64,000 nucleotides of DNA from Luteimonas padinae. Its GTDB lineage: Bacteria > Pseudomonadota > Gammaproteobacteria > Xanthomonadales > Xanthomonadaceae. Shown in pieces: positions 1-64,000 of the stretch (position 1 is its first letter; each line of letters starts with the position of its first letter). The position numbers and the translations under genes were made by a program. The notes beneath the pieces were generated by a model. That model saw only the letters and a list, made by a program, of their open reading frames with translations, did no database searches and was not told the DNA's origin. The stretch lies in NCBI RefSeq assembly GCF_014652935.1, contig NZ_BMZT01000001.1:248001-312000 (forward strand). Reading direction: 5' to 3'.

Positions 1-1
1 G

Positions 2-97
2 TGGCTGATGGCGCTGGGCGTGGCCGGCTTCGTCGGGGCGGCGGCGCTGGGGGTCTGGATCGTCTATTCGATCTGGAAGGGCGCGCACCGGCGTTGA
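2..97 (+). CDS. C-terminal end of an unidentified membrane protein (partial)
   Basis: Only the last 31 codons are in the window, ending in a TGA at 95-97. The visible residues form one hydrophobic segment rich in Ala, Gly, Val and Leu, with Trp and Tyr near its end, followed by a short basic tail (KGAHRR). This looks like a final transmembrane helix with a cytoplasmic positive end. The family cannot be named from this piece. Its stop codon lies inside the predicted lexA promoter, so the two genes are packed tightly and lexA transcription starts at the end of this gene. Confidence 0.6.
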   Translation, partial: WLMALGVAGFVGAAALGVWIVYSIWKGAHRR

Positions 98-122
98 TTC
101 CCGGGCGGGTTAGTAGTATTAC
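94..122 (+). promoter_or_regulatory. lexA promoter (-35 TTGATT, 17-bp spacer, -10 TATTAC)
   Basis: TTGATT at 94-99 and TATTAC at 117-122 are separated by 17 bp. Transcription would start about 129-131, on or within two bases of the lexA ATG at 131, so the mRNA would be leaderless. No Shine-Dalgarno sequence precedes the ATG, which agrees. The -10 lies entirely inside the SOS operator. Confidence 0.65.
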
Positions 123-128
123 TGCTAA
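110..128 (+). promoter_or_regulatory. LexA operator (SOS box) in front of lexA
   Basis: TTAGTAGTATTACTGCTAA is a 19-bp near-perfect palindrome and closely matches the LexA box known from Xanthomonas (TTAGTA, a short centre, then TACTAA). It covers the -10 element and ends 2 nt before the start codon, so LexA bound here should block RNA polymerase directly. I found no second copy before recA, so recA is probably controlled by read-through from this promoter or by an unseen site. Confidence 0.85.
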
Positions 129-130
129 CC

Positions 131-823
131 ATGGACATCACCGACACCCAGCAGGCGGTCCTCGCCCTGATCGCCGAGCGCATCGCGGAGGAGGGCATGC
201 CGCCCTCGCAGGCCGAGATCGCCCGCGCCTTCGGGTTCAGCAGCGTGCGCGCGGCGCAGTACCACCTCGAGGCGCTGGAAGCCGCCGGCGCCATCGAGCG
301 CGTGCCGGGCCGGGCCCGCGGCATCCGCGTGCTGCGGGCACCCGGAGCAGCTGTAGGAGCAGCTACAGCTGCGACCCGGAATCCACCGAAATCCCGGGTC
401 GTAGCTGCTCCTGCAGTCCCCCAGTCCCCTGCGGACGACCTCCTCGAACTCCCCGTCCTCGGCCAGGTCGCCGCCGGCGTCCCCATCGGCGCCGACATCG
501 GCAGCGACCAGGTGGTGCTGATGGACCGCGCCTTCTTCTCCCCCGCGCCGGACTACCTGCTGCGCGTGCGCGGCGACTCGATGCGTGACGAGGGCATCTT
601 CGACGGCGACCTGATCGGCGTGCACCGCACCGCGGATGCGCGCTCGGGCCAGATCGTGATCGCGCGCATCGACGACGAGATCACCGTCAAACTGCTGAAG
701 GTCGGCAAGGACCGCATCCGCCTGCTGCCGCGCAACCCCGACTACGCGCCGATCGAGGTCGCGCCTGGCCAGGACTTCGCCATCGAGGGCCTGTACTGCG
801 GCCTCGTAAGGCCCAACCGGTGA
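131..823 (+). CDS. lexA: LexA SOS repressor with an elongated, REP-derived linker
   Basis: LexA represses SOS genes and is inactivated when RecA filaments stimulate its self-cleavage. The 230-residue protein has an N-terminal winged helix-turn-helix (about 1-70). The C-terminal S24-type peptidase has the Ala115-Gly116 cleavage site (QVAAGVP), nucleophile Ser150 (GDSM) and general base Lys187. The spacings cleavage site-Ser (35) and Ser-Lys (37) equal those of E. coli LexA, but all three residues are shifted by 31. The extra length lies in the linker, about residues 70-102, which is encoded by an inverted pair of REP sequences (353-415). The ATG at 131 directly follows the SOS box, without a ribosome binding site. 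recA and recX follow on the same strand. Confidence 0.95.
   Translation: MDITDTQQAVLALIAERIAEEGMPPSQAEIARAFGFSSVRAAQYHLEALEAAGAIERVPGRARGIRVLRAPGAAVGAATAATRNPPKSRVVAAPAVPQSPADDLLELPVLGQVAAGVPIGADIGSDQVVLMDRAFFSPAPDYLLRVRGDSMRDEGIFDGDLIGVHRTADARSGQIVIARIDDEITVKLLKVGKDRIRLLPRNPDYAPIEVAPGQDFAIEGLYCGLVRPNR
353..415. repeat. Inverted REP (GTAG/SMAG-type) pair inside the lexA coding sequence
   Basis: A copy beginning GTAGGAGCAGCTACAG at 353 is followed by its inverted partner ending about 415 (reverse complement begins GCAGGAGCAGCTACGA). The same head and core recur in the lexA-recA gap (GTAGGAGCGGCTACAG at 877). It is read in frame as an Ala/Pro/Val-rich stretch in the LexA linker. Confidence 0.8.
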
Positions 824-840
824 GCGCTCCTGCAGGCCCC

Positions 841-1010
841 GCTTTTGTGGGGGAAGCCTTTGTGCAGGCGGCTTTTGTAGGAGCGGCTACAGCCGCGAAT
901 GGCATCGCCACAGACATTCACCGCGGCTATAGCCGCTCCCCCAAAGGCCGCTCCCGCAAAGGCCGCCCCCCCAAAGGCCGCCCCCACATTGGCCGCACCA
1001 GCGGCAGCAG
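841..1010. repeat. REP cluster and 15-bp tandem repeats between lexA and recA
   Basis: The 375-bp gap between lexA and recA holds an inverted REP pair. One arm starts GTAGGAGCGGCTACAGCCGC at 877; the other ends about 945 and is its near reverse complement. Degenerate 15-bp tandem units of the form CCCNCAAAGGCCGCC follow (about 940-1000), and inverted relatives with a GGCTTTTGTG core precede the pair (841-875). Transcribed, this can fold into long hairpins. From 1011 to 1198 the sequence is GC-rich with no gene and no SOS box that I can see. Confidence 0.75.
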
Positions 1011-1198
1011 CAGCGGCAGTACCGGCGACAGTCGCGGCGGCATTTCCCCACCGGAATGCGCGGGGTCGCCCGCTGCCACCGCCGCTTCCAGGCGCCCAGT
1101 CTCAGTCCCGTGCCGACGCGTCGCAGCCTTTGCGACCCCGGCCGGCCACACTGCATCCAATCCCGAATCCCGCAATATCAAGACCTGAGGACACCACG

Positions 1199-2290
<1,092 letters not shown>

Positions 2291-2292
2291 GC

Positions 2293-2868
2293 ATGGGCGG
2301 TGCCGGCGCCTTCGGTGGCCGCCGCCGTGGCTCCGGTTCCAGCGACGGGGCCGGAGAGGGAGCGTCCGCTCCGGGGCTTGGTGCCGGTCCCGGACGCAGG
2401 CGCCGGCCCGAGCCGACGCCCGCGCAGCGCGCGATGGGCCTTCTGGTCCGGCGGGAGCATTCGCGCAAGGAGCTGGCGCGCAAGCTCGAAGCGCGCGGGG
2501 TGGACGGCGACGAAGCCGAGGCCACGGTCGCGCGCATGGCGGAGGCGGGTTGGCAGGACGACGCACGCTTCGCGGCGGGGCTGGCGCGTTCACGCGCGCT
2601 GGCCGGATACGGCCCGCTGCGCATCCGCGCCGAGCTGGCCACCCATGGGCTGGGCGAGGACCAGGTCCGGGCCGCATTCGAGGCCCTGGCCGATTCCGGT
2701 GACGACGACTGGCGGGCCATGGCCCGCGGCCTGGTGCAGCGCCGGCACGGCGTGGGCGTCGCCGATGATCCCGTGCTCCGCCGCAAGGCCGCCGAATTCC
2801 TGTTCCGCCGGGGCTTCGACGGCGACACCGTGCGCGCCGCCACCGCGTTCGACTTCGACGAGGGCTGA
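2293..2868 (+). CDS. recX: RecX regulatory protein
   Basis: RecX binds RecA filaments and limits their growth. The C-terminal 145 residues carry the usual RecX three-helix repeats ([22 protein letters not shown], then [15 protein letters not shown] and [14 protein letters not shown]). The first 45 residues are a Gly/Ser/Arg-rich extension not typical of the family. An internal ATG at 2434 ([10 protein letters not shown]) would give a standard-length protein and may be the true start. The gene follows recA by 2 nt and is almost certainly cotranscribed. Confidence 0.92.
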
Positions 2869-3029
2869 GCCGGGCGCTCGGGGGGGCGTGGGCATGACGC
2901 GGGGACTCGGTTCGCGCCGCGTCCTGCTAACCTAGCGGAGATCCGAGCGCACGCGCCCGGCACCCGCGCAGGCCAGGGCCGGCAGGGGCGCCGGCGCGGA
3001 CTCGCCCCCAACCTGCCCGCAAGCCCCGC

Positions 3030-5699
3030 ATGCCAGCCCCAGACCAGATCTCCACGCGGCCGACCACGGCCGACATCCGCCGTGACTTCCTCGAATTCTT
3101 CGCAGGCCGCGGCCACACCATCGTGCCCTCGGCGCCGCTGGTGCCCGGCAACGACCCGACGCTGCTGTTCACCAACTCCGGCATGGTGCAGTTCAAGGAC
3201 GTGTTCCTGGGCGCGGAGAAGCGCAGCTACGTGCGCGCGGCCGACGTCCAGCGCTGCCTGCGCGCGGGCGGCAAGCACAACGACCTCGACCAGGTCGGCT
3301 ACACCGCGCGCCACCACACCTTCTTCGAGATGCTCGGCAACTGGTCGTTCGGCGACTACTTCAAGCGCGACGCCATCGCCTGGGCCTGGGAGCTGCTGAC
3401 CGGCGTGTGGAAGATCCCGGCCGAGCGCCTGGTGGTCACCGTCTACCACACCGACGACGAGGCCCATGCCATCTGGCGCGACGTGGTCGGCGTGCCGGAA
3501 GACCGCATCATCCGCATCGGCGACAACAAGGGCGCACCGTTCGCCTCGGACAATTTCTGGCAGATGGCCGACACCGGCCCCTGCGGCCCGTGCACGGAGA
3601 TCTTCTACGACCACGGCGCGCATCATTTCGGCGGCCCGCCGGGCTCGCCGGACGAGGACGGCGACCGCTTCATCGAGATCTGGAACCTGGTGTTCATGCA
3701 GTTCGACCGCCAGCCCGACGGTCGCCTCGAGCCGCTGCCCGCGCCCTGCGTGGACACCGGCATGGGCCTCGAGCGCGTGGCGGCGGTGCTGCAGGGCGTG
3801 CACGGCAACTACGAGATCGACCTGTTCCAGGCCCTGATCGCCGAGGCCGCGCGCCTCACCGGCACCAGCGACCTCGACAACAAGTCGCTTCGCGTGATCG
3901 CCGACCACATCCGTGCCTGCAGCTTCCTGGTCGCCGACGGCGTGCTGCCGTCCAACGAAGGCCGCGGCTACGTGCTGCGCCGGATCATCCGCCGCGCGCT
4001 GCGCCACGGCTGGATGCTGGGCGTGCGCCAGCCCTTCTTCCACAGGCTGGTCGCGACCCTGGACGCGCAGATGGGCGAGGCCTATCCGGTGCTGCGCGAC
4101 CAGCGCGCGCTGGTCGAGCGCGCCCTGCTGGCCGAGGAGGAGCGCTTCGCCGAGACCCTCGACAGCGGCATGCGCATCTTCGACGAGGTCGCGGCCCGCA
4201 GCGACGCCGCGTCCAGCGGCGTGATCCCCGGCGCCGACGCCTTCCGCCTGTACGACACCTACGGCTTCCCGCTCGACCTCACCGCCGACATGGCGCGCGA
4301 GCGCGGGATGGAGGTCGACACCGCCGGCTTCGACGCCGCGATGGCGCAGCAGCGCGAGACCGCGCGCGCGGCCGGCAAGTTCGGCGGCGGCACCACGCTG
4401 CCCGCGGAACTGGTGGCGCGCATGCAGCCCACCGCCTTCCTCGGCTATGACCACGTGCAGGCCGGCGGCCTGGAGGTCGTGGCCATCCTGCGCGACGGCG
4501 TGCCGGTCGAGCGGATCGAGGCCGGCGACGAGGCCATCGTCTTCCTCGACCGCACCCCGTTCTACGCCGAGTCCGGCGGCCAGGTCGGCGACACCGGCGA
4601 GCTCGATGCGCAGGGCGTGGCCTTCGTCGTCGAGGACACCCGCAAGTTCGCCGGCCAGTTCCATGGCCATGTCGGCCGGCTGCGTAGCGGCGCGCTGGCG
4701 GTGGGCGACCACGTGCTGGCCGGAGTCGATGCCGCGCGCCGGGCCAGCACCGTGCTCAACCACAGCGCCACCCATCTGCTGCACGGCGCACTGCGCGAGC
4801 GCCTGGGCACGCACGTCGCACAGAAGGGCTCGCTGGTCGCGCCCGACCGCCTGCGCTTCGACTTCTCGCACTTCGAGCCGATCAGCGCCGACGAGCTGCG
4901 CGACGTCGAACGCCGCGTCAACGACGAGGTCCGCGCCGACCACGGCGTCGAGATCCGCGAGATGGGCATGCAGGAGGCGATCGACGCCGGCGCCATCGCG
5001 CTGTTCGGCGAGAAGTACGGCGAGCGCGTGCGCGTGGTGAAGATGGGTGACTCGGTCGAGCTCTGCGGCGGCACCCACGTCGGCCGCACCGGCGAGATCG
5101 GCCTGTTCAAGCTGGTGTCCGAAGGCGGCGTGTCCGCCGGCGTGCGCCGCATCGAGGCCCTGACCGGCCGCGCCGCGCTCGAGCATGTCGCGCGCGGCGA
5201 AGCGCGCCTGGACGAGGCCGCGCGCCTGCTGGGCGGCACCGCGGCCGAAGTCGGGGACAAGCTGCGCACGCTGCTCGACCGCCAGAAGAAGCTGGAGCGC
5301 GAGCTCGAGACGCTGAAGGCGCGCGCGGCCAGCAGCGCCACCGCCGACCTGTCCGCGGGCGCCGTGGACGTCGGCGGGATCAAGGTCCTGGCCGTCCGCA
5401 TCGAAGGCCTCGACGCGCGCGCGCTGCGCGACGCGCTGGACCGCTTCAAGCAGCAGCTCGGCGACGCTGTGGTGCTGCTGGCTGGCGCCAGTGACGGCCG
5501 CGCCGCGCTGGTGGCGGGTGTCAGCGGCGCCGCGCTGGGACGCGTCAAGGCCGGCGAGCTGCTGTCGCACGTCGCGGCCCAGGTCGGGGGCAAGGGCGGC
5601 GGCCGCGCGGACATGGCCCAGGGCGGTGGCGAGGACGGGCCCGCGCTGCAGGCGGCGCTGGCCGAGGTGCCTGGCTGGGTGGCGGCGCGACTGGCCTGA
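3030..5699 (+). CDS. alaS: Alanyl-tRNA synthetase
   Basis: AlaS charges tRNA-Ala and hydrolyses mischarged Ser or Gly. The 889-residue protein is of usual length. The N-terminal class II catalytic domain contains the RxxxR-type region and the strand [13 protein letters not shown]. The editing domain has the zinc motif HxxxH (HSATH) and CGGTHV. A C-terminal region (from about 740) has a coiled coil ([17 protein letters not shown]) and a DHHA1-like domain with the [12 protein letters not shown] motif. The start at 3030 gives the expected N-terminus [18 protein letters not shown]. The 161-bp gap after recX is GC-rich and shows no clear promoter. Confidence 0.97.
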
Positions 5700-5841
5700 A
5701 CCTTCGCTTTCCCCGTTACTTTTTGCATACAGCACGGCGGGCACGTCGCTCGCTATCATGTTCAGCTGAAGTGTCACGGACGGTGCCGCCCGGCGCCGTC
5801 CTTCCAGGACCGGGCGCAGACCCGGCGCAGGAGTACCCCAC

Positions 5842-6045
5842 ATGTTGATTTTGACCAGGCGGGTTGGCGAGACGCTCATGATCGGTGACTCGGTCACCGT
5901 GACCGTGCTGGGCGTCAAGGGCAACCAGGTGCGCGTCGGCATCACCGCGCCGAAGGATGTCTCGGTCCACCGCGAGGAGATCTACCAGCGCATCCACCGC
6001 GAGGACGACGTCCCGGCGGTCGACCAGGAGGAAGGCGCCAACTGA
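5842..6045 (+). CDS. csrA: Carbon storage regulator CsrA
   Basis: CsrA is a small RNA-binding dimer that represses or stabilises mRNAs by binding GGA motifs; in xanthomonads it controls virulence, motility and exopolysaccharide production. The 67-residue sequence has the full conserved core ([47 protein letters not shown]), including the RNA-binding residues at the two ends of the beta-barrel. A good AGGAG ribosome binding site lies at 5830. The 142-bp leader contains a -10-like TATCAT at 5754-5759 without a well-spaced -35. The alaS-csrA-tRNA-Ser order is common in gammaproteobacteria. Confidence 0.97.
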
Positions 6046-6048
6046 GGT

Positions 6049-6077
6049 TTGCCGGTTTCGCATCAAGCCGGTATCCT
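6049..6077 (+). promoter_or_regulatory. Promoter of tRNA-Ser
   Basis: TTGCCG at 6049-6054 and TATCCT at 6072-6077 are 17 bp apart. A GC-rich discriminator (TGCGCCCC) follows, as expected for stable-RNA promoters under stringent control. The predicted start is about 6084, some 30 nt before the tRNA. Confidence 0.6.
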
Positions 6078-6115
6078 TGCGCCCCTCGACGGCGCAAGCC
6101 AAGAGAGCATCACCC

Positions 6116-6208
6116 GGAGACTTGCCCGAGAGGCCGAAGGGGCTCCCCTGCTAAGGGAGTATGGGGTCAAAAGCTCCATCGAGGGTTCGAATCCCTCAGT
6201 CTCCGCCA
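6116..6208 (+). tRNA. tRNA-Ser (anticodon GCT)
   Basis: The acceptor stem GGAGACT pairs with AGTCTCC, followed by discriminator G and an encoded CCA. The anticodon loop CTGCTAA gives GCT, reading AGC/AGU. There is a long variable arm typical of serine tRNAs, and the T arm is GAGGG-TTCGAAT-CCCTC. The length of 93 nt with CCA is normal for this class. Confidence 0.95.
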
Positions 6209-6238
6209 TCTCCAACGAGATGGGTTCCACCGAGATGA

Positions 6239-6267
6239 TTGACGAACGTCATTCACCTCTTCATAAT
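6239..6267 (+). promoter_or_regulatory. Promoter of tRNA-Arg
   Basis: TTGACG at 6239-6244 and CATAAT at 6262-6267 are separated by exactly 17 bp, a strong sigma-70 arrangement. Transcription would begin near 6274, about 10 nt before the tRNA. Confidence 0.7.
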
Positions 6268-6283
6268 TCCGCTTCTGCACAAC

Positions 6284-6360
6284 GCGCCCGTAGCTCAGCT
6301 GGATAGAGCACCAGGCTACGAACTTGGGGGTCGGAGGTTCGAATCCTTCCGGGCGCGCCA
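6284..6360 (+). tRNA. tRNA-Arg (anticodon ACG), integration site of the island
   Basis: The acceptor stem GCGCCCG pairs with CGGGCGC, followed by discriminator G and CCA. The anticodon loop CTACGAA gives ACG, read as ICG after deamination. The gene is complete. From the first base of its anticodon loop (6316) onward it is duplicated at 25179, which marks it as the attachment site of the downstream island. Confidence 0.95.
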
Positions 6361-6387
6361 TAGAAAAAGCACAAGGGTCAACGGCTT
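6316..6387 (+). repeat. attL: left copy of the 72-bp direct repeat
   Basis: Bases 6316-6387 are identical to 25179-25250. The repeat spans the tRNA-Arg gene from the anticodon loop to its CCA end plus the first arm of its terminator. Insertion therefore left a functional tRNA on this side. Confidence 0.9.
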
Positions 6388-6406
6388 AGCGCTCGTTGGC
6401 CCTTTT
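6373..6406 (+). terminator. tRNA-Arg terminator
   Basis: AAGGGTCAACG (6373-6383) pairs with CGTTGGCCCTT (6394-6404) through one wobble and is followed by a short T run. The att repeat ends inside the loop. The duplicate at 25236-25269 can form an equivalent hairpin. Confidence 0.65.
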
Positions 6407-6430
6407 GCGCTGTGGGCGCCGCACATCTTC

Positions 6431-6482
6431 TGTGCCCATCCTGTGCCCACGCCGTGCCCAGCCTCTCCCGATTGCGTGCCCA
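6431..6482 (+). repeat. Phased GTGCCCA repeats near attL
   Basis: TGTGCCCA (6431), TGTGCCCA (6442), CGTGCCCA (6453) and CGTGCCCA (6475) are spaced 11, 11 and 22 bp, that is by whole helical turns. Such arrays next to an att core often bind a tyrosine recombinase or its directionality factor. The rest of the 227-bp gap before the next gene has two short hairpins (6561-6578, 6592-6608) directly before the first start codon. Confidence 0.5.
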
Positions 6483-6614
6483 ATTCACGCGGAACGGCTC
6501 ATTGCACTTGGTGGTCTCTCCAGTTGAGACCTCGGTGAGGCAGAATGGAGGGTATTGGCAGCTGCGATGCTTCGCAGCGCAAGTGCGATTTCTGGCCAGG
6601 GGGGCCAGGGAGAC

Positions 6615-9600
6615 ATGACCAACCAGTTTTTCGAACAGCCAATCCTCAATTCGCCGTACGAGTACCCGTCCAGCCACTGGGAGCTGGATGCGACCGGCCA
6701 GCCCACGCAGGAAATCGCCCCCAGCCGCCGTCGGGCGGACTTCATCACCCCGATTCCCAGGCCCCGCAAGCGCAAGGGTGGGGCCGGCGACCAGGCCAGC
6801 CTGACTTTCGACGAGGGCAGGGGGCTTTCGACGGACGAACAGGCCTACGACCACACCGCCATCATCAACGCCGTCCGCCATGAAGTGGACGTCTGGCGCA
6901 AGCTGCCGCAGGCCCAGTGGCGCGTCACCCCCGAAACCGCCCGCCTGCTGCAACACTGGCGCCACCACCCGTTCGCGGGTGTCCGCCCGTTCTTTTGCCA
7001 GGTCGAGGCCGCCGAAACCGCCATCTGGCTGACCGAAGTCGCCCCGCAGATCGGCAAGAGCGGCGATCGCTTCCGTGAGCACCTAAAGAAGGCCAACAAC
7101 GACGCCAACCCCGAGCTGATGCGTCTGGCCCTGAAGCTGGCCACCGGCGCGGGCAAGACCACGGTCATGGCCATGCTGATCGCCTGGCAGACCATCAATG
7201 CCGTACGTCACCCCAACAGTAAGAAGTTCACCCGCGGCTTCCTGCTGGTGGCGCCGGGCCTGACCATCAAGGACCGCCTGCGTGTCCTGCAGCCCAACGA
7301 CCCGGACAGCTACTACGCCAGCCGCGAGATCGTGCCGCGCGACATGCTGCACGACCTCGACAAGGCCAGGATCGTCATCACCAACTACCACGCGTTCAAG
7401 CTGCGCGAGCGCATCGAGTTGTCCAAGGGCGGTCGTCGCCTGCTGCAGGGGCGCACCGGCGAGGCGCTGGAGACGCTGGAAACCGAAGGCCAGATGCTGC
7501 AGCGGGTCATGCCCGAGCTGATGGGCATGAAGCACATCCTGGCTATCAACGACGAAGCGCATCACTGCTACCGCGAAAAGCCGGCCGAAGAGAGCGACGA
7601 GGATCTGGCTGCCGACGAGAAAGCCGAAGCCAAGGACAACAACGAGGCCGCCCGCCTGTGGATCTCCGGCTTGGAGGCGGTCAACCGCAAGATCGGCCTG
7701 CAACAGGTGATCGATCTCTCGGCGACCCCATTCTTCCTGGCCGGCTCGGGCTACGCCGAGGGCACCCTGTTTCCGTGGACCATGAGCGACTTCTCGCTGA
7801 TGGACGCCATCGAGTGCGGCATCGTCAAGCTCCCGCGTGTGCCGGTCGCCGATAACGTCCCCGGCGCTGAGATGCCCATCTACCGCGAGCTGTGGAAGCA
7901 CATCGGCAAGAAGATGCCGAAGAAAGGACGCGGGAAGGCAGCGCAGCTGGACCCACTGGCCATTCCGGTAGAGCTGCAGACCGCGCTGGAGGCCCTCTAC
8001 GGCCACTACGTCAAGACCTACGACGCCTGGAAGCAGGCCGGCATCCAGGTGCCGCCGTGTTTCATCGTGGTCTGCAACAACACCGCCACCTCCAAGCTGG
8101 TGTACGACTACATCTCCGGCTTCGAGCGCAGCAATCCTGATGGATCGATGACGCCGGTTCCCGGCCGACTGGAGTTGTTCCGCAACTTCGACGAGCACGG
8201 CAACCCGATGGCTCGGCCCAACACCCTGCTGATCGACAGCGAACAGCTCGAATCCGGCGAAGCGCTGGACGACAACTTCCGCGGCATGGCGGCTGATGAG
8301 ATCGAGCGATTCCGTCGCGAGATCATCGAGCGCACCGGTGACCGCAAGCAGGCCGAGGCCATCACGGATCAGGAGCTGCTGCGCGAAGTGATGAACACGG
8401 TCGGCAAGCAGGGTCGGCTGGGCGAGCAGATCCGTTGCGTGGTGTCAGTATCGATGCTCACCGAGGGCTGGGACGCCAATACCGTCACCCACATCCTCGG
8501 CGTGCGCGCCTTCGGTACCCAGCTCCTGTGCGAACAGGTCATTGGCCGCGCCCTGCGCCGCCAGTCCTACGAATTGAACGACAAGGGCCTGTTCGACGTG
8601 GAATATGCCGACGTCTTCGGCATTCCCTTCAACTTCACCGCTGAACCCGTGGTCGTGCCGCCGCCAAAGCCGCGCAAGACCGTGCACGTCAAGGCGATGC
8701 GGCCGGAGCGCGATCATCTGGAGATCGAGTTTCCGCGCGTGCAGGGCTACCGCGTCGAACTGCCGGAAGACCAGCTCGAAGCCGAATTCAATGCCGACCA
8801 CGTGCTGACACTGACGCCGGACATGGTCGGCGCCACCCGGACGCACAACGCCGGCATCATCGGCGAAGCGGTGGAGCTGGACATCAAGCACCTGGGCGAC
8901 GTGCGCCAGTCCACCCTGCTGATGGAACTCACCAAGCACCTGCTGTTCCAGCACTGGCGTGATGCCGGCGAGGACGCGCCGATCAACCTGTTCGGCCAAC
9001 TCAAGCGCATTACCAGGCACTGGCTAGACACTTGCCTGGAATGCAAGGGCGGCACCTATCCGGCGCAGCTCATGTACCGCGAACTGGCGGACATGGCCTG
9101 CGAGCGCATCACCAAGGGCATCACCAACAAGGAGCTGGAGAAGGGCCGCCAAGTCAAGGCGATCCTCGATCCGTTCAACCCCACCGGCAGCACCGCGCAC
9201 GTCGGCTTCAACACCTCGCGCGAAGACCGCTGGGAGACCCAGGGCCCGCCGCCGAAGAACCACGTCAACTGGGTGATCCTGGACAGCGACTGGGAAGGCG
9301 AGTTCTGCCGCGTGGCTGAATCCCACCCCAGGGTGCTGGCCTACACCAAGAACCACAACCTCGACCTCAAGGTGCCGTACCGCTTCGGCTCCCTGACCCG
9401 CACCTATCTGCCGGATTTCATCGTCAAGGTGGATGACGGCCACGGTCCGGACAACCCCCTCAACCTCATCGTCGAGATCAAGGGCTACCGCCGCGAGGAT
9501 GCCAAGGAAAAGAAGTCCACGATGGACACCTACTGGATCCCCGGCGTGAACCACCTGGGCAGCCACGGCCGCTGGGCCTTCGCGGAGTTCGTGGATTTGT

Positions 9601-10082
9601 ATGAGATGCAGGAAGACTTCGCGCAGCGGGTGGAGGTCGAGTTCGCGAAGATGATCGAGCGCGCCTCGGGTCGCGAATTCGACCTGCTCACGGTGATGGC
9701 CAATCGCTCAGAACGATTGCTCTCATCGTTCTTGAAGTGCCAGCCGGGTTTGACCAGGGTAGTTCGTGGCTTCTGGGAGCTGGCGAGGGGACGCGAACAC
9801 CATCAAATCTACCTGGGTGACATTGCGTGGATGGGGGAGCAAACCCAATGTGATGCCGACGAGACATTCTCCGTCCTGTCCCTGTTGACTGGCGAGCAGC
9901 CCGGACAATTCCGATTGAATCTCACGAACTCCATCAATGGATGCCCGGTTTCGCCCAGCGAAGTGGCCGAAAGGCTCAGGGCCTCCCGGCGGGGGGAATC
10001 CGGGGTGGAGGCCTGGGTCGAATGGGCGGGGCTGGTCGAGGTGACATGGCAGCCCAATCCGCTGGATTCGTCCCATGAGTAG
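6615..10082 (+). CDS. Type III Res-like helicase-endonuclease (BPTD_3080-type)
   Basis: The 1155-residue protein resembles the Res subunit of type III restriction enzymes, which translocates on DNA and cuts when paired with a Mod subunit. It shows superfamily 2 motifs in order: Walker A ATGAGKTT (about 176-183), motif II NDEAHH (about 312), SATP (about 368) and motif VI QVIGRALRR (about 641). A PD-(D/E)xK nuclease centre follows near 933-955 (PDFIVKVDD then VEIKG). A more AT-rich C-terminal extension from about residue 1030 is not needed for these motifs and may be specific to this lineage. I chose the ATG at 6615 (MTNQFFEQPILNSPYEYP) over the open frame from 6555 because GGGAG precedes it and the family begins this way. 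It heads the operon and overlaps the next gene by 8 nt. Confidence 0.88.
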   Translation: MTNQFFEQPILNSPYEYPSSHWELDATGQPTQEIAPSRRRADFITPIPRPRKRKGGAGDQASLTFDEGRGLSTDEQAYDHTAIINAVRHEVDVWRKLPQAQWRVTPETARLLQHWRHHPFAGVRPFFCQVEAAETAIWLTEVAPQIGKSGDRFREHLKKANNDANPELMRLALKLATGAGKTTVMAMLIAWQTINAVRHPNSKKFTRGFLLVAPGLTIKDRLRVLQPNDPDSYYASREIVPRDMLHDLDKARIVITNYHAFKLRERIELSKGGRRLLQGRTGEALETLETEGQMLQRVMPELMGMKHILAINDEAHHCYREKPAEESDEDLAADEKAEAKDNNEAARLWISGLEAVNRKIGLQQVIDLSATPFFLAGSGYAEGTLFPWTMSDFSLMDAIECGIVKLPRVPVADNVPGAEMPIYRELWKHIGKKMPKKGRGKAAQLDPLAIPVELQTALEALYGHYVKTYDAWKQAGIQVPPCFIVVCNNTATSKLVYDYISGFERSNPDGSMTPVPGRLELFRNFDEHGNPMARPNTLLIDSEQLESGEALDDNFRGMAADEIERFRREIIERTGDRKQAEAITDQELLREVMNTVGKQGRLGEQIRCVVSVSMLTEGWDANTVTHILGVRAFGTQLLCEQVIGRALRRQSYELNDKGLFDVEYADVFGIPFNFTAEPVVVPPPKPRKTVHVKAMRPERDHLEIEFPRVQGYRVELPEDQLEAEFNADHVLTLTPDMVGATRTHNAGIIGEAVELDIKHLGDVRQSTLLMELTKHLLFQHWRDAGEDAPINLFGQLKRITRHWLDTCLECKGGTYPAQLMYRELADMACERITKGITNKELEKGRQVKAILDPFNPTGSTAHVGFNTSREDRWETQGPPPKNHVNWVILDSDWEGEFCRVAESHPRVLAYTKNHNLDLKVPYRFGSLTRTYLPDFIVKVDDGHGPDNPLNLIVEIKGYRREDAKEKKSTMDTYWIPGVNHLGSHGRWAFAEFVDLYEMQEDFAQRVEVEFAKMIERASGREFDLLTVMANRSERLLSSFLKCQPGLTRVVRGFWELARGREHHQIYLGDIAWMGEQTQCDADETFSVLSLLTGEQPGQFRLNLTNSINGCPVSPSEVAERLRASRRGESGVEAWVEWAGLVEVTWQPNPLDSSHE

Positions 10083-10698
10083 CCCTGACAGCTCTTTGCT
10101 GGCGCTTGTTGAGCGCATTCGGGCCAAGGCGCCCGAGTACGTCGATCTGATGGCGGCTGAATCCGAAGCGGATTTTGATAAGGCCTTCGATGCGATCCTG
10201 GAAAGATCGCTCCATCATCTGGAGACGAACGGCAAGAACCTTGCGAGTCTGGACGAGAACGGCCTGACTGCCGTCCTGGCCGGCGCGTTGTCCGTCCCGG
10301 GGTTGAGCGTATCGCAGGAGGCGAACTCAAACGGGCATGTGGACATCACCATAAGCGCCAATTACTGCTCTCCGATGAGGAAGAAGCTTGGCGAGGCGAA
10401 GGTCTACGGTGGTCCGGAATACCACCTGAAGGGGCTGAACCAGCTCCTTGCACGATACTCGACGGGTCACGAGTGTCGGGGTCTGGTGATCGCTTACGTC
10501 AAGCAACAGAACATCAAGGGGTTGATCGAAAAGGTCAGGGATAAAATGGATGCCGACCTGCCCGAGCATCAGCAGGGAAAGACAATGGATCACCCGTGCA
10601 AATGGCACTTTCTGTCCAGACATCTGCATTCGAGCGGAGAGGTGCTTGAGGTAGGGCACGCAGGCTGCAATCTGCACATTGATGGTCACGGTGCATGA
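10075..10698 (+). CDS. Small protein with a possible PD-(D/E)xK nuclease core
   Basis: I do not recognise this 207-residue protein as a named family. The first 80 residues look helical and acidic. The middle contains GHVDITI and, about 20 residues on, GEAKVYGG, followed by a helix (HLKGLNQLLARY) and a strand (CRGLVIAYVK). An Asp, then E-x-K on the next strand, then an alpha-beta unit is the layout of PD-(D/E)xK nucleases, so a nuclease or nuclease-like role is plausible but inferred. It overlaps the Res-like gene by 8 nt and the Fic gene by 4 nt, so it should be made with them. Confidence 0.6.
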   Translation: MSSPDSSLLALVERIRAKAPEYVDLMAAESEADFDKAFDAILERSLHHLETNGKNLASLDENGLTAVLAGALSVPGLSVSQEANSNGHVDITISANYCSPMRKKLGEAKVYGGPEYHLKGLNQLLARYSTGHECRGLVIAYVKQQNIKGLIEKVRDKMDADLPEHQQGKTMDHPCKWHFLSRHLHSSGEVLEVGHAGCNLHIDGHGA

Positions 10699-11828
10699 AG
10701 TTCGAAACCTTCAAGCCCGGCCGCTGGCAGCAGCGCCTGCAGTACAAGAGTTTCGAGCCGGTGCCGGTGAACCACGACTGGCATTGGGAAGACCCGCAGA
10801 TCAATGTGCTGCTCGAATCGGCCAACCGCGCCCTGGGCGAGCTCAACGCCTATTCGCTGATCGTCCCGGACATCGACCTGTTCATCGAAATGCACGTGGT
10901 CAAGGAGGCGCAGACCTCCAGTCGCATCGAGGGCACCAACACCGGCATCGACGAAGCCGTGTTGCCGGAAGAGCAGATCAAGCCGGAGAAGCGCGACGAC
11001 TGGCGAGAAGTGCGCAACTACATCGACGCGGTCAACTTTGCCATTGCCGAGCTCGACAATCTGCCCCTGTCCAACCGGCTGCTCAGGCAGACCCACGCCA
11101 TCCTGCTGCGCGGGGCGCGTGGCGAGCACAAGCAACCGGGTGAGTTCCGCATCAGCCAGAACTGGATCGGTGGCTCCAGCCTGGCCGACGCCGCCTTTAT
11201 CCCGCCCCACCACGAGGGCGTGCCGGAACTGATGGGCGATCTGGAGAAGTTCTGGCACAACGAATCGGTCACCGTCCCGCACCTGATCCGTCTGGCCATC
11301 AGCCACTATCAGTTCGAGACCATCCATCCGTTCCTGGACGGCAACGGCCGTATCGGCCGCCTGCTGGTGCCGCTGTACCTGGTCAGCCATGGCCTGCTGG
11401 CCAAGCCCTCGCTGTACCTGTCGGACTTCTTCGAGCGCAACCGCGGCAGTTATTACGATGCCCTGACCCGTGTGCGCGTCTCGGGCGATCTGATCCACTG
11501 GGTGCGGTTCTTCCTGCGGGGCGTGGCCGAGACCTCCGCCAAGGGGCGCGACACCTTCGGCAAGATCCTGGTCCTGCGCACCGACGTGGAGCAGCGCATC
11601 CTGGCGCTGGGCAAGCGCGCGCCCAATGCCCGCGCCACATTGAACCTGCTGTATCGCCACCCGGTGATCTCCGCCGCCGACCTGGAGCACCAGCTCGGGG
11701 TGTCTGCCCCGACCGCCCAGGCCTTGGTCAAGGACTTGATTCGATTGGGAATCCTGGTCGAGATCACCGGCCAGATGCGTGGCCGGCTGTACGAGTTCGA
11801 ACCTTACCTTGATCTCTTCGCTAGTTAA
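10695..11828 (+). CDS. Class II Fic-domain protein (predicted AMP-transferase)
   Basis: Fic enzymes usually transfer AMP from ATP to hydroxyl groups of target proteins. The 377-residue protein has a complete active-site motif HPFLDGNGRIGR (about 211-222), with catalytic His and the phosphate-binding GNGR. An N-terminal inhibitory motif SSRIEGT (about 75-81) has its Glu placed to block ATP binding, as in class II Fic proteins. The last 80 residues form a predicted winged helix (HPVISAADLEHQLGVSAPTAQALVKDLIRLGIL), suggesting DNA binding. Its ATG overlaps the previous stop (ATGA). The 54-bp gap to mod contains GTTAAC-type repeats (11825-11854). The target is unknown; in this operon it could modify a subunit of the restriction complex or a host protein. 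Confidence 0.9.
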   Translation: MKFETFKPGRWQQRLQYKSFEPVPVNHDWHWEDPQINVLLESANRALGELNAYSLIVPDIDLFIEMHVVKEAQTSSRIEGTNTGIDEAVLPEEQIKPEKRDDWREVRNYIDAVNFAIAELDNLPLSNRLLRQTHAILLRGARGEHKQPGEFRISQNWIGGSSLADAAFIPPHHEGVPELMGDLEKFWHNESVTVPHLIRLAISHYQFETIHPFLDGNGRIGRLLVPLYLVSHGLLAKPSLYLSDFFERNRGSYYDALTRVRVSGDLIHWVRFFLRGVAETSAKGRDTFGKILVLRTDVEQRILALGKRAPNARATLNLLYRHPVISAADLEHQLGVSAPTAQALVKDLIRLGILVEITGQMRGRLYEFEPYLDLFAS

Positions 11829-11882
11829 CCGAAAGCGATTAACGTTAACTAACGGCAACCCGAACGCAAGTCTGAACACGCC

Positions 11883-14753
11883 ATGTCCCGAAAGCCCCGC
11901 AAACCCAAAGCCCCGCTCCGCGTCGAGGATCTCGCCCACGGCGAGGCCAGACGCAAGAACATCCCGACGGTGGAGCACCAGTCGGTGATGCACGAGCACG
12001 AGCAGGTGCCGATCAAGGTGAAGTACCCGCGCGGCGGCAACGGTCTGGACGGCGAGAAGGCGCAGCGCAACCCGGATCTGGACCCGCAACTGGTCTGGCG
12101 CGGCAAGGACCAGCAGGACTGGTCCGACCTGGTGGTCAACGCGCCGCCGCTCTACATCCAGGAGAAGGTCAAGCCCAAGGTCCTGATCGACGACCTGCGC
12201 CGGCTGAGCGAGCAGGCCGCTGCGCCGCAGGCCGGTGACGTGGCCGACCTGTTCGGCGACTTCAACGGCCTGCCCGAAGGCGCCGACCGCACCGAGTTCT
12301 ACCAGCACGAAGGCCACTGGCAGAACCGGATGATCCTGGGCGACAGCCTGCAGGTGATGGCCAGCCTGGCGGAGCGCGAAGGCCTGCGCGGCAAGGTGCA
12401 GTGCATCTATTTCGATCCGCCGTACGGGATCAAGTTCAACAGCAACTTTCAGTGGTCAACGACCAGCCGCGACGTGAAGGACGGCAATGCCGACCACATC
12501 ACCCGCGAGCCGGAGCAGGTGAAGGCGTTTCGGGATACGTGGAAGGACGGGATTCATTCGTACCTGACGTATTTGCGCGATCGCTTGATGGTGGCGCGGG
12601 ATTTGTTGACGGAATCCGGTTCAATTTTTGTGCAGATTGGCGATGAGAACGTGCATCGCGTTCGTGCGGTGATGGATGAAGTGTTTGGGGATGAGAATTT
12701 TGTCCGCCTCATTACCTTCGTCAAGACGACTGGTCAAACCGATAATCTTCTGGCATCAGTGTCAGATTACATACTCTGGTACGCAAGGGATCGGCCAAGG
12801 GCAAAGTATCGCCAGCTTTACAAGCTGAAGACCTTGGGCGGCGAGGGCGCACTTGCCTATTCGAAGGCGCAACTCAGCGGAGGAGTGCGTGCACCGCTAG
12901 CGATGGTGCTCGATGCGGACGGCACCTTGCCAGATGGTGCAAAGCCTTACACGACGAGCGACCTCACAAGTCAAAGTCCAGGGACACGTTATCTCGTCGG
13001 GTTCGAAGGATCGGATTACATCCCTAAGGGCTACTGGAAGACAGAGCAGGCAAGCTTTCCGAGGCTAATTCGATCTTCGCGCATTGAAGCCGTCGGGCAG
13101 AATCTGCGCTACGTTCGCTTCTTTGATGATTACCCTGCCTTCCCAACTAATGACAACTGGAGTGACACTGGCGTAGCGGGCTTTACCGCAGACAAAATCT
13201 ACGTCGTGCAAACGTCGCCAAAGGTCATCGAGCGCTGCATCCTGATGTGCACCGACCCCGGCGACTTGGTGCTGGACCCAACCTGCGGTTCTGGCACCAC
13301 GGCCTACGTCGCCGAACAATGGGGTCGTCGCTGGATCACCCTCGACACCTCGCGCGTGGCGCTGGCATTGGCTCGCGCCCGAATCATGGGCGCGCGTTAT
13401 CCGTTCTACCTGCTTTCCGACAGCCGCGAAGGCCAGCTCAAGGAAGCCGAAGTCACCCGCAGCGCGCCGTCCTCGCAGTCCGTGTACGGCAACATCGCTC
13501 ACGGCTTCGTCTATGAACGCGTGCCGCATATCACCCTGAAGTCCATCGCCAACAACGCCGAGATCGACGTCATCTGGGATTCGTCGCAGGAAAAGCTTGA
13601 ACCGCTGCGCGAAGCCTTGAACAAGGCGCTGGGCAAGCAGTGGGAAGAATGGGAGATTCCGCGCGAAGCCGACGCCAAGTGGAGCGCCAGCGCGAAGAAG
13701 ATGCACACCGACTGGTGGCAGCAGCGCATCGCCCGCCAGCAGGAGATCGACGCCTCCATCGCTGCCAAGGCCGAGTACGAGTTCCTTTACGACAAGCCCT
13801 ATGAGGACAGAAAGAAGGTGCGCGTGGCCGGTCCCTTCACCGTCGAAAGTCTCAGCCCGCATCGCGTGCTCGGCGTGGACGAGGAAGATAACCTGATCGA
13901 CCAGACTGCCGAGGACCGCGCCGACTACGGCCAGGACTTCACCTCGATGATCCTGTCCAATCTCGCAACAGCCGGCGTGCAGCAGGCGCACAAGGCCGAC
14001 CGGATCGAGTTCGAATCACTCGAAACCTGGCCCGGCGACCTGATCTGCGCCGAAGGCCGCTACCTGGAGCAGGGCAAGCCGAAGCGCGCCGGCATCCTGA
14101 TCGGCCCCGAGTTCGGCACCGTCTCCCGCGCCGACCTGGTGGACGCAGCCCGCGAGGCCGGCGACGCCGTCTTCGACGTGCTCATCAGTTGCGCCTTCAA
14201 CTACGATGCCCCTGCCAGCGAGTTCAGCAAGCTCGGCCGCATCACCGTGCTCAAGGCCCGCATGAACGCCGACCTGCACATGGCCGAAGACCTGAAGAAC
14301 ACCGGCAAGGGCAACCTGTTCGTGATCTTCGGCGAGCCCGATGTGGACGTGCTCGACACCCAGGGCCGCAGCATCCGCACCTACGACGGCAGCAAGGACG
14401 TGATCGACCTGCCCGCGGGCGAGGAGCTGGTGGTGCGCATCAACGGCGTGGACGTCTTCCACCCGAGCACCGGCGAAGTCCGCAGCGACGGCGCCGACGG
14501 CATCGCCTGCTGGTTCATCGACACCGACTACAACGAAGAATCCTTCTTCGTCCGCCACGCCTACTTCCTCGGCGCCAACGACCCCTACAAGTCGCTGAAG
14601 ACCACCCTCAAGGCCGAAATCGACCCAGACGCCTGGGCCACCCTCCACTCCGACACCTCCCGCCCGTTCCCCAAACCCACCACCGGCCGCTTCGCGGTGA
14701 AGGTCATCAATCACCTGGGGGACGAGGTGATGAAGGTGTTCAAGGTGTCCTGA
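11883..14753 (+). CDS. Type III Mod DNA methyltransferase (beta class)
   Basis: The 956-residue protein should methylate adenine (or cytosine N4) in a short asymmetric site and give sequence specificity to the Res-like partner. The catalytic DPPY lies at 178-181 and the SAM-binding DPTCGSGTT at about 465, an order that defines beta-class enzymes such as type III Mod. The target-recognition region lies between them. Bases 12530-13240, which encode it, are clearly more AT-rich and use different codons from both sides, suggesting that the recognition domain was exchanged by recombination. At over 950 residues it is longer than classical Mod (about 650) owing to a C-terminal half that I cannot assign. 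Confidence 0.92.
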   Translation: MSRKPRKPKAPLRVEDLAHGEARRKNIPTVEHQSVMHEHEQVPIKVKYPRGGNGLDGEKAQRNPDLDPQLVWRGKDQQDWSDLVVNAPPLYIQEKVKPKVLIDDLRRLSEQAAAPQAGDVADLFGDFNGLPEGADRTEFYQHEGHWQNRMILGDSLQVMASLAEREGLRGKVQCIYFDPPYGIKFNSNFQWSTTSRDVKDGNADHITREPEQVKAFRDTWKDGIHSYLTYLRDRLMVARDLLTESGSIFVQIGDENVHRVRAVMDEVFGDENFVRLITFVKTTGQTDNLLASVSDYILWYARDRPRAKYRQLYKLKTLGGEGALAYSKAQLSGGVRAPLAMVLDADGTLPDGAKPYTTSDLTSQSPGTRYLVGFEGSDYIPKGYWKTEQASFPRLIRSSRIEAVGQNLRYVRFFDDYPAFPTNDNWSDTGVAGFTADKIYVVQTSPKVIERCILMCTDPGDLVLDPTCGSGTTAYVAEQWGRRWITLDTSRVALALARARIMGARYPFYLLSDSREGQLKEAEVTRSAPSSQSVYGNIAHGFVYERVPHITLKSIANNAEIDVIWDSSQEKLEPLREALNKALGKQWEEWEIPREADAKWSASAKKMHTDWWQQRIARQQEIDASIAAKAEYEFLYDKPYEDRKKVRVAGPFTVESLSPHRVLGVDEEDNLIDQTAEDRADYGQDFTSMILSNLATAGVQQAHKADRIEFESLETWPGDLICAEGRYLEQGKPKRAGILIGPEFGTVSRADLVDAAREAGDAVFDVLISCAFNYDAPASEFSKLGRITVLKARMNADLHMAEDLKNTGKGNLFVIFGEPDVDVLDTQGRSIRTYDGSKDVIDLPAGEELVVRINGVDVFHPSTGEVRSDGADGIACWFIDTDYNEESFFVRHAYFLGANDPYKSLKTTLKAEIDPDAWATLHSDTSRPFPKPTTGRFAVKVINHLGDEVMKVFKVS

Positions 14754-14755
14754 CC

Positions 14756-17700
14756 ATGCAACCAGGTGACAAGGTCAGGTTGATCGCCAACCCGGGTAGG
14801 ATCGGCATCATCGGTAACGAAACCGATGGGCCGCCCCACCGACAGCGTGTGCTGGTCAACTTTCTGAATGGTGATGAGCAATTCATCCTGCTCGGTTCCC
14901 TGGAAAAGGTTGAGCGCGGCCCCCAAGGGCCCTATGAGCTGATGCGGAACGGCAGTTTTGGACGGGCCTCGGATCTGCGCGGCGCGATCACGCATTACCG
15001 ACTCAGCGGAAAGCTGGCGAACCTGATCTACAGCCTGAACACGACCAACACCAGGTTTCTTGCCTACCAGTTCAAGCCGGTGCTCCAGTACCTCGATTCT
15101 CCGAGCAATGGCCTGCTGATCGCCGACGAAGTCGGTCTCGGCAAAACCATCGAAGCCGGGTTGATCTGGACCGAGCTGCGTGCCCGCGAGGACGCCAGAA
15201 GGCTGCTCGTGGTCTGTCCGGCCATGCTCTGTGACAAATGGAGGCGTGAGCTGGACGACAGATTCGGCGTGCGCGCGCAGATCACGGATGCGGCAGGTTT
15301 GCTTGATCACCTGAGGAAGGCGAAAGCGAGGCCGCAAGAGGCCTTTGCCCTGATCGTCAGCCAGCAGGGCGCGCGCCCGCCGCGCGGCTGGAACGACGAC
15401 GAAGCGCCCTCCCAGCGATCAGCTGCAAAGCTCGCCCGATTCCTGCTGGAAGAGGGGATCGAAGAGCCGCTGCTGGACCTTGTCATCATCGACGAGGCCC
15501 ATTACCTGCGGAACAGGGAAACCCAAAGCAATAGGTTTGGGCGTCTGCTCCGACCCGTCACGCAGGGCATGGTCATGCTCTCGGCGACGCCGGTGCAACT
15601 GAACAATAGTGATCTGTTCAACCTGGTTCACCTTCTGGACGAAGACGCGTTCCCGTTCGATTTCCTGTTCGATATTTCATTGAAGGCCAATGCGCCGATC
15701 GTGCGTCTGCGGGATGCGGTTCTGGCCGGTACGATCGTCCAGGAGACGTTCGTCGAGGCGGTTCAGGGGACGCTCGACAACCCGTTTTTCGACACGAACG
15801 CGCAGCTCGAGTACCTCCTTCGGAATCCTCCTTCCGATACGGACCTGGCCAGCCCGGAGTTTCGGTCCGAATTGGCAGATCGTCTGGATCGGGTGAATCC
15901 GCTATCGAAAGTCGTCTCTCGAACACTCAAACGGGATGTTCAGGAGCTACGGGTGCAGCGCCTCCCGCATGTCATCAAGGCCGTCATGTCCCCGGTGGAG
16001 GCTGAGTTCTATGCCCGGGTGACCGAGAGCGTGCGCAGCTTCTGCGAGGACCTGCGGATTTCAGAAGGCTTCATGTTGACGATCCCGCAGCGGCAGATGG
16101 CCAGCAGCATGGCGGCTGCCTGCAAGGGCTGGCAGGACAAGCTCGGGAAGGGTGCGGCGGAGACCGACGAGGAGTTGCTGTACGAGCTCGACGCGATGGA
16201 GTTCGACGATGGTGAGTCGGGGTTGGGTCCCTTGCTCAGCCAACTGGTCCGAATCGCCAAGTCAGTCGGAGACTTCCAGGCGTTGCGCGATAACGACAGC
16301 AAGTTCCAGATTCTGCTGAAGAACCTGGTGGCCTACTGGGAGCGGAATCCTGGCAAGAAGGTCGTCCTGTTCTCGTTCTACAAGAACACCCTGTACTACT
16401 TGGCCGAACGACTGAAACAATCCAGCATCGACTCCATCATCGTCCACGGCGGAGTCGACAAGGATGAAGCTCTGAGGCAGTTCGAGTCGAGCCAGGGCGC
16501 CAGGATCCTGCTGTCGACCGAGGTTGCAGCCGAAGGCGTCGATCTCCAGTTCTCCAGCCTGCTGGTCAACTACGACTTGCCATGGAACCCGGCCAAGATC
16601 GAACAGCGCATCGGCCGCATTGACCGAATCGGGCAGGAGGAACCCCAGATCCTGATCTGGAACCTGCTGTACGAGGGAACGGTAGACGAGCGGGTGCACG
16701 ATCGACTTCTGGATCGCCTTGATATTTTCCGCAATGCGCTGGGAAGCATGGAGGCCATTCTTGGCGAACAGATCAGGGACCTTGCCTACGAGCTGATGTC
16801 CCACCATCTTTCGGCAGACCGGGAGGTGGAGCTGATCGATCGAACGCAGGTCGCCATCGCCAACGTGAATCGCCAGCAGAAGCTGCTGGAGGAGGAGGCG
16901 ACTAACCTGATCGCCCATGGCGAGTTCATCCAGAACAAGGCGCGCGCTGCCAACGAGCTTGGCCGGTACATCCAGGGCGATGATCTGTACAACTACGTCA
17001 AGGACTACTTCCAGCGCCAGTACCCGGGCACGCGACTCCATTCTGAAGGCAGCGACGCGAACCTTGTGCGGGTGGAGCTTTCGACACAGGCAAGGATGGA
17101 TGTCGAAACCTTTCAAATTGGAAGCCGCCTGTCTGTCCGAAGCGCGGTGACAGCCCTGAATGCGCCATTGCTGCTGTTCGAGAACCGTGTTGGCAGGGCC
17201 ATACCGGGGGTAGAGCGCGTGACCCAGGACCACCCACTGGTTCGTTTCGTCGCCCAAGGGCTGCGGGCTTCCGGAGACGGGTCGGTGTATCACCCGGTCT
17301 CTGCCGTTGAGCTCCAAACGAATGTGGATACGGACGTTCCGCGGGGTATCTACGTATACGTGGTGGCGCGATGGACCATATCTGGATCCAGGGACATTGA
17401 GCGGTTGGAGTACCGTGCCCGTGGACTTGACCAAACGATGGTCCTTGAAGGGGAGCAGGCGGAGCGACTGGTCAATGCGGCTGCGCTGAAGGGACGCGAC
17501 TGGCTCGGCGCGAAAACCGTCGTGGACGGGGCCATCGCAGCCGACTACCAGAGCTTGTGTCTCGAAGAACTCGAAAGTGCGTTCAATGATTATGTGGCCT
17601 ACCACGAGCGCGAGAACACCGACCGGATAAAGCAGATGGTGGGTGCGCTAGAACGCAAGATCGAGAACAGCAGGCGGAAGACCGAGAATCAGATCGAACG

Positions 17701-17869
17701 CCATGCCGCGGCCAATGACAGGGGAAGAGTAGGTCGAATCAACGCCGCGCGCAGCCGCTTCGAGAAGGAGAAAAAGCGGCTACTGGCGAGAATGGAAGAG
17801 CTCAGGCTCAAGGGCAGCGTGAAGGCAGAGGAAAGCCCGGTCTCGGCGGGGGTAATTCGCGTGGTCTGA
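14756..17869 (+). CDS. RapA/SNF2-like helicase-translocase
   Basis: This 1037-residue protein has a full two-lobe SNF2/RapA-type motor: ADEVGLGKTIEAGL (about 121-134), DEAH (about 246), MLSATPVQ, and QRIGRIDRIGQ near 616. The N-terminus resembles a small beta-barrel (MQPGDKVRLIANPGRIGII) as in HepA-type proteins. The last 80 residues are a highly charged coiled coil (LERKIENSRRKTENQIER). It resembles DrmD of class 1 DISARM in general design, but drmA, drmB and drmC are absent. The start at 14756 lies 2 nt after mod; the open frame extends further upstream only in mod shadow. It probably translocates on DNA without unwinding it. Confidence 0.88.
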   Translation: MQPGDKVRLIANPGRIGIIGNETDGPPHRQRVLVNFLNGDEQFILLGSLEKVERGPQGPYELMRNGSFGRASDLRGAITHYRLSGKLANLIYSLNTTNTRFLAYQFKPVLQYLDSPSNGLLIADEVGLGKTIEAGLIWTELRAREDARRLLVVCPAMLCDKWRRELDDRFGVRAQITDAAGLLDHLRKAKARPQEAFALIVSQQGARPPRGWNDDEAPSQRSAAKLARFLLEEGIEEPLLDLVIIDEAHYLRNRETQSNRFGRLLRPVTQGMVMLSATPVQLNNSDLFNLVHLLDEDAFPFDFLFDISLKANAPIVRLRDAVLAGTIVQETFVEAVQGTLDNPFFDTNAQLEYLLRNPPSDTDLASPEFRSELADRLDRVNPLSKVVSRTLKRDVQELRVQRLPHVIKAVMSPVEAEFYARVTESVRSFCEDLRISEGFMLTIPQRQMASSMAAACKGWQDKLGKGAAETDEELLYELDAMEFDDGESGLGPLLSQLVRIAKSVGDFQALRDNDSKFQILLKNLVAYWERNPGKKVVLFSFYKNTLYYLAERLKQSSIDSIIVHGGVDKDEALRQFESSQGARILLSTEVAAEGVDLQFSSLLVNYDLPWNPAKIEQRIGRIDRIGQEEPQILIWNLLYEGTVDERVHDRLLDRLDIFRNALGSMEAILGEQIRDLAYELMSHHLSADREVELIDRTQVAIANVNRQQKLLEEEATNLIAHGEFIQNKARAANELGRYIQGDDLYNYVKDYFQRQYPGTRLHSEGSDANLVRVELSTQARMDVETFQIGSRLSVRSAVTALNAPLLLFENRVGRAIPGVERVTQDHPLVRFVAQGLRASGDGSVYHPVSAVELQTNVDTDVPRGIYVYVVARWTISGSRDIERLEYRARGLDQTMVLEGEQAERLVNAAALKGRDWLGAKTVVDGAIAADYQSLCLEELESAFNDYVAYHERENTDRIKQMVGALERKIENSRRKTENQIERHAAANDRGRVGRINAARSRFEKEKKRLLARMEELRLKGSVKAEESPVSAGVIRVV

Positions 17870-17892
17870 TATTCCTATCGGGGGGGTGGGAT

Positions 17893-19494
17893 GTGTTTAG
17901 TGCAATAAGGGATGCGTGGGAAAGGGCACTTCATCGGAAGGCGGCAGGGGACGAGAAGAAGCAGCTTGCACTTACGAGGGCGAATTCCGAGCAGGCAATC
18001 CTTCCGATTGCGAGCGTTGCTCCGCAGGCGGTGCCTGCTGCTGACGGAGAGGTTGCGGAACTACCAAGCAGGAGCGTTACTGTCTCCAAGGATCCAGTAT
18101 TCCGGGTAAGGTCCGCGCGCAGACGAGCGCCGTTGCTAGCCGTTTCCGTGGAAGATGCTGGGAAGCGACTGCAGGTTTCCGATCACGCAGTCCCGCAGCG
18201 TGAACTGACGTTGGGGCTGGACTTTGGGACGTCATGCAGCAAGATCATCATTGGCGACGCAGCTGCGGGGAAGTCGTTCGCCATCCCCTTCCATGAAGGC
18301 GTCGACATCGAGAGGTACCTGCTGGCGTCACGCGTGTATGAGACGGACGGTACGTACTCCCTGGTTGACGGCCCGATCGTGCATCGTGATCTCAAGCTGT
18401 CCTTCATTGACGGAAGCAAGGGTGACAACGGCGAGCGCAGAGTCGTGGCGTTCCTGGCGTTGGCCATCCGCCGGGCACGGGGCTGGCTGTTCCAGGCGCA
18501 TCGCGATGTCTATCTCGGTTCGAGTATCGTTTGGCGGTTGACGATCGGGCTTCCGACGCGCCAGAACCTGGATCGTCGACTGTCCGATCGATTCAGGTAC
18601 GTTGCGCTCGCGTCCTGGTACGTCGCCGGTGATGACGGGCCTGTTAATCGGTCGACGATCGATCGGGCGTTGGTAAGGGCAGTCGAGGAGCGGGGCGATT
18701 CCATGGACGTCGATGTCCAAGTCATGCCGGAGATCGCTGCCCAGATCTATGGCTTTGTCGTTTCGGACAGCTTCGATCGACTGGGGCGCAACATCTACCT
18801 GATGGCGGACATTGGATCGGGAACGGTCGATGCATCGCTGTTTCATGTGAAGGAGGAGAAGGGAAGGCGACACGCTTTCTCGTTCTATACGTCGACGGTC
18901 GAGCACAACGGCGTAAGCAACCTGCATCGCCATCGGGGCCGTTGGTGGATGAAGGTGTTACAGGAGGCCGAGGTGGAGCCGACCCTGATCCGGGAACTCG
19001 ATGATTCCATGGAGGTTACGGATCATGACTTGAGAATCCCAGAGGATTTCAGAGATTATTTCGATGGCATTGCCGTCAATGGAAGCTCCGTGGGTTCGCC
19101 TGATGACGACTTCTTCAGGGGGGTGGAGAGGCAGGTCGTTGCGGACACGTTCATACGCGCGGTGCGCGACAATCAGGCTCCGCAGCAGCAGCTGGTGGAT
19201 GTGCCGTTCTATCTCTGTGGCGGCGGATCGAGGATGCGCTACTACGCACAACTCAAACAGCGTCTAGAACGTCCGAGCAGAAACTTTGGAGTTTCTGCAA
19301 CCGGTACGCCGCTACCCGTTCCGGAAGACCTTGACGTTCCTGGGGTCGCTGGTGACTACGACCGCCTGTCAGTGGCGTACGGACTCGCTTGGCTGGACCC
19401 GGCATGGGTGGTGGAAACCGAGCCCATGTCGCCGATCGATGCCGCCGGTTCGCCAGGATGGCGGGACAACTATATCGACAAGGACCAGTTGTAG
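17893..19494 (+). CDS. Hsp70/actin-fold ATPase of unknown role in the defence operon
   Basis: The 533-residue product has the two phosphate loops of the Hsp70/actin superfamily: LGLDFGTSCSKIIIGD (about 107-122) and ADIGSGTVDASLFHV (about 305-319). A further glycine-rich stretch, FYLCGGGSRMRYY (about 437), fits the adenosine-binding loop. The first 100 residues are not part of the fold and look disordered. No Hsp70 substrate-binding domain follows, so it is not a normal DnaK. Translation starts at GTG 17893, after GGGGGGGTGGG. The gene is less GC-rich than its host. It lies 23 nt after the helicase and 4 nt before the UvrD fusion, so a role in assembling or sensing for the system is likely, but inferred. 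Confidence 0.75.
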   Translation: MFSAIRDAWERALHRKAAGDEKKQLALTRANSEQAILPIASVAPQAVPAADGEVAELPSRSVTVSKDPVFRVRSARRRAPLLAVSVEDAGKRLQVSDHAVPQRELTLGLDFGTSCSKIIIGDAAAGKSFAIPFHEGVDIERYLLASRVYETDGTYSLVDGPIVHRDLKLSFIDGSKGDNGERRVVAFLALAIRRARGWLFQAHRDVYLGSSIVWRLTIGLPTRQNLDRRLSDRFRYVALASWYVAGDDGPVNRSTIDRALVRAVEERGDSMDVDVQVMPEIAAQIYGFVVSDSFDRLGRNIYLMADIGSGTVDASLFHVKEEKGRRHAFSFYTSTVEHNGVSNLHRHRGRWWMKVLQEAEVEPTLIRELDDSMEVTDHDLRIPEDFRDYFDGIAVNGSSVGSPDDDFFRGVERQVVADTFIRAVRDNQAPQQQLVDVPFYLCGGGSRMRYYAQLKQRLERPSRNFGVSATGTPLPVPEDLDVPGVAGDYDRLSVAYGLAWLDPAWVVETEPMSPIDAAGSPGWRDNYIDKDQL

Positions 19495-19498
19495 CCCT

Positions 19499-21565
19499 AT
19501 GAACTTCCGGATCGCCGACACCTTCACTGCCAGCCTCGCCCGCCTCAGCGGCGACGAACAGAAGGTCGCCAAGACCACCGCCTTCGACCTGCAGATGGAT
19601 CCTGCCGGCAACGGCTTGAGTTTCCACAAGCTCGACCGTGCCAGGGACCCGAACTTCTGGTCGGTGCGCGTCAGCCGCGACATCCGACTGATCGTTCACA
19701 GGACTGCCGGCAGCCTGCTGCTGTGCTATGTCGACCACCACGACAAGGCCTACCAGTGGGCCGAGCGCCGGAAGCTGGAAACCCACCCGACCACCGGCGC
19801 GGCGCAGCTGGTGGAAATCCGGGAGCGGGTGCAGGAGATCGCCATTCCCCAGTACGTGCAGGCGGCCGCTCCGCTGCCGGCGGCGTTGTTCGGGGCGTAC
19901 GACGAGGGACAGCTGCTGGCCTACGGCGTGCCGCCGGAATGGCTGGCCGACGTGCGGACAGCCGATGAAGATCGCCTGCTTGACCTGGTTGACCACCTGC
20001 CGGCCGAGGCCGCCGAGGCGCTGCTTGAACTGGCGACCGGCGGCACACCGGTTGTGCCGCAGTCTGTCGGCACGAAGCAAGATCCCTTCCAGCATCCGGA
20101 TGCACAGCGCCGCTTCCGGGTCATGGCTGACGTGGATGAGCTGGCACGGGCGCTGGAGTTCCCATGGGACAAATGGACGGTGTTCCTGCACCCATCGCAG
20201 CGTCAGATGGTGGAGCGCGACTATAGCGGTCCTGCCCGCGTCTCCGGGTCTGCCGGGACCGGCAAGACCGTGGTAGCGCTGCATCGGGCTGTGCAACTGG
20301 CCGCCCGGGATGAAGATGCGCGAGTCCTTCTCACCACGTTTTCGGACCCGCTTGCCGCCGTGCTGAGGACGCAGCTGTTCCGCCTGGTCTGGAACACGCC
20401 GAGGCTTGCCGAGCGTGTCGATGTCCGGGCAATGGATGCGATCGGTATCAAGCTGTACTCGGCGGAATTTGGCAAGCCAGTATTCGCAAGTCAGGATGAA
20501 GTGTCCGGGCTCCTGACGTCCGCGGCCAACGGAGTGGATGGCCTGAAGGCAAGCCCGGCGTTCCTGCAGTCGGAATGGAACGACATCGTGGATACCTGGC
20601 AGGTTGGGAGCTGGGAGGAGTACCGCGATATCAAGCGGCTCGGTCGCAAGACCCGCTTGCCGGAAGCACAGCGCGCCCTGCTGTGGCAGGTGTTCGCCAG
20701 GGTCTGCCAGGACCTGGAGCAATCGGGCAAGATCACCAGGGCCGGGATGTTCAGCCAACTCGCGGAGGCCATGTCCAGACGCGAACATCCGGTCTTCGAT
20801 TACATCGTGGTGGATGAGGCACAGGACATTGGTGTCCAGCAGCTTCGTTTTCTGGCGGCGATGTCCGGCGGCAAGCCGAACGCGCTGTTCTTTGCCGGCG
20901 ACTTGGGGCAGCGCATCTTCCAGCAGCCGTTCTCTTGGAAGTCGTTGGGCGTGGACATACGGGGTCGATCCCGCACGCTGAATATCAACTACCGCACTTC
21001 GCACCAGATCCGCTCACAGGCCGATCGGCTGCTTGGGCCGGAGGTCTCCGACGTGGACGGCAACCTGGAGAGCCGGAAGGGGACCGTTTCCATTTTCAAT
21101 GGCCCTGTGCCGGTCATTGAAGCCTATTCCTCGCCCGAGAAGGAGATCGAGGCGGTTGGCGCATGGCTGCAGCAACGCAGCGGCGAGGGCGTCAATCCGC
21201 ATGAGATTGCGGTCTTCGTGCGTTCGGAGTTGGAGTTGTCTCGTGCACGAGCGGCTGTAGATGCGGCAGGGCTTCACGGACGAGTGCTTGGGAAGGAGAT
21301 GGCCACCGAGGAAGGATTCGTCAGCATCACGACGATGCATCTGGCCAAGGGCATGGAGTTCCGCGTGGTGGCGGTCATGGCCTGTGACGACGAGATCGTT
21401 CCTTCCCAGGCGCGGATCGGCTCGGCGGCGGACGAGGTTGAGCTGAGCGAGATCTATGAAACAGAGCGGCACTTGCTCTACGTGGCCTGCACGCGCGCCA
21501 GGGATCAGTTGCACGTGTCGGCCGTCTCGCCCGCGTCCGAGTTCCTGGAAGACTTAAACGGGTGA
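19499..21565 (+). CDS. RelE-like domain fused to a UvrD-type helicase
   Basis: The 688-residue protein starts with about 90 residues resembling RelE/ParE toxins or their mRNA-interferase fold (FHKLDRARDPNFWSVRVSRDIRLIVHR, LLLCYVDHHDKAYQWAERR). The remainder is a superfamily 1A helicase: SAGTGKTVVALHRA (about 250-263), VVDEAQD (about 437), GDLGQRIFQ, NYRTSHQIR, TMHLAKGMEFRVV and LLYVACTRARDQL. The ATG at 19499 lies 4 nt after the previous stop; the longer open frame from 19286 is out of context. It is the last gene of the operon: the IS3 element begins 34 nt later. RelE-UvrD fusions occur in many genomes and their function is not established. Confidence 0.85.
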   Translation: MNFRIADTFTASLARLSGDEQKVAKTTAFDLQMDPAGNGLSFHKLDRARDPNFWSVRVSRDIRLIVHRTAGSLLLCYVDHHDKAYQWAERRKLETHPTTGAAQLVEIRERVQEIAIPQYVQAAAPLPAALFGAYDEGQLLAYGVPPEWLADVRTADEDRLLDLVDHLPAEAAEALLELATGGTPVVPQSVGTKQDPFQHPDAQRRFRVMADVDELARALEFPWDKWTVFLHPSQRQMVERDYSGPARVSGSAGTGKTVVALHRAVQLAARDEDARVLLTTFSDPLAAVLRTQLFRLVWNTPRLAERVDVRAMDAIGIKLYSAEFGKPVFASQDEVSGLLTSAANGVDGLKASPAFLQSEWNDIVDTWQVGSWEEYRDIKRLGRKTRLPEAQRALLWQVFARVCQDLEQSGKITRAGMFSQLAEAMSRREHPVFDYIVVDEAQDIGVQQLRFLAAMSGGKPNALFFAGDLGQRIFQQPFSWKSLGVDIRGRSRTLNINYRTSHQIRSQADRLLGPEVSDVDGNLESRKGTVSIFNGPVPVIEAYSSPEKEIEAVGAWLQQRSGEGVNPHEIAVFVRSELELSRARAAVDAAGLHGRVLGKEMATEEGFVSITTMHLAKGMEFRVVAVMACDDEIVPSQARIGSAADEVELSEIYETERHLLYVACTRARDQLHVSAVSPASEFLEDLNG

Positions 21566-21634
21566 TGGACTGGCTTGACTTGCAATCTTGTGCTTGGGTA
21601 ATCCCCCCGCTTTTAGCGGTCGCCAGAAGTGGAG

Positions 21635-22462
21635 TTACGCGGCCATCGCAAGCTTCATGGCTGGCGTGATGCCGCCGAGCGCCATGTTGGGGCGCTCGTG
21701 GTTGTACGTCCGGAGCCAGCGCGTAGCCTTGTCCTGCACCTGCTCGATGGTGTCGAACAGGGTTCGGGCCAGCCAGGCGTAGCGGACGGTGCGGTTGTAG
21801 CGTTCGACGTAGGCGTTCTGCTGCGGCTTGCCCGGCTGGATGTGCTCGATCCGGATGCCGTGTCGCTCCGCCCAGGCCAGGAGCGCACCACTGATGTACT
21901 CGGGGCCGTTGTCGCAGCGGATCACGGCCGGCTTGCCACGCCACTCGATGATCTGCTCCAGCGACCGGATCACGCGTGCCGAAGGGAGCGACAGGTCAAC
22001 CTCGATGCCCAGCCCCTCGCGGTTGAAGTCATCAAGCACGTTGAACAACCGGAAGCTGCGACCATCGGCCAACTGGTCGTGCATGAAGTCCATCGACCAG
22101 ACCTGGTTGATCGTCTCCGGCACCGCCAGCGGCTCGGGCCTCTGGCGCACCAGCCGCTTCTTCGGCTTGATCCTCAGGTTCAACTCCAGCTCGCGGTAGA
22201 TCCGATAGATCCGCTTGTGGTTCCAGCCAAAGCCCTGCACGTTGCGCAGGTACAGGTAGCACAGACCAAAGCCCCAGTCGCGATGGGCCGCGGTCAACCG
22301 GACCAGCCAATCGGCGATCCGGGCGTTCTCCTCGCTGGCCTTGGCCCGGTAGCGGAAGTAGGTCTGGCTCACAGCGAAGGTCTGGCAGGCGTGCCGGATG
22401 CTCGTGCGCCCGTCTGCGACAGCTGATTGGGCCATCTCGCGCCGCTGAGATGGCCTCACCAT
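21635..22462 (-). CDS. IS3-family OrfB (DDE integrase domain)
   Basis: The 275-residue frame contains an HTH_21-like region ([21 protein letters not shown]) and an rve integrase core with catalytic Asp in WSMDFMHD, Asp in RCDNGPEY and Glu in [11 protein letters not shown], so the DDE triad is intact. It can start at the ATG at 22462, directly after the A7 run, or be made by -1 frameshift from OrfA. The end near the inverted repeat ([22 protein letters not shown]) is typical of the family. Nothing indicates that it is inactive. Confidence 0.92.
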
Positions 22463-22722
22463 TTTTTTGCGAGCGCTTCCTTCAGCAGGTCGGTACTGAG
22501 CTGGGCCTCGGCGTACATCTTCTTCAGACGCCGGTTCTCCTCCTCCAACTCCTTCATGCGCGCGACCATGGACACCTCCATGCCGCCGAACTTGCTGCGC
22601 CACTTGTAGAACGTCGCCGAGCTGATGCCGTGCTCGCGGCATAGCTCTGGCACGGGCGTGCCGGCCTCGGCCTGCTTGAGCACGGCGATGATCTGGCTGT
22701 CGGTGAAGCGGGACTTCTTCAT
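22456..22722 (-). CDS. IS3-family OrfA (helix-turn-helix, leucine zipper)
   Basis: The 88-residue product begins [21 protein letters not shown] with the helix-turn-helix [21 protein letters not shown], then a leucine-zipper-like helix ([20 protein letters not shown]). It ends at the run of seven A, where a -1 ribosomal frameshift would join it to OrfB to make the transposase. I start it at 22722 rather than at the upstream in-frame ATG because GAGGTTCC precedes it and the family starts with MKKSRF. Confidence 0.9.
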
Positions 22723-22789
22723 GGAACCTCCTCGGAAAAGGGTACGAGAAAACTCCACTTCTGGCGTCAGCTAACAGCCGGGGGGATTA

Positions 22790-23201
22790 CCCCATCCATG
22801 TCACCCCTCCAGGCGCGTACCAGTTCCCGGCGCTGTGCGTCCGGACAGGACGGCGGCAGGAGACCTTGGAGCAGGATCCAAGGTGAGAGGCGTGGGTGGA
22901 TGCGCTATCTCGGCCGTTTTCGACCTGACTTCAGCGTGTACCGCTGGCGAGACTGGGGCGAATGGGATTGGCGGGGTAGGGATAGGCATTGCGGCGTCTA
23001 CTGATGGGCCGCCTATAGAAAATGCCATGTATGAAAAAGTTTCTAGCGGACAATGAGCTCGATCTCTTTCAGCTCATTGTGGTCAGGGGCGAGCCGGAGA
23101 ATGGCGTCATTGCTGGTGCGGCACGTCCGAAGAGCTCGATCTGTGTGATAAAACCTATGCTAGTATGCGAATAAAGCAGAGGTAACGTCACATCCCTATC
23201 T
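22790..23201. other. Gene-free 412-bp spacer between the IS and abiEi
   Basis: I see no convincing gene here; short frames lack ribosome binding sites and homology. Composition falls toward AT from 22990 onward, as expected for a promoter region. The only structures are the 9-bp inverted repeat at 23051-23079 and -10-like TATGCT/TAGTAT sequences at 23156-23166. It may be debris of the island disrupted by the IS. Confidence 0.5.
23051..23079. promoter_or_regulatory. Perfect 9-bp inverted repeat upstream of abiEi
   Basis: CAATGAGCT (23051-23059) and AGCTCATTG (23071-23079) flank an 11-nt loop. The right part of the motif, GAGCTCGATCT, recurs at 23132. AbiEi-type antitoxins repress their own operon through inverted repeats, so this is a candidate operator, although it lies about 120 bp before the gene. 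Confidence 0.4.
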
Positions 23202-23816
23202 ATGGCCACGGCTCAGCGCGAAAAGGCACTCGATCTGCTTGGCAGCCATTCCATGCTGCGGGCAAGGGACTTTGCCGCCCATGGGATCTCCCCCGAGACG
23301 CTGTCGCGCCTTGTCCGGGATGGCGTCGTGGTGCGGCCGGCGCGGGGGCTTTACCAACTCGCCGATGGTCCCAGTGATGCCCGCCATGCTCTGGCTGAAG
23401 CCGCGACGCTGGTCCCCAAGGGCGTGATCTGCCTGATATCGGCACTGCAATTCCACGGGCTGACACTGCAGATGCCGTCAACCGTATGGATGGCGATCGA
23501 ACGCACGGCGTGGCGCCCACGCATCGACCATCCCCCCATCCGGTTCGTGCGCTTCACCCCCGTGGCCCTCAGTGAAGGCGTTGAGCGCCATCGCATCGAA
23601 GGCATCGAGGTCCCGATCACCGATCCGTCACGGACCATCGTCGACTGCTTCCGTTACCGGGCCAAGATCGGGATCGACGTCGCGCTGGAAGGGCTGCGCG
23701 AGGGGCTACGGCAGCGCAAGGCAACGAGCGACCAACTGTGGCGCCATGCCACGAAGGCGAGAATCTGGTCGACCATGAAACCCTATGTCGAGGCGACGGT
23801 GGCCGATGGCGCGTGA
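23202..23816 (+). CDS. AbiEi-family antitoxin/transcriptional regulator
   Basis: The 204-residue protein has the N-terminal winged helix of AbiEi antitoxins (MLRARDFAAHGISPETLSRLVRDGVVVRPARGLYQL) followed by the AbiEi C-terminal domain (ISALQFHGLTLQMPSTVWMAI, ITDPSRTIVDCFRYRAKIG, EGLREGLRQRKA). Such proteins neutralise the partner toxin and repress the operon. The toxin gene overlaps its end by 11 nt. No strong ribosome binding site is visible close to the ATG; GAGG at 23179 is too far away. Confidence 0.88.
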   Translation: MATAQREKALDLLGSHSMLRARDFAAHGISPETLSRLVRDGVVVRPARGLYQLADGPSDARHALAEAATLVPKGVICLISALQFHGLTLQMPSTVWMAIERTAWRPRIDHPPIRFVRFTPVALSEGVERHRIEGIEVPITDPSRTIVDCFRYRAKIGIDVALEGLREGLRQRKATSDQLWRHATKARIWSTMKPYVEATVADGA

Positions 23817-24723
23817 GCCCCTGAAGAACATCGGAGCCTCCGTGCGCGCCAGGCTGCTGCAACGCTCCCGCGACGAGCGTACGGATTTCCAGATCCTTCT
23901 GACGCGCTATGCGCTGGAAAGGCTGCTGTACCGGCTGAGCCTGTCGGAGCATCGGAATCGGTTCATCCTCAAGGGGGCGATGCTGTTCGTGACATGGGTG
24001 GAGGCGCCGTTCCGACCGACGCGCGACCTGGACCTGCTTGGCTACGGCGAGAACACGCCCGAGGCGATCGGCGACGCATTCCGCGCGATCTTGGCCCTGG
24101 CGGTCGATGACGATGGCGTGGTGTTCGATCTCCATGGACTTGAAGCTGCGTCGATCCGCGAGGGCATCGAGTACGGCGGAGTGCGGGTGCGCACTCGGGC
24201 CACGATTGGCGGTGCACGTGTTCCGATCCAGGTGGACGTGGGTTTTGGCGATGCAATCACCCCGGGCCCGGTCGAGATCGACTACCCGGTGCTGCTTGAT
24301 GCGCCCGCCCCACATCTGAGGGCGTACCCGGTCGAGACCGTGGTCGCTGAGAAGCTCCACGCCGTTGTCACCCTTGGCATCGCCAACAGCCGCTTGAAGG
24401 ACTACTACGATCTGTGGCTGATCGCTGAGACGTTCGAGCTGGAAAGGGCACCGCTGGCCAAGGCCGTTCGCCAGACCTTCGACCGGCGTGAAACAGCGCT
24501 TCCCGATGGGGAGCTGACCGGGCTCAGCCAGGCTTATGTGGAATCCTGGGGCGGGCAGTGGCAGGCGTTCCTGACGCGTGAGCGCATGGCGGCCGCGCCT
24601 GGGCAACTGGCGGAGGTGGTCGCTGACCTTGCGCGATTCCTGCTGCCTCTGATCGAGGATGATGATGGGAGCTGGTGCTGGAAGCCTCGCGAGGGGTGGA
24701 TCCAGGGCGCACCCCGACGTTGA
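23806..24723 (+). CDS. AbiEii-family nucleotidyltransferase toxin
   Basis: The 305-residue protein belongs to the AbiEii/MenT group of nucleotidyltransferases, which block growth by modifying tRNA or other targets. The signature KGAMLF...RPTRDLDLLGYG (about 45-75) contains the two metal-binding Asp residues, and the second conserved block ETVVAEKLHAVVTLGIANSRLKDYYDLW is present. The ATG at 23806 overlaps abiEi and gives the expected start MAREPLKNIGASVRARL. Abortive infection by AbiE pairs is known from lactococcal plasmids; here the pair sits in a tRNA island beside a restriction-type operon. Confidence 0.9.
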   Translation: MAREPLKNIGASVRARLLQRSRDERTDFQILLTRYALERLLYRLSLSEHRNRFILKGAMLFVTWVEAPFRPTRDLDLLGYGENTPEAIGDAFRAILALAVDDDGVVFDLHGLEAASIREGIEYGGVRVRTRATIGGARVPIQVDVGFGDAITPGPVEIDYPVLLDAPAPHLRAYPVETVVAEKLHAVVTLGIANSRLKDYYDLWLIAETFELERAPLAKAVRQTFDRRETALPDGELTGLSQAYVESWGGQWQAFLTRERMAAAPGQLAEVVADLARFLLPLIEDDDGSWCWKPREGWIQGAPRR

Positions 24724-24757
24724 CCTGGGGGCAATGGCCGCAATGGAGGGCAGGGGG

Positions 24758-24928
24758 ATGGAGTACGATCCGCTGGAGAGATTGGTCCACGGCGATGCCG
24801 ATGGCGATCAGGCTTGGGAAGAGCTGAAAATTCTGCTGGGCAGCCGAATCGGCAAGGCTCTGGCTGGACAAGTGTCCGGCAAGTCCATCGAGGAGGTCCT
24901 CGCTGACGAGTTGGCCGAGGGGCATTGA
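24758..24928 (+). CDS. Small acidic protein of unknown function downstream of abiEii
   Basis: The 56-residue product (MEYDPLERLVHGDADGDQAW...) is rich in Glu, Asp and Leu and predicted helical. It starts 34 nt after abiEii with a good GGAGGG ribosome binding site (24744-24749); a second ATG at 24734 is possible. I do not recognise it. Its size and place suggest an extra regulatory or antitoxin-like member of the AbiE operon, but this rests on context alone. Confidence 0.45.
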   Translation: MEYDPLERLVHGDADGDQAWEELKILLGSRIGKALAGQVSGKSIEEVLADELAEGH

Positions 24929-25021
24929 ACTCGAGCTTTGGATCGAATGTCGCGACCCCCAAGCAGCGGTTGTTGGCGAGTGCCGTGCCACACACTTGGA
25001 GGTCTCGTTTTTACCGGGCCC

Positions 25022-25040
25022 CGTGCCCACTCTGTGCCAA
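25022..25040 (+). repeat. GTGCC repeats just inside attR
   Basis: CGTGCCCA at 25022 and TGTGCCAA at 25033 are 11 bp apart, the same motif and phase as the array next to attL. A further imperfect direct repeat lies beside each array: GCACTTGGTGGTCTCT at 6503 and ACACTTGGAGGTCTCG at 24992. The segment 24929-25178 otherwise holds no gene. Confidence 0.45.
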
Positions 25041-25178
25041 TGGGCCTCCGGGCCGGGACTAACCGGTAGAGAACGGGCTGCGAAGTGCGTGCGCCAAACC
25101 CTTGACCTGGAAAGGTTTTGCCGTTTAATCTCGGCTGGAACCACCCGGAACCGGTAGACGCCGACTCCCAAGCACCGA

Positions 25179-25250
25179 CTACGAACTTGGGGGTCGGAGG
25201 TTCGAATCCTTCCGGGCGCGCCATAGAAAAAGCACAAGGGTCAACGGCTT
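25179..25250 (+). repeat. attR: right copy of the 72-bp repeat with a truncated tRNA-Arg
   Basis: It is identical to 6316-6387. It begins at the anticodon loop, so only the 3-prime half of tRNA-Arg is present and no functional tRNA can form. A matching terminator hairpin follows at 25236-25269. Confidence 0.9.
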
Positions 25251-25514
25251 CGCGCCTGTTGGCCCTTTTGCGTTCCGGGGCGCGCGCAGCGCGCGTGCCA
25301 GATCCGTGCCATGTCCCGCAACTGTTGGCCGTTCTGCTTCTTCCTGAGCCTGCGCTGACGGGCCCACGGTTCCGGAGAAAATTGTGATCGCTCGCACGAT
25401 GCGTGCGTGCCGGCCCCCGGTAGCATCCGGCGTTCCGCTGGCCTTGCGCCGCCGGAACCATTTCATTCCGCGACGTCGGGCAGGGGCGCCGTCGCCAATG
25501 CCGGAGCCTCCACG
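25251..25514. other. Gene-free segment beyond attR with another phased GTGCCA pair
   Basis: It starts with the second arm of the terminator. CGTGCCA occurs at 25294 and 25305, again 11 bp apart. This resembles the inner end of the island although it lies outside attR, as if a remnant of an earlier related insertion remained. No reading frame is convincing before 25515. Confidence 0.45.
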
Positions 25515-27179
25515 ATGCGATTATGTCCCTCCACTGATCCCGGCCCGCGCGTGCTTCCCCGCGTCGGCGCCTACGCTTCACAGCCTTCGCGCGGGCCTCT
25601 TCCAAAGCGCAGCCTTCTGGCCACGGCCACCTTCCTGCTCGCAACCGCCTCCGCCCCCGGGCTCGCCGCCGAATGGTTCGTCTCCACGGCCGGCAACGAC
25701 AGCACCGGTACCGGTTCCCAGAGCAAGCCCTTCCGCACCATCAAGCGCGCGCTGTCGAGCAGTGTGTCCTCGGCCGGCGACACGGTCACCGTGCGCGGTC
25801 CCGCGGGCAATGCCACCTACAACGAATGCGAGGTGCGCCTGCGCCACCGCCTCGTGTTGCGCGCTGCACCGGGTGAGCGCCCCCGCATCCACTGCAGCGA
25901 CCTGACCGGCGGCAACGTCGCGGTGCGCATCGATCCCAATGGTTCCGGCAGCCGCGTCAGCGGCTTCGAGATCACCGGCGGCTACTACGGCGTCATGCTG
26001 CAGACCAACTGGTACCAGGGCGGACCATCGAGCGACCACGGCGCGCGCAACGTGGTGCTGGAGGACCTGCTGATCCACCACACCGGCCGCGACGGCATCA
26101 AGATCACGCCGAAGTCGGACAACGCCACCATCCGCGGGGTCGAGATCCACACCACCGGCACCGGCTACCCCCCCGGCACGCCGGCCGAGAACAAGAACGC
26201 CGACGGCATCGACAACGTCAATGGTTCGGGCATGGTGGTCGAGGACAGCTACATCCACGACACCGCCACCACCGGCCTCTATTTCAAGGGTGGCGCCGCC
26301 GATGTCGTCATCCAGCGCAACTACATCGAAAACACCGGCGATGCGGGCATCCTGGTCGGGTTCGACACCAGCCCGGAGTTCTTCGACCTGCAGCTCAACC
26401 CCGGCTACTACGAAGCGATCCGCGGCACCGTGCGCAACAACGTGGTGCGCAACACCGGTTATTCGGGCATCGGCATGTACGCGTCGCGCGATTCGGTGGT
26501 CGCCAACAACACCATCATCGACACTGCCCGCCTGGGCCACGCCCCGCTGTACTTCGGCGTGACGTTCCAGGACTGGGATCCGGACGCGGGCCGCCCGGCC
26601 AACGTCAATCCGATGCTGCGCAACAACCTGGTCATCCAGGACGGCGGACGCTGCATCGACATCCGCTATTCCAGCGAGCTGGGCGGACTGTCGGGCCTGA
26701 GCGGCTCGCCTGGCAGCGACTACAACGGCTTCCAGGCGGGCTGCCGCTTCCGCGACGGGCGCCCCGGCAGCAATCTCGCCAACGGCACGCTGGCGCAGTG
26801 GCGAGCGGCCACGAACTCGGACAGCCACAGCATCGCCGGGAACTTCGCGGTCGACGCCACCGGCCACCTGCCCGCGGGCAGTCCGGCGATCAATCGCGGC
26901 ATCGCACTGGCCCAGGTGAGCGACGACATCGACGGCGAGGTGCGTGGTGCGGCGTACGACATCGGCGCCGACGAGTTCGCCTCCGGTTCGGGCGATCCGC
27001 CGCCTCCGCCTCCGCCTCCGCCCCCGCCTCCGCCGCCGCCGCCGCCGTCACCGGGGCCCCGGCCGCCCAAGGAGGTTCAGATCCCCGTCGCCCCCGTTCC
27101 CGGGCGGCCGCCGCCGAGGCTCAAGGACGTCACGCCGAGGCCGCCGTCGCGCCCGCCGGGAATGCGCGGCCGACGCTGA
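25515..27179 (+). CDS. Secreted right-handed beta-helix protein with polyproline tail
   Basis: The 554-residue protein has an N-terminal signal sequence (KRSLLATATFLLATASAPGLAA, cleavage near residue 52). It then has about 420 residues of parallel beta-helix repeats of the pectate lyase/NosD type (VRNNVVRNTGYSGIGMYASRDSVVANNTIID, NADGIDNVNGSGMVVEDSYIHD), and ends with a run of 17 or more prolines (about 495-512) and a basic Pro-rich tail. Such helices bind or cleave acidic polysaccharides, so it may trim or hold the polymer made by the following genes. It is a close paralog of the beta-helix half of the protein at 34538. The terminator at 27204 separates it from the next operon. I use the ATG at 25515; the longer frame from 25407 lacks support. 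Confidence 0.85.
   Translation: MRLCPSTDPGPRVLPRVGAYASQPSRGPLPKRSLLATATFLLATASAPGLAAEWFVSTAGNDSTGTGSQSKPFRTIKRALSSSVSSAGDTVTVRGPAGNATYNECEVRLRHRLVLRAAPGERPRIHCSDLTGGNVAVRIDPNGSGSRVSGFEITGGYYGVMLQTNWYQGGPSSDHGARNVVLEDLLIHHTGRDGIKITPKSDNATIRGVEIHTTGTGYPPGTPAENKNADGIDNVNGSGMVVEDSYIHDTATTGLYFKGGAADVVIQRNYIENTGDAGILVGFDTSPEFFDLQLNPGYYEAIRGTVRNNVVRNTGYSGIGMYASRDSVVANNTIIDTARLGHAPLYFGVTFQDWDPDAGRPANVNPMLRNNLVIQDGGRCIDIRYSSELGGLSGLSGSPGSDYNGFQAGCRFRDGRPGSNLANGTLAQWRAATNSDSHSIAGNFAVDATGHLPAGSPAINRGIALAQVSDDIDGEVRGAAYDIGADEFASGSGDPPPPPPPPPPPPPPPPPSPGPRPPKEVQIPVAPVPGRPPPRLKDVTPRPPSRPPGMRGRR
26997..27047 (+). repeat. CCG/CCT microsatellite encoding polyproline
   Basis: About 17 consecutive proline codons of the CCN type form a simple trinucleotide array prone to slippage. 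Length changes in whole units would alter the linker but keep the frame. Confidence 0.8.
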
Positions 27180-27203
27180 GGCCGGCGCGCCTGCCTGCCA
27201 ACC

Positions 27204-27233
27204 AAGGGCCCCGGTGGAAACGCCGGGGCCCTT
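27204..27233 (+). terminator. Strong hairpin after the beta-helix gene
   Basis: AAGGGCCCCGG (27204-27214) and CCGGGGCCCTT (27223-27233) form a perfect 11-bp stem with an 8-nt loop, 24 nt after the stop codon. It lacks a long T tract but is the expected type in high-GC genomes. The remainder of the 214-bp gap (to 27393) shows no gene. Confidence 0.7.
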
Positions 27234-27393
27234 CCACATCCGCCGTCTGTCCGCTTTCGGCCGTGGTTCGAGTTTTCCGGAAGTACCGGGGCGGGATGCA
27301 CCTGCCCGCGCTGGCAGACGGGGGGATCGGGATGCGGACCAGGCTTGTTCAACGCGAGATGGCACGAGGTGGGGCGGTGGGAGTGCTGCGGTA

Positions 27394-28785
27394 ATGGCTG
27401 CGTTCCCGAGCCGGGCCGACCGCATGGTGCGGTTGCTGTGGCTGGCGGAGTCGCTGCTGCTGGCGCTGTCGGTGGTCGCGGCGATCTGGCTGCGCTTTCC
27501 CGACGATGCGGCGGGGCGTGAACTGCTGCTGGCGCGCGGGCCGCTTCCGGCGCTGCTGGTCGCGGGCGTGGTGACGCTGTCCATGGCCGCCTTCGGGCTG
27601 TACCAGCCGCACATCCGGCTCAGTCGCAGCGAGCTGCTGATGCGCCTGCTGGTGGCCTTCGCCTTCGGTGGCGTCGCGCTCCTGGTGGTGTTCTACGTGG
27701 TGCCCGCCATGTACCTCGGGCGCGGCCTGATGGCGATCGCGCTGGTGGTTGGCTTCGTGGCCGTCTACGGCGCGCGCATGGCGGCGCGCTGGGCGATGGG
27801 TGGTGAAGCCTACAAGCGACGCGTGCTGGTATACGGGGCCGGTGGCAATGCCGACCTGATCAATCGCCGCATGCGCCGTCGCGCCGACCGGCAGAGCTTC
27901 GCGATCGTGGGCTTCGTGGCGGTGCCGGACCAGCAGGTGGTGGTTGCCGGCCCCCTGCTGGTCGATCCACTGGGTGACCTTCCCGGGCTGGTGCACCGCC
28001 TCGGCGTGCAGGAAATCGTGGTGGCGCCCGACGAGCGTCGCGGCGGACTGCCCATGGAGGAGATCCTGGCCTGCGCCCAGCGCGGCGTTTCGGTGGTCAA
28101 CCTGCCGCAGTTCTTCGAGCGCGAGGCGGGCATGATCAAGCTCGAGGTGGTGGATCCTTCGTCGCTGGTGTTCTCGGGCGGGTTCGACCACTCGATCGTG
28201 CGCAGGGTCAGCAAGCGCGCCTTCGACCTGGCGGCCGCGCTGCTGCTGCTGGCAGCGGGCTGGCCTGCGATGCTGCTGGTGGCGCTGGCGGTGCGGCTGG
28301 AGGGCGGTGGCCCGGTGCTGTACCGGCAGGTACGGGTGGGGCAGGGCGGACGCAGCTTCGAGCTGGTGAAGTTCCGCAGCATGCGCACTGATGCCGAGAA
28401 GGACGGCGTGGCGCAGTGGGCCAGCCAGCACGACGACCGCACCACGCGGGTCGGCCGCTTCATCCGCAAGACCCGGCTCGACGAGCTGCCGCAGCTGTTC
28501 AACGTCCTGGCCGGCGACATGAGCTTCGTGGGACCCCGCCCGGAGCGGCCGCAGTTCGTCGACCAGTTCAACGACGAGATCCGCTACTACGCCGTGCGCC
28601 ATTCGGTGAAGCCGGGCCTGACCGGCTGGGCGCAGTTGCGCTATCCCTACGGCGCCTCGGCCGACGACGCGCGCGAGAAGCTCAAGTTCGACCTGTTCTA
28701 CGTCAAGAACCACGGTCTGGTGTTCGACTTCATGATCCTGCTGCAGACCGTCGAGGTGGTGCTGTTCGGGCGCGGCGCACGCTAG
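27394..28785 (+). CDS. Priming glycosyl-1-phosphate transferase (exosortase-associated EpsB type)
   Basis: This enzyme should start repeat-unit synthesis by moving a sugar phosphate from a UDP-sugar to undecaprenyl phosphate. The 463-residue protein has about four N-terminal transmembrane helices, a CoA-binding-like domain (VLVYGAGGNADLI) and a C-terminal bacterial sugar transferase domain. That domain has the final helix hairpin (LAAALLLLAAGWPAMLLVALAVRLEGGGPVLYRQVRVG), the catalytic block LVKFRSMRTDAE, and RLDELPQLFNVLAGDMSFVGPRPERP with PGLTGWAQLRY. The start at 27394 fits the family; the open frame upstream is a shadow. It heads the operon that includes the first ACP/AMP-ligase pair. Confidence 0.92.
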   Translation: MAAFPSRADRMVRLLWLAESLLLALSVVAAIWLRFPDDAAGRELLLARGPLPALLVAGVVTLSMAAFGLYQPHIRLSRSELLMRLLVAFAFGGVALLVVFYVVPAMYLGRGLMAIALVVGFVAVYGARMAARWAMGGEAYKRRVLVYGAGGNADLINRRMRRRADRQSFAIVGFVAVPDQQVVVAGPLLVDPLGDLPGLVHRLGVQEIVVAPDERRGGLPMEEILACAQRGVSVVNLPQFFEREAGMIKLEVVDPSSLVFSGGFDHSIVRRVSKRAFDLAAALLLLAAGWPAMLLVALAVRLEGGGPVLYRQVRVGQGGRSFELVKFRSMRTDAEKDGVAQWASQHDDRTTRVGRFIRKTRLDELPQLFNVLAGDMSFVGPRPERPQFVDQFNDEIRYYAVRHSVKPGLTGWAQLRYPYGASADDAREKLKFDLFYVKNHGLVFDFMILLQTVEVVLFGRGAR

Positions 28786-28834
28786 CGCGCGTCCGCGCCT
28801 GGCGGCATTTCGCGTTGTACCTGCAAACCCCTCC

Positions 28835-29110
28835 ATGGATGCCACAGTGAGCCAGTACGAAGCCCGTGTCCGCGCCTTCATCGACGAGAACTTTCCGCCC
28901 GCGGTCGAGGGCGAGCCGGTGCCGGCCGGCCTCAGCCTGCTGGAGTCGGGCGTGATCGACTCCATGGGCGTGCTGCTGCTGGTGACCTGGCTGGAGCAGG
29001 AGTTCGGCTTCATCGTCGACGACGACGAGGTGGTGCCCGAAAACCTCGACAGCATCGCCGCCATCGACGGCTTCATCGCGCGCAAGGTCGAGCTGGAGCC
29101 GGCAGGGTGA
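28835..29110 (+). CDS. Acyl carrier protein 1 of the polysaccharide locus
   Basis: This 91-residue acidic protein has the carrier-protein fold and the phosphopantetheine attachment serine in GVIDSMGVLLLVTWLEQEFG (Ser about 43). It overlaps the AMP-ligase start by 4 nt, so the ligase most likely loads it with an acid that is later passed to the polymer or to a precursor. It is related but not identical to the second carrier at 46890. Confidence 0.9.
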   Translation: MDATVSQYEARVRAFIDENFPPAVEGEPVPAGLSLLESGVIDSMGVLLLVTWLEQEFGFIVDDDEVVPENLDSIAAIDGFIARKVELEPAG

Positions 29111-30675
29111 CGCTGCGCTGCGAGCGCTGGCTGGCCGATGCGGCCGCGGCCCATCCCGCCAAGGTGGCGATCGTGCGCGGCGACAGGCGCGTGGAGTATT
29201 CCGCGCTGCATGACGAAAGCGAACGCTTCGCCGCGGCCCTGGCCAGCGCTGGCCTGGTCGACGGCGAGCGCTGCGTCGTGTTCCTCGAGAATTCGGTCGA
29301 GGCCGCCGTGGGCGTGTTCGGCACCCTGCGCGCCGGCGGCGTGTTCTCGATCATCAACCCGACCACCAAGGCCGACAAGCTGGCCTTCGTGCTCGGCGAT
29401 TCCGGGGCCTCGGTGCTGCTGACCCAGGCCAGCCTGCTGCCGGTGGCGATGTCGGCCGCCGGGCGCAGCCCCGGCCTGCGCCGCATCGTGGTGGTGGATG
29501 GGGACGGCGACGGTCTGGACGGCGGCCCGGTGGGCTATGCGGACTTCCTCGCCTCCGGCGAGCCCGGCAGGCTGCCGGCTTCGGTGGGGATCGACGCCGA
29601 CCTGGCGATGCTGGTCTACACCTCGGGATCCACCGGCAATCCCAAGGGCGTGATGATGACCCACGCCAACGTGTGCTTCGCGGCCACGTCCATCACCACC
29701 TACCTGGAGGCGCGCAGCGACGACGTGGTGCTGAGCGTGCTGCCGCTGGCCTTCGACTACGGCCTCTACCAGCTGCTGATGTGCGTGAAGCTGGGCGCGA
29801 CCCTGGTGCTGGAGAAGTCCTTCGCCTTCCCGCAGAAGGTGCTGCCGCTGCTGGCCCGCGAGGGCGTCACCGCCTTCCCCCTGGTGCCGACGATGGCGGC
29901 GCTGATCGTGCAGCTGGCCAATTTCGACCCGGCCTGGGCGCGTGGCGTGCGCTATCTCACCAATACCGCCGCCGCGCTCCCGCCGGCGCACATCCTGCGC
30001 CTGCAGCAGCTGTTCCCGCGGGCGCGGGTGTATTCGATGTACGGCATGACCGAGTCCAAGCGTTGCACCTGGCTGCCGCCGGCGGAGCTGGCCCGACGCC
30101 CCGACAGCGTCGGCATCGCTATCCCCGGCACCCAGGCCTGGGTGGCCGACGACGCGGGCCGGCCGCTGCCGGCGGGCGAAACGGGCGAGCTGGTGGTACG
30201 CGGCGGCCACGTCATGCAGGGCTACTGGAACAATCCCGAGGCCACCGCGCGTGCCCTGAAACCGGGCCGTTACCCCTGGGAGCGCGTGCTGCACACCGGC
30301 GACCTGTTCCGCATGGACGACGAGGGCTTCCTGTACTTCGTCGGCCGCAAGGACGACATCCTGAAGTCGCGCGGCGAGAAGGTCAGCCCCAAGGAAGTCG
30401 AGAACGTGCTCTACGCCATGCACGGCGTGCGCGAGGCGGCGCTGGTGGGCGTGCCCGATCCGGTGCTCGGCCATGCGCTGAAGGCGCTGCTGGTGGTGGA
30501 CGATCCGGTGCTCGATGCGCGCGCTGTCATCGCCTGGTGCCGTGCGCACCTCGAGGAGTTCATGGTGCCGCGCATGGTGGAGTTCCGGGACGCGCTGCCC
30601 AGGACCAGCACCGGCAAGATCCGCCGCAGCGAACTGCAGGCCGAGGCCGAGGGGCGGGGGATCGCAGCGGCCTGA
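29107..30675 (+). CDS. Acyl/aminoacyl-AMP ligase 1 (exosortase A-associated type)
   Basis: The 522-residue member of the ANL superfamily activates a carboxylic or amino acid with ATP and loads it onto the carrier protein. It has the P-loop-like motif VYTSGSTGNPKGV (about 176-188), YGMTESKRC, the TGDLFRMDDEGFLYFVGRKDD hinge block, and the catalytic Lys region RTSTGKIRR. It starts at GTG 29107 inside the ACP stop. The substrate cannot be read from the sequence. The gene ends facing the amidotransferase gene, with a shared inverted repeat over both stop codons. Confidence 0.9.
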   Translation: MTLRCERWLADAAAAHPAKVAIVRGDRRVEYSALHDESERFAAALASAGLVDGERCVVFLENSVEAAVGVFGTLRAGGVFSIINPTTKADKLAFVLGDSGASVLLTQASLLPVAMSAAGRSPGLRRIVVVDGDGDGLDGGPVGYADFLASGEPGRLPASVGIDADLAMLVYTSGSTGNPKGVMMTHANVCFAATSITTYLEARSDDVVLSVLPLAFDYGLYQLLMCVKLGATLVLEKSFAFPQKVLPLLAREGVTAFPLVPTMAALIVQLANFDPAWARGVRYLTNTAAALPPAHILRLQQLFPRARVYSMYGMTESKRCTWLPPAELARRPDSVGIAIPGTQAWVADDAGRPLPAGETGELVVRGGHVMQGYWNNPEATARALKPGRYPWERVLHTGDLFRMDDEGFLYFVGRKDDILKSRGEKVSPKEVENVLYAMHGVREAALVGVPDPVLGHALKALLVVDDPVLDARAVIAWCRAHLEEFMVPRMVEFRDALPRTSTGKIRRSELQAEAEGRGIAAA

Positions 30676-30737
30676 GCCGCAACCTGGCCGCGGCCCAGGC
30701 CGCACGTTCATCGGCCGCGCGGTGCTGCGGCTCAGGC
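30670..30737. terminator. Inverted repeat spanning both convergent stop codons
   Basis: GCCTGAGCCGCA (30670-30681) and its exact reverse complement (30726-30737) enclose 44 nt. The left arm contains the AMP-ligase TGA and the right arm the TGA of the minus-strand asparagine synthetase-like gene. This is a likely bidirectional terminator. Confidence 0.5.
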
Positions 30738-32708
30738 GGTCTGCACGAGATCCTCTTCACTCACCGCGCTCGCCGCCCGCCCATGGTGGCGCAGCGCCAG
30801 CAGCTGCGTGGACAGGATGCCGACGAAGGCCTGGTTGTCGGCGAATCCGGTGGCACGCCCGGCGGCGGCCTTGGCCACCAGGCGCACGGTGGCGGAGGGG
30901 TCGAACAGGCCGGTGGCGCGGAGGTTGTCGGGGTCGAGGGCTTCGGCCACGTAGTCCAGCGGCTTGTCGCCGGCGAAAAAGCACTGGCTGTCGGGCGCGC
31001 GGTAGGGCTGCTTGGTGCGTTGCAGGATCCCCGGCGGCAGCAGGTCGGCGAGCGCCTTGCGCAGGATGTGTTTCTCCGACAGTCCGTGCAGCTTCCATTG
31101 AGGGGGCAGCCGGTTGGCGAATTCGACCAGGGTGTGGTCCAGGAAGGGGTAGCGGCCCTCGATCGATGCGGCCATCGCCGCACGGTCGCCCTGGCTGGCC
31201 AGCAGGTAGCCTGCGAGCAGGGTCTTGGCCTCGACGTACTGGTCACGGGCCAGCGGCGCCCAGCGCAGGATCGCCCCGGGCAGCCGCGACTCGACAAGCG
31301 CCAGCGGGTCGAAGCCGGCCATCGCCGCGCGCAGGTCCGGCGACAGGAAGGCCAGCGCGCGCGATGACGTCGTCCAGCGCGGCACATGCGCGAACACGGG
31401 GCGCCCGATGTGTTCCATGCCCTGCCCGAAGAAGGCGGCCGCGAACGCCGGGTTCGACGAGGGCGAGTTGGCGAGGTAGCCGTACAGGCGGCCGAGGAGC
31501 CTTGGCCGCACGGACGAGTGCGGCTGTCGCGCCCAGAAGCGGCGCACCTTGGACTCTTTGAACAGGTCGTAGCCGGCGAAGACTTCGTCCGCACCTTCGC
31601 CGGTCAGCACCACGCGATAGCCCTGGCGCCTGACCTCGTCGGCCAGCAGCATCATCGGCACGCCAGCGGTGCGCAGCACCGGTGCGCCGGCGTGGGCGAC
31701 GAAGCGTTGGAAGGCCGCGCCGATGTCGGCTGCGCCCACTCCGAGCGTGGTGTGGTCGGTGCCGAGGTGCCGGACCATGGCCTGCTGGTGCACGCTTTCG
31801 TCGAACTCGCGGTCGGCGAAGGCGACCGAGAAGGTGCGCAGCGGCGTATCCGTGGCGGTGCGGATCAGGGCGGCGATGCCCGAGGAATCAAGCCCGCCGC
31901 TCAGGTAGGCGCCCACCGGCACGTCGGCGCGCAGCTGCAGGCGCACGGCGTCGACCAGTCGCTCGCGCAGTTCCCCGGCAGCCTGGTCGATGTCGCGCCA
32001 GGGCCGGTGGGCGGGCGCGGAAACATCGGGAAAGGTCCAGTCCCAGTAACGCCGCACGGTTTCGCGCCCGTCGGCCTCGAGGACCAGCATGTGGCCCGGC
32101 GGCAGCGAGGCGACGTCCTGCCAGGCGGTGTCCGGGTCCATCGGCGCCCACAGGGCCAGGGCCTGCGCCACGCCGAACGGGTCCAGCCGCGCGTGACCGG
32201 GCAGGGCCGCGAACAGCGCCGCGGGCTCGGATGCGAACCAGAAGGTCCCGCGCGCGCGCGCGTGGAACAGCGGCCGGATGCCAAGGCGGTCGCGAGCCAG
32301 CACCAGCCTGCGCCGGAGGCCGTCCCAGAGCGCGATCGCGAACTGCCCGTTGAGGTGGTCGACGAAGGCGTCGCCGTGGCGCTGGTACAGGTGGACGATC
32401 ACTTCGGTGTCCGAGCGCGTGCGGAACACGTGGCCCTGGGCCTCGAGGCGGGCACGCAGTTCGACGAAGTTGAAGATCTCGCCGTTGAAGACCGTCCACA
32501 CCCTGCCGTCGGGGCTGGACATGGGCTGGTCGCCGGTGGCCAGGTCGATGATCGACAGGCGTGCGTGCGCCATGCCTACGCCATGGTCGAGGTGGATGCC
32601 GACGCCGTCGGGCCCGCGGTGGGCGAGGGCGCCGATCATCGCCGCGAGAACCACGCGGCCATCCGCGCAGGCTGGCGGCGTCCCCAGGTAACCGGCCAGT
32701 CCGCACAT
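30732..32708 (-). CDS. Asparagine synthetase-like amidotransferase of the polysaccharide locus
   Basis: The 658-residue protein has an N-terminal class II glutaminase with catalytic Cys2 (MCGLAGYLG) and the motifs AHRGPDG, ARLSIIDL and FNGEIFNF. Its asparagine synthase domain has the PP-loop SGGLDSSGIA (about 268) and GEGADEVFAGYD. In exosortase-type polysaccharide loci such enzymes are thought to amidate a sugar acid or amino acid rather than make asparagine. The J-domain protein gene ends 2 nt before its start, and the deacetylase gene lies one further upstream, so the three genes form a minus-strand operon. Confidence 0.9.
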   Translation of the reverse strand: MCGLAGYLGTPPACADGRVVLAAMIGALAHRGPDGVGIHLDHGVGMAHARLSIIDLATGDQPMSSPDGRVWTVFNGEIFNFVELRARLEAQGHVFRTRSDTEVIVHLYQRHGDAFVDHLNGQFAIALWDGLRRRLVLARDRLGIRPLFHARARGTFWFASEPAALFAALPGHARLDPFGVAQALALWAPMDPDTAWQDVASLPPGHMLVLEADGRETVRRYWDWTFPDVSAPAHRPWRDIDQAAGELRERLVDAVRLQLRADVPVGAYLSGGLDSSGIAALIRTATDTPLRTFSVAFADREFDESVHQQAMVRHLGTDHTTLGVGAADIGAAFQRFVAHAGAPVLRTAGVPMMLLADEVRRQGYRVVLTGEGADEVFAGYDLFKESKVRRFWARQPHSSVRPRLLGRLYGYLANSPSSNPAFAAAFFGQGMEHIGRPVFAHVPRWTTSSRALAFLSPDLRAAMAGFDPLALVESRLPGAILRWAPLARDQYVEAKTLLAGYLLASQGDRAAMAASIEGRYPFLDHTLVEFANRLPPQWKLHGLSEKHILRKALADLLPPGILQRTKQPYRAPDSQCFFAGDKPLDYVAEALDPDNLRATGLFDPSATVRLVAKAAAGRATGFADNQAFVGILSTQLLALRHHGRAASAVSEEDLVQTA

Positions 32709-32710
32709 GC

Positions 32711-33445
32711 TCAGTCCTCTCCGTGGGTGCGCTTGCCGAGCGGGTGCAGCGCCTCGGGGCAGGCGGGTCCCGGCGGATGCCGTGCACGTTCGGCGGCGGT
32801 GGGGCGGTGCGGGGCATGGCCGAGCGGGCGCAGGCGCGAACCGTACCAGTCGGCCAGCCGGCCACATTCGAATCGCAGCCAGGATGGTCCGTAGATCCAG
32901 CGTGCGTCGGCGTCGTCGCGTGCGACCGGTTCGCCCAGCAGTCTCGCGACGGTGGCGCGGTCCATGCCGAGCTGGATCCGCGCGGGTCCGGCGGCGGATG
33001 CACGAAGCTGCGCCGCGGGCGCGAGCCCCGCGGTGGCGGTGGGTGCCGGGCCCTCGGGCAGCCAGTGCCAGATCGCTGCGATCACCAGCAGCACCGGCAG
33101 CAGGAGCACGCGGATCCGCGGGGTCCTGCGCGGGACGGCCTCCCCGCGCACCACGACGGTGCCCGGCGCCGACGGCGCGCGCGCGCGGGCCCCCTCCCGG
33201 CCCGACGCGACGGGCTGCCCGGGGATCCGTCCGTGGCCGCGGTGGAAGGCGAGCACCGATTCGTAGCCCCGGTTGAGCATCACCAGCAGCGCGGGATCGT
33301 GCGGAGCCCTGGCCGGCCGGTCGGGGTGCAGCTCCGCGACGCGGCGGCGATAGGCCCTCCTGAAGGCGTCCAGGCCCGCTTCCGGCGACACGCCGAGCTC
33401 GGCGTACAGCCGGGCGAAGTCGACGCCGGCGCCGCTCCGGCTCAT
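32711..33445 (-). CDS. J-domain, transmembrane helix and SmpA/BamE-like domain protein
   Basis: The 244-residue protein has an unusual layout. Residues 8-65 form a J domain with an intact HPD (FRRAYRRRVAELHPDRPARAP), which would stimulate DnaK. A transmembrane helix follows (RIRVLLLPVLLVIAAIWHWL, about 118-137). About 50 C-terminal residues look like the SmpA/OmlA fold (IQLGMDRATVARLLGEPV...WIYGPSWLRFECGRLADWY). This predicts a cytoplasmic J domain and a periplasmic BamE-like domain. It overlaps the deacetylase gene by 4 nt. The function is unknown; its place suggests help with assembling envelope or export components. Confidence 0.75.
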   Translation of the reverse strand: MSRSGAGVDFARLYAELGVSPEAGLDAFRRAYRRRVAELHPDRPARAPHDPALLVMLNRGYESVLAFHRGHGRIPGQPVASGREGARARAPSAPGTVVVRGEAVPRRTPRIRVLLLPVLLVIAAIWHWLPEGPAPTATAGLAPAAQLRASAAGPARIQLGMDRATVARLLGEPVARDDADARWIYGPSWLRFECGRLADWYGSRLRPLGHAPHRPTAAERARHPPGPACPEALHPLGKRTHGED

Positions 33446-34437
33446 GCGGCAAGCCTGCAGAACAGCTGGGGCAACTCCACCATGGCCTGGAACAGGTCGC
33501 GGCCGATGCCGCAGTCCACCGCGATCCGCTGCAGGTCGAGAGGATCGGCGCCAGCGCGCGCGATGCCGCCGTAGAAGGAATAGGCCTGGCGCACGCCGGC
33601 CTCGCCGAGCAGGCGCCGGGTGTCCTCGTTGAACGCCTCGCGGCCGCCAACCGGATAGGCGAAGTGGGCCATGGCGATGCCAAGCTCCTCGCGCAGGCGC
33701 GCGGCGCAGCCCTGGATCTCGGCACGCTGTGCATCGGCGGGCAGGCTGGAAAGGATGGGGTGGTTCACCGTGTGCCCGCCGATGGTCATGCCCCCGCGCG
33801 CCAGCGCCCGGATCATGTTCCAGTCCATCCATTCCTCGTCCACGTGCTCCGGCGCTTCAATCCCGGTCGCGGCCGTGAGCCTGGCGAGGAAGGGCGGGGT
33901 CTCGTCGAAGGGCAGCGCCTTGTACGCCGCCAGCACGCTGCGGATGGGGGCCTCGCGGTCGTCGCCCAGCACCAGCGGCGCCGGCAGCCAGGGCGCCAGG
34001 TCGAGCGTGCGCGGGCTGGTCTCGCGCACCTGCATCGCGATCGCGTCCCACCACGGCAGCAGGCGGCGGTCGATGAAGCCGGTGGCGATGAAGAACGCCG
34101 CCGGGACGCCGTGCCGGCGCAGCACCGGGAACGCGATGTCGTGGTTGTCGCGGTAGCCGTCGTCGAAGGTGATGGCGACGTGGCGACCGCGCCGGTGCAG
34201 CGCGGCCGGGACGTCGTCGAGGGCGATCACGTCGCAGTGCGACTTCAGGAAGCCCACCTGGGCGTCGAAGCCTTCGGCGCTCGCGCTCCACAGCGCGCGG
34301 TCGTAGCGCGAACGGCTGCTGTCGCCCACGCGGTGGTAGTTCAGCACCAGCACTCCGTCGCGCGGCAGCGCCGCGGCGAGCATGCGGCGCAGGCCGGTCG
34401 TCGCCAGCACACGTGCAGCCATGTCCCGTTTCATCAT
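33442..34437 (-). CDS. Polysaccharide deacetylase
   Basis: This 331-residue NodB-fold protein should remove acetyl groups from a polysaccharide or its lipid-linked precursor. It shows the first catalytic block HVAITFDDGYRDNH (Asp pair), the metal-binding GGHTVNHPILS with H-x3-H, and HFAYPVGGREAFN. I place the start at 34437 (MMKRDMAARVL), because the reading frame upstream is divergent intergenic sequence and the coding sequence of the opposite gene. It is the first gene of the minus-strand trio and is divergent from the beta-helix fusion gene. Confidence 0.88.
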   Translation of the reverse strand: MMKRDMAARVLATTGLRRMLAAALPRDGVLVLNYHRVGDSSRSRYDRALWSASAEGFDAQVGFLKSHCDVIALDDVPAALHRRGRHVAITFDDGYRDNHDIAFPVLRRHGVPAAFFIATGFIDRRLLPWWDAIAMQVRETSPRTLDLAPWLPAPLVLGDDREAPIRSVLAAYKALPFDETPPFLARLTAATGIEAPEHVDEEWMDWNMIRALARGGMTIGGHTVNHPILSSLPADAQRAEIQGCAARLREELGIAMAHFAYPVGGREAFNEDTRRLLGEAGVRQAYSFYGGIARAGADPLDLQRIAVDCGIGRDLFQAMVELPQLFCRLAA

Positions 34438-34537
34438 CCAGCCGTTCCCCGGCAGCGGCCTCTCGCAGTGGAGATTCGCGTTGTCCCATCCAACGGCAAA
34501 TCGCGCCGCAACCAGCCACCAGGCCCGAGGATTCCCG

Positions 34538-37384
34538 ATGGACCACCTGCCAGCGCACTGCTCCGCCCCGATCGGAGCCGCTCCTGTCCCGGGGCGACGG
34601 CGCTCCCTGGCGGCGTGCATGCTGGTCTCGCTGCTGGTGCTTGCAGCTCCCGCGGGGGCGCGGGAATGGTTCGTCTCGACCACCGGCAGCGATGCCGGCG
34701 ACGGCAGCCGCGCCCGGCCCTTCCGCACCATCGGCCACGTGCTCGCGCCCGGGAACTACCTGGTCGAGGCCGGCGACACCGTGACCCTGCTGGCACCGCC
34801 CGGCAACCGCACCTACCACGAATGCGACGTGCGGCTTCGCGTGCGGCTGGACCTGCGTTCGGAGCCGGGCGCCCGGGCGCACATCCACTGCGACATCGCC
34901 AGGGGGTCCGACACCGTGGTGGTCCAGGTCGATCCCACCGCCTCCGGCAGCCGGATCGGCAATCTCGAGCTGAGCGGTGGCAGCGTGTACGGCGTGATGA
35001 TGCAGACCAACTGGTACCAGGGCGGGCCGGACAGCGAGCACGGCGCGTCCGACGTGGTGCTGGAGGACCTGCTGATCCGCGACACCGGCCGCGACGGCAT
35101 CAAGATCACCCCGAAGTCGGACAACGTCACCATCCGTCGCGTCGAGATCCGCAACACCGGCGCGAGATACCTGCCGGGCACGCCGATCGAGATGATGAAC
35201 GCCGACGGCATCGACAACGTCAACGGCTCGGGCATGGTGGTCGAGGACAGCTGGATCCACGACGTCGCCACCACCGGGCTCTACTTCAAGGGCGGCGCGG
35301 CCGACGTGCTGGTACAGCGCAACCGCATCGAGAACGCCGGCGTGGCCGGGATCCTCGTCGGCTTCGATACCAGCCCGGAATACCTCGACCCGTCGGTCAA
35401 TCCCGAGTGGCATGAGTCCCTTCGCGGCGTGGTCCGCAACAACGTGGTGCGCGGGACCGGCTATTCGGGCATCGGCCTGTATGCCGCACGCGACGCACTG
35501 GTGGCCAACAACACCATCATCGATGCCGGGCGCAGGGGACATGCCGCGCTGTACTTCGGCGTCGCCTTCCAGGACCGCGAGCCGCACGCGGGGCGGCCGC
35601 CCAGCGTCAACCCGCGCATCGTCAACAACCTGGTGGTGGGCAGCCAGCAGTGCGTGGAGATCCGCCATGCGCCGGACATGGGCGGGTTGCCTGCGCTGCG
35701 GGGGCCGGCGGGGCTGGACCACAATGCCTATGGCGACGGGTGCCGCTTCATCGACGAACGCCCCGGCGCGAAGGCCGCGGGATCCCCGCACGCCTTCGCG
35801 CGCTGGCGGGCCTTGTCGGGCGAGGACGCGCACAGCGGGGCGGCGGCGTACCTCGTGGATGCGTCCGGACGCCTGCGGCCGGGGTCTCCGGCCCCGGGGG
35901 CGGGCGTGGCGGTGCCAGGCCTGCAGGACGACGTCACCGGCAGCCCGCGCGTCGGCGTCGCCGGGATCGGTGCCTATCACCTGGCCGGTGGCGTCCCCGC
36001 CGCAATGCCGCCGGCGGGACCGCCGGCATCCGCCCCGGACGGCGCGCCGGCGCCTGACGTCGTTCCGGCCACCGGGGACCCGGCGGAGGCCGATGCGCGC
36101 CCGCTGGCGATGCCGGCCTGGTGGCCCGGGTCGGCGTGGGCGTGGTTCGCCCTTGCGCTGCTGCTGTGCGCGCTGGTCGCGCTCGGCGGCGTCCTGTCGC
36201 TGCTGCACCGTCGCAACGTCCTGGGCTGGCTGCTGCCCTGGCTGCGCCAGGACTGGCGCGCGCCGGTTCCCGAGGGCAGGACCCGGCACCTGCTGTTCTG
36301 CTTCGTCGACCACTACGAGCCCGGCTGGGGTGCGCCGGGGCTGGCGCGCGAACGCGCGCGCGTCGCGCGCTGGCGCCAGGAGCTGCCGGTGCTGTGCGAA
36401 GGCCATCGCGACGCGGACGGGCGCCCGCCCGTGCACTCGTTCTTCTTCCCCGGCGACGAGTACCGCGCCGAACACGTCGATGCCCTGGTCGAGCTCTGCC
36501 GCATGGGCCTGGGCGAGATCGAGATCCACCTTCACCACCACGACGACACCGAGGCCACGCTGCGCAGGAAGCTCGCCGACTTCGCCGGGATCCTGGCCTC
36601 GCGCCACGATGCGCTGCCGCGCGACCCGGCCACCGGCCAGCCGCGCTGGTCCTTCATCCACGGCGACTGGGCGCTCGACAACAGCCATCCGGGCGGCGGC
36701 CACTGCGGTGTCGACAACGAGCTGACCGTGCTGCGCGAGGAAGGCTGCTACGCCGACTTCACCTTCCCGGCCGCGCCGGATCCCTGCCAGCCGCGCACCA
36801 TCAACCGCATCTACCGTGCCACCGACGATCCGCACGCGCCGAAGTCGCACGACAGCGGCGAACGCGTGCGCGTGGGCGGACCGGCCGGCGGCGACCTGAT
36901 GATCATCCAGGGGCCGCTGGGGCTGCGCTGGCGCAGCCGCAAGTTCGGGCTGATCCCGCGCATCGAGAACGGCGACATCCGCGCCGTCGCACCGCCCGAC
37001 CGCGACCGCATCGACGCCTGGGTGCGCACCGGCATCCACGTCGAAGGCCGGCCGGAATGGACCTTCGTCAAGATCCACACCCACGGTGCCGAGGATGCCG
37101 ACATGGACACACTGCTTGGCCGTCCGATGGACGAGGCCTTCGCCTACCTGGAGTCGGAGTACAACGATGGCATCCGCTGGAAGCTGCACTACGTGAGCGC
37201 ACGCGAGATGTACAACATCGTGCGCGCGGCCGAGGACGGACTGGCCGGCGATCCCGGCCAATGGCGTGATTACTGCGTGCCTCGGCCGGGCTATTCGGAG
37301 GGCGCGTCCAATGCGGACGCCAGCGCGGCGTCGGCCGAAACCGGCGCGACGAAGCCCAGGCGCGCCAGCGCCGTGCTTCCGTAG
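34538..37384 (+). CDS. Beta-helix/membrane helix/deacetylase-like fusion protein
   Basis: The 948-residue protein joins two parts. Residues 1-520 are a signal sequence (LAACMLVSLLVLAAPAGA) and a parallel beta-helix very like the protein at 25515 (shared GRDGIKITPKSDN, NADGIDNVNGSGMVVEDS, ATTGLYFKGGAADV). After a Pro/Ala linker comes a transmembrane helix (about 528-556). From about 583 there is a domain with deacetylase-like features (FCFVDHYEPGW, EIHLHHHDDT, FIHGDWALDNS, CYADFTFPAAP). If the signal is cleaved, this last domain faces the cytoplasm. The ATG at 34538 has GAGGA before it. Its last 94 bp overlap the end of the opposite epimerase gene, so the terminal 30 residues (Ala/Ser-rich) may be non-functional. 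Confidence 0.8.
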   Translation: MDHLPAHCSAPIGAAPVPGRRRSLAACMLVSLLVLAAPAGAREWFVSTTGSDAGDGSRARPFRTIGHVLAPGNYLVEAGDTVTLLAPPGNRTYHECDVRLRVRLDLRSEPGARAHIHCDIARGSDTVVVQVDPTASGSRIGNLELSGGSVYGVMMQTNWYQGGPDSEHGASDVVLEDLLIRDTGRDGIKITPKSDNVTIRRVEIRNTGARYLPGTPIEMMNADGIDNVNGSGMVVEDSWIHDVATTGLYFKGGAADVLVQRNRIENAGVAGILVGFDTSPEYLDPSVNPEWHESLRGVVRNNVVRGTGYSGIGLYAARDALVANNTIIDAGRRGHAALYFGVAFQDREPHAGRPPSVNPRIVNNLVVGSQQCVEIRHAPDMGGLPALRGPAGLDHNAYGDGCRFIDERPGAKAAGSPHAFARWRALSGEDAHSGAAAYLVDASGRLRPGSPAPGAGVAVPGLQDDVTGSPRVGVAGIGAYHLAGGVPAAMPPAGPPASAPDGAPAPDVVPATGDPAEADARPLAMPAWWPGSAWAWFALALLLCALVALGGVLSLLHRRNVLGWLLPWLRQDWRAPVPEGRTRHLLFCFVDHYEPGWGAPGLARERARVARWRQELPVLCEGHRDADGRPPVHSFFFPGDEYRAEHVDALVELCRMGLGEIEIHLHHHDDTEATLRRKLADFAGILASRHDALPRDPATGQPRWSFIHGDWALDNSHPGGGHCGVDNELTVLREEGCYADFTFPAAPDPCQPRTINRIYRATDDPHAPKSHDSGERVRVGGPAGGDLMIIQGPLGLRWRSRKFGLIPRIENGDIRAVAPPDRDRIDAWVRTGIHVEGRPEWTFVKIHTHGAEDADMDTLLGRPMDEAFAYLESEYNDGIRWKLHYVSAREMYNIVRAAEDGLAGDPGQWRDYCVPRPGYSEGASNADASAASAETGATKPRRASAVLP

Positions 37385-38301
37385 CGGAAGGGCCGCCAGC
37401 TGCTGCGCCAGCGGTAGGGGCTGAGCAGCAGCGGCACACGGCCGCGGCTGCGCGCATGCAGCCACGGCAGCAGGCGCGCGGCCAGCCGGCCCAGCGGCGC
37501 CGGGACCGGCAGGATGCGCAGGCCGGGACGCTGCCCGGCGCGATAACGCAGCAGGTACTCCCGGCAGCCGGGCTGCGGCTGGTCGACGATGTTGCAGGCC
37601 TCGCCGGCGAAGTCCGCGTGCCGCGCGATCCAGGCCAGGGCCGCGGCGCAGTTGTCCACGTGCGCCAGCGGCAGGGGGTTGTCGCCGCCCAGCAGCAGGA
37701 ACCAGCCCGCCAGCGGACCGAAGCCCGCCCGGGTGGACGGCGTGATGCGTCCCGGGCCGTACAGCACGCCGGGGCGTGCGACCACCAGCGGGATGCGGTG
37801 GCGCGCGCAGCGGTCGCGGAACATGCGCTCCTGCTGCAGCTTGGCGTCGGTGTATGCATCGCGCAGCGCCGGCCGCGGCTCCAGCGGGGTGTCGTCGTCG
37901 ACGCTCGCGCCCTCGGCCAGGCTGGCGGTATCGAGCACGGCCAGCGACCCGACCAGCACCACGCGCGGTGGTGCCGGGCGGCGCGCGAGCGCGTCGAGCA
38001 GGGCGGCGGAAGTGGCGAGCGTGCCGCGCATCACCGCCTCGGTGCCGCCCGACATCGCGGAGGCGAGATGGAAAACGACGTCGATGCCGTCGAGGGCCGC
38101 GTCGAGTCCGTCAGCGCCGGCATCCAGGCCGCAGGCCACGCGCTGCAGCGCTGCCTGCGGATACGCGGCATCGATCCTGTCGAGGATGGTGGCATCACTG
38201 CCGGGGCGGACGATCACCCGCAGCCGCGCTCCCTCGGCGGCCAGCCTGTGGAGCAGGGCAGCGCCCAGGAAACCGGTGCCGCCGGTGACCAGCGCCCGCA
38301 T
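37291..38301 (-). CDS. NAD-dependent epimerase/dehydratase (extended SDR)
   Basis: The 336-residue protein has the Rossmann motif GGTGFLGAAL, HLASAMSGG, and the catalytic Y-x3-K in DAYTDAKLQQE, so it should act on a nucleotide sugar or similar substrate. It resembles the extended SDR proteins common in polysaccharide loci; the exact reaction is not readable. It begins 1 nt after the Gfo/Idh gene and ends the minus-strand operon of methyltransferase, glycosyltransferase, oxidoreductase and epimerase. Its 3-prime end overlaps the opposite fusion gene by 94 bp. Confidence 0.88.
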   Translation of the reverse strand: MRALVTGGTGFLGAALLHRLAAEGARLRVIVRPGSDATILDRIDAAYPQAALQRVACGLDAGADGLDAALDGIDVVFHLASAMSGGTEAVMRGTLATSAALLDALARRPAPPRVVLVGSLAVLDTASLAEGASVDDDTPLEPRPALRDAYTDAKLQQERMFRDRCARHRIPLVVARPGVLYGPGRITPSTRAGFGPLAGWFLLLGGDNPLPLAHVDNCAAALAWIARHADFAGEACNIVDQPQPGCREYLLRYRAGQRPGLRILPVPAPLGRLAARLLPWLHARSRGRVPLLLSPYRWRSSWRPFRYGSTALARLGFVAPVSADAALASALDAPSE

Positions 38302-38302
38302 C

Positions 38303-39430
38303 TCAGCGCGCCCAGGGCATCGGGTCGGGTGCTGCGAAGACCGATTCCAGCTCCACCCGCGCCGCGCCGTCGGCGGCCTGGCCGATGGCCAGCGACAGCT
38401 CGGTGATGTGCAGGCAGAAATCGGCCGACAGCCGTGGCGCCCGGCCCTCGCGGAGTGCGCGCGCCATGTCCACCGGACCCAGGCAGAAGTCCACCTTGCG
38501 GCGGCCGCGCGACAGGCGCACGGCTTCGGCGTCGCCGAGCAGGCGCTGGCGGCGCGCGAGCGGGGATTCCAGGCTGCGGCCGCGTACCCGGAGGCGGGGA
38601 CGCAGCCGCACCCGCGCCTGCGGCTTCCAGACATCGTCCACCGACAGGATGCCGTCCTCGCCGAACACCCGCAGGCCGTGGTCGTGCGAGGCCACGATGC
38701 TGCAGGTGAGCCGCGCGATCATGCCCGAGCGGAATTCGATCCCTGCGAAAGTGACGTCGGGCGCCTGCTCATGCAGCGGCACGTCCAGACCCTTTTCGCG
38801 CACCGCGCGCGCGCCGAAGGCGGTGACGCTGCGCGCCGGGCCGAAGAACGCGGCCAGCCAGGTCAGCGCGTAGCCGGCGTGCTCGAGCGTGTTGCCCACG
38901 CGCAGCTCGTCCTGCCAGGGCCAGGGCGCGCCCGAGCTGCCGCGCCAGCGGCGCACCGCCATCCGGTGCAGCAGGCCGTCGTCCATTTCGGCATAGGCCA
39001 GGTGCGGCTGCCCGATCGCGCCGTCGCGCAGCAGGCGCCACGCGGTCTGCGCCGGCCGGCCGAGCAGGCGGCTCGGTGCGCCGGACAGCAGCAGGCCGCG
39101 CGCTGCGGCCAGCACCACCAGGCTGCGCGCGTCCTCGAGCCGCATGGCCAGCGGCTTCTCGGAGTACACGTGCTTGCCGGCCTGCAGGCAGTCGCGTGAG
39201 ACCACATAGTGCGAATGCGGGTTGGTGAGGTTGAGCACCGCCTCCACGCGCCGGTCCTCGAGCAGGGCTTCGAACGATGGGCAGGCCTCCACGCCATGGT
39301 GGCGGCAGAACAGCCCCAGGCGCACCGGGTCGTGGTCCCAGGCGCACACCAGTTCAAGGTCGGCGTGCCGGTGCAGGGTCTCCATGTACAGGTCGGCGAC
39401 GAAGCCGCAGCCGACGATCGCTATCCGCAT
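38303..39430 (-). CDS. Gfo/Idh/MocA-family sugar oxidoreductase
   Basis: The 375-residue protein begins with a dinucleotide-binding fold (MRIAIVGCGFVADLY), has the family motif SEKPLAM with the catalytic Lys, and an alpha/beta C-terminal domain. Related enzymes oxidise nucleotide-linked or free sugars in polymer loci. It overlaps the preceding glycosyltransferase by 10 nt. Confidence 0.9.
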   Translation of the reverse strand: MRIAIVGCGFVADLYMETLHRHADLELVCAWDHDPVRLGLFCRHHGVEACPSFEALLEDRRVEAVLNLTNPHSHYVVSRDCLQAGKHVYSEKPLAMRLEDARSLVVLAAARGLLLSGAPSRLLGRPAQTAWRLLRDGAIGQPHLAYAEMDDGLLHRMAVRRWRGSSGAPWPWQDELRVGNTLEHAGYALTWLAAFFGPARSVTAFGARAVREKGLDVPLHEQAPDVTFAGIEFRSGMIARLTCSIVASHDHGLRVFGEDGILSVDDVWKPQARVRLRPRLRVRGRSLESPLARRQRLLGDAEAVRLSRGRRKVDFCLGPVDMARALREGRAPRLSADFCLHITELSLAIGQAADGAARVELESVFAAPDPMPWAR

Positions 39431-40593
39431 TCCACGGCCCTCCCCAGGGCGCGGGCGTAGAAGGCATCGTAGTCGGCGCGCAGGGCCGGCATCGAGGCAT
39501 TGGCCGCGACCCAGGCGCGGGCGGCTTCGCCCATGCGCGCGCGCAGGGCGGGATCGGCAAGGAGGCGGCGCAGGGCGGCGGCGAGTGCGTCGCCATCGTC
39601 GTCGGGGAACAGGATCCCGGTCACGCCGTCGTCGATGATCTCGGGATTGCCGCCGACGTGGGTCGCGACCGACGGCAGGCCGGTGGCGCAGGCCTCGAGC
39701 AGGGCGATCGACAGCCCTTCGGTATGCGAAGGCAGCACGAAGGCGTCGAGCGCCGGCAGCAGGGCCTCCACGTCGTCGCGCGCACCGGTGAACCGCACCG
39801 GGGCGCCGGATGCGCCCGCCTGTGACTCGAGTCCGGCGCGCATCGGACCGTCGCCGACCAGCAGCAGCTGCAGCGTGGGGAACTCGCGCGAAAGCCGGGC
39901 GACCTGTCCGATCAGCAGGCGGTGGTTCTTCAGGGCCACCAGGCGGCCGACGCTGCCGAGCAGCAGCGCTCCCGGGTCGATGCCCAGCGCCGCGCGTGCC
40001 GCGGCGCGGCGGTCCGGACAGATCCGCGCCGGCATGCATACGCCGTTGCGCACGGCCACGGTACGCGCGCGCGGCGACAGGCCGCGCTCGACCAGATGGC
40101 GCGCCACGCCCTCGCCGACGCCGGCCACGCCTGCGGTGCGCAGCAGCGACAGCCGGTACAGCCGGCGCAGGCGCGCACCGGCCAGGCGCGCGCCCATGTT
40201 GTGGCAGGTGTTGACCAGTGCCGGGCGACGCGGCCACGCGGCGGCGTTCGCGAGCGCGGCGTAGTAGTTGGGCACGAAGTTGTGCGTGTGCACGATGTCG
40301 GCGTCCAGGCGCGTGATCGCGGCGCGCAGTCGCGCCAGCATCGCGAGGTCGAAGCCGCGCCGCTTGCCGCCGTCGATGACCTCGACGCCGGCGCGCGCGA
40401 TCACCGGGCCCAGCTCGCCGGGGCCGGTGAGGCTGAAGACGGCGACGGCGTGGCCATGCGAGCGCTGCGCCGCGGAGATGTCGGCGACCATGCGCTCCAG
40501 CCCGCCGAACTCGAGCGCGTCCACCACGTGCAGGATCGACAGGCGCGCTCCGCGCCCCGCGCGCGGCGCGGTGTCCAGGGTGGCGGTGTTCAT
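39421..40593 (-). CDS. Family 4 glycosyltransferase (minus-strand operon)
   Basis: This 390-residue GT-B enzyme should add a sugar to the lipid-linked repeat. The N-terminal fold opens with ILHVVDALEFGGLERMV, then VHTHNFVPNYY. The C-terminal nucleotide-sugar site shows GSVGRLVALKNHRLLI, LVGDGPMRAGLE, and the E-x7-E type motif SHTEGLSIALLEACATGLPSVAT. It overlaps the methyltransferase by 4 nt. Confidence 0.92.
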   Translation of the reverse strand: MNTATLDTAPRAGRGARLSILHVVDALEFGGLERMVADISAAQRSHGHAVAVFSLTGPGELGPVIARAGVEVIDGGKRRGFDLAMLARLRAAITRLDADIVHTHNFVPNYYAALANAAAWPRRPALVNTCHNMGARLAGARLRRLYRLSLLRTAGVAGVGEGVARHLVERGLSPRARTVAVRNGVCMPARICPDRRAAARAALGIDPGALLLGSVGRLVALKNHRLLIGQVARLSREFPTLQLLLVGDGPMRAGLESQAGASGAPVRFTGARDDVEALLPALDAFVLPSHTEGLSIALLEACATGLPSVATHVGGNPEIIDDGVTGILFPDDDGDALAAALRRLLADPALRARMGEAARAWVAANASMPALRADYDAFYARALGRAVECG

Positions 40594-41375
40594 GCGCGCT
40601 CCGGTCCCGGCTTGCGGGCGATGAAGTACACCCAGGGGTCGTCGTGGCGGAGCGGGTCCAGGCGTCCGCGCGCGTCCACGGTGCGGATATCCCCGAAGCC
40701 GGCGGCTGCCAGGGCCTGGGCTTCGCTCGCAGGGTCGACATAGACGGTGAGCTGGGCGTGGTCGTAGCTCTCATCGTTGACCAGCGCATGGTCGTCGCGC
40801 AGGTACTGCTGGCCGCCCAGGCGGCCGCGGTTGCGCCGCCGCCTGAGCATCGCGCCGAGCGCACGCACGCTGCGCACGGCCAGGCGCAGCGGATCCGGTG
40901 TGGGCACCAGGCGCACCGGCTGGACCGGTGGCAACCGGCCGTCCAGCACCCGCAGGTTGTGCGACGAGTAGACGAAGGCGCCGCCGGGGCGCAGCACGCG
41001 CATCGCCGACGCCAGCACCAGGGCGCGGTCGGCGTGCGCGATGTAGTCGATGCCGTTGAAGGAGAACAGCACGAGGTCATAGGCATCGTCGGGATGGCCG
41101 TCGAGCGTGCGCGCGTCGCCCACCAGGATGTCGGCCGTGGGGTGCTGGGCGCGGCAGGCCGCGGCCATCTCCTCGGAGATGTCGAGCCCGCGGTAGCTGC
41201 GCGCGACGCCGCGCAGGTAGCCGGTGGTGCGGCCGCCCCCGACGCCGAGGTCGAGCACGTCGCCCTGGACCTGTTGCCAGACCGCGCCCAGCGCCGCCAC
41301 TTCGGCCGGCGTGAGGTAGTCGCGGCGCGCGAAGTCCTGCACGATGTCCTGGCGGCTGTAGGCGTGGTAGTACAT
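40590..41375 (-). CDS. SAM-dependent methyltransferase
   Basis: The 261-residue product (from MYYHAYSRQDIV) has the class I SAM motif VLDLGVGGGRTTGYL, the acidic loop LDISEEMAAACR, and DAYDLVLFSFNGIDYI. It may methylate a sugar. Upstream ATGs at 41405 and 41459 are in frame, but neither has a ribosome binding site; 41375 fits the family best. It is the first gene of the minus-strand operon and is divergent from the flippase. Confidence 0.82.
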   Translation of the reverse strand: MYYHAYSRQDIVQDFARRDYLTPAEVAALGAVWQQVQGDVLDLGVGGGRTTGYLRGVARSYRGLDISEEMAAACRAQHPTADILVGDARTLDGHPDDAYDLVLFSFNGIDYIAHADRALVLASAMRVLRPGGAFVYSSHNLRVLDGRLPPVQPVRLVPTPDPLRLAVRSVRALGAMLRRRRNRGRLGGQQYLRDDHALVNDESYDHAQLTVYVDPASEAQALAAAGFGDIRTVDARGRLDPLRHDDPWVYFIARKPGPERA

Positions 41376-41476
41376 GGCGTCCCGGCCTGCGGCCCGTGTC
41401 GACATCTGTAAACGCGAACGGAAGGTCTGCGCGGCCAGCCGCGTTGCTGGCCGAAACATGCGGCGGGGCACGTTCT

Positions 41477-41504
41477 TCGAGGACAGAACTCCTTCCGTCC
41501 TCGA
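41477..41504. promoter_or_regulatory. Palindrome in the divergent methyltransferase/flippase region
   Basis: TCGAGGAC (41477-41484) and GTCCTCGA (41497-41504) are perfect inverted arms around 12 nt. The right arm ends on the first base of the likely flippase ATG. It could be an operator or a hairpin limiting translation; no ribosome binding site is visible for that start. Confidence 0.4.
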
Positions 41505-43072
41505 TGGTTCCCTTGGCACGCCAGCAGCAGTCGAACCAACTTTTCAGCGGCGTTTCGGCCCTGCGCGGCGCGGCGATGGTCACCGGCTCGACCTATGTCA
41601 GCTACGCGCTGGGCATGCTGACCAGCATCCTGGTCGCGCGCAGCCTCGGTCCCGACGACTTCGGGCGCTACTCCTACGTGGTCTGGCTTGCGGGCCTCGT
41701 GGTGGTGCTGGCCAACAACGGCATCACCACCACCGCGATCCGATTCGTGTCGGAGAGCCTCGGTCGTGGCTCCGACGCGGCCAGTGTCCAGGGCTGGCTG
41801 CGTCGGCGCCAGCTGGCGAGCATGCTGCTGGTCGCGGCGGGCTTCCTGGTCTTTCTGCCGCAGTTCCAGCCCACCGGCTGGAGCGAAGGCCTGGGACTGT
41901 TCGCCGCGGCGACGCTGGTGGCCGGCCTGTGCAAGGCCTGGTTCCTGTTCGATGTCTCGATTGCCAAGGGCCACGGCCATTACGGCATCGAGGCGGGAGT
42001 GGCGGCGACGATGAGTCTCGCCAGCGCGGCCGGGGTGGTGGTGCTGGTGGCGGCCGGCTCCGGGCTCGAGTCCTACGTGGTCCTCTTCGCCGTCGTCGGC
42101 GCCGGACATGCGCTGGCGGGCTGGACGCTGCGCCGTCGCGCCGGGCTGCTGTCGGCCGCACGGCCGCTCGAGGCCGGCATCGAGCCGCGGATCCGCAAGC
42201 ACTTGTGGTGGACGGTGCTGCTGGTGCTGGCCTGGGCGCTGGGCAACAAGTCGATCGAAACCTGGCTGCTCAACCGCACGGCCGGCGCTGCCGCCGTGGG
42301 CTACTTCGCCATCGCGGCGGCGCTGACGCGCGGTGGGATCGATCTGCTGTCGTCCGGCCTGGGCACGGTGCTCATGCCGATGATGGCGCACGCGCACGGC
42401 GCTGGTGGGCAGGCGCGGGTGGGAGAGATCACGGCGGTGGCGGTACGCTGCTATGTCGCCCTGGGGCTGCTGCTGGCGGGGGCGGGCGTGCTCGCGGCAC
42501 CGCAGCTGGTGGGGCTCCTGTACGGCCAGGCGTATGGCGATGTGGTGCTGCCGCTGCAGGTGATGGTGCTGGTCGGCGGCCTGACCGTGGCCGAGGCGGC
42601 CTTCGGGGCGTTGCTGTCGACCACCGACAACCAGCGCCTGCGCGTGGGCTTCGTGGTGCTGTCGCTGCTCGTCACGGCTTCGCTTGCGGTGTTCCTGGTG
42701 CCGCGCTACGGGCTCGGCGGCGCAGTGGTCGCGCATGCGGCATCGCGCCTGTTGGTGTTCGCGATGACCTGGATCGGGATCACGCGGCTGATGGCGTTGC
42801 GGATGCCATGGCGCGAACTGGCGCGGCTGGTGGCGGCCGCGCTGGTGGCCTGCCTGCCTGCGGTGGTGATGATCGAGTTCTTGCCAGACCGCTGGGGCGG
42901 GCTTGCCGCGGCGGTGGCGTATGCGTTGGTGTACGTGATCGGCACGCTTGCGCTGGGTGCGTGGCGACGGGACGACGCAGCGGTCTTCGCCGGCGTGGCA
43001 GCGCGCTTCCCCCGCCTGAGCGCCGCCGCCGGGCAGTGGACGGCGCGCCTGGCCGGAGGACGCCTGACATGA
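41504..43072 (+). CDS. Wzx-type oligosaccharide flippase
   Basis: The 522-residue protein has about 12-14 hydrophobic segments and the RfbX/MATE-like start GAAMVTGSTYVSYALGMLTSILVARSLGPDDFGRYSYV. It should move undecaprenyl-linked repeat units across the inner membrane. I choose the ATG at 41504 (MVPLARQQQ); a GTG at 41396 is in frame but poorly supported. It leads the long plus-strand operon that runs to 54374, with 4-nt overlaps between most genes. Confidence 0.9.
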   Translation: MVPLARQQQSNQLFSGVSALRGAAMVTGSTYVSYALGMLTSILVARSLGPDDFGRYSYVVWLAGLVVVLANNGITTTAIRFVSESLGRGSDAASVQGWLRRRQLASMLLVAAGFLVFLPQFQPTGWSEGLGLFAAATLVAGLCKAWFLFDVSIAKGHGHYGIEAGVAATMSLASAAGVVVLVAAGSGLESYVVLFAVVGAGHALAGWTLRRRAGLLSAARPLEAGIEPRIRKHLWWTVLLVLAWALGNKSIETWLLNRTAGAAAVGYFAIAAALTRGGIDLLSSGLGTVLMPMMAHAHGAGGQARVGEITAVAVRCYVALGLLLAGAGVLAAPQLVGLLYGQAYGDVVLPLQVMVLVGGLTVAEAAFGALLSTTDNQRLRVGFVVLSLLVTASLAVFLVPRYGLGGAVVAHAASRLLVFAMTWIGITRLMALRMPWRELARLVAAALVACLPAVVMIEFLPDRWGGLAAAVAYALVYVIGTLALGAWRRDDAAVFAGVAARFPRLSAAAGQWTARLAGGRLT

Positions 43073-44193
43073 TCCCGCTGTTCTGGGCTTGTGCGGCGCT
43101 GGTCGCCTTCACCTATGCCGGCTACCCGCTGTGCATGTGGTTGCGCGCACGCGTGGCCCCGCGCCCCGTGGCGGTCGACGCGACGCGGCCGCTCCCCACG
43201 GTCAGCGCGGTCATGCCCGTGCACGATGGCGCCGCGATGGTGGCCGCCAAGCTCGCCAACCTGCTCGCGCTCGAGTATCCCGCCGACCGCCTGGAGATCG
43301 TGCTCGCCTGCGACGGCTGCAGCGACGCCACCGCCGCGATCGCGCGCGGCGTGGGCGACGCGCGCGTGCGCGTGCTCGAGTTCGACCGCCGGCGCGGCAA
43401 GGCGAGCTGCCTCAACGACGCCGTGGCCGCCGCCACCGGCGAGGTGCTGCTGATGGTGGACGTGCGCCAGCGCCTGGAGCCAGGCGCGCTGCGTGCCCTG
43501 GTGGAGCACCTGTCCGATCCGGGCGTGGGCGCGGTGGGTGGCCAGCTGCGCTTCGAGGATCCGGACACGGGCTTCGCCGCGGGCGTCGATGCCTACTGGC
43601 GCTACGAGTCGGCGATCCGCCTGGCCGAGGCGCGCAGCGGCTCGGTGGTGGGGCTGAGCGGTGCGCTGTACGCCATGCGCCGGTCCCTGTTCCGGCCGCT
43701 GCCGGCGGCCACGGTGCTCGACGACGTGCTGGTGCCGATGCAGGTGGCCGCATCCGGCGCACGCGTGACCTGGCAGCCCCGGGCCGTGGCCTGGGATCGT
43801 GCCTCGCGCTCGGCGGCGGGGGAGCGCGTGCGCAAGGTACGCACCCTGGCCGGAAACCTGCAGCTGGTCCAGCTCGCACCGTGGCTGCTGGATCCCCGGC
43901 GCAATCCGCTGTGGTTCCGCTTCGTCGGCCACAAGATGCTGCGCCTGGCCGCGCCCTGGGCGCTGCTGCTTCTCGGGCTCGCGGCGATGGCGCTGGCGCC
44001 ACGCCACGGTTTCTATCTCGCCTGCGCGCTCGCGGCACTGGCCGGGCTTGCGCTGGTGGCCGCCGCGCCGCGCCTTCCGCGACTGGCAGGGCTGGCGCCG
44101 GTGCGCCTGCTGGTCGCCTTCGTGCACATGAACCTGTTCGCAGCACAGGCCGCGCTGGCCTTCGTGCGCGGCCGGCGCCTGCACCTGTGGTGA
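43069..44193 (+). CDS. Family 2 membrane glycosyltransferase
   Basis: This 374-residue GT-A enzyme has an N-terminal membrane anchor, VSAVMPVHDGAAMVAAKLANLLALEYP, the acidic motif LLMVDVRQRL, TVLDDVLVPMQ and a C-terminal RKVRTLAGNLQL block, followed by two or three membrane helices. The architecture fits a processive or polymer glycosyltransferase. Its ATG overlaps the flippase stop (ATGA). Confidence 0.9.
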   Translation: MIPLFWACAALVAFTYAGYPLCMWLRARVAPRPVAVDATRPLPTVSAVMPVHDGAAMVAAKLANLLALEYPADRLEIVLACDGCSDATAAIARGVGDARVRVLEFDRRRGKASCLNDAVAAATGEVLLMVDVRQRLEPGALRALVEHLSDPGVGAVGGQLRFEDPDTGFAAGVDAYWRYESAIRLAEARSGSVVGLSGALYAMRRSLFRPLPAATVLDDVLVPMQVAASGARVTWQPRAVAWDRASRSAAGERVRKVRTLAGNLQLVQLAPWLLDPRRNPLWFRFVGHKMLRLAAPWALLLLGLAAMALAPRHGFYLACALAALAGLALVAAAPRLPRLAGLAPVRLLVAFVHMNLFAAQAALAFVRGRRLHLW

Positions 44194-44200
44194 CCGCCTG

Positions 44201-45571
44201 ATGCCTGCGTTCGTCTTCATCAGCCTCTACCTGCTGCTGGTGCTGGTGCGCCCGCAGGAATATCCGCAGATGGCCGGCGCCGGCATCCCGCTGCTGCCGA
44301 TCGCCCTGGTCGCGGCCCTGCTGGCGTGGCTGTTCTCGCGCGACAAGCGCTTCGACGAGCCGCAGTACCTGATCCTGCCGGTGTTCGTGCTGGTGACCTC
44401 GCTTTCGATCGCGCTCAACGGCTGGGTCGGCGGTGCGATGGCGCAGTTCACCCTGTTCGCGCCGAGCCTGGTGGCGTTCGTGGTGCTGGCCAACAGCACC
44501 ACCACGCCGCGGCGCATGGTGTGGGTGATGGTGCTGTTCGCCGGCAGCGCCGCGCTGATGGCCCTGCACGGCGTGCGGCAGAAGGCCGACGGCGTGGGCT
44601 GGACCGGCATGCCGCTGGTCGACGATGGGCGCATCCAGTACCTGGGCATCTTCAGCGACCCCAACGACCTGGCGATGTTGTTCGTGATCTGCCTGCCGAT
44701 GGCACTCCATCTGGCCGCGCGCGGGGGGCTGCTCGGGCTGCGCAGGCTGCTGTGGCTGGCGGTGGCGGGCCTGCTGGTGTACGGCGTGTACCTGACCAAC
44801 TCGCGCGGCGGCATGCTGGCGCTGGCGGCGATGGTGGGGGCCTGGCTGTGGATGCGTCGCGGGCCGGCCAGCGCCCTGGTCGTGGCGGCCTCCGGGCTGG
44901 TGATGATGCGCATGCTGCCTTCGCGGCTGAACGAGCTCGACGTGGCCGAGCGCTCGGCGTCCGGCCGCGTGGAGGCCTGGTACGAAGGCATCCAGATGTT
45001 CCTGGGAAGTCCGCTCTACGGCGTCGGCACCGGCAACTTCACCGCCTACCACCACCTGACCGCGCACAACTCGCTGGTCCTGGTGCTGGCCGAGAACGGC
45101 GTGGTGGGCTTCGCGCTCTGGTTCGCCTTCGTCGGCTACTGCTTCTGGATGATGCTGCGCATCCTGCGCCAGGCGCCCGCGGGCAGCTATCCCGGCCAGA
45201 AGGAGGCCTGGGGCGAGGCGGAGCCGGACCCGTCGTCCGGCGGTGCGCCGGGCGACGGTGCCATCGTTCCCGGATCCGCGCTGGACGCCGCCCTGGTGGA
45301 ACAGTGGCGGCAGGACCGTGCGGTGGCCCTGGTGCTGCTCGTGTCCCTGGTGGGCTTCGCGGCCACGGCGTTCTTCCTCAGCCGCAGCTACATCATCCTG
45401 CTCTACCTGCTGGCGGCCATCGTCGTGGCGCACTCGACCGCGGTGCGCGAGCGCTTCCCGGCCGTCCCGGCCTTCCACCTGGCCGGCGACATCCCGCGCT
45501 GGGCAGTCCTCAGCGGACTGGCCGCAGCGGGGTTCTACCTGGTCGTCCGCGTGCTGCTGATGCTGTCATGA
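44201..45571 (+). CDS. O-antigen ligase/Wzy-type polymerase (exosortase-associated)
   Basis: The 456-residue protein has about ten membrane helices and the Wzy_C region (LTNSRGGMLALAAM, GVGTGNFTAYHHLTAHNSLVLVLAENG), where Arg and His residues bind pyrophosphate-linked chains. The start YLLLVLVRPQEYPQ is characteristic of the exosortase A-associated subgroup. It would polymerise or transfer the repeat units at the periplasmic face. The 8-nt gap after the glycosyltransferase is the largest in this part of the operon. Confidence 0.9.
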   Translation: MPAFVFISLYLLLVLVRPQEYPQMAGAGIPLLPIALVAALLAWLFSRDKRFDEPQYLILPVFVLVTSLSIALNGWVGGAMAQFTLFAPSLVAFVVLANSTTTPRRMVWVMVLFAGSAALMALHGVRQKADGVGWTGMPLVDDGRIQYLGIFSDPNDLAMLFVICLPMALHLAARGGLLGLRRLLWLAVAGLLVYGVYLTNSRGGMLALAAMVGAWLWMRRGPASALVVAASGLVMMRMLPSRLNELDVAERSASGRVEAWYEGIQMFLGSPLYGVGTGNFTAYHHLTAHNSLVLVLAENGVVGFALWFAFVGYCFWMMLRILRQAPAGSYPGQKEAWGEAEPDPSSGGAPGDGAIVPGSALDAALVEQWRQDRAVALVLLVSLVGFAATAFFLSRSYIILLYLLAAIVVAHSTAVRERFPAVPAFHLAGDIPRWAVLSGLAAAGFYLVVRVLLMLS

Positions 45572-46797
45572 GCCGACGCCCGATCCGCATCGCCCTGGTC
45601 ACGCCCAACCTCCCGGTGCCGCACGACCTCACGCGTGGCCGGTACATCCACGAGACCGCGCGCGCGCTGTCGCGCCTGGCCGAGGTCCGGGTGTATTTCC
45701 CGCAGATCCGGCATACGCGCATGTCCCGCCTCCTGCCGCGCACCTACATGAGCGGGTTGGTGGAACCCGGTTTCGCGCTCGAGGGCATCGCGCTCGAGTC
45801 CTATACCTATCCGGGATTTCCCGGGCTGTCCCGCCTCACCAACGGCCTTGCCGGTGCCCGCGCGCTGCTGCCGCGGCTGCGCCGCTTCGGCCCGGACCTC
45901 GTGCTGGGCTACTGGGTGTATCCCGACGGACATGCCGCGCTGCGCGCCGCGCGCGCGCTCGGCGTGCCCTGCGTGGTCGGTGCGCGCGGATCCGACGTCA
46001 ATGCGCGCACCGGCGTCGGGGCCTGGCTGACCGGGCGCACGCTGCGCGGTGCCGACGGCGTGCTGGCGGTGAGCCGCGCGATGCGCGACGTGGTGGTGGA
46101 TCGCTACGGCGTCGCGCCGGCGCGGGTGCGCGCGATCGTCAACGGTGTCGATACCGCGGTGTTCCATCCGCGCGACCAGGCCGCCGCGCGCGCGCGGCTG
46201 GGCGTCGCGGTCGATGCACGCCTGGTCGCCTATGTCGGGCGGCTGGTCGAATCCAAGGGCCTGGACGAACTCGTCGACGCCTTCGCCGTGCTGCGCGCGC
46301 GCGAACCGGCCGCGAACCTCGTACTGGTGGGCGACGGCGTGATGCGCGCCCGCCTGGTCGCGAAGATCGCCGCCGCGGGCGTGGCGGACTGCGTGCGCAT
46401 CACCGGCGGCATGGACCACGCCGGCGTCGCCGGCTGGATCGCCGCGGCGGACGTGCTGGCGCTGCCGAGCTGGGCGGAAGGCTATCCCAACGTGCTGGTG
46501 GAGGCGTTGGCCTGCGGCTGTCCGGTGGTGGCCACCGACGTCGGCGGCGCCGCCGAGATCGTCGCGCCCGGCACCGGCCTCCTGGTTCCCGCACGCGACC
46601 CGGCGCGGCTTGCGCAGGCGCTGGCCGAGGCGCTCGCGCGGCCCTGGGACCGGGCCGCCATCGCGCGTGCCACCGCGCGCGACTGGGACGACGTGGCGCG
46701 CGAAACGCTCGCCGCCTGCGTCGAAGTCCTCGAAGCCCGGGGTGGTCCAGCGCGTGCATCCGCCGCTCCCGGCGAGCGCATGCGGGCGTCCGGATAG
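45568..46797 (+). CDS. Family 4 glycosyltransferase (exopolysaccharide operon)
   Basis: The 409-residue GT-B enzyme has RIALVTPNLPVPHDLTRGRYIHETARAL, a GARGSDVN segment, VAYVGRLVESKGLDELVDAF and the acceptor-site motif WAEGYPNVLVEALACGCPVVAT. The ATG overlaps the preceding stop by 4 nt. After it, a 92-bp gap precedes the second carrier protein, the only likely place for an internal promoter in this operon. Confidence 0.93.
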   Translation: MSRRPIRIALVTPNLPVPHDLTRGRYIHETARALSRLAEVRVYFPQIRHTRMSRLLPRTYMSGLVEPGFALEGIALESYTYPGFPGLSRLTNGLAGARALLPRLRRFGPDLVLGYWVYPDGHAALRAARALGVPCVVGARGSDVNARTGVGAWLTGRTLRGADGVLAVSRAMRDVVVDRYGVAPARVRAIVNGVDTAVFHPRDQAAARARLGVAVDARLVAYVGRLVESKGLDELVDAFAVLRAREPAANLVLVGDGVMRARLVAKIAAAGVADCVRITGGMDHAGVAGWIAAADVLALPSWAEGYPNVLVEALACGCPVVATDVGGAAEIVAPGTGLLVPARDPARLAQALAEALARPWDRAAIARATARDWDDVARETLAACVEVLEARGGPARASAAPGERMRASG

Positions 46798-46889
46798 ACG
46801 ATGTTTCCGCGTTCTCAAGCTGGACAGGGGAATGCCGGCGACCACAGTCGTGCCCGCAGGGCCCCCCGCAAGCCGAGGCGCGACAGACG

Positions 46890-47147
46890 ATGGACTACAA
46901 GGCCAGGATCAAGCCGTTCATCCTGAACAACTTCCTCTTCACCGATGACGCCGCGGCGGTCGCCGACGACGCATCGCTGATCCGCGGTGGCATCGTCGAT
47001 TCCACCGGCATCCTCGAACTGATCGAGTTCCTCGAATCCGCCTACGGCATCCGCGTGGCGCCCGAGGAGATGGTGCCGGCGAACTTCGACACAATCGACA
47101 GCATCAGCCTGTTCCTGGGCCGCAAGGCGGCTGGCGGCATGCAGTGA
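46890..47147 (+). CDS. Acyl carrier protein 2 of the polysaccharide locus
   Basis: The 85-residue carrier protein has its phosphopantetheine serine in GGIVDSTGILELIEFLESAYG (Ser about 38). The second ligase starts inside its stop (GTGA). It shares the design of the first pair at 28835, but differs enough to suggest a separate partner or substrate. Confidence 0.9.
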   Translation: MDYKARIKPFILNNFLFTDDAAAVADDASLIRGGIVDSTGILELIEFLESAYGIRVAPEEMVPANFDTIDSISLFLGRKAAGGMQ

Positions 47148-48664
47148 GCGAACTGGCGGTCCGCCTGCTGCAGACCGCGCGTCGCCGGCCGTCGGCGCCG
47201 GCCATCGCCGACGGCGGATGCCGCGCGGACTACGCCACGCTCGCCTCCGCGGCGCAGCGCTTTGCGGCGCTGCTGCGCGCGCGCGGCCTGCGCTCCGGCG
47301 ACCGCGTCGCCGTCGTGCTGCCCAACCGCTACGAGGCCGTCGTCGCCTGCTACGGCTGCTGGCTGGCCGGGATCGTCCTGGTCCCGCTCAACGCCCAGGC
47401 CAGCCGGCGCGAACTCGCCAGCTGGCTTGCGCACTGCGAGCCCTCGCTGGTGCTGGTGGAGGAGGGGGATGCCGAGGCGGCAGCGGCGGTCGCGCAGGCC
47501 GGGCTCGAGCACGGCCGTCTGGCATTGGGGGCGTCGCGCGACCCGGCTTGGCCGCCCGGTCCCGCCGGGCAGGCCGCGGCAACGTGCGGCGAAGCCGGCG
47601 CGGGTGACGGGTTGGCGATGATCCTCTACACCTCGGGCACCACCGGTGCCCCGAAGGGCGTGGCGCTGGGCCACGACAACCTGCACGCCAACGTCCAGGC
47701 CGTGGTCGAGGACCTTGGCCTGGGCGAGGACGACTGCACCGTGTCCGTGCTGGCCTTCTGCTATGCCTATGGCGTGTCGGTCCTGCACACGCACCTCTTC
47801 GCGGGTGGATGCGTGGTGCTGGAGCCCAACATGGTGTTTCCGCACCTGGTGGTGGATGCGCTCGAGCGCGAGGGCGCGACGGGGTTCTCCGGCGTGCCGT
47901 CCACTTTCGCGCTGTTCCTCGAGCGGGGCGTGTTCGAGGGACGTTTGCTGCCGCGCCTGCGCTACCTGACGCAGGCCGGGGGCGCGATGACCGTGGCCCT
48001 GGCGCGGCGGCTGCGCGCGCAGCTGCCCGGCGTGCGCCTGCACATCATGTACGGACAGACCGAGGCGTCGGCGCGGCTGGCGTCGGTGCCGCCGGCGCGC
48101 CTCGACGACAAGCCGGGCTCCGCGGGCCGGCCGCTGAGCGGTGTCCGGCTGGAGATCCGCGACGAGGCGGGACGCGCGTTGGCGCCCGGCGTCGAGGGCG
48201 AGGTCTGGGCCCGCAGTCCCGGCGTGATGCGCGGCTACTGGCGCGACCCGGCCGCCACCGCCCTGGTGCTGCGTGACGGCTGGCTGCGCACCGGCGACCT
48301 TGGCCGGCTCGACGACGAGGGCTATCTGTTCCTGGCCGGCCGGCGCAACGACATGATCAAGACCGGTGCCCATCGCGTGCATCCGCTGGATGTCGAGGAG
48401 GCGCTGCTCGAACACCCGGCGATCGCCGAGGCCGCGGTCGCCGGCATCGACGACGCCACTCTGGGCCAGGTGGTCAAGGCCTGGGTGGTGGCGCGAGATC
48501 CCGGCCTCGATGCCCGTGCCGTGCGCGCGCACTGCCGTGGCCGGCTGGCCGCCTGGAAGATCCCGCGCGACATCGAATTCCTGCCTGCGCTCCCGCGCAC
48601 CACGTCGGGCAAGGTGCGGCGCGCCGCGCTTGCCGGCACGACCTCCCTGGAGACCACACCGTGA
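47144..48664 (+). CDS. Acyl/aminoacyl-AMP ligase 2
   Basis: The 506-residue ANL-superfamily enzyme has YTSGTTGAPKGVALGHDN (about 162-179), YGQTEASARLA, TGDLGRLDDEGYLFLAGRRNDMIKTGAHRV and a C-terminal RTTSGKVRR Lys region. It should load carrier protein 2. Translation starts at GTG 47144. The NadE-like gene starts in its stop codon. Substrate unknown; the nearby PLP decarboxylase suggests an amine or amino-acid building block. Confidence 0.9.
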   Translation: MSELAVRLLQTARRRPSAPAIADGGCRADYATLASAAQRFAALLRARGLRSGDRVAVVLPNRYEAVVACYGCWLAGIVLVPLNAQASRRELASWLAHCEPSLVLVEEGDAEAAAAVAQAGLEHGRLALGASRDPAWPPGPAGQAAATCGEAGAGDGLAMILYTSGTTGAPKGVALGHDNLHANVQAVVEDLGLGEDDCTVSVLAFCYAYGVSVLHTHLFAGGCVVLEPNMVFPHLVVDALEREGATGFSGVPSTFALFLERGVFEGRLLPRLRYLTQAGGAMTVALARRLRAQLPGVRLHIMYGQTEASARLASVPPARLDDKPGSAGRPLSGVRLEIRDEAGRALAPGVEGEVWARSPGVMRGYWRDPAATALVLRDGWLRTGDLGRLDDEGYLFLAGRRNDMIKTGAHRVHPLDVEEALLEHPAIAEAAVAGIDDATLGQVVKAWVVARDPGLDARAVRAHCRGRLAAWKIPRDIEFLPALPRTTSGKVRRAALAGTTSLETTP

Positions 48665-49656
48665 GCGAACTCGGCCCCCACGTGCTCGAACTCGACCTGG
48701 AGGCGGAAGCCGACCGGATCGCCGCCTGGCTTCGCGACGCCACCGCGCGCACGCTGCGCCGCCGTGGCCTGGTGGTCGCGATCTCGGGTGGAATCGATTC
48801 CTCCTGCTGCGCGGCGCTTGCGGTGCGCGCGCTTGGTCCCGGCCGGGTGCTGGGGCTGATCCTGCCCGAGCGTGACTCCTCCGACGACAGCGCCATCCGC
48901 GCCCGTGTCCTGGCCGGGCACCTCGGCATCGAGGTCGAGACCGTGGACATCGCGCCGGCGCTGGAGGCACTGGGCTGCTATCGCGAGCGTGATGCCGCGG
49001 TGCGCAACGCGCTGCCCGGCTACGGCCACGACTGGCGCTTCAAGATCGCCATCGAGGGCGGCACCGAGGGCCGGATCAACGTGTTCCGCCTGGTGGCAGA
49101 GGATCCCGCGGGCGGGCGCCACGAGCGCGTGCTGGGCCTGGCCGACTACCTGCGGATCGTGGCCGCGACCAACTACAAGCAGCGCGTGCGCAAGACCATC
49201 GAATACTTCCATGCCGATCGCCTCAACTACGCCGTGGTCGGCACGCCCAACCGCCTGGAGTACGACCAGGGTTTCTTCGTGAAGAACGGCGACGGATCGG
49301 CCGATGTCAAGCCGATCGCCCACCTCTACAAGACCCAGGTGTACGCCATGGCGCGCCACCTCGGCCTGCCCGAACGGGTGTGCGCGGCCATTCCCACCAC
49401 CGATACCTACAGCCTCGCGCAGGGCCAGGACGAGTTCTATTTCGCGCTGCCCCATGCCGGGATGGACCTTGCGCTGTGGGCGCTCGAGCACGGGCGCAGC
49501 GCCGCCGAACTGGCACGCGCGCTGGGAATGTCCCTGGCCCAGGCCGAGGCGGTGTACGTCGACATCGCCAACAAGCGGCGCACCACGGGCTACCTGCACG
49601 AACGCCCGCTGCTCGTGCCCGGCCATGCGGTCACGCGGGAGGAGGTGGCGGCTTGA
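48661..49656 (+). CDS. NadE-family amide-forming ligase of the polysaccharide operon
   Basis: The 331-residue protein has the PP-loop ISGGIDSSCCAALAVRAL (about 41-58) and NadE hallmarks (RVRKTIEYFHADRLNYAVVGTPNRLEYDQGFFVKNGDGSAD, LYKTQVYAMARHL). NadE makes NAD by adenylating and amidating a carboxylate. In this operon, between an AMP-ligase and GNAT proteins, a repurposed enzyme that amidates a sugar acid or carrier-bound acid seems as likely as a housekeeping NAD synthetase. It has no glutaminase domain. The start is GTG 48661. Confidence 0.82.
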   Translation: MSELGPHVLELDLEAEADRIAAWLRDATARTLRRRGLVVAISGGIDSSCCAALAVRALGPGRVLGLILPERDSSDDSAIRARVLAGHLGIEVETVDIAPALEALGCYRERDAAVRNALPGYGHDWRFKIAIEGGTEGRINVFRLVAEDPAGGRHERVLGLADYLRIVAATNYKQRVRKTIEYFHADRLNYAVVGTPNRLEYDQGFFVKNGDGSADVKPIAHLYKTQVYAMARHLGLPERVCAAIPTTDTYSLAQGQDEFYFALPHAGMDLALWALEHGRSAAELARALGMSLAQAEAVYVDIANKRRTTGYLHERPLLVPGHAVTREEVAA

Positions 49657-50729
49657 ACGCGCTCCTGGCCCCGGAAACGTTCGTCTACCGCATCCGCGAC
49701 GGGGAGGCGGTGGGTGATGCGCGCAGCGCCGCCATCCAGGCCTGGCGCGGCAGCCTGGGCGACGACGATGTCCTGCTGGCGGCCCGCTACGACGCCCTGG
49801 TGCTGAATTCGCCGCACGGCCGTCCTCTGTTGCGCTTCGTCGAACACGTCGACGACGGCGTGGTCGGCTTCCTCGCGGTCGCGCCAAGGCCGATGTGCGC
49901 CGACGGCCGACGCCTGCGCGCCGGCGTGCTCTCGCACCTGGCCATCCATCCGGCGCACCGCTCGCTCGGACCGGCGCTGATGCTGATCGAGGCTGCGGTG
50001 GAAGCGGCCGGGGAGCACTTCGATTTCGTGTACGGCATCCCCAATGCCCACCAGGGGGCCAGCGCGGCGCTGCGGCGTGCCGGCATGCGTCGCTGGGCGG
50101 ACATGGAGCGCAGCGTCCGCGTCGTCCGCCACGGACACTATCTGTCGCGTCGCCTGCCACGCCTGCTGGTGCCAGCGGCGGGCACCGTGCTGGATGCTGC
50201 CGACGCCATCGTCCGCGCCTGGCAGGGACTTCGCGGACCGCGCCTGCGCGCGCGCTGGGTGGACCGTTTCGAGCCCGCGATGCAGGCCGCTTGGGATGGG
50301 GCGGGCCCGCACCCGGCGGCCACTGCCGTGCGCGACGCCACCATGTTGCGCTGGCGCTTCGACGCGGGCGTGGGCCTGCGCATGCGTTACCTGCTACTCG
50401 AGGACCGTGCCGGCCGCGTACGGGCATGGTTCGCGTGCGCGGTCGAGCCGCAGTGGCCGCAGCTGCTCGACGTGCACGATTTCTGGTCGGTCGACGCGTG
50501 CGAGGGCATTCCGCAGGCGGCGCTTCTGCGGCTGCTGGAGCAGGCCCGCCGCAGCGGGCATGTCGCCGTCAGCCTGCGCGCCGCCCTCGACGCCGCCGCA
50601 GCGTCCCCTTGGCGTGCCTGCGGGTTCCGCGTGCGTGGGACGCAGCAACTGGTGGTGCGATGGTTCGATCCGGGCCTCGCCGCGTCGCCGCCGCCGCCGC
50701 ACCTGACCTATATCGACCAGGATGGCTGA
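49653..50729 (+). CDS. GNAT-family acyltransferase (TTG start)
   Basis: The 358-residue protein has a GNAT acetyl-CoA-binding core (LRAGVLSHLAIHPAHRSLGPALMLIEAAVEAA, FDFVYGIPNAHQGASAALRRAGM) and a second, less conserved GNAT-like half (RAWFACAVE, AALLRLLEQARRSGHVAVSL). The most credible start is TTG 49653, with AGGAGG 8 nt before it, overlapping the NadE-like stop; no ATG in frame lies nearby. It may acylate sugars or transfer the group carried by the ACP. Confidence 0.78.
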   Translation: MNALLAPETFVYRIRDGEAVGDARSAAIQAWRGSLGDDDVLLAARYDALVLNSPHGRPLLRFVEHVDDGVVGFLAVAPRPMCADGRRLRAGVLSHLAIHPAHRSLGPALMLIEAAVEAAGEHFDFVYGIPNAHQGASAALRRAGMRRWADMERSVRVVRHGHYLSRRLPRLLVPAAGTVLDAADAIVRAWQGLRGPRLRARWVDRFEPAMQAAWDGAGPHPAATAVRDATMLRWRFDAGVGLRMRYLLLEDRAGRVRAWFACAVEPQWPQLLDVHDFWSVDACEGIPQAALLRLLEQARRSGHVAVSLRAALDAAAASPWRACGFRVRGTQQLVVRWFDPGLAASPPPPHLTYIDQDG

Positions 50730-51930
50730 CGTGGTGGCATGCATGGCCCTTGGCCGCCCGGCGGCCGATCCGCAGCCCCTGTCCGGAGAGCTGCTGCCCC
50801 TGGAGCAGTGTCCCTGGCTGGCGGCGGAATGGATGGCGCTCGAACGCCGCGCCGACTGCTCGCCGTTCTCCAGCTGGCACTGGGTGTCGACCTGGCTGGA
50901 ACAGCTTCCGCCCACGGTGCGGCCGCTCGTGTTCCGGGCCCACGGCAGTGGAGGCGTGGAGGCGCTGGGGCTGCTGGTCGATGCCAGGGAGCGCGGGGGC
51001 GGCCGCGTGTTCGGACGCCGCTCCTTGCACCTGCAGGAGACCGGGGATGCCGCGCTCGACGAGATCACGATCGAATACGCGGGCCTGCTCGCGCCGGACG
51101 ACCGGCTCGAGAGCGCCTACCGGGCGCTCTTCGCGGCGCTGGGACGGCTGCCGCGGGACTGGCGGCGACTGCGCCTGAGCACCTCGGCGCATGGTGATGC
51201 GATCGCCGCCGCGCTGCCGGCCGGCATGCAGGCCGCCAGCGTGCGTGCGCGGCCCTGCTACCGCGTCGACCTGGGGGCGGTGCGCGAGGCGCCTGGCGGC
51301 TATCTCGAGGTCCTGGGCCGCAAATCGCGAGGCGCCCTGCGCCAGACCCTGCGTGCCTACGGTGCGCTGGGCGAGCTGCGTGCCGAGACCACCCGCGACC
51401 CCGTGCAGGCGCTGGCCTGGTTCGATGCCTTCGAAGCCCTGCACACCGCCTACTGGCAGTCGCGTGGCGTCGGTGGCTGCTTCGCCTCGGATTTCTTCGG
51501 CCGCTTCCATCGCGCGCTCCTCGCTCGCACGGCGGCCGAGGGCTTCGCGCGGATGACGCGGGTGACCGCCGGCGACACGCTCGTCGGCTACCTCTACAAC
51601 CTGGGCTGGCAGGGCCGGCTGTACTACTACAACGCCGGCATGAACTACGGCCGTCTGCCGCGGCACGACCGCCCGGGCATCGCCTCGCTCTATGCGGCGG
51701 TGATGCAGGCGGCCGCCGAGGGCGACCAGACCTTCGATTTCCTGGCTGGTGACCAGGAATACAAGCGGCGTCTGTCGACCGGCGAATCGATGCTGCACTC
51801 GATCGACGTGCGCCGCGACGACATGCGCGCGGCGGTCGAACGCATCGGCAGCGGCATCATCCGCCGTGCCGCGCCTGGCGTTCCGCTCGCGGACGCCCTG
51901 GCGGCCGTGCCGGCACCCTCGGAGGAATGA
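50722..51930 (+). CDS. FemAB/CelD-like GNAT protein
   Basis: The 402-residue protein resembles the BcsL/CelD acetyltransferase family and the FemAB-like proteins found in exosortase loci (WVSTWLEQLPPTVRPLVF, EVLGRKSRGALRQTLRAYGALG, GDTLVGYLYNLGWQGRLYYYNAGMN, FDFLAGDQEYKRRLS). FemAB relatives move aminoacyl groups, which suits the neighbouring activation enzymes. It overlaps the previous gene by 8 nt. Confidence 0.85.
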   Translation: MADVVACMALGRPAADPQPLSGELLPLEQCPWLAAEWMALERRADCSPFSSWHWVSTWLEQLPPTVRPLVFRAHGSGGVEALGLLVDARERGGGRVFGRRSLHLQETGDAALDEITIEYAGLLAPDDRLESAYRALFAALGRLPRDWRRLRLSTSAHGDAIAAALPAGMQAASVRARPCYRVDLGAVREAPGGYLEVLGRKSRGALRQTLRAYGALGELRAETTRDPVQALAWFDAFEALHTAYWQSRGVGGCFASDFFGRFHRALLARTAAEGFARMTRVTAGDTLVGYLYNLGWQGRLYYYNAGMNYGRLPRHDRPGIASLYAAVMQAAAEGDQTFDFLAGDQEYKRRLSTGESMLHSIDVRRDDMRAAVERIGSGIIRRAAPGVPLADALAAVPAPSEE

Positions 51931-51933
51931 GCA

Positions 51934-53148
51934 ATGGATACCGCAAGGACCGCATCGAGCGTACGCAAGGTGCTCTACCACCACCGCACCCAGGGCAAGG
52001 CCGTCGAGGGCGTGCACATCCGTGGCGTCACCGATGCGCTGCGCGCGGAAGGCGTCACGGTCGATGTCATCTCGCTGCCGGGCGCCGATCCCTACGCCTC
52101 TCCCGGGGCCATGTCGCCGACGCGCCAGGCGCGGCCGTGGATGGGCCTCGTCACCCGGCTGCCCGAGCCGTTGTTCGAGCTGGTCGAGCTGGCCTACAAC
52201 CTCGTGGCCGGCTGGCGGGTGGCGGCCTGGCTGCGGCGCAATCCCGACGTCGACTTCGTGTACGAGCGCTATTCGCTCTTCATGTACGCGACGGTGTGGC
52301 TGGCGCGCCGCCGCGGCGTGCCGGTGATCCTCGAGGTCAACGATTCGGCGATTGTCGAGCGCGTGCGGCCCCTGGCGCTCAGGCGCCTGGCGATGGCGAT
52401 CGAGCGTCGCGTCTTCCGCGACGCCGACGGGCTGGTGTTCGTCTCCAGCGTGTTCCGCGACCGCGCGCGCGCCGCGCATCCGGGCATGGCGCCGGCCATC
52501 GTCACGCCGAACGCGGCCGACATCGCGAAGTTCTCGTTCTCGCAGGAGCAGCGGGAGGCGACGCGCGCGCGGCTTGGCCTCGGCGACCACGTGGTCTGCG
52601 GTTACCTCGGCGCCTTCGTGCCGTGGCACGCGATCGACGCCTTCGTGCACCGCATCGCCGACCGCCTGGCCACGGCGCCCTGGCTGAAGCTGCTGCTGGT
52701 AGGCGACGGCGCGACCTATGCACCGCTGCGCGCCTTCGTCGAAGAGCGCGGGCTGTCGGGCCAGGTGCTGCTGACCGGCCGCGTGGCGCATGACGAAGTG
52801 CCCGGCCTGCTGGCCGCGATGGACATGGCCATCCTGCCCAGCGCCGGCGACTACACCTCGCCGGTGAAGCTGTTCGAGTTCATGGCCTGCGCGGTGCCGC
52901 CGGTGGCCCCCGGCTTCGCACCGGTGCGTGAAGTCCTGGACGAGGACGAGACCGGCTGGATGTTCCCGGCGGGTGACCTCGACGCCGCGGTCGACGCCGT
53001 GATCGCGCGCAGCATGGACCCCGCCGACCTCGCGCGGGTGGGCGCCAATGCGCGCCGCCGCGTGGCCGAGCGCCACCAGTGGCGCAACAATGTCCTGCAG
53101 CTGGTGGACTTCCACCATCGCCTGCAGGCAGCAAGGGAATCCGCGTGA
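51934..53148 (+). CDS. Family 4 glycosyltransferase (before the PLP decarboxylase)
   Basis: The 404-residue GT-B protein shows KVLYHHRTQGKAVEGVHIRGVTDAL, VDFVYERYSLFMY, GYLGAFVPWHAID, LLVGDGATYAPLR and the donor-site region SAGDYTSPVKLFEFMACAVPPVAP. It follows the FemAB-like gene by 3 nt and overlaps the decarboxylase start by 4 nt. Confidence 0.9.
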   Translation: MDTARTASSVRKVLYHHRTQGKAVEGVHIRGVTDALRAEGVTVDVISLPGADPYASPGAMSPTRQARPWMGLVTRLPEPLFELVELAYNLVAGWRVAAWLRRNPDVDFVYERYSLFMYATVWLARRRGVPVILEVNDSAIVERVRPLALRRLAMAIERRVFRDADGLVFVSSVFRDRARAAHPGMAPAIVTPNAADIAKFSFSQEQREATRARLGLGDHVVCGYLGAFVPWHAIDAFVHRIADRLATAPWLKLLLVGDGATYAPLRAFVEERGLSGQVLLTGRVAHDEVPGLLAAMDMAILPSAGDYTSPVKLFEFMACAVPPVAPGFAPVREVLDEDETGWMFPAGDLDAAVDAVIARSMDPADLARVGANARRRVAERHQWRNNVLQLVDFHHRLQAARESA

Positions 53149-54374
53149 ACACCGAACGCACGCCCATCGCATCCTCCGGCTGGCCGGTCGACGCCGCCGG
53201 TGAATTCCTCGTGGGCGGCCGTCCGCTGTCGCGGGTGGTGGCCGAGGTCGGGCGGACGCCCTGCTACCTCTACGACCGCGCGCGCATCGCCGCGCGGGCG
53301 CGAAGCCTCCGGGCCGCGCTGCCCGACGCGGTGCGCCTGCATTACGCGATGAAGGCCAATCCGATGCCGGCGCTGGTCGGCCACATGGTGGGCCTGGTCG
53401 ATGGCATCGACGTGGCCTCGGGCGGCGAGCTGAGGGTGGCGATGGATGCCGGCGCCGATCCCCTGCACGTATCCTTCGCCGGGCCCGGCAAGTCCGCCGC
53501 CGAGCTCGCGCAGGCCCAGGCCGCGGGCGTGCTCGTCAACGTGGAGTCGCTGCGCGAGCTCGACCTGCTGGCGCGGGCCAGCGAGGCGACCGGCACCCCG
53601 GCGCGCGTGGCACTGCGCGTGAACCTGCCCTTCGAGCTGAAGGCCTCCGGCATGAAGATGAGCGGCGGCGCGCGCCAGTTCGGCATCGACGCCGAAGAGG
53701 TACCGTCGGCGCTGCGTGCGATCGCTGCCGCGGGCCTCGCCTTCGAAGGCTTCCACATGTTCGCCGGCTCGCAGAACCTGCGCGCGGCGGCGATCGTGGA
53801 GGCGCAGGCGCGCAGCTACGAGCTGGCGCTGGGCTGGTCGGAGCTGCTGCCCGCGCCGCTGCGCAGCCTCAACCTCGGTGGCGGCTTCGGCATCCCCTAT
53901 GCGCCCGGCGAGGCCGGGCTCGACCTGGCGCCGGTGGCCGACAACCTGGCCGGCCTGGCCGCGCGCCTGGAGCGCGATGCGCCGGGCGCGCACCTGGTGG
54001 TCGAACTGGGGCGCTACCTCGTGGGCGAGGCCGGCCTGTACGTCGCGCGCGTGGTCGACCGCAAGGTGTCGCGTGGGCAGGTGTTCCTCGTGGTCGACGG
54101 CGGCATGCACCACCACCTCGCGGCCTCGGGCAATTTCGGCCAGGTGATGCGCCGCAACTATCCGGTCGCGGTGAACGGTCGGCGGGACGGCTTCGAAACC
54201 GCGAGCGTCGTGGGCCCGCTGTGCACGCCGCTGGACCTGCTGGGGGACCGGATGGAGCTGGGCGTGGCCGCACCCGGCGACCTGGTGGTGGTGTTCCAGT
54301 CCGGCGCGTATGGCCGCAGCGCCAGCCCGCGCGACTTCCTCGGGCATCCGGACGCGGCCGAAGCGCTGGTCTGA
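53145..54374 (+). CDS. PLP-dependent decarboxylase (exosortase A-associated, LysA-like)
   Basis: The 409-residue fold III protein has the PLP Lys in LHYAMKANPMPAL, GGGFGIPYAPGE for phosphate binding, the C-terminal catalytic Cys in VGPLCTPLDLL, and the closing GAYGRSASPRDFLGH. It resembles diaminopimelate/ornithine decarboxylases but belongs to the form found with ACP and AMP-ligase genes in exosortase loci, where it is thought to supply or modify the activated amino acid. Start GTG 53145 overlaps the glycosyltransferase stop. It is the last gene of the plus-strand operon; the export genes converge on it. Confidence 0.9.
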   Translation: MNTERTPIASSGWPVDAAGEFLVGGRPLSRVVAEVGRTPCYLYDRARIAARARSLRAALPDAVRLHYAMKANPMPALVGHMVGLVDGIDVASGGELRVAMDAGADPLHVSFAGPGKSAAELAQAQAAGVLVNVESLRELDLLARASEATGTPARVALRVNLPFELKASGMKMSGGARQFGIDAEEVPSALRAIAAAGLAFEGFHMFAGSQNLRAAAIVEAQARSYELALGWSELLPAPLRSLNLGGGFGIPYAPGEAGLDLAPVADNLAGLAARLERDAPGAHLVVELGRYLVGEAGLYVARVVDRKVSRGQVFLVVDGGMHHHLAASGNFGQVMRRNYPVAVNGRRDGFETASVVGPLCTPLDLLGDRMELGVAAPGDLVVVFQSGAYGRSASPRDFLGHPDAAEALV

Positions 54375-54412
54375 GCCCGGGTTCCTCCGTGGCCGCCGGC
54401 TGGCGCAGGCCC

Positions 54413-55156
54413 TCAGGCCGCTGCGGCGTCGGGAGCGGCCGTGCGCGACGGCTCGAGCATGCCGATGCGGCGCGCGGGGTTGCCGGCGACGATGCTGTAG
54501 GGCGCGACCTTCCCCGAGACCACCGCGTGCGCCGACACGATCGCGCCTTCGCCGATCTCGGTCCCGGGCATCAGCAGCGCTCCGGTGCCGATCCAGGCAT
54601 GGTCGTGCACGATCACCGGCTTGACGTCGGCGGGGTCGGGCGCGCCGCCCAGGCGCCGCAGTTCGGGATCGGTGGGGTGGCCGCCGGAATCGCGGAAGGT
54701 CACGCCCCCCGCGACCTGGACATGGCGCCCGATGCGGATCTCGCGGCCGACGACGAAGCGGGTCTCGTGGGCGATGTCGGAATGGTCGCCGATCTCCAGC
54801 CGCGGCCTGCGGCTGAAGCTCGCGGCGTAGCTGATCGAGATCTTGCCGCTGATGCGCACATGATCGCCGACGACGAGTTCGCCGCTGCCCTGGACCCAGG
54901 GCACGTGGATGCCGGTGGTGACGCCGCGTCCGACGCGGGTGCAGTAGGCCTTGAACAGCGGTTCGGCGACGAAGGTCCGGCGCAGCCAGAACAGCGTGCC
55001 GCGCAGGCCGAGGAACAGCCAGAGGTAGGGCCGGACCAGCACGCGTGGAGCGGGCAGGGTGAGGCCGCGGCCGGCGACGCGCACGCGCCGGGCGGCGCTG
55101 GCCATCGGGTGTCCGGAGGTGCGTGCCCAGTGGCGCAGGCCAGCCAGCGTGCTCAT
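54413..55156 (-). CDS. Left-handed beta-helix acyltransferase
   Basis: The 247-residue protein has hexapeptide repeats (VVGDHVRISGKISIS, IGRHVQVAGGVTF, IGTGALLMPGTEIGEGAIVSAHAVVSG, SIVAGNPARRIG) typical of sugar O-acetyltransferases. It starts inside the stop of the outer-membrane barrel gene (ATGA) and probably decorates the polymer or its precursor. Confidence 0.9.
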   Translation of the reverse strand: MSTLAGLRHWARTSGHPMASAARRVRVAGRGLTLPAPRVLVRPYLWLFLGLRGTLFWLRRTFVAEPLFKAYCTRVGRGVTTGIHVPWVQGSGELVVGDHVRISGKISISYAASFSRRPRLEIGDHSDIAHETRFVVGREIRIGRHVQVAGGVTFRDSGGHPTDPELRRLGGAPDPADVKPVIVHDHAWIGTGALLMPGTEIGEGAIVSAHAVVSGKVAPYSIVAGNPARRIGMLEPSRTAAPDAAAA

Positions 55157-56481
55157 CGCGGACGGTTCCCGTAGGACACCCACAGGTACCACACGTTCTG
55201 GCGGACCTCGTTGTCGAACACGCCGCTGTCTCGCTCGTAGCGGTACCAGCTCAGCGACGTGGCCCAGTGCGGGGTCCAGCGCTTCTCCAGCACGAGCCCG
55301 GCACGGCGGGTGTCGTCCTCCGCGGCCAGCTGCACGTACTCGGTGCGCTCGGCGCTGGCCCAGCCGGTCAGGGTCATCGTGGGCGTCAGGCGGTAGTCCA
55401 CGCCCAGCATGATCCCTTGCTCCTTTTCATCGGCTACGAGGGTGTCGATGTAGCGCAGGCGCTGGACATGGCCTTCGATGCGCCAGCCCAGACGCTCCCC
55501 CTGCTGGTCCCAGGCGAGGGCGACCCGGCGTTCGCGGTAGGCGGAGGGAATGATGGTCCCGTCGTCGACCAGCACGCTGCCGGGCACCACCGGCTCGCCG
55601 CCGCTGCCGCCGCCGATCGCGATGCCCTCGGCGAGCGCCGCGTCCGCGGCGTCGGAGAACTGGTTGATCAGCGTGGCGGAGAGCCGCCCCCGTTCGGCGG
55701 GGCGCCAGCCGGCCTCGAGCCGGACCAGCGGTCCGTCGCGGGTCTCGCCGTCGGCATAGTCGAGCCGGGTGTAGCCGGCGTCGATGGCGTAGTCGGTGGA
55801 GGCCTGGACGCGTTCGTAGCGGGCGTAGACATCGGTACGCTCGTGGTCGCGCGCGACCAGGTCGACGTCGTAGTCGACGTCGCTCCACTGCGCGTTGAAG
55901 CCCAGGTTGCTGCGATCGTCGAATTCGTGGGTGAGCCGCAGCGCCGCGCCGACCCGGCTCGAGTTGAAGGCGTCGGTGACTTCGGCGTGGCTGTCGATGT
56001 AGCGCGCCTCGAACCTCCCCTGCAGCCTGCTCCCCACGTCGAACAGCAGGTTGGGCCCGAACGACAGCACGTTGACCTGCTGGCGGTTGTCGGGGGAGTC
56101 GGCGTCGAACCGGTCGATGGCCTGCAGTTCGAGCTCGTCGCGCAGGGTGAAGCTGAGGCGGTCCGGGATGGCTACCCAGTTGAGGTAGGCCGACAGCATG
56201 CCCTCCACACCGTCGTCGAGCCCGCGCTGGAATTCGCGGTAATCGGCGCGGCCGGCGACCATGGCCTGGACCGTGGAGCCTTCCTGGGTGACCAGGAAGC
56301 CGAGTCCCGCCCGGAGGATGCGCTGACCGTCGGGATCGACCGGCACCAGGCGCGGGTTGTCATCGTGCTCGACCCCCGCGTCGAGCACGTAGTCGATGCG
56401 CGCGGCCGCGGCCGGCGCGGCGGCCAGCGCCAGTGCGACCGCGCCGGCGATCGCGGTGTACCGGGTGCGGAACCTGTCCAT
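55153..56481 (-). CDS. Outer-membrane beta-barrel protein of the export block
   Basis: The 442-residue protein has a signal peptide (AIAGAVALALAAAPAAAA). The rest alternates short polar and aromatic strands ending in aromatic residues (RLSFTLRDELELQ, LGFNAQWSDVDYDVDLV, WATSLSWYRYERD) and closes with YLWVSYGNRPR, as barrel proteins do. Similar proteins in exosortase-type loci are annotated as outer-membrane exopolysaccharide proteins. It may form or line the exit pore with the Wza-like lipoprotein. Confidence 0.82.
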   Translation of the reverse strand: MDRFRTRYTAIAGAVALALAAAPAAAARIDYVLDAGVEHDDNPRLVPVDPDGQRILRAGLGFLVTQEGSTVQAMVAGRADYREFQRGLDDGVEGMLSAYLNWVAIPDRLSFTLRDELELQAIDRFDADSPDNRQQVNVLSFGPNLLFDVGSRLQGRFEARYIDSHAEVTDAFNSSRVGAALRLTHEFDDRSNLGFNAQWSDVDYDVDLVARDHERTDVYARYERVQASTDYAIDAGYTRLDYADGETRDGPLVRLEAGWRPAERGRLSATLINQFSDAADAALAEGIAIGGGSGGEPVVPGSVLVDDGTIIPSAYRERRVALAWDQQGERLGWRIEGHVQRLRYIDTLVADEKEQGIMLGVDYRLTPTMTLTGWASAERTEYVQLAAEDDTRRAGLVLEKRWTPHWATSLSWYRYERDSGVFDNEVRQNVWYLWVSYGNRPR

Positions 56482-56500
56482 GGCGCGTCTCCCTGCCGTG

Positions 56501-57268
56501 TCAGTGGTTGTCGTTGAAGACGACGCCGGCGAGCTTGGCCGGGTCGAAGTTGGCCGCGGCCTTGTCGATGGCGTCCAGGGTGACCTTGCCGTAGCCGGCC
56601 ACCAGCACGACGATGTCGGCGAGGTCGGACAGGATGCGCGCGTCGGGCGAGTTCAGCGCCGAAGGCGCGTCGAGGATGATGTAGCGGTTCGGATCGGCCG
56701 AGCGCAGCGAATCGATCATGGTGCGCGCCCGCGCCGAGGTGAAGTACTCGCCCGCGATCTCGCGCACGCTGCCATTGGGGATCAGCTGCAGGCGCGGGAT
56801 GCCGGTCGGGTACTGGATCGCCTCGAGCTCGTCGACATCGCCGCCGAGGTAGTCCATCAGCCCACAGTGGTCGCTGCCCGCGGCCAGGGCCGCGTGCTGG
56901 CTGGGATGCAGCGCGTCGCAGTCGATCAGCATCGCGGTCTTGGCCTCGTCGAAGGCGAAGGCCAGCGCCAGGTTGCGGGCGACGAAGCTGCCGCCGCAGC
57001 CATGGCCCACCGGGGCCACGAGGGTCACGAAGTTCTGGTTGCCGCGCAGCCCGAGCAGGCGCGTGCGCAGGTCGCGAAAGGCGTCGGCCTGCACGCGAAC
57101 CGAGTCCTGGCGGTGGATCAGCCGGCGCTCCTCGAGCGTGCGCGGCGACAGCGGAGCGTCGTCCATGCGCGCGAGGTCGCGCGCGCCGTCGCGCCGCACG
57201 GGCGCGTGCCGGGCAGGTCCGTGGGCGGTGGCCGCGGAGCGGGGCGGCGTCAGCGGAACGGTGTTCAT
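56501..57268 (-). CDS. CpsD-like tyrosine-kinase-type ATPase with degenerate P-loop
   Basis: The 255-residue protein aligns with BY-kinase catalytic domains next to Wzz-like proteins (FRDLRTRLLGL, FVTLVAPVGHGCGGSFVARNLALAFA, TAMLIDCDALHPSQH, YIILDAPSALNS). The Walker A position reads G90-C-G-G-S94, where the family has G-x-G-K-S, so the phosphate-binding Lys is missing. There is also no C-terminal tyrosine cluster. It is probably a structural or regulatory partner of the chain-length protein rather than an active kinase. It overlaps that gene by 4 nt. Confidence 0.85.
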   Translation of the reverse strand: MNTVPLTPPRSAATAHGPARHAPVRRDGARDLARMDDAPLSPRTLEERRLIHRQDSVRVQADAFRDLRTRLLGLRGNQNFVTLVAPVGHGCGGSFVARNLALAFAFDEAKTAMLIDCDALHPSQHAALAAGSDHCGLMDYLGGDVDELEAIQYPTGIPRLQLIPNGSVREIAGEYFTSARARTMIDSLRSADPNRYIILDAPSALNSPDARILSDLADIVVLVAGYGKVTLDAIDKAAANFDPAKLAGVVFNDNH

Positions 57269-58851
57269 GCGGCCACGATCCTGTAGGCATATGTCAGGCC
57301 GTAGACCAGCACCACCGACGCGACCATGGCGACGGCAAGCGCCATGGATGCGTATTCGCGCCGACGTTCGCGCGGCGTCGGGTAGGCCGGCACCGTGGTC
57401 AGCAGCGGCAGGCCGGAATGCTTGACCAGCAGGTGCGGCGAACGGATGCGCGGATCGAAGCGCGCCACCGCGAACACCAGCGCCAGCGGGATCGCGACCG
57501 CCACCAGCAGGCCCGCGGCCGCGATGTGCATGAAGCGCAGTCCGGACGGACGCAGCGGCATCGTGGCCGGGTCCTGCACGCGCAGGGTCAGGCCGCGGTT
57601 CTCCTGGTCAAGACCCATCGACACCCGGGCGTTCTCGCGGCGGCGGAGCAGGTCCTGGTAGATCTCGCGGTTGACCTCGTAGTCGCGGGTGAGTTCGGCG
57701 AGCGCGCCTTCGGAGGCGGCGATGCGGCGGCTGCGGTCGAGCTCGTCGTCCAGAAGCGACTGCGCCACCTGCAGGCGCGAGCGGGTGGCCGCGCTCTCGC
57801 GCCGCGCCTGGGCGAGCTGGCTGCGCAGCTCCTGGTAGAGCGGGTTGGCCTGGGCCTCGTCGGACAGCGCGCCCGGAGCCGCCACCTCGCGGCGGTCGCG
57901 CTCATCGGCCAGCATCCGGTTGATGTCGTCGATCTGGTGGCGCAGGCGCACCACGTCGGGATGCTGTTCGGTGTAGGCCAGCAGCAGGCGGTCGCGCTCG
58001 GCCTGGAGTTCGATCAGGCGCGTCCGGTACAGGCCCTCGCGGGTCTGTACCGCGGTCACGGCCGACTCGCCGGAAAGCTGCGCGGCAATCGACGACTCGC
58101 GCGATTCCTGCTCGAGCAGGGCCATGCGCGTCTGTTCGACCTGGGTGCGCAGCGCGCCGATGCGGGTGGTGGCGTCGGCGGCGCTGCCGGGCTGCGCGTC
58201 GACGTTGCGCGACTGGTAATCCTGCAGGTTGGCCTCGGCGCTGGACAGCTTGGCGTGGTACTCCTGCACCTGGCTGTCGATGAACTCGTAGGCTTCGCGG
58301 CTCTCGCGCTCCTTGGCGGCGGCGGCCTCGCGCATGAACATGTCGCCGAAGGCCTCGGTGATGCGGTACGCGCGCTCCGGGTCGCGGTCGCGGTAGCTGA
58401 TCTGGACCAGGTCCGGCCGCGGGCTGTCGATCATCGTGCGGTTGCGGATCTCTTCCATCAGCCGGTCCTGCTCGACCGGGCTGGGGGTCCCGTCCAGCCA
58501 TCCGCCCACCGCCAGGGCTTCGGACAGCACCTTGCGGCCGTAGATGATCTGGCGCGCCATGCCGGCACGGTCGGCGACTCCGGTGGGCACGGCGCGTCCC
58601 TCCAGCAGCGGCTGGATGATGTCGCTGTCCTGGGCCAGGATCGTGACCGACGCGGTGTAGTTGCGAGGGATCACGAACAGGCCGACGACCAGGGTGAGCA
58701 GGGCGATGGCGGTGAAGATTCCCGCCAGCGGCACGATCCGCGACCGTGCTTCGCGCAGCAGGATCGGCAGCAGTTCGAGCGGTGCAAGCTCGGGCGCCCC
58801 GGGGGCCGGCAGGCCGGGCCGACGCGGGGCGGCAAGTGCGCTGGAGGCCAT
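57265..58851 (-). CDS. Wzz-like polysaccharide chain-length determinant (exosortase type)
   Basis: The 528-residue inner-membrane protein has an N-terminal helix (PLAGIFTAIALLTLVVGLFVI), a long periplasmic coiled coil (about 150-400: EFIDSQVQEYHAKLSSAEANLQDYQSRN, LYRTRLIELQAERDRLLLAYTEQHPDV), a second helix near 455 and a short cytoplasmic tail plus a third hydrophobic stretch. It would set polymer length and bridge to the exit complex. It begins inside the stop of the Wza-like gene. Confidence 0.92.
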   Translation of the reverse strand: MASSALAAPRRPGLPAPGAPELAPLELLPILLREARSRIVPLAGIFTAIALLTLVVGLFVIPRNYTASVTILAQDSDIIQPLLEGRAVPTGVADRAGMARQIIYGRKVLSEALAVGGWLDGTPSPVEQDRLMEEIRNRTMIDSPRPDLVQISYRDRDPERAYRITEAFGDMFMREAAAAKERESREAYEFIDSQVQEYHAKLSSAEANLQDYQSRNVDAQPGSAADATTRIGALRTQVEQTRMALLEQESRESSIAAQLSGESAVTAVQTREGLYRTRLIELQAERDRLLLAYTEQHPDVVRLRHQIDDINRMLADERDRREVAAPGALSDEAQANPLYQELRSQLAQARRESAATRSRLQVAQSLLDDELDRSRRIAASEGALAELTRDYEVNREIYQDLLRRRENARVSMGLDQENRGLTLRVQDPATMPLRPSGLRFMHIAAAGLLVAVAIPLALVFAVARFDPRIRSPHLLVKHSGLPLLTTVPAYPTPRERRREYASMALAVAMVASVVLVYGLTYAYRIVAA

Positions 58852-59471
58852 CAGAATGCCCGCTCGGGAACGGTGATCACGTCGCCCGGCGCCACCAGGT
58901 GGTTGGTGGTCAGGTCGCCCCGGCCCAGGATGCGGTCCAGCCGCACGGCGTAGCTGGTCGTGGACTCCTGGCCGCTGCGGCGGTACAGGGCGGCGCGGTC
59001 GGATGCCGCGAACTCGTTCACCCCGCCCGCGGCCAGCACCGCGTCGAGCACGGTCATGCCCTGGCGGAAGGGAATCGAGACCGGCTGCCGGACGGCGCCG
59101 GTGACGCGGATGCGCGACAGGTATTCGTGGCTGCGCAGGTCGGTCAGGATCACCGCCACCTGGGGCTCGCGCACATAGGCCGCCAGCTTGTCCTGGATGT
59201 CGGCGGCCACCTCCGCCGGGGTCAGGCCGCCGGCCACCACGTCCCCCACCAGGGGCACGGAGATGCGGCCGTCCGGACGCACGGGCACCGTGATCCCCAG
59301 TTCGGGGTTGCGCCAGACGGTGACCTGGACGATGTCGTCGACGCCGATGCGGTATTCGCCGACCGCGGCCTGCGGCTGGTCGGGGGGCACGCTGGTGGCG
59401 CCACCGGACGACGCGCAGGCGGCCAGCAGGGCGGCGAGCGCGAGGAGGATGGACAGGCGGAACGCGATCAT
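58851..59471 (-). CDS. Wza-like exopolysaccharide export lipoprotein
   Basis: The 206-residue protein has a lipoprotein signal peptide with the lipobox LLAAC. It contains a Poly_export domain (YRIGVDDIVQVTVWRNPELGITVPVRPDGRISVPLVGDV) and a SLBB domain (IRVTGAVRQPVSIPFRQGMTVLDAVLAAGGV), so it should form the outer-membrane export channel or its periplasmic part. It is the first gene of the minus-strand export operon and is divergent from galE. It is shorter than E. coli Wza and lacks a clear C-terminal amphipathic pore helix, as in other exosortase-linked homologs. Confidence 0.93.
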   Translation of the reverse strand: MIAFRLSILLALAALLAACASSGGATSVPPDQPQAAVGEYRIGVDDIVQVTVWRNPELGITVPVRPDGRISVPLVGDVVAGGLTPAEVAADIQDKLAAYVREPQVAVILTDLRSHEYLSRIRVTGAVRQPVSIPFRQGMTVLDAVLAAGGVNEFAASDRAALYRRSGQESTTSYAVRLDRILGRGDLTTNHLVAPGDVITVPERAF

Positions 59472-59603
59472 CGGGTGGCTTCCACGGCAACGGACTGCCT
59501 GTGAGAACGCGGAATTCGCCGGACTGCGGTCAGCGCCTGCACCCGCCGCCACCCGCGCCGGACTTTCGCGTACCCTGCCGCCACTTCGACGCGAGGAGGT
59601 CCG

Positions 59604-60632
59604 ATGCGCATCCTGGTCACCGGCGGCGCCGGCTACATCGGCAGCCACACGTGGACGGTCCTGGCCGAGCGTGGCTTCGAGGCCACCATCGCCGACAACT
59701 TCTGCAACAGTTCGACGCGGGTGCTCGAGCGCCTGGAGGCGATCTCCGGCCGGCGTCCGGACCTGCGCCGCGTGGATCTGCGCGACCGCGCGGCGGTCGA
59801 CGCGCTGTTCACCGGCGCCGGCTTCGACGCGGTCATCCACTTCGCGGCGCTGAAGGCGGTGGGCGAATCCTGCGAGCGCCCGCTGGATTACTTCGACAAC
59901 AACATCGCCGGCACCATCCACCTGCTGCAGGCGATGCGGGCGCATGGCGTCGGGCGCCTGGTGTTCAGTTCGTCGGCGACGGTCTACGGCGACCCGGACT
60001 CGGTCCCGGTGCGCGAGGATGCGCCGCTGCGCGTGACCAACCCGTACGGCCGGACCAAGCTGGTGATGGAGCAGCTGATCGGCGACCTGTGCGCCAGCGA
60101 CCCGGACTTCCACGCCGTGAACCTGCGCTACTTCAACCCGGTCGGGGCGCATGCGTCCGGCCTGATCGGCGAGGCGCCGGGTGGCGTGCCGAACAACCTG
60201 ATGCCCTATGTCTGCCAGGTCGCCGTGGGCCAGCGCGAGCGGCTGTCGGTCTTCGGCGGCGACTGGCCGACCGTGGACGGCACCGGCGTGCGCGACTACA
60301 TCCATGTCGTCGACCTGGCGCGTGCGCATGCCGACGCGCTGGACTTCCTGGTGCGCGAGAAGCGCAGCGCCAACATCAACCTGGGCACCGGGCGCGGCAC
60401 CAGCGTGCTGGAGCTGGTGCGGGCCTTCGAGCGCGCGTCGGGGCGCGAGGTGCCGTTCGAGGTCGTCGCGCGCCGGCCCGGCGATGTCGCCGAGGTCTAC
60501 GCCGATCCTTCGCTTGCGCACGAGCTGCTCGGCTGGCGCGCCGGGCACGACATCGACGCCATGTGCCGGGACGCCTGGCGCTGGCAGTCGCGCAACCCGC
60601 GCGGCTACGAGGACGGGGCCGGCGGCGACTGA
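59604..60632 (+). CDS. galE: UDP-glucose 4-epimerase
   Basis: GalE interconverts UDP-glucose and UDP-galactose, a precursor supply step for the polymer. The 342-residue protein has GGAGYIGSH for NAD, SSSATVYGD with the catalytic Ser, and NPYGRTK containing Y-x3-K; RYFNPVGAHASG and GVRDYIHVVDLARAH are diagnostic. A strong GAGGAGG ribosome binding site precedes the ATG. The 132-bp divergent gap to the Wza-like gene should contain both promoters. Confidence 0.95.
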   Translation: MRILVTGGAGYIGSHTWTVLAERGFEATIADNFCNSSTRVLERLEAISGRRPDLRRVDLRDRAAVDALFTGAGFDAVIHFAALKAVGESCERPLDYFDNNIAGTIHLLQAMRAHGVGRLVFSSSATVYGDPDSVPVREDAPLRVTNPYGRTKLVMEQLIGDLCASDPDFHAVNLRYFNPVGAHASGLIGEAPGGVPNNLMPYVCQVAVGQRERLSVFGGDWPTVDGTGVRDYIHVVDLARAHADALDFLVREKRSANINLGTGRGTSVLELVRAFERASGREVPFEVVARRPGDVAEVYADPSLAHELLGWRAGHDIDAMCRDAWRWQSRNPRGYEDGAGGD

Positions 60633-60668
60633 GGTCTCGCCGCGTCAGGCCGCGTTCCGCGCCCGGGC

Positions 60669-61538
60669 TCAGCGGTCGAAGAAGTCTGCGACCGCGCCGG
60701 GCGACTTCATCCACTGGAAGTGGTCGGCCGGCACGCCCAGCGCCGCCGCGTCCAGGGTGGCGACCTCGGCCTTCGCCTGCGGCAGCCTGGAGAGCAGGTG
60801 GCGCAGCGACGACGCCGGCGCCAGCCAGTCGCGATCGAAGACCACGGCGCGCAGCCGCACGCGCGCCGCGGCCATGCCCGGTTCCAGGTCGCCCAGCCCG
60901 GCCGCGGCATAGCGGCCGCTGAGGGCGGTGCCGGCCCAGTCGCGCATCACGCCGCGGGCCTCGTTGCCGCCGAAGCCGATGCGGCGTCCGGGCAGGCTTC
61001 CGGCGCGGTCCGCGAGCCAGGGCAGCACGCGGTAGGCCAGCGGCAGCCACAGCCGTTCGCGTGCCGGGAACGCGCGCCAGTACGGGGCGCCGCAGCCGGC
61101 CAGCCAGAGTTCGCCGCAGGCGTCGGGCGCCAGGCCGGCGCGGCAGGCGGCGAGCTGCCCGCCCAGGCTGTGGCCACCGGCCACGCGCGGCAGCGCCGGG
61201 AGCGCGGCGGCCACCGCGGCCTCGCTGGCCGCCAGGTCGAGCTGCAGCAGTTCGCGATAGCCCCAGTCGCAGTCGCGGCCGGCGCGCAGGCTGCTGCTGC
61301 CGTGGCCACGCCACTCGTGCAGGAACACCGCCGTGCCGCGCCGGGCGAGGGCCTGCGCCAGCGGCAGGTAGTGGCGCGCGGCCACGCCCAGGGCAGGAAG
61401 CCAGAGCAGGCTGCGCCGGGCGCCTACGGGCACGATCGAGATGAGTTCGAAACGGTGGCCGTCGCCGGCCTCCAGCGCGATGGCGGCCGGCGCCGCCGCC
61501 CCGCCGGCCGGCGCCGCCGCCCCGCCGGCCGGCGTCAT
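60669..61538 (-). CDS. Alpha/beta hydrolase
   Basis: The 289-residue protein has the nucleophile elbow GHSLGGQLA, an oxyanion-region HEWRGHGSSS, Asp in VVFDRDWLAP and His in ADHFQWM, so the catalytic triad is complete. The substrate is unknown. The N-terminus is two copies of a seven-residue PAGGAAA repeat encoded by a GC-rich 21-bp tandem unit (61493-61534). It overlaps thiD by 4 nt. Confidence 0.85.
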   Translation of the reverse strand: MTPAGGAAAPAGGAAAPAAIALEAGDGHRFELISIVPVGARRSLLWLPALGVAARHYLPLAQALARRGTAVFLHEWRGHGSSSLRAGRDCDWGYRELLQLDLAASEAAVAAALPALPRVAGGHSLGGQLAACRAGLAPDACGELWLAGCGAPYWRAFPARERLWLPLAYRVLPWLADRAGSLPGRRIGFGGNEARGVMRDWAGTALSGRYAAAGLGDLEPGMAAARVRLRAVVFDRDWLAPASSLRHLLSRLPQAKAEVATLDAAALGVPADHFQWMKSPGAVADFFDR

Positions 61539-62344
61539 GCCGACGGGCGCGCCGCGAAGTGGCCGAGGACCAGCACTTCGCTGCGGCCGGGGTGGACGCC
61601 CAGGCGCAGCGCCTCGCGGATGTAGTCGATCGCGCCCGCGCAGGCTTCGGGCAGGGCCTGGCCGAGGCAGAGGTTGGCGGCGATCGCCGAGGCCAGGGTG
61701 CAGCCGGTGCCGTGGCCGTCCACGCGCAGGCGCGGACCGCGGAAGGATTTGCGGATGCCCGCGTCGGCATAGCGGTCGACGACGTCCCCGCGCTCGTCGA
61801 GATGGCCGCCCTTGAGCAGCACCGCGGCGCTGCCGGCGGCCAGGAACGCATCGAGCGCGCGCTCCGCGTCCGCGGCATCCGCGATGCGCCGGCCCAGCAG
61901 CAGCTCGGCCTCGGGGATGTTCGGCGTCAGCAGGCTGGCCATCGGCAGAAGGCGGGTCCGCATCGCGTCCAGCGCATCGGCTTCGAGCAGGCGCGCACCC
62001 GAGGTCGCCACCATCACCGGGTCGACGACCAGGTGGGGAGGGCGATGGGCCTCGAGGGCATCGGCAACGGCATGGATCACCTCCGCAGACGCCAGCATGC
62101 CGAGCTTGACCACGCCGATCCGGAAGTCCTCGAAGCAGGCGTCGATCTGGGCGCGCAGGAAGCCCGGCGGTGGCACGTGCACCGCGGTGACGCCGCGGGT
62201 GTGCTGGGCGGTCAGCGCGGTGATCGCCGACAGCCCATGCACGCCATGCGCGGCAAAGGTCTTGAGGTCGGCCTGGATGCCTGCCCCGCCGCCGGAATCG
62301 GAGCCGGCGATGGTCAGTGCGGAGACGATGTCTGTGCTTGGCAT
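61535..62344 (-). CDS. thiD: Hydroxymethylpyrimidine (phosphate) kinase
   Basis: ThiD makes HMP pyrophosphate for thiamine synthesis. The 269-residue protein has the ribokinase-fold signature TIAGSDSGGGAGIQADLKTF near its start, LVVDPVMVATSG, LTPNIPEAELLLG, and the active-site GHGTGCTLASAIA. I start it at 62344 (MPSTDIVSALTIAGSD). No other thiamine gene is in the window. Confidence 0.95.
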   Translation of the reverse strand: MPSTDIVSALTIAGSDSGGGAGIQADLKTFAAHGVHGLSAITALTAQHTRGVTAVHVPPPGFLRAQIDACFEDFRIGVVKLGMLASAEVIHAVADALEAHRPPHLVVDPVMVATSGARLLEADALDAMRTRLLPMASLLTPNIPEAELLLGRRIADAADAERALDAFLAAGSAAVLLKGGHLDERGDVVDRYADAGIRKSFRGPRLRVDGHGTGCTLASAIAANLCLGQALPEACAGAIDYIREALRLGVHPGRSEVLVLGHFAARPSA

Positions 62345-62513
62345 CCGCGGATTATGCCGGATGGCAGAGGCCCGCCTGGATGCCCGGATCCTGGAGGCCG
62401 CTGCTGGCGCTGCGCGCGAAGTACCGGCGCTGAGCGGGGTGGCATCCGGCGCGCGGTGCGTCAGAATCGTGGGCCACGGAGTCCAGGAGGAATGTCCAGG
62501 GGATGACGCGCAC

Positions 62514-64000
62514 ATGATCGCCATCGTGGAGGCCGCCCGCGCCGGCCTGCTCAGGCCGGGCAACTGGGCGCGGAACGTGTCCGCCGGCGTGGTCGTCGGC
62601 GTGGTCGCGCTGCCGCTGGCGATGGCGTTCGCGATCGCCTCGGGCGTGACGCCGGCGCAGGGCCTTTATACCGCGATCATCGCCGGCATCGCGGTCTCGC
62701 TGTTCGGCGGCTCGCGGGTGCAGATCGCCGGGCCCACGGGCGCTTTCATCGTCATCCTCGCCGGCGTGGTCGCGCAGTTCGGCATCGAGGGCCTGCTGGT
62801 GGCTACGCTGATGGCCGGCGTGATCCTGGTGGCGATGGGCCTCGCGCGCCTGGGCGGCGTGATCCGCTACATCCCGGACCCGGTCATCGTGGGCTTCACC
62901 GCGGGCATCGCGGTCATCATCTGGGTCGGGCAGTGGCAATCCTTCTTCGGCCTGCCGGCGCCCGATGCCGGCCCGTTCTATCTCGAGACCTGGCGCCTGC
63001 TGGGGTCCTTCGCGCAGCTGCACTGGCCCACCACGCTGCTCGGGCTGGGCAGCCTCGTGCTCGCGCTGTACGGGCCGCGGATACCGGGCCTGGCGAAAGT
63101 GCCGGGACCGCTGCTGGCGATGGTCGCGGCGACCGCGGTGACGGTGGCCTTCGAGCTTCCCGGCATCGCCACGATCGAGTCCACCTTCGGCGCCATCCCG
63201 CGCTCGCTGCCCACGTTCGCGGTGCCGTCGATCGGCTTCGACGACGTGATGCTGCTTCTCCCATCGGCCTTCACCATCGCCATGCTGGGCGCGATCGAGT
63301 CCCTGCTGTCGGCCGTGGTCGCCGACGGCATGGCCGGCACGAAGCACGACGCCAACCAGGAGCTGGTCGGGCAGGGCATCGCCAACATCGTCTCGCCGCT
63401 GTTCGGCGGCATCGCGGCCACGGGTGCGATCGCGCGCACGGCCACCAACATCCGCAACGGCGGCAACGCCCCGATCGCGGGCGTGGTGCACGCGCTGGTG
63501 CTGGTGCTGGTCTTGCTGGTGGTGTCGCCCTGGGCGGGCAAGGTCCCGCTGGCGTCGCTGGCGGCGATCCTGTTCGTGGTGGCGTGGAACATGAGCGAGG
63601 CGCCGCGCTTCATCCGCATGGTGCGCAAGGCGCCAACGGCGGACGCGGTGATCCTGCTGATCACGTTCGTGCTCACCATCCTCGCCGACCTGGTGGTGGC
63701 GGTGAACATCGGCGTGATCCTGGCGATGCTGCAGTTCATGCGCCGGATGAGCGCGTCGGTGGAGGTGGTCGAGCACACGCAGTCGAGCCTGCGCCACGAG
63801 CTGGCGGATGCGGGCATGGACTCGCTGCCGAAGGACGTGCTGGTCTATTCGATCGACGGGCCGTTCTTCTTCGGCTCGGTCGATTCACTGGAGCGTGCCC
63901 TGTCGTGGTCGCGGCAGCCGCCGCGCTTCGTGGTCCTGCGCATGGAGCGGGTGCCCTTCATCGATGCGACCGGGCTGAAGCGGCTGGAGTCCACCATCGG
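62514..64000 (+). CDS. SulP-family anion transporter (3-prime end outside the window)
   Basis: SulP proteins carry sulfate, bicarbonate or other anions. At least 495 residues are visible: ten or more membrane helices (NVSAGVVVGVVALPLAMAFAIASG, VQIAGPTGAFIVILAGVVAQFG, IPDPVIVGFTAGIAVIIW) and then a C-terminal STAS domain (VLVYSIDGPFFFGSVDSLE, PFIDATGLKRLES), which is cut by the window edge. The ATG at 62514 is preceded by AGGGG. It is divergent from thiD across 169 bp without another gene. Confidence 0.93.
   Translation, partial: MIAIVEAARAGLLRPGNWARNVSAGVVVGVVALPLAMAFAIASGVTPAQGLYTAIIAGIAVSLFGGSRVQIAGPTGAFIVILAGVVAQFGIEGLLVATLMAGVILVAMGLARLGGVIRYIPDPVIVGFTAGIAVIIWVGQWQSFFGLPAPDAGPFYLETWRLLGSFAQLHWPTTLLGLGSLVLALYGPRIPGLAKVPGPLLAMVAATAVTVAFELPGIATIESTFGAIPRSLPTFAVPSIGFDDVMLLLPSAFTIAMLGAIESLLSAVVADGMAGTKHDANQELVGQGIANIVSPLFGGIAATGAIARTATNIRNGGNAPIAGVVHALVLVLVLLVVSPWAGKVPLASLAAILFVVAWNMSEAPRFIRMVRKAPTADAVILLITFVLTILADLVVAVNIGVILAMLQFMRRMSASVEVVEHTQSSLRHELADAGMDSLPKDVLVYSIDGPFFFGSVDSLERALSWSRQPPRFVVLRMERVPFIDATGLKRLESTI

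What the first reader, a model, noticed from the sequence alone, without database searches (positions are those of the whole stretch)
6615..21565. Seven-gene operon combining type III RM, Fic, Hsp70-like and two extra helicases: candidate new defence system
Seen: the order Res-like helicase-nuclease, small putative nuclease, Fic, Mod, RapA/SNF2-like helicase, Hsp70/actin-fold ATPase, RelE-UvrD fusion, with overlaps or gaps of 2-54 nt, so one transcript is likely. Known: type III RM needs only Mod and Res; DISARM uses a methylase with a DrmD-like SNF2 protein but also needs drmA and drmB, which are absent. Inference: an extended type III system in which the added helicases, a chaperone-like ATPase and a Fic enzyme sense, amplify or restrain restriction, or act as a second, suicidal layer. 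It lies in a tRNA island next to AbiE, a typical defence setting.
Basis: partly seen in the sequence, partly recalled or inferred. Interest (0 to 1): 0.85.

Follow-up and report, generated by a model that had tools for sequence, protein, structure and literature searches.

The report
Restriction operon carrying swappable defence cargo
A bacterial genomic island carries a DNA-cutting immune operon whose core genes recur across many bacteria while the genes tucked between them change from one to the next, here including an unusual pair of ATP-driven proteins found elsewhere in other settings.

Summary
The seven co-directional genes (6615-21565) are real and closely packed, but they are not a conserved seven-gene system. 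A core recurs: BPTD_3080-family Res, long type III-like Mod, RelE-UvrD helicase. Of 80 Mod relatives, 74 have Res upstream (five others end near Mod; one was not scored) and 43 have the RelE-UvrD gene downstream; 24 lack it with at least 8 kb in view. Two slots, Res-Mod and Mod-UvrD, hold interchangeable genes, many defence- or toxin-like: 107 of 112 are co-directional, against 58 of 104 just downstream. Fic recurs in slot 1 (8 of 74). The DrmD-like/Hsp70-like pair is in slot 2 only here, yet is adjacent in 16 of 16 loci where the neighbour is in view, in Proteobacteria and Cyanobacteria. The RelE-UvrD protein is a full-length relative (34%) of ARMADA ArmD. The 'Hsp70' is an actin/Hsp70-superfamily ATPase, not a shown chaperone. 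Best reading: a type III-like RM/ArmD core carrying nested modules. Embedding in RM loci is known; I found no report of this carrier, the ArmD link or the pair in ten paper searches.

The parts
6307..6409 (+). left attachment-like repeat at the 3' end of tRNA-Arg(ACG)
   Evidence: 103-bp, 95% direct repeat with 25171-25272; tRNA by ARAGORN
6615..10082 (+). gene A, Res: BPTD_3080-family type III-like restriction helicase-nuclease (core); about 137 extra C-terminal residues (from about 9669)
   Evidence: NCBIfam NF046055 1369 bits; TGAGKT, DEAH, PDF...ExK motifs; plasmid relatives stop matching at about residue 1018; extension matched only in L108 among the loci searched
10075..10698 (+). gene B, small PD-(D/E)xK-like protein (slot 1 cargo)
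   Evidence: PDC-S54 weak, 21.6 bits; HVDI...EAK; one relative among the loci searched, L108, 206 bits
10695..11828 (+). gene C, SoFic-type Fic enzyme with inhibitory-helix motif (slot 1 cargo)
   Evidence: PADLOC SoFic 392 bits; HPFLDGNGRIGR and SSRIEG; Fic in slot 1 of 8 of 74 relatives
11883..14753 (+). gene D, Mod: beta-class N6-adenine type III-like methyltransferase (core)
   Evidence: PADLOC MTase_III 1724 bits; DPPY at 178 and DPTCGSG at 465; EcoP15I Mod match E 5e-15
14756..17869 (+). gene E, DrmD-like SNF2 translocase (slot 2 cargo, first of pair)
   Evidence: PADLOC DrmD PDLC02623 860 bits; NCBIfam DrmD 406 bits, below cut-off 610; motifs
17893..19494 (+). gene F, actin/Hsp70-superfamily ATPase (slot 2 cargo, second of pair)
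   Evidence: GLDFGT, DIGSGTVD, LCGGG motifs; adjacent to E in 16 of 16 loci in view
19499..21565 (+). gene G, RelE-like domain (about 19499-19768) fused to UvrD helicase; ArmD-like (core)
   Evidence: AlphaFold model of residues 1-119 matches YoeB/RelE/YafQ; 34% over the whole length to the ArmD protein of L179
21621..22766 (-). IS3-type element just after the operon
   Evidence: rve/rve_3 domains; 16-bp inverted repeats; IS3 family name is my reading
23202..24723 (+). AbiEi/AbiEii pair in the same island (neighbour, not part of the operon)
   Evidence: PF13338 and PF08843
25171..25272 (+). right attachment-like repeat of tRNA-Arg 3' end

Best explanation
The locus is a type III-like restriction-modification core (Res, Mod) joined with an ArmD-like RelE-UvrD helicase, in an operon with two slots that accept other genes, many of them immunity genes. 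Shown: recurring core order, variable slot contents, co-direction of the cargo, intact motifs, the predicted RelE fold of G, and the E-F pair as a recurring unit elsewhere. Inferred mechanism: Mod marks self DNA by N6-adenine methylation; Res translocates on and cuts unmarked DNA; G loads on the resulting ends or stalled complexes and acts as a second layer through helicase and RelE-type RNase activity. In slot 1 an auto-inhibited Fic, with the small nuclease-like B, acts as a guarded back-up. In slot 2 the E-F pair (SNF2 DNA translocase plus an ATPase switch) is a separate anti-DNA module that in several other loci sits with different nucleases and here borrows, or runs alongside, the RM nuclease. 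The operon thus delivers several layers under one control.
For: Res upstream of Mod in 74 of 80 relatives; five of the other six have under 2.1 kb of sequence before Mod and in one, L120, the caller missed Mod. RelE-UvrD downstream in 43 of 80, and by the simpler call also in L120. Slot genes 107 of 112 co-directional against 58 of 104 (three genes after UvrD) and 111 of 173 (three genes before Res); Fisher P about 1e-12 and 7e-11. 64 of 88 gaps in the all-plus slot-2 stretches are 60 nt or less. 103 slot proteins of at least 80 aa fall in 60 clusters; among locus pairs with Mod at least 75% identical and at least one of the two slots filled, 7 of 103 share a slot-1 family and 2 of 40 a slot-2 family. 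Cargo families include Fic, Bro-N/ORF6N, BrnT, HepT, TIR, PIN, GmrSD, SIR2, ABC-3C, Subtilase beside AAA, IrrE, AAA_15/21 (PADLOC matches). E-F adjacent in 16 of 16 loci in view, with a TM0106 RecB-like nuclease, an AAA protein and a restriction endonuclease in three. G is ArmD-like; [quoted passage not shown]
Against: No experiment, no transcript data, no methylation data. G is absent within at least 8 kb in 24 of 80 loci, so it is not obligatory. The loci were chosen by Mod similarity and many are MAG contigs; 12 more without G have under 8 kb in view. E-F in slot 2 is one observation. 35 of 74 slot 1 and 12 of 43 slot 2 hold no called gene. Slot genes come from home-made callers: a longest-frame one and a codon-usage one, which differ in places. 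Cargo sharing is low at every Mod identity, so turnover cannot be dated. Some slot proteins have no Pfam domain (for example L078 366 and 124 aa, L121 471 aa).
Confidence: 0.62

Rival explanations
1. A single integrated seven-protein system: all parts sense, amplify or restrain restriction together.
For: Tight spacing and two overlaps; no premature stops and no broken motifs among those checked.
Against: E and F are in none of the 74 first slots and 43 second slots in view among 80 Mod relatives; F and Mod co-occur only in the window in two draws of 227 family genomes; B and the Res extension are shared with only one of the loci searched.
Confidence: 0.1
2. A functional analogue of ARMADA type II: DrmD-like E, Mod, Res and ArmD-like G play the parts of ArmA, ArmB, ArmC and ArmD, with type III Mod/Res replacing the PglX-like methylase and YprA helicase.
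For: G matches ArmD over its whole length, 34%, E 3e-102; E shares the SNF2 core with ArmA; both are a methylase plus three helicases (PMC12458937, passages).
Against: Mod and Res show no similarity to ArmB and ArmC; E is in no slot of the 80 core relatives, though a weaker DrmD-like gene lies downstream of G in two (L118, L148).
Confidence: 0.15
3. An ordinary type III RM pair with unrelated hitch-hiking genes collected by chance in a defence island.
For: Defence islands collect genes; slot contents are diverse; 35 of 74 slot 1 and 12 of 43 slot 2 hold no called gene.
Against: Co-direction of slot genes far exceeds that of neighbours; some cargo families recur, Fic 8 times; G is kept at 49-79% identity to the window in 16 aligned relatives.
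Confidence: 0.13

Closest known systems
Type III RM (EcoP15I Mod/Res)
   Same: Beta-class N6 methylase related to EcoP15I Mod (E 5e-15); Res with ResIII helicase domain and a PD-(D/E)xK-like site.
   Different: Mod is 956 aa; Res belongs to the BPTD_3080 family and has no solved relative by phmmer at E 0.001; RelE-UvrD gene and cargo slots.
ARMADA type II (PMC12458937)
   Same: RelE-UvrD ArmD-like protein, full length; a RapA/SNF2-type helicase beside a methylase.
   Different: No similarity to the PglX-like methylase or the YprA helicase by BLASTP; different core.
DISARM (DrmD)
   Same: E scores 860 bits with a PADLOC DrmD model.
   Different: Below the NCBIfam DrmD cut-off (406 against 610); no other DISARM protein recognised among the seven; paired with F instead.
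Defence genes embedded in type I RM loci: TgvAB (PMC11411939), DarTG2 (PMC12255303); guilt-by-embedding candidates (Payne 2024, seen only as cited)
   Same: Cargo genes inside an RM operon; slot-1 proteins match several PADLOC PDC candidates.
   Different: The carrier here is a type III-like core with two slots.
CoCoNuT Hsp70-like ATPases (PMC11090510)
   Same: An Hsp70-superfamily ATPase tied to a restriction system.
   Different: There fused to McrB or McrC; here a stand-alone partner of a SNF2 translocase.

Membership tests
Type III restriction-modification | Beta-class Mod (DPPY before the SAM-binding motif) | tested here: met
   DPPY at 178, DPTCGSG at 465; MTase_III 1724 bits; class order rule recalled
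Type III restriction-modification | Res with SF2 helicase and endonuclease domain | tested here: met
   ResIII 36.2 bits over cut-off 22.5; endonuclease domain 21.1 bits, just under its cut-off 23.4; PDF...ExK present
Type III restriction-modification | Mod-Res complex cutting at unmodified asymmetric sites | not testable with these tools
   needs biochemistry
ARMADA type II | ArmD: RelE domain fused to GajB/UvrD-like helicase | tested here: met
   34% over full length; RelE fold. L179 is taken as ARMADA because its gene order and eight residues at the positions mutated in the paper agree: 136, 236; 605, 971; 110, 234; 266, 454
ARMADA type II | ArmA BrxHII/RapA-like helicase | tested here: inconclusive
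   E and ArmA share only local SNF2-core matches, 29% over 200 residues, 75 bits
ARMADA type II | ArmB PglX-like methyltransferase | tested here: not met
   Mod against ArmB of L179: best 21 bits, E 0.66
ARMADA type II | ArmC YprA-like helicase with DUF1998/MZB | tested here: not met
   Res against ArmC of L179: 18 bits, E 7.4; the only MZB match in the genome is on contig C12, not C1
DISARM | DrmD SNF2 helicase | tested here: inconclusive
   PADLOC 860 bits, NCBIfam 406 bits below cut-off 610
DISARM | DrmB (DUF1998) in the locus | tested here: not met
   no MZB match on the window's contig
DISARM | DrmA and DrmC elsewhere in the genome | not tested
   only the seven proteins were scanned; E hits a DrmA model at 183 bits, read as shared helicase core
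Hsp70 chaperone | actin/Hsp70-type ATPase motifs | tested here: met
   GLDFGT, DIGSGTVD, LCGGG; aligned: DFGT and GGG in 16 of 16, the last Asp of motif 2 in 15 of 16
Hsp70 chaperone | recognisable Hsp70 family and substrate-binding domain | tested here: inconclusive
   no HSP70 Pfam hit in any of 10 members at E up to 1; only weak ParM, BiP and sugar-kinase matches; the 5-row model was poor
Nested RM-embedded defence | cargo inside an RM operon, same direction, variable between relatives | tested here: met
Nested RM-embedded defence | cargo gives defence on its own | not testable with these tools
   needs phage assays
Class II (auto-inhibited) Fic AMPylase | HPFx(D/E)GNGRxxR plus (S/T)xxxE(G/N) inhibitory motif | tested here: met
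   HPFLDGNGRIGR at 211, SSRIEG at 75; class rule recalled

The most novel reading that the evidence does not exclude
The DrmD-like translocase plus actin/Hsp70-superfamily ATPase is an undescribed, self-standing two-protein immune motor that plugs into different nuclease platforms (RecB-like, PLD-like, and here a type III RM/ArmD core). The RM core itself is a platform with two cargo docks whose anti-phage output depends on the shared ArmD-like RelE-UvrD effector.
Probability: 0.3. Interest if true: 0.75.

Novelty: new variant of a known kind. Interest (0 to 1): 0.52.

Why it matters
It turns an apparently new seven-gene system into two testable, more general findings. One is a widespread type III-like RM/RelE-UvrD core with two cargo slots, a source of uncharacterised candidates. 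The other is a conserved translocase-ATPase pair that recurs in Proteobacteria and Cyanobacteria with different partners. The ArmD link joins a restriction family to ARMADA and suggests that a RelE-UvrD protein is a shared effector.

Tried and rejected
DISARM was rejected (no DUF1998/MZB match on this contig; DrmA and DrmC were not sought in the genome). A conserved seven-gene cluster was rejected. The AlphaFold model of F from five rows was poor (pLDDT 48) and was not used. A genome-contig scan with F alone found no relatives, and a viral-contig scan with the F alignment found none; both are limited by peptide patterns. Res has no match in 50,697 phage records at E 1e-20. No promoter signal above chance. 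Three relatives of the family were fetched: the left flank aligns up to the tRNA-Arg end, but the right flank beyond the repeat did not align as one block, so a clean empty site was not shown. Three weaker DrmD hits (G064, G068, G145; 373-405 bits) were not followed up for F. Weaker SNF2 hits of the E profile without F beside them (in L007, L067, L118, L142, L148, L153, L164, L165 and L209; 15-275 bits) are not counted as E. In L208 the contig ends next to F, so it was left out of the adjacency count; L162 carries nearly the same E-F block as L161, so 16 of 16 is 15 of 15 if they are counted once, window included. E and F profiles were built from six of these loci. Partners of the pair were not annotated in L206-L211, and none was recognised in L007, L008 and L163. 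VIA-align lists only Foldseek's own matches. Papers: PMC11090510, PMC11411939, PMC12255303, PMC12839542, PMC12458937 and PMC12988326 were seen as matched passages only; the Payne 2024 preprint was seen only as cited. 'No report found' rests on searches only.
Full report
WHAT IS THERE. Seven co-directional genes run from 6615 to 21565 with gaps of -8, -4, 54, 2, 23 and 4 nt. G starts at 19499. The motifs checked in A, C, D, E, F and G are intact, and B has a candidate nuclease motif. GC is 59-65% per kb in 6-25 kb against 67-76% in the six kb before and five kb after. A 103-bp, 95% direct repeat of the tRNA-Arg 3' end bounds the stretch at 6307-6409 and 25171-25272, so the operon, an IS3-type element and an AbiE pair lie in an island of about 18.9 kb. 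I recognised no integrase inside it; not every small frame was scanned.

THE CORE. A is a BPTD_3080-family restriction endonuclease (1369 bits, cut-off 800) and D a type III-like methylase (1724 bits). Res lies upstream in 74 of 80; five others have under 2.1 kb of sequence before Mod, and in one (L120) the gene caller missed Mod. The RelE-UvrD gene lies downstream in 43 of 80; 24 lack it with at least 8 kb in view and 12 lack it with less. L120 has it by the simpler call. The same core without E and F was seen on plasmids of Pseudomonas, Gemmobacter, Rhizobium and Sphingomonas. In 369 genomes of the class, 28 carry a BPTD_3080 match at E 1e-50, 23 over the cut-off, the window's own counted.

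THE LAST GENE. The first 119 residues of G fold (pLDDT 87, 21 rows) like YoeB/RelE/YafQ toxins (Foldseek probability 1.00, best E 2.5e-5; VIA Z 12.1, rmsd 2.0, 85 aligned to YafQ 4mmj). The conserved HHD...Y stretch (His80, His81) is kept; that it is catalytic is inferred. G is 34% identical over its whole length to a protein on an E. coli plasmid whose four-gene neighbourhood matches ARMADA type II of PMC12458937: same gene order, and the expected residues at all eight positions that the paper mutated (Lys136, Asp236; Gly605, Asn971; Lys110, Asp234; Lys266, Asp454). [quoted passage not shown] Mod and Res have no counterpart there by BLASTP.

THE SLOTS. Between Res and Mod (74 loci in view, 35 with no called gene) and between Mod and UvrD (43 in view, 12 with none) lie 54 and 58 called genes. 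52 of 54 and 55 of 58 are co-directional with the core, against 58 of 104 among the three genes after UvrD and 111 of 173 among the three before Res. 103 slot proteins of at least 80 aa form 60 clusters, 38 of them singletons. Among locus pairs with at least one of the two slots filled, those with Mod at least 75% identical share a slot-1 family in 7 of 103 and a slot-2 family in 2 of 40; at 70-75% the figures are 18 of 453 and 9 of 191, at 65-70% 30 of 1264 and 5 of 553. Pfam places many slot proteins among defence or toxin families, and PADLOC adds matches to candidate defence families, many of them overlapping ATPase models. The sets scanned came from an earlier gene call: 45 slot-1 proteins plus window B, and 53 of 55 slot-2 proteins, + strand and at least 90 aa only. 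Some have no hit. Slot 1 carries Fic in 8 of 74 loci, three of them close to the window's (over 700 bits). On named plasmids slot 1 also holds an UPF0175/DUF3368 pair (Picosynechococcus), and a CBASS phospholipase with a nucleotidyltransferase lies directly after Mod in Methylomagnum, where no UvrD gene was found.

THE E-F PAIR. F has no Pfam family; its closest solved relatives by sequence are weak ParM, BiP and sugar-kinase matches (E 0.058 and above). Aligned, the DFGT and GGG motifs are present in all 16 F proteins examined and the last aspartate of the second phosphate motif in 15 of 16. Genomes with F: 3 of 299, 5 of 398, 7 of 227 in the family, the window counted each time. Plasmid records: 3 with F at E 1e-5 and 6 with E at E 1e-80. 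Wherever the neighbour is in view F lies beside an E of over 900 bits (the window's own E was in the profile and not scored by it), 16 of 16 with the window, in the order E-F except in Leptolyngbya. Partners differ: a TM0106 RecB-like nuclease, an AAA protein and a restriction endonuclease in L006, L164 and L165, in three gene orders; a PLD-like protein in L161 and, below the Pfam cut-off, L067; helicases in L068; the RM core only in the window. In the others no partner was recognised or sought. E and F are in none of the slots in view of the 80 Mod relatives. In two draws of 227 family genomes F is in 7 and Mod in 8, overlapping only in the window.

HOW IT MOST LIKELY WORKS. Mod-Res restricts unmethylated DNA. 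G is a follow-on helicase/RNase effector, by analogy with ArmD. The Fic is kept off by its inhibitory helix and is a plausible back-up that fires when the core is disturbed. E-F is an ATP-driven DNA translocase with an ATPase switch, an independent module. All functional steps are inferred; the anatomy and its recurrence are shown.

KNOWN OR NEW. Embedding of defence genes in RM operons is established for type I loci (PMC11411939, PMC12255303, passages), and slot-1 proteins match several PADLOC candidate families. In the ten paper searches made I found no description of BPTD_3080/Mod/RelE-UvrD loci or of a DrmD-like/actin-Hsp70-type pair; CoCoNuT Hsp70-like fusions (PMC11090510, passages) are the nearest idea. 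I therefore file it as a new variant of a known kind.

Noticed in passing
window 9669-10082 and 10075-10698; L108 5886-9988: The extra C-terminal part of Res (41 bits) and the small gene B (206 bits) are matched together in one other locus only (Curvibacter, L108) among the loci searched, which suggests that they form a unit.
   Followed up: partly
L044 10269-19463: Methylomagnum plasmid: Res, small gene and Mod followed directly by a CBASS phospholipase and a nucleotidyltransferase.
   Followed up: no
L006, L164, L165: E-F pair with a TM0106 RecB-like nuclease, a large AAA protein and a restriction endonuclease in three loci, in three gene orders: a candidate system of its own.
   Followed up: partly
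L178 7787-19757: Qipengyuania plasmid: RelE-UvrD gene 50% identical to G between a TM0106 RecB-like nuclease with a small gene and a DUF4011 protein, with no Res or Mod annotated within 12 kb, so G also occurs on other platforms.
   Followed up: no
L148 18375-20593; L118 21305-23024: DrmD-like genes (275 and 112 bits) lie downstream of the RelE-UvrD gene in two Mod loci, not in the slot.
   Followed up: no
L048 and L161 (Sphingobium plasmids): A distant Mod-Res subfamily with reversed order (Mod before Res) next to TM0106 nuclease, exonuclease, AAA and DUF3320 genes.
   Followed up: no
window 30732-33734: Asparagine synthase-like protein with a glutamine amidotransferase domain, right of the island.
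   Followed up: no
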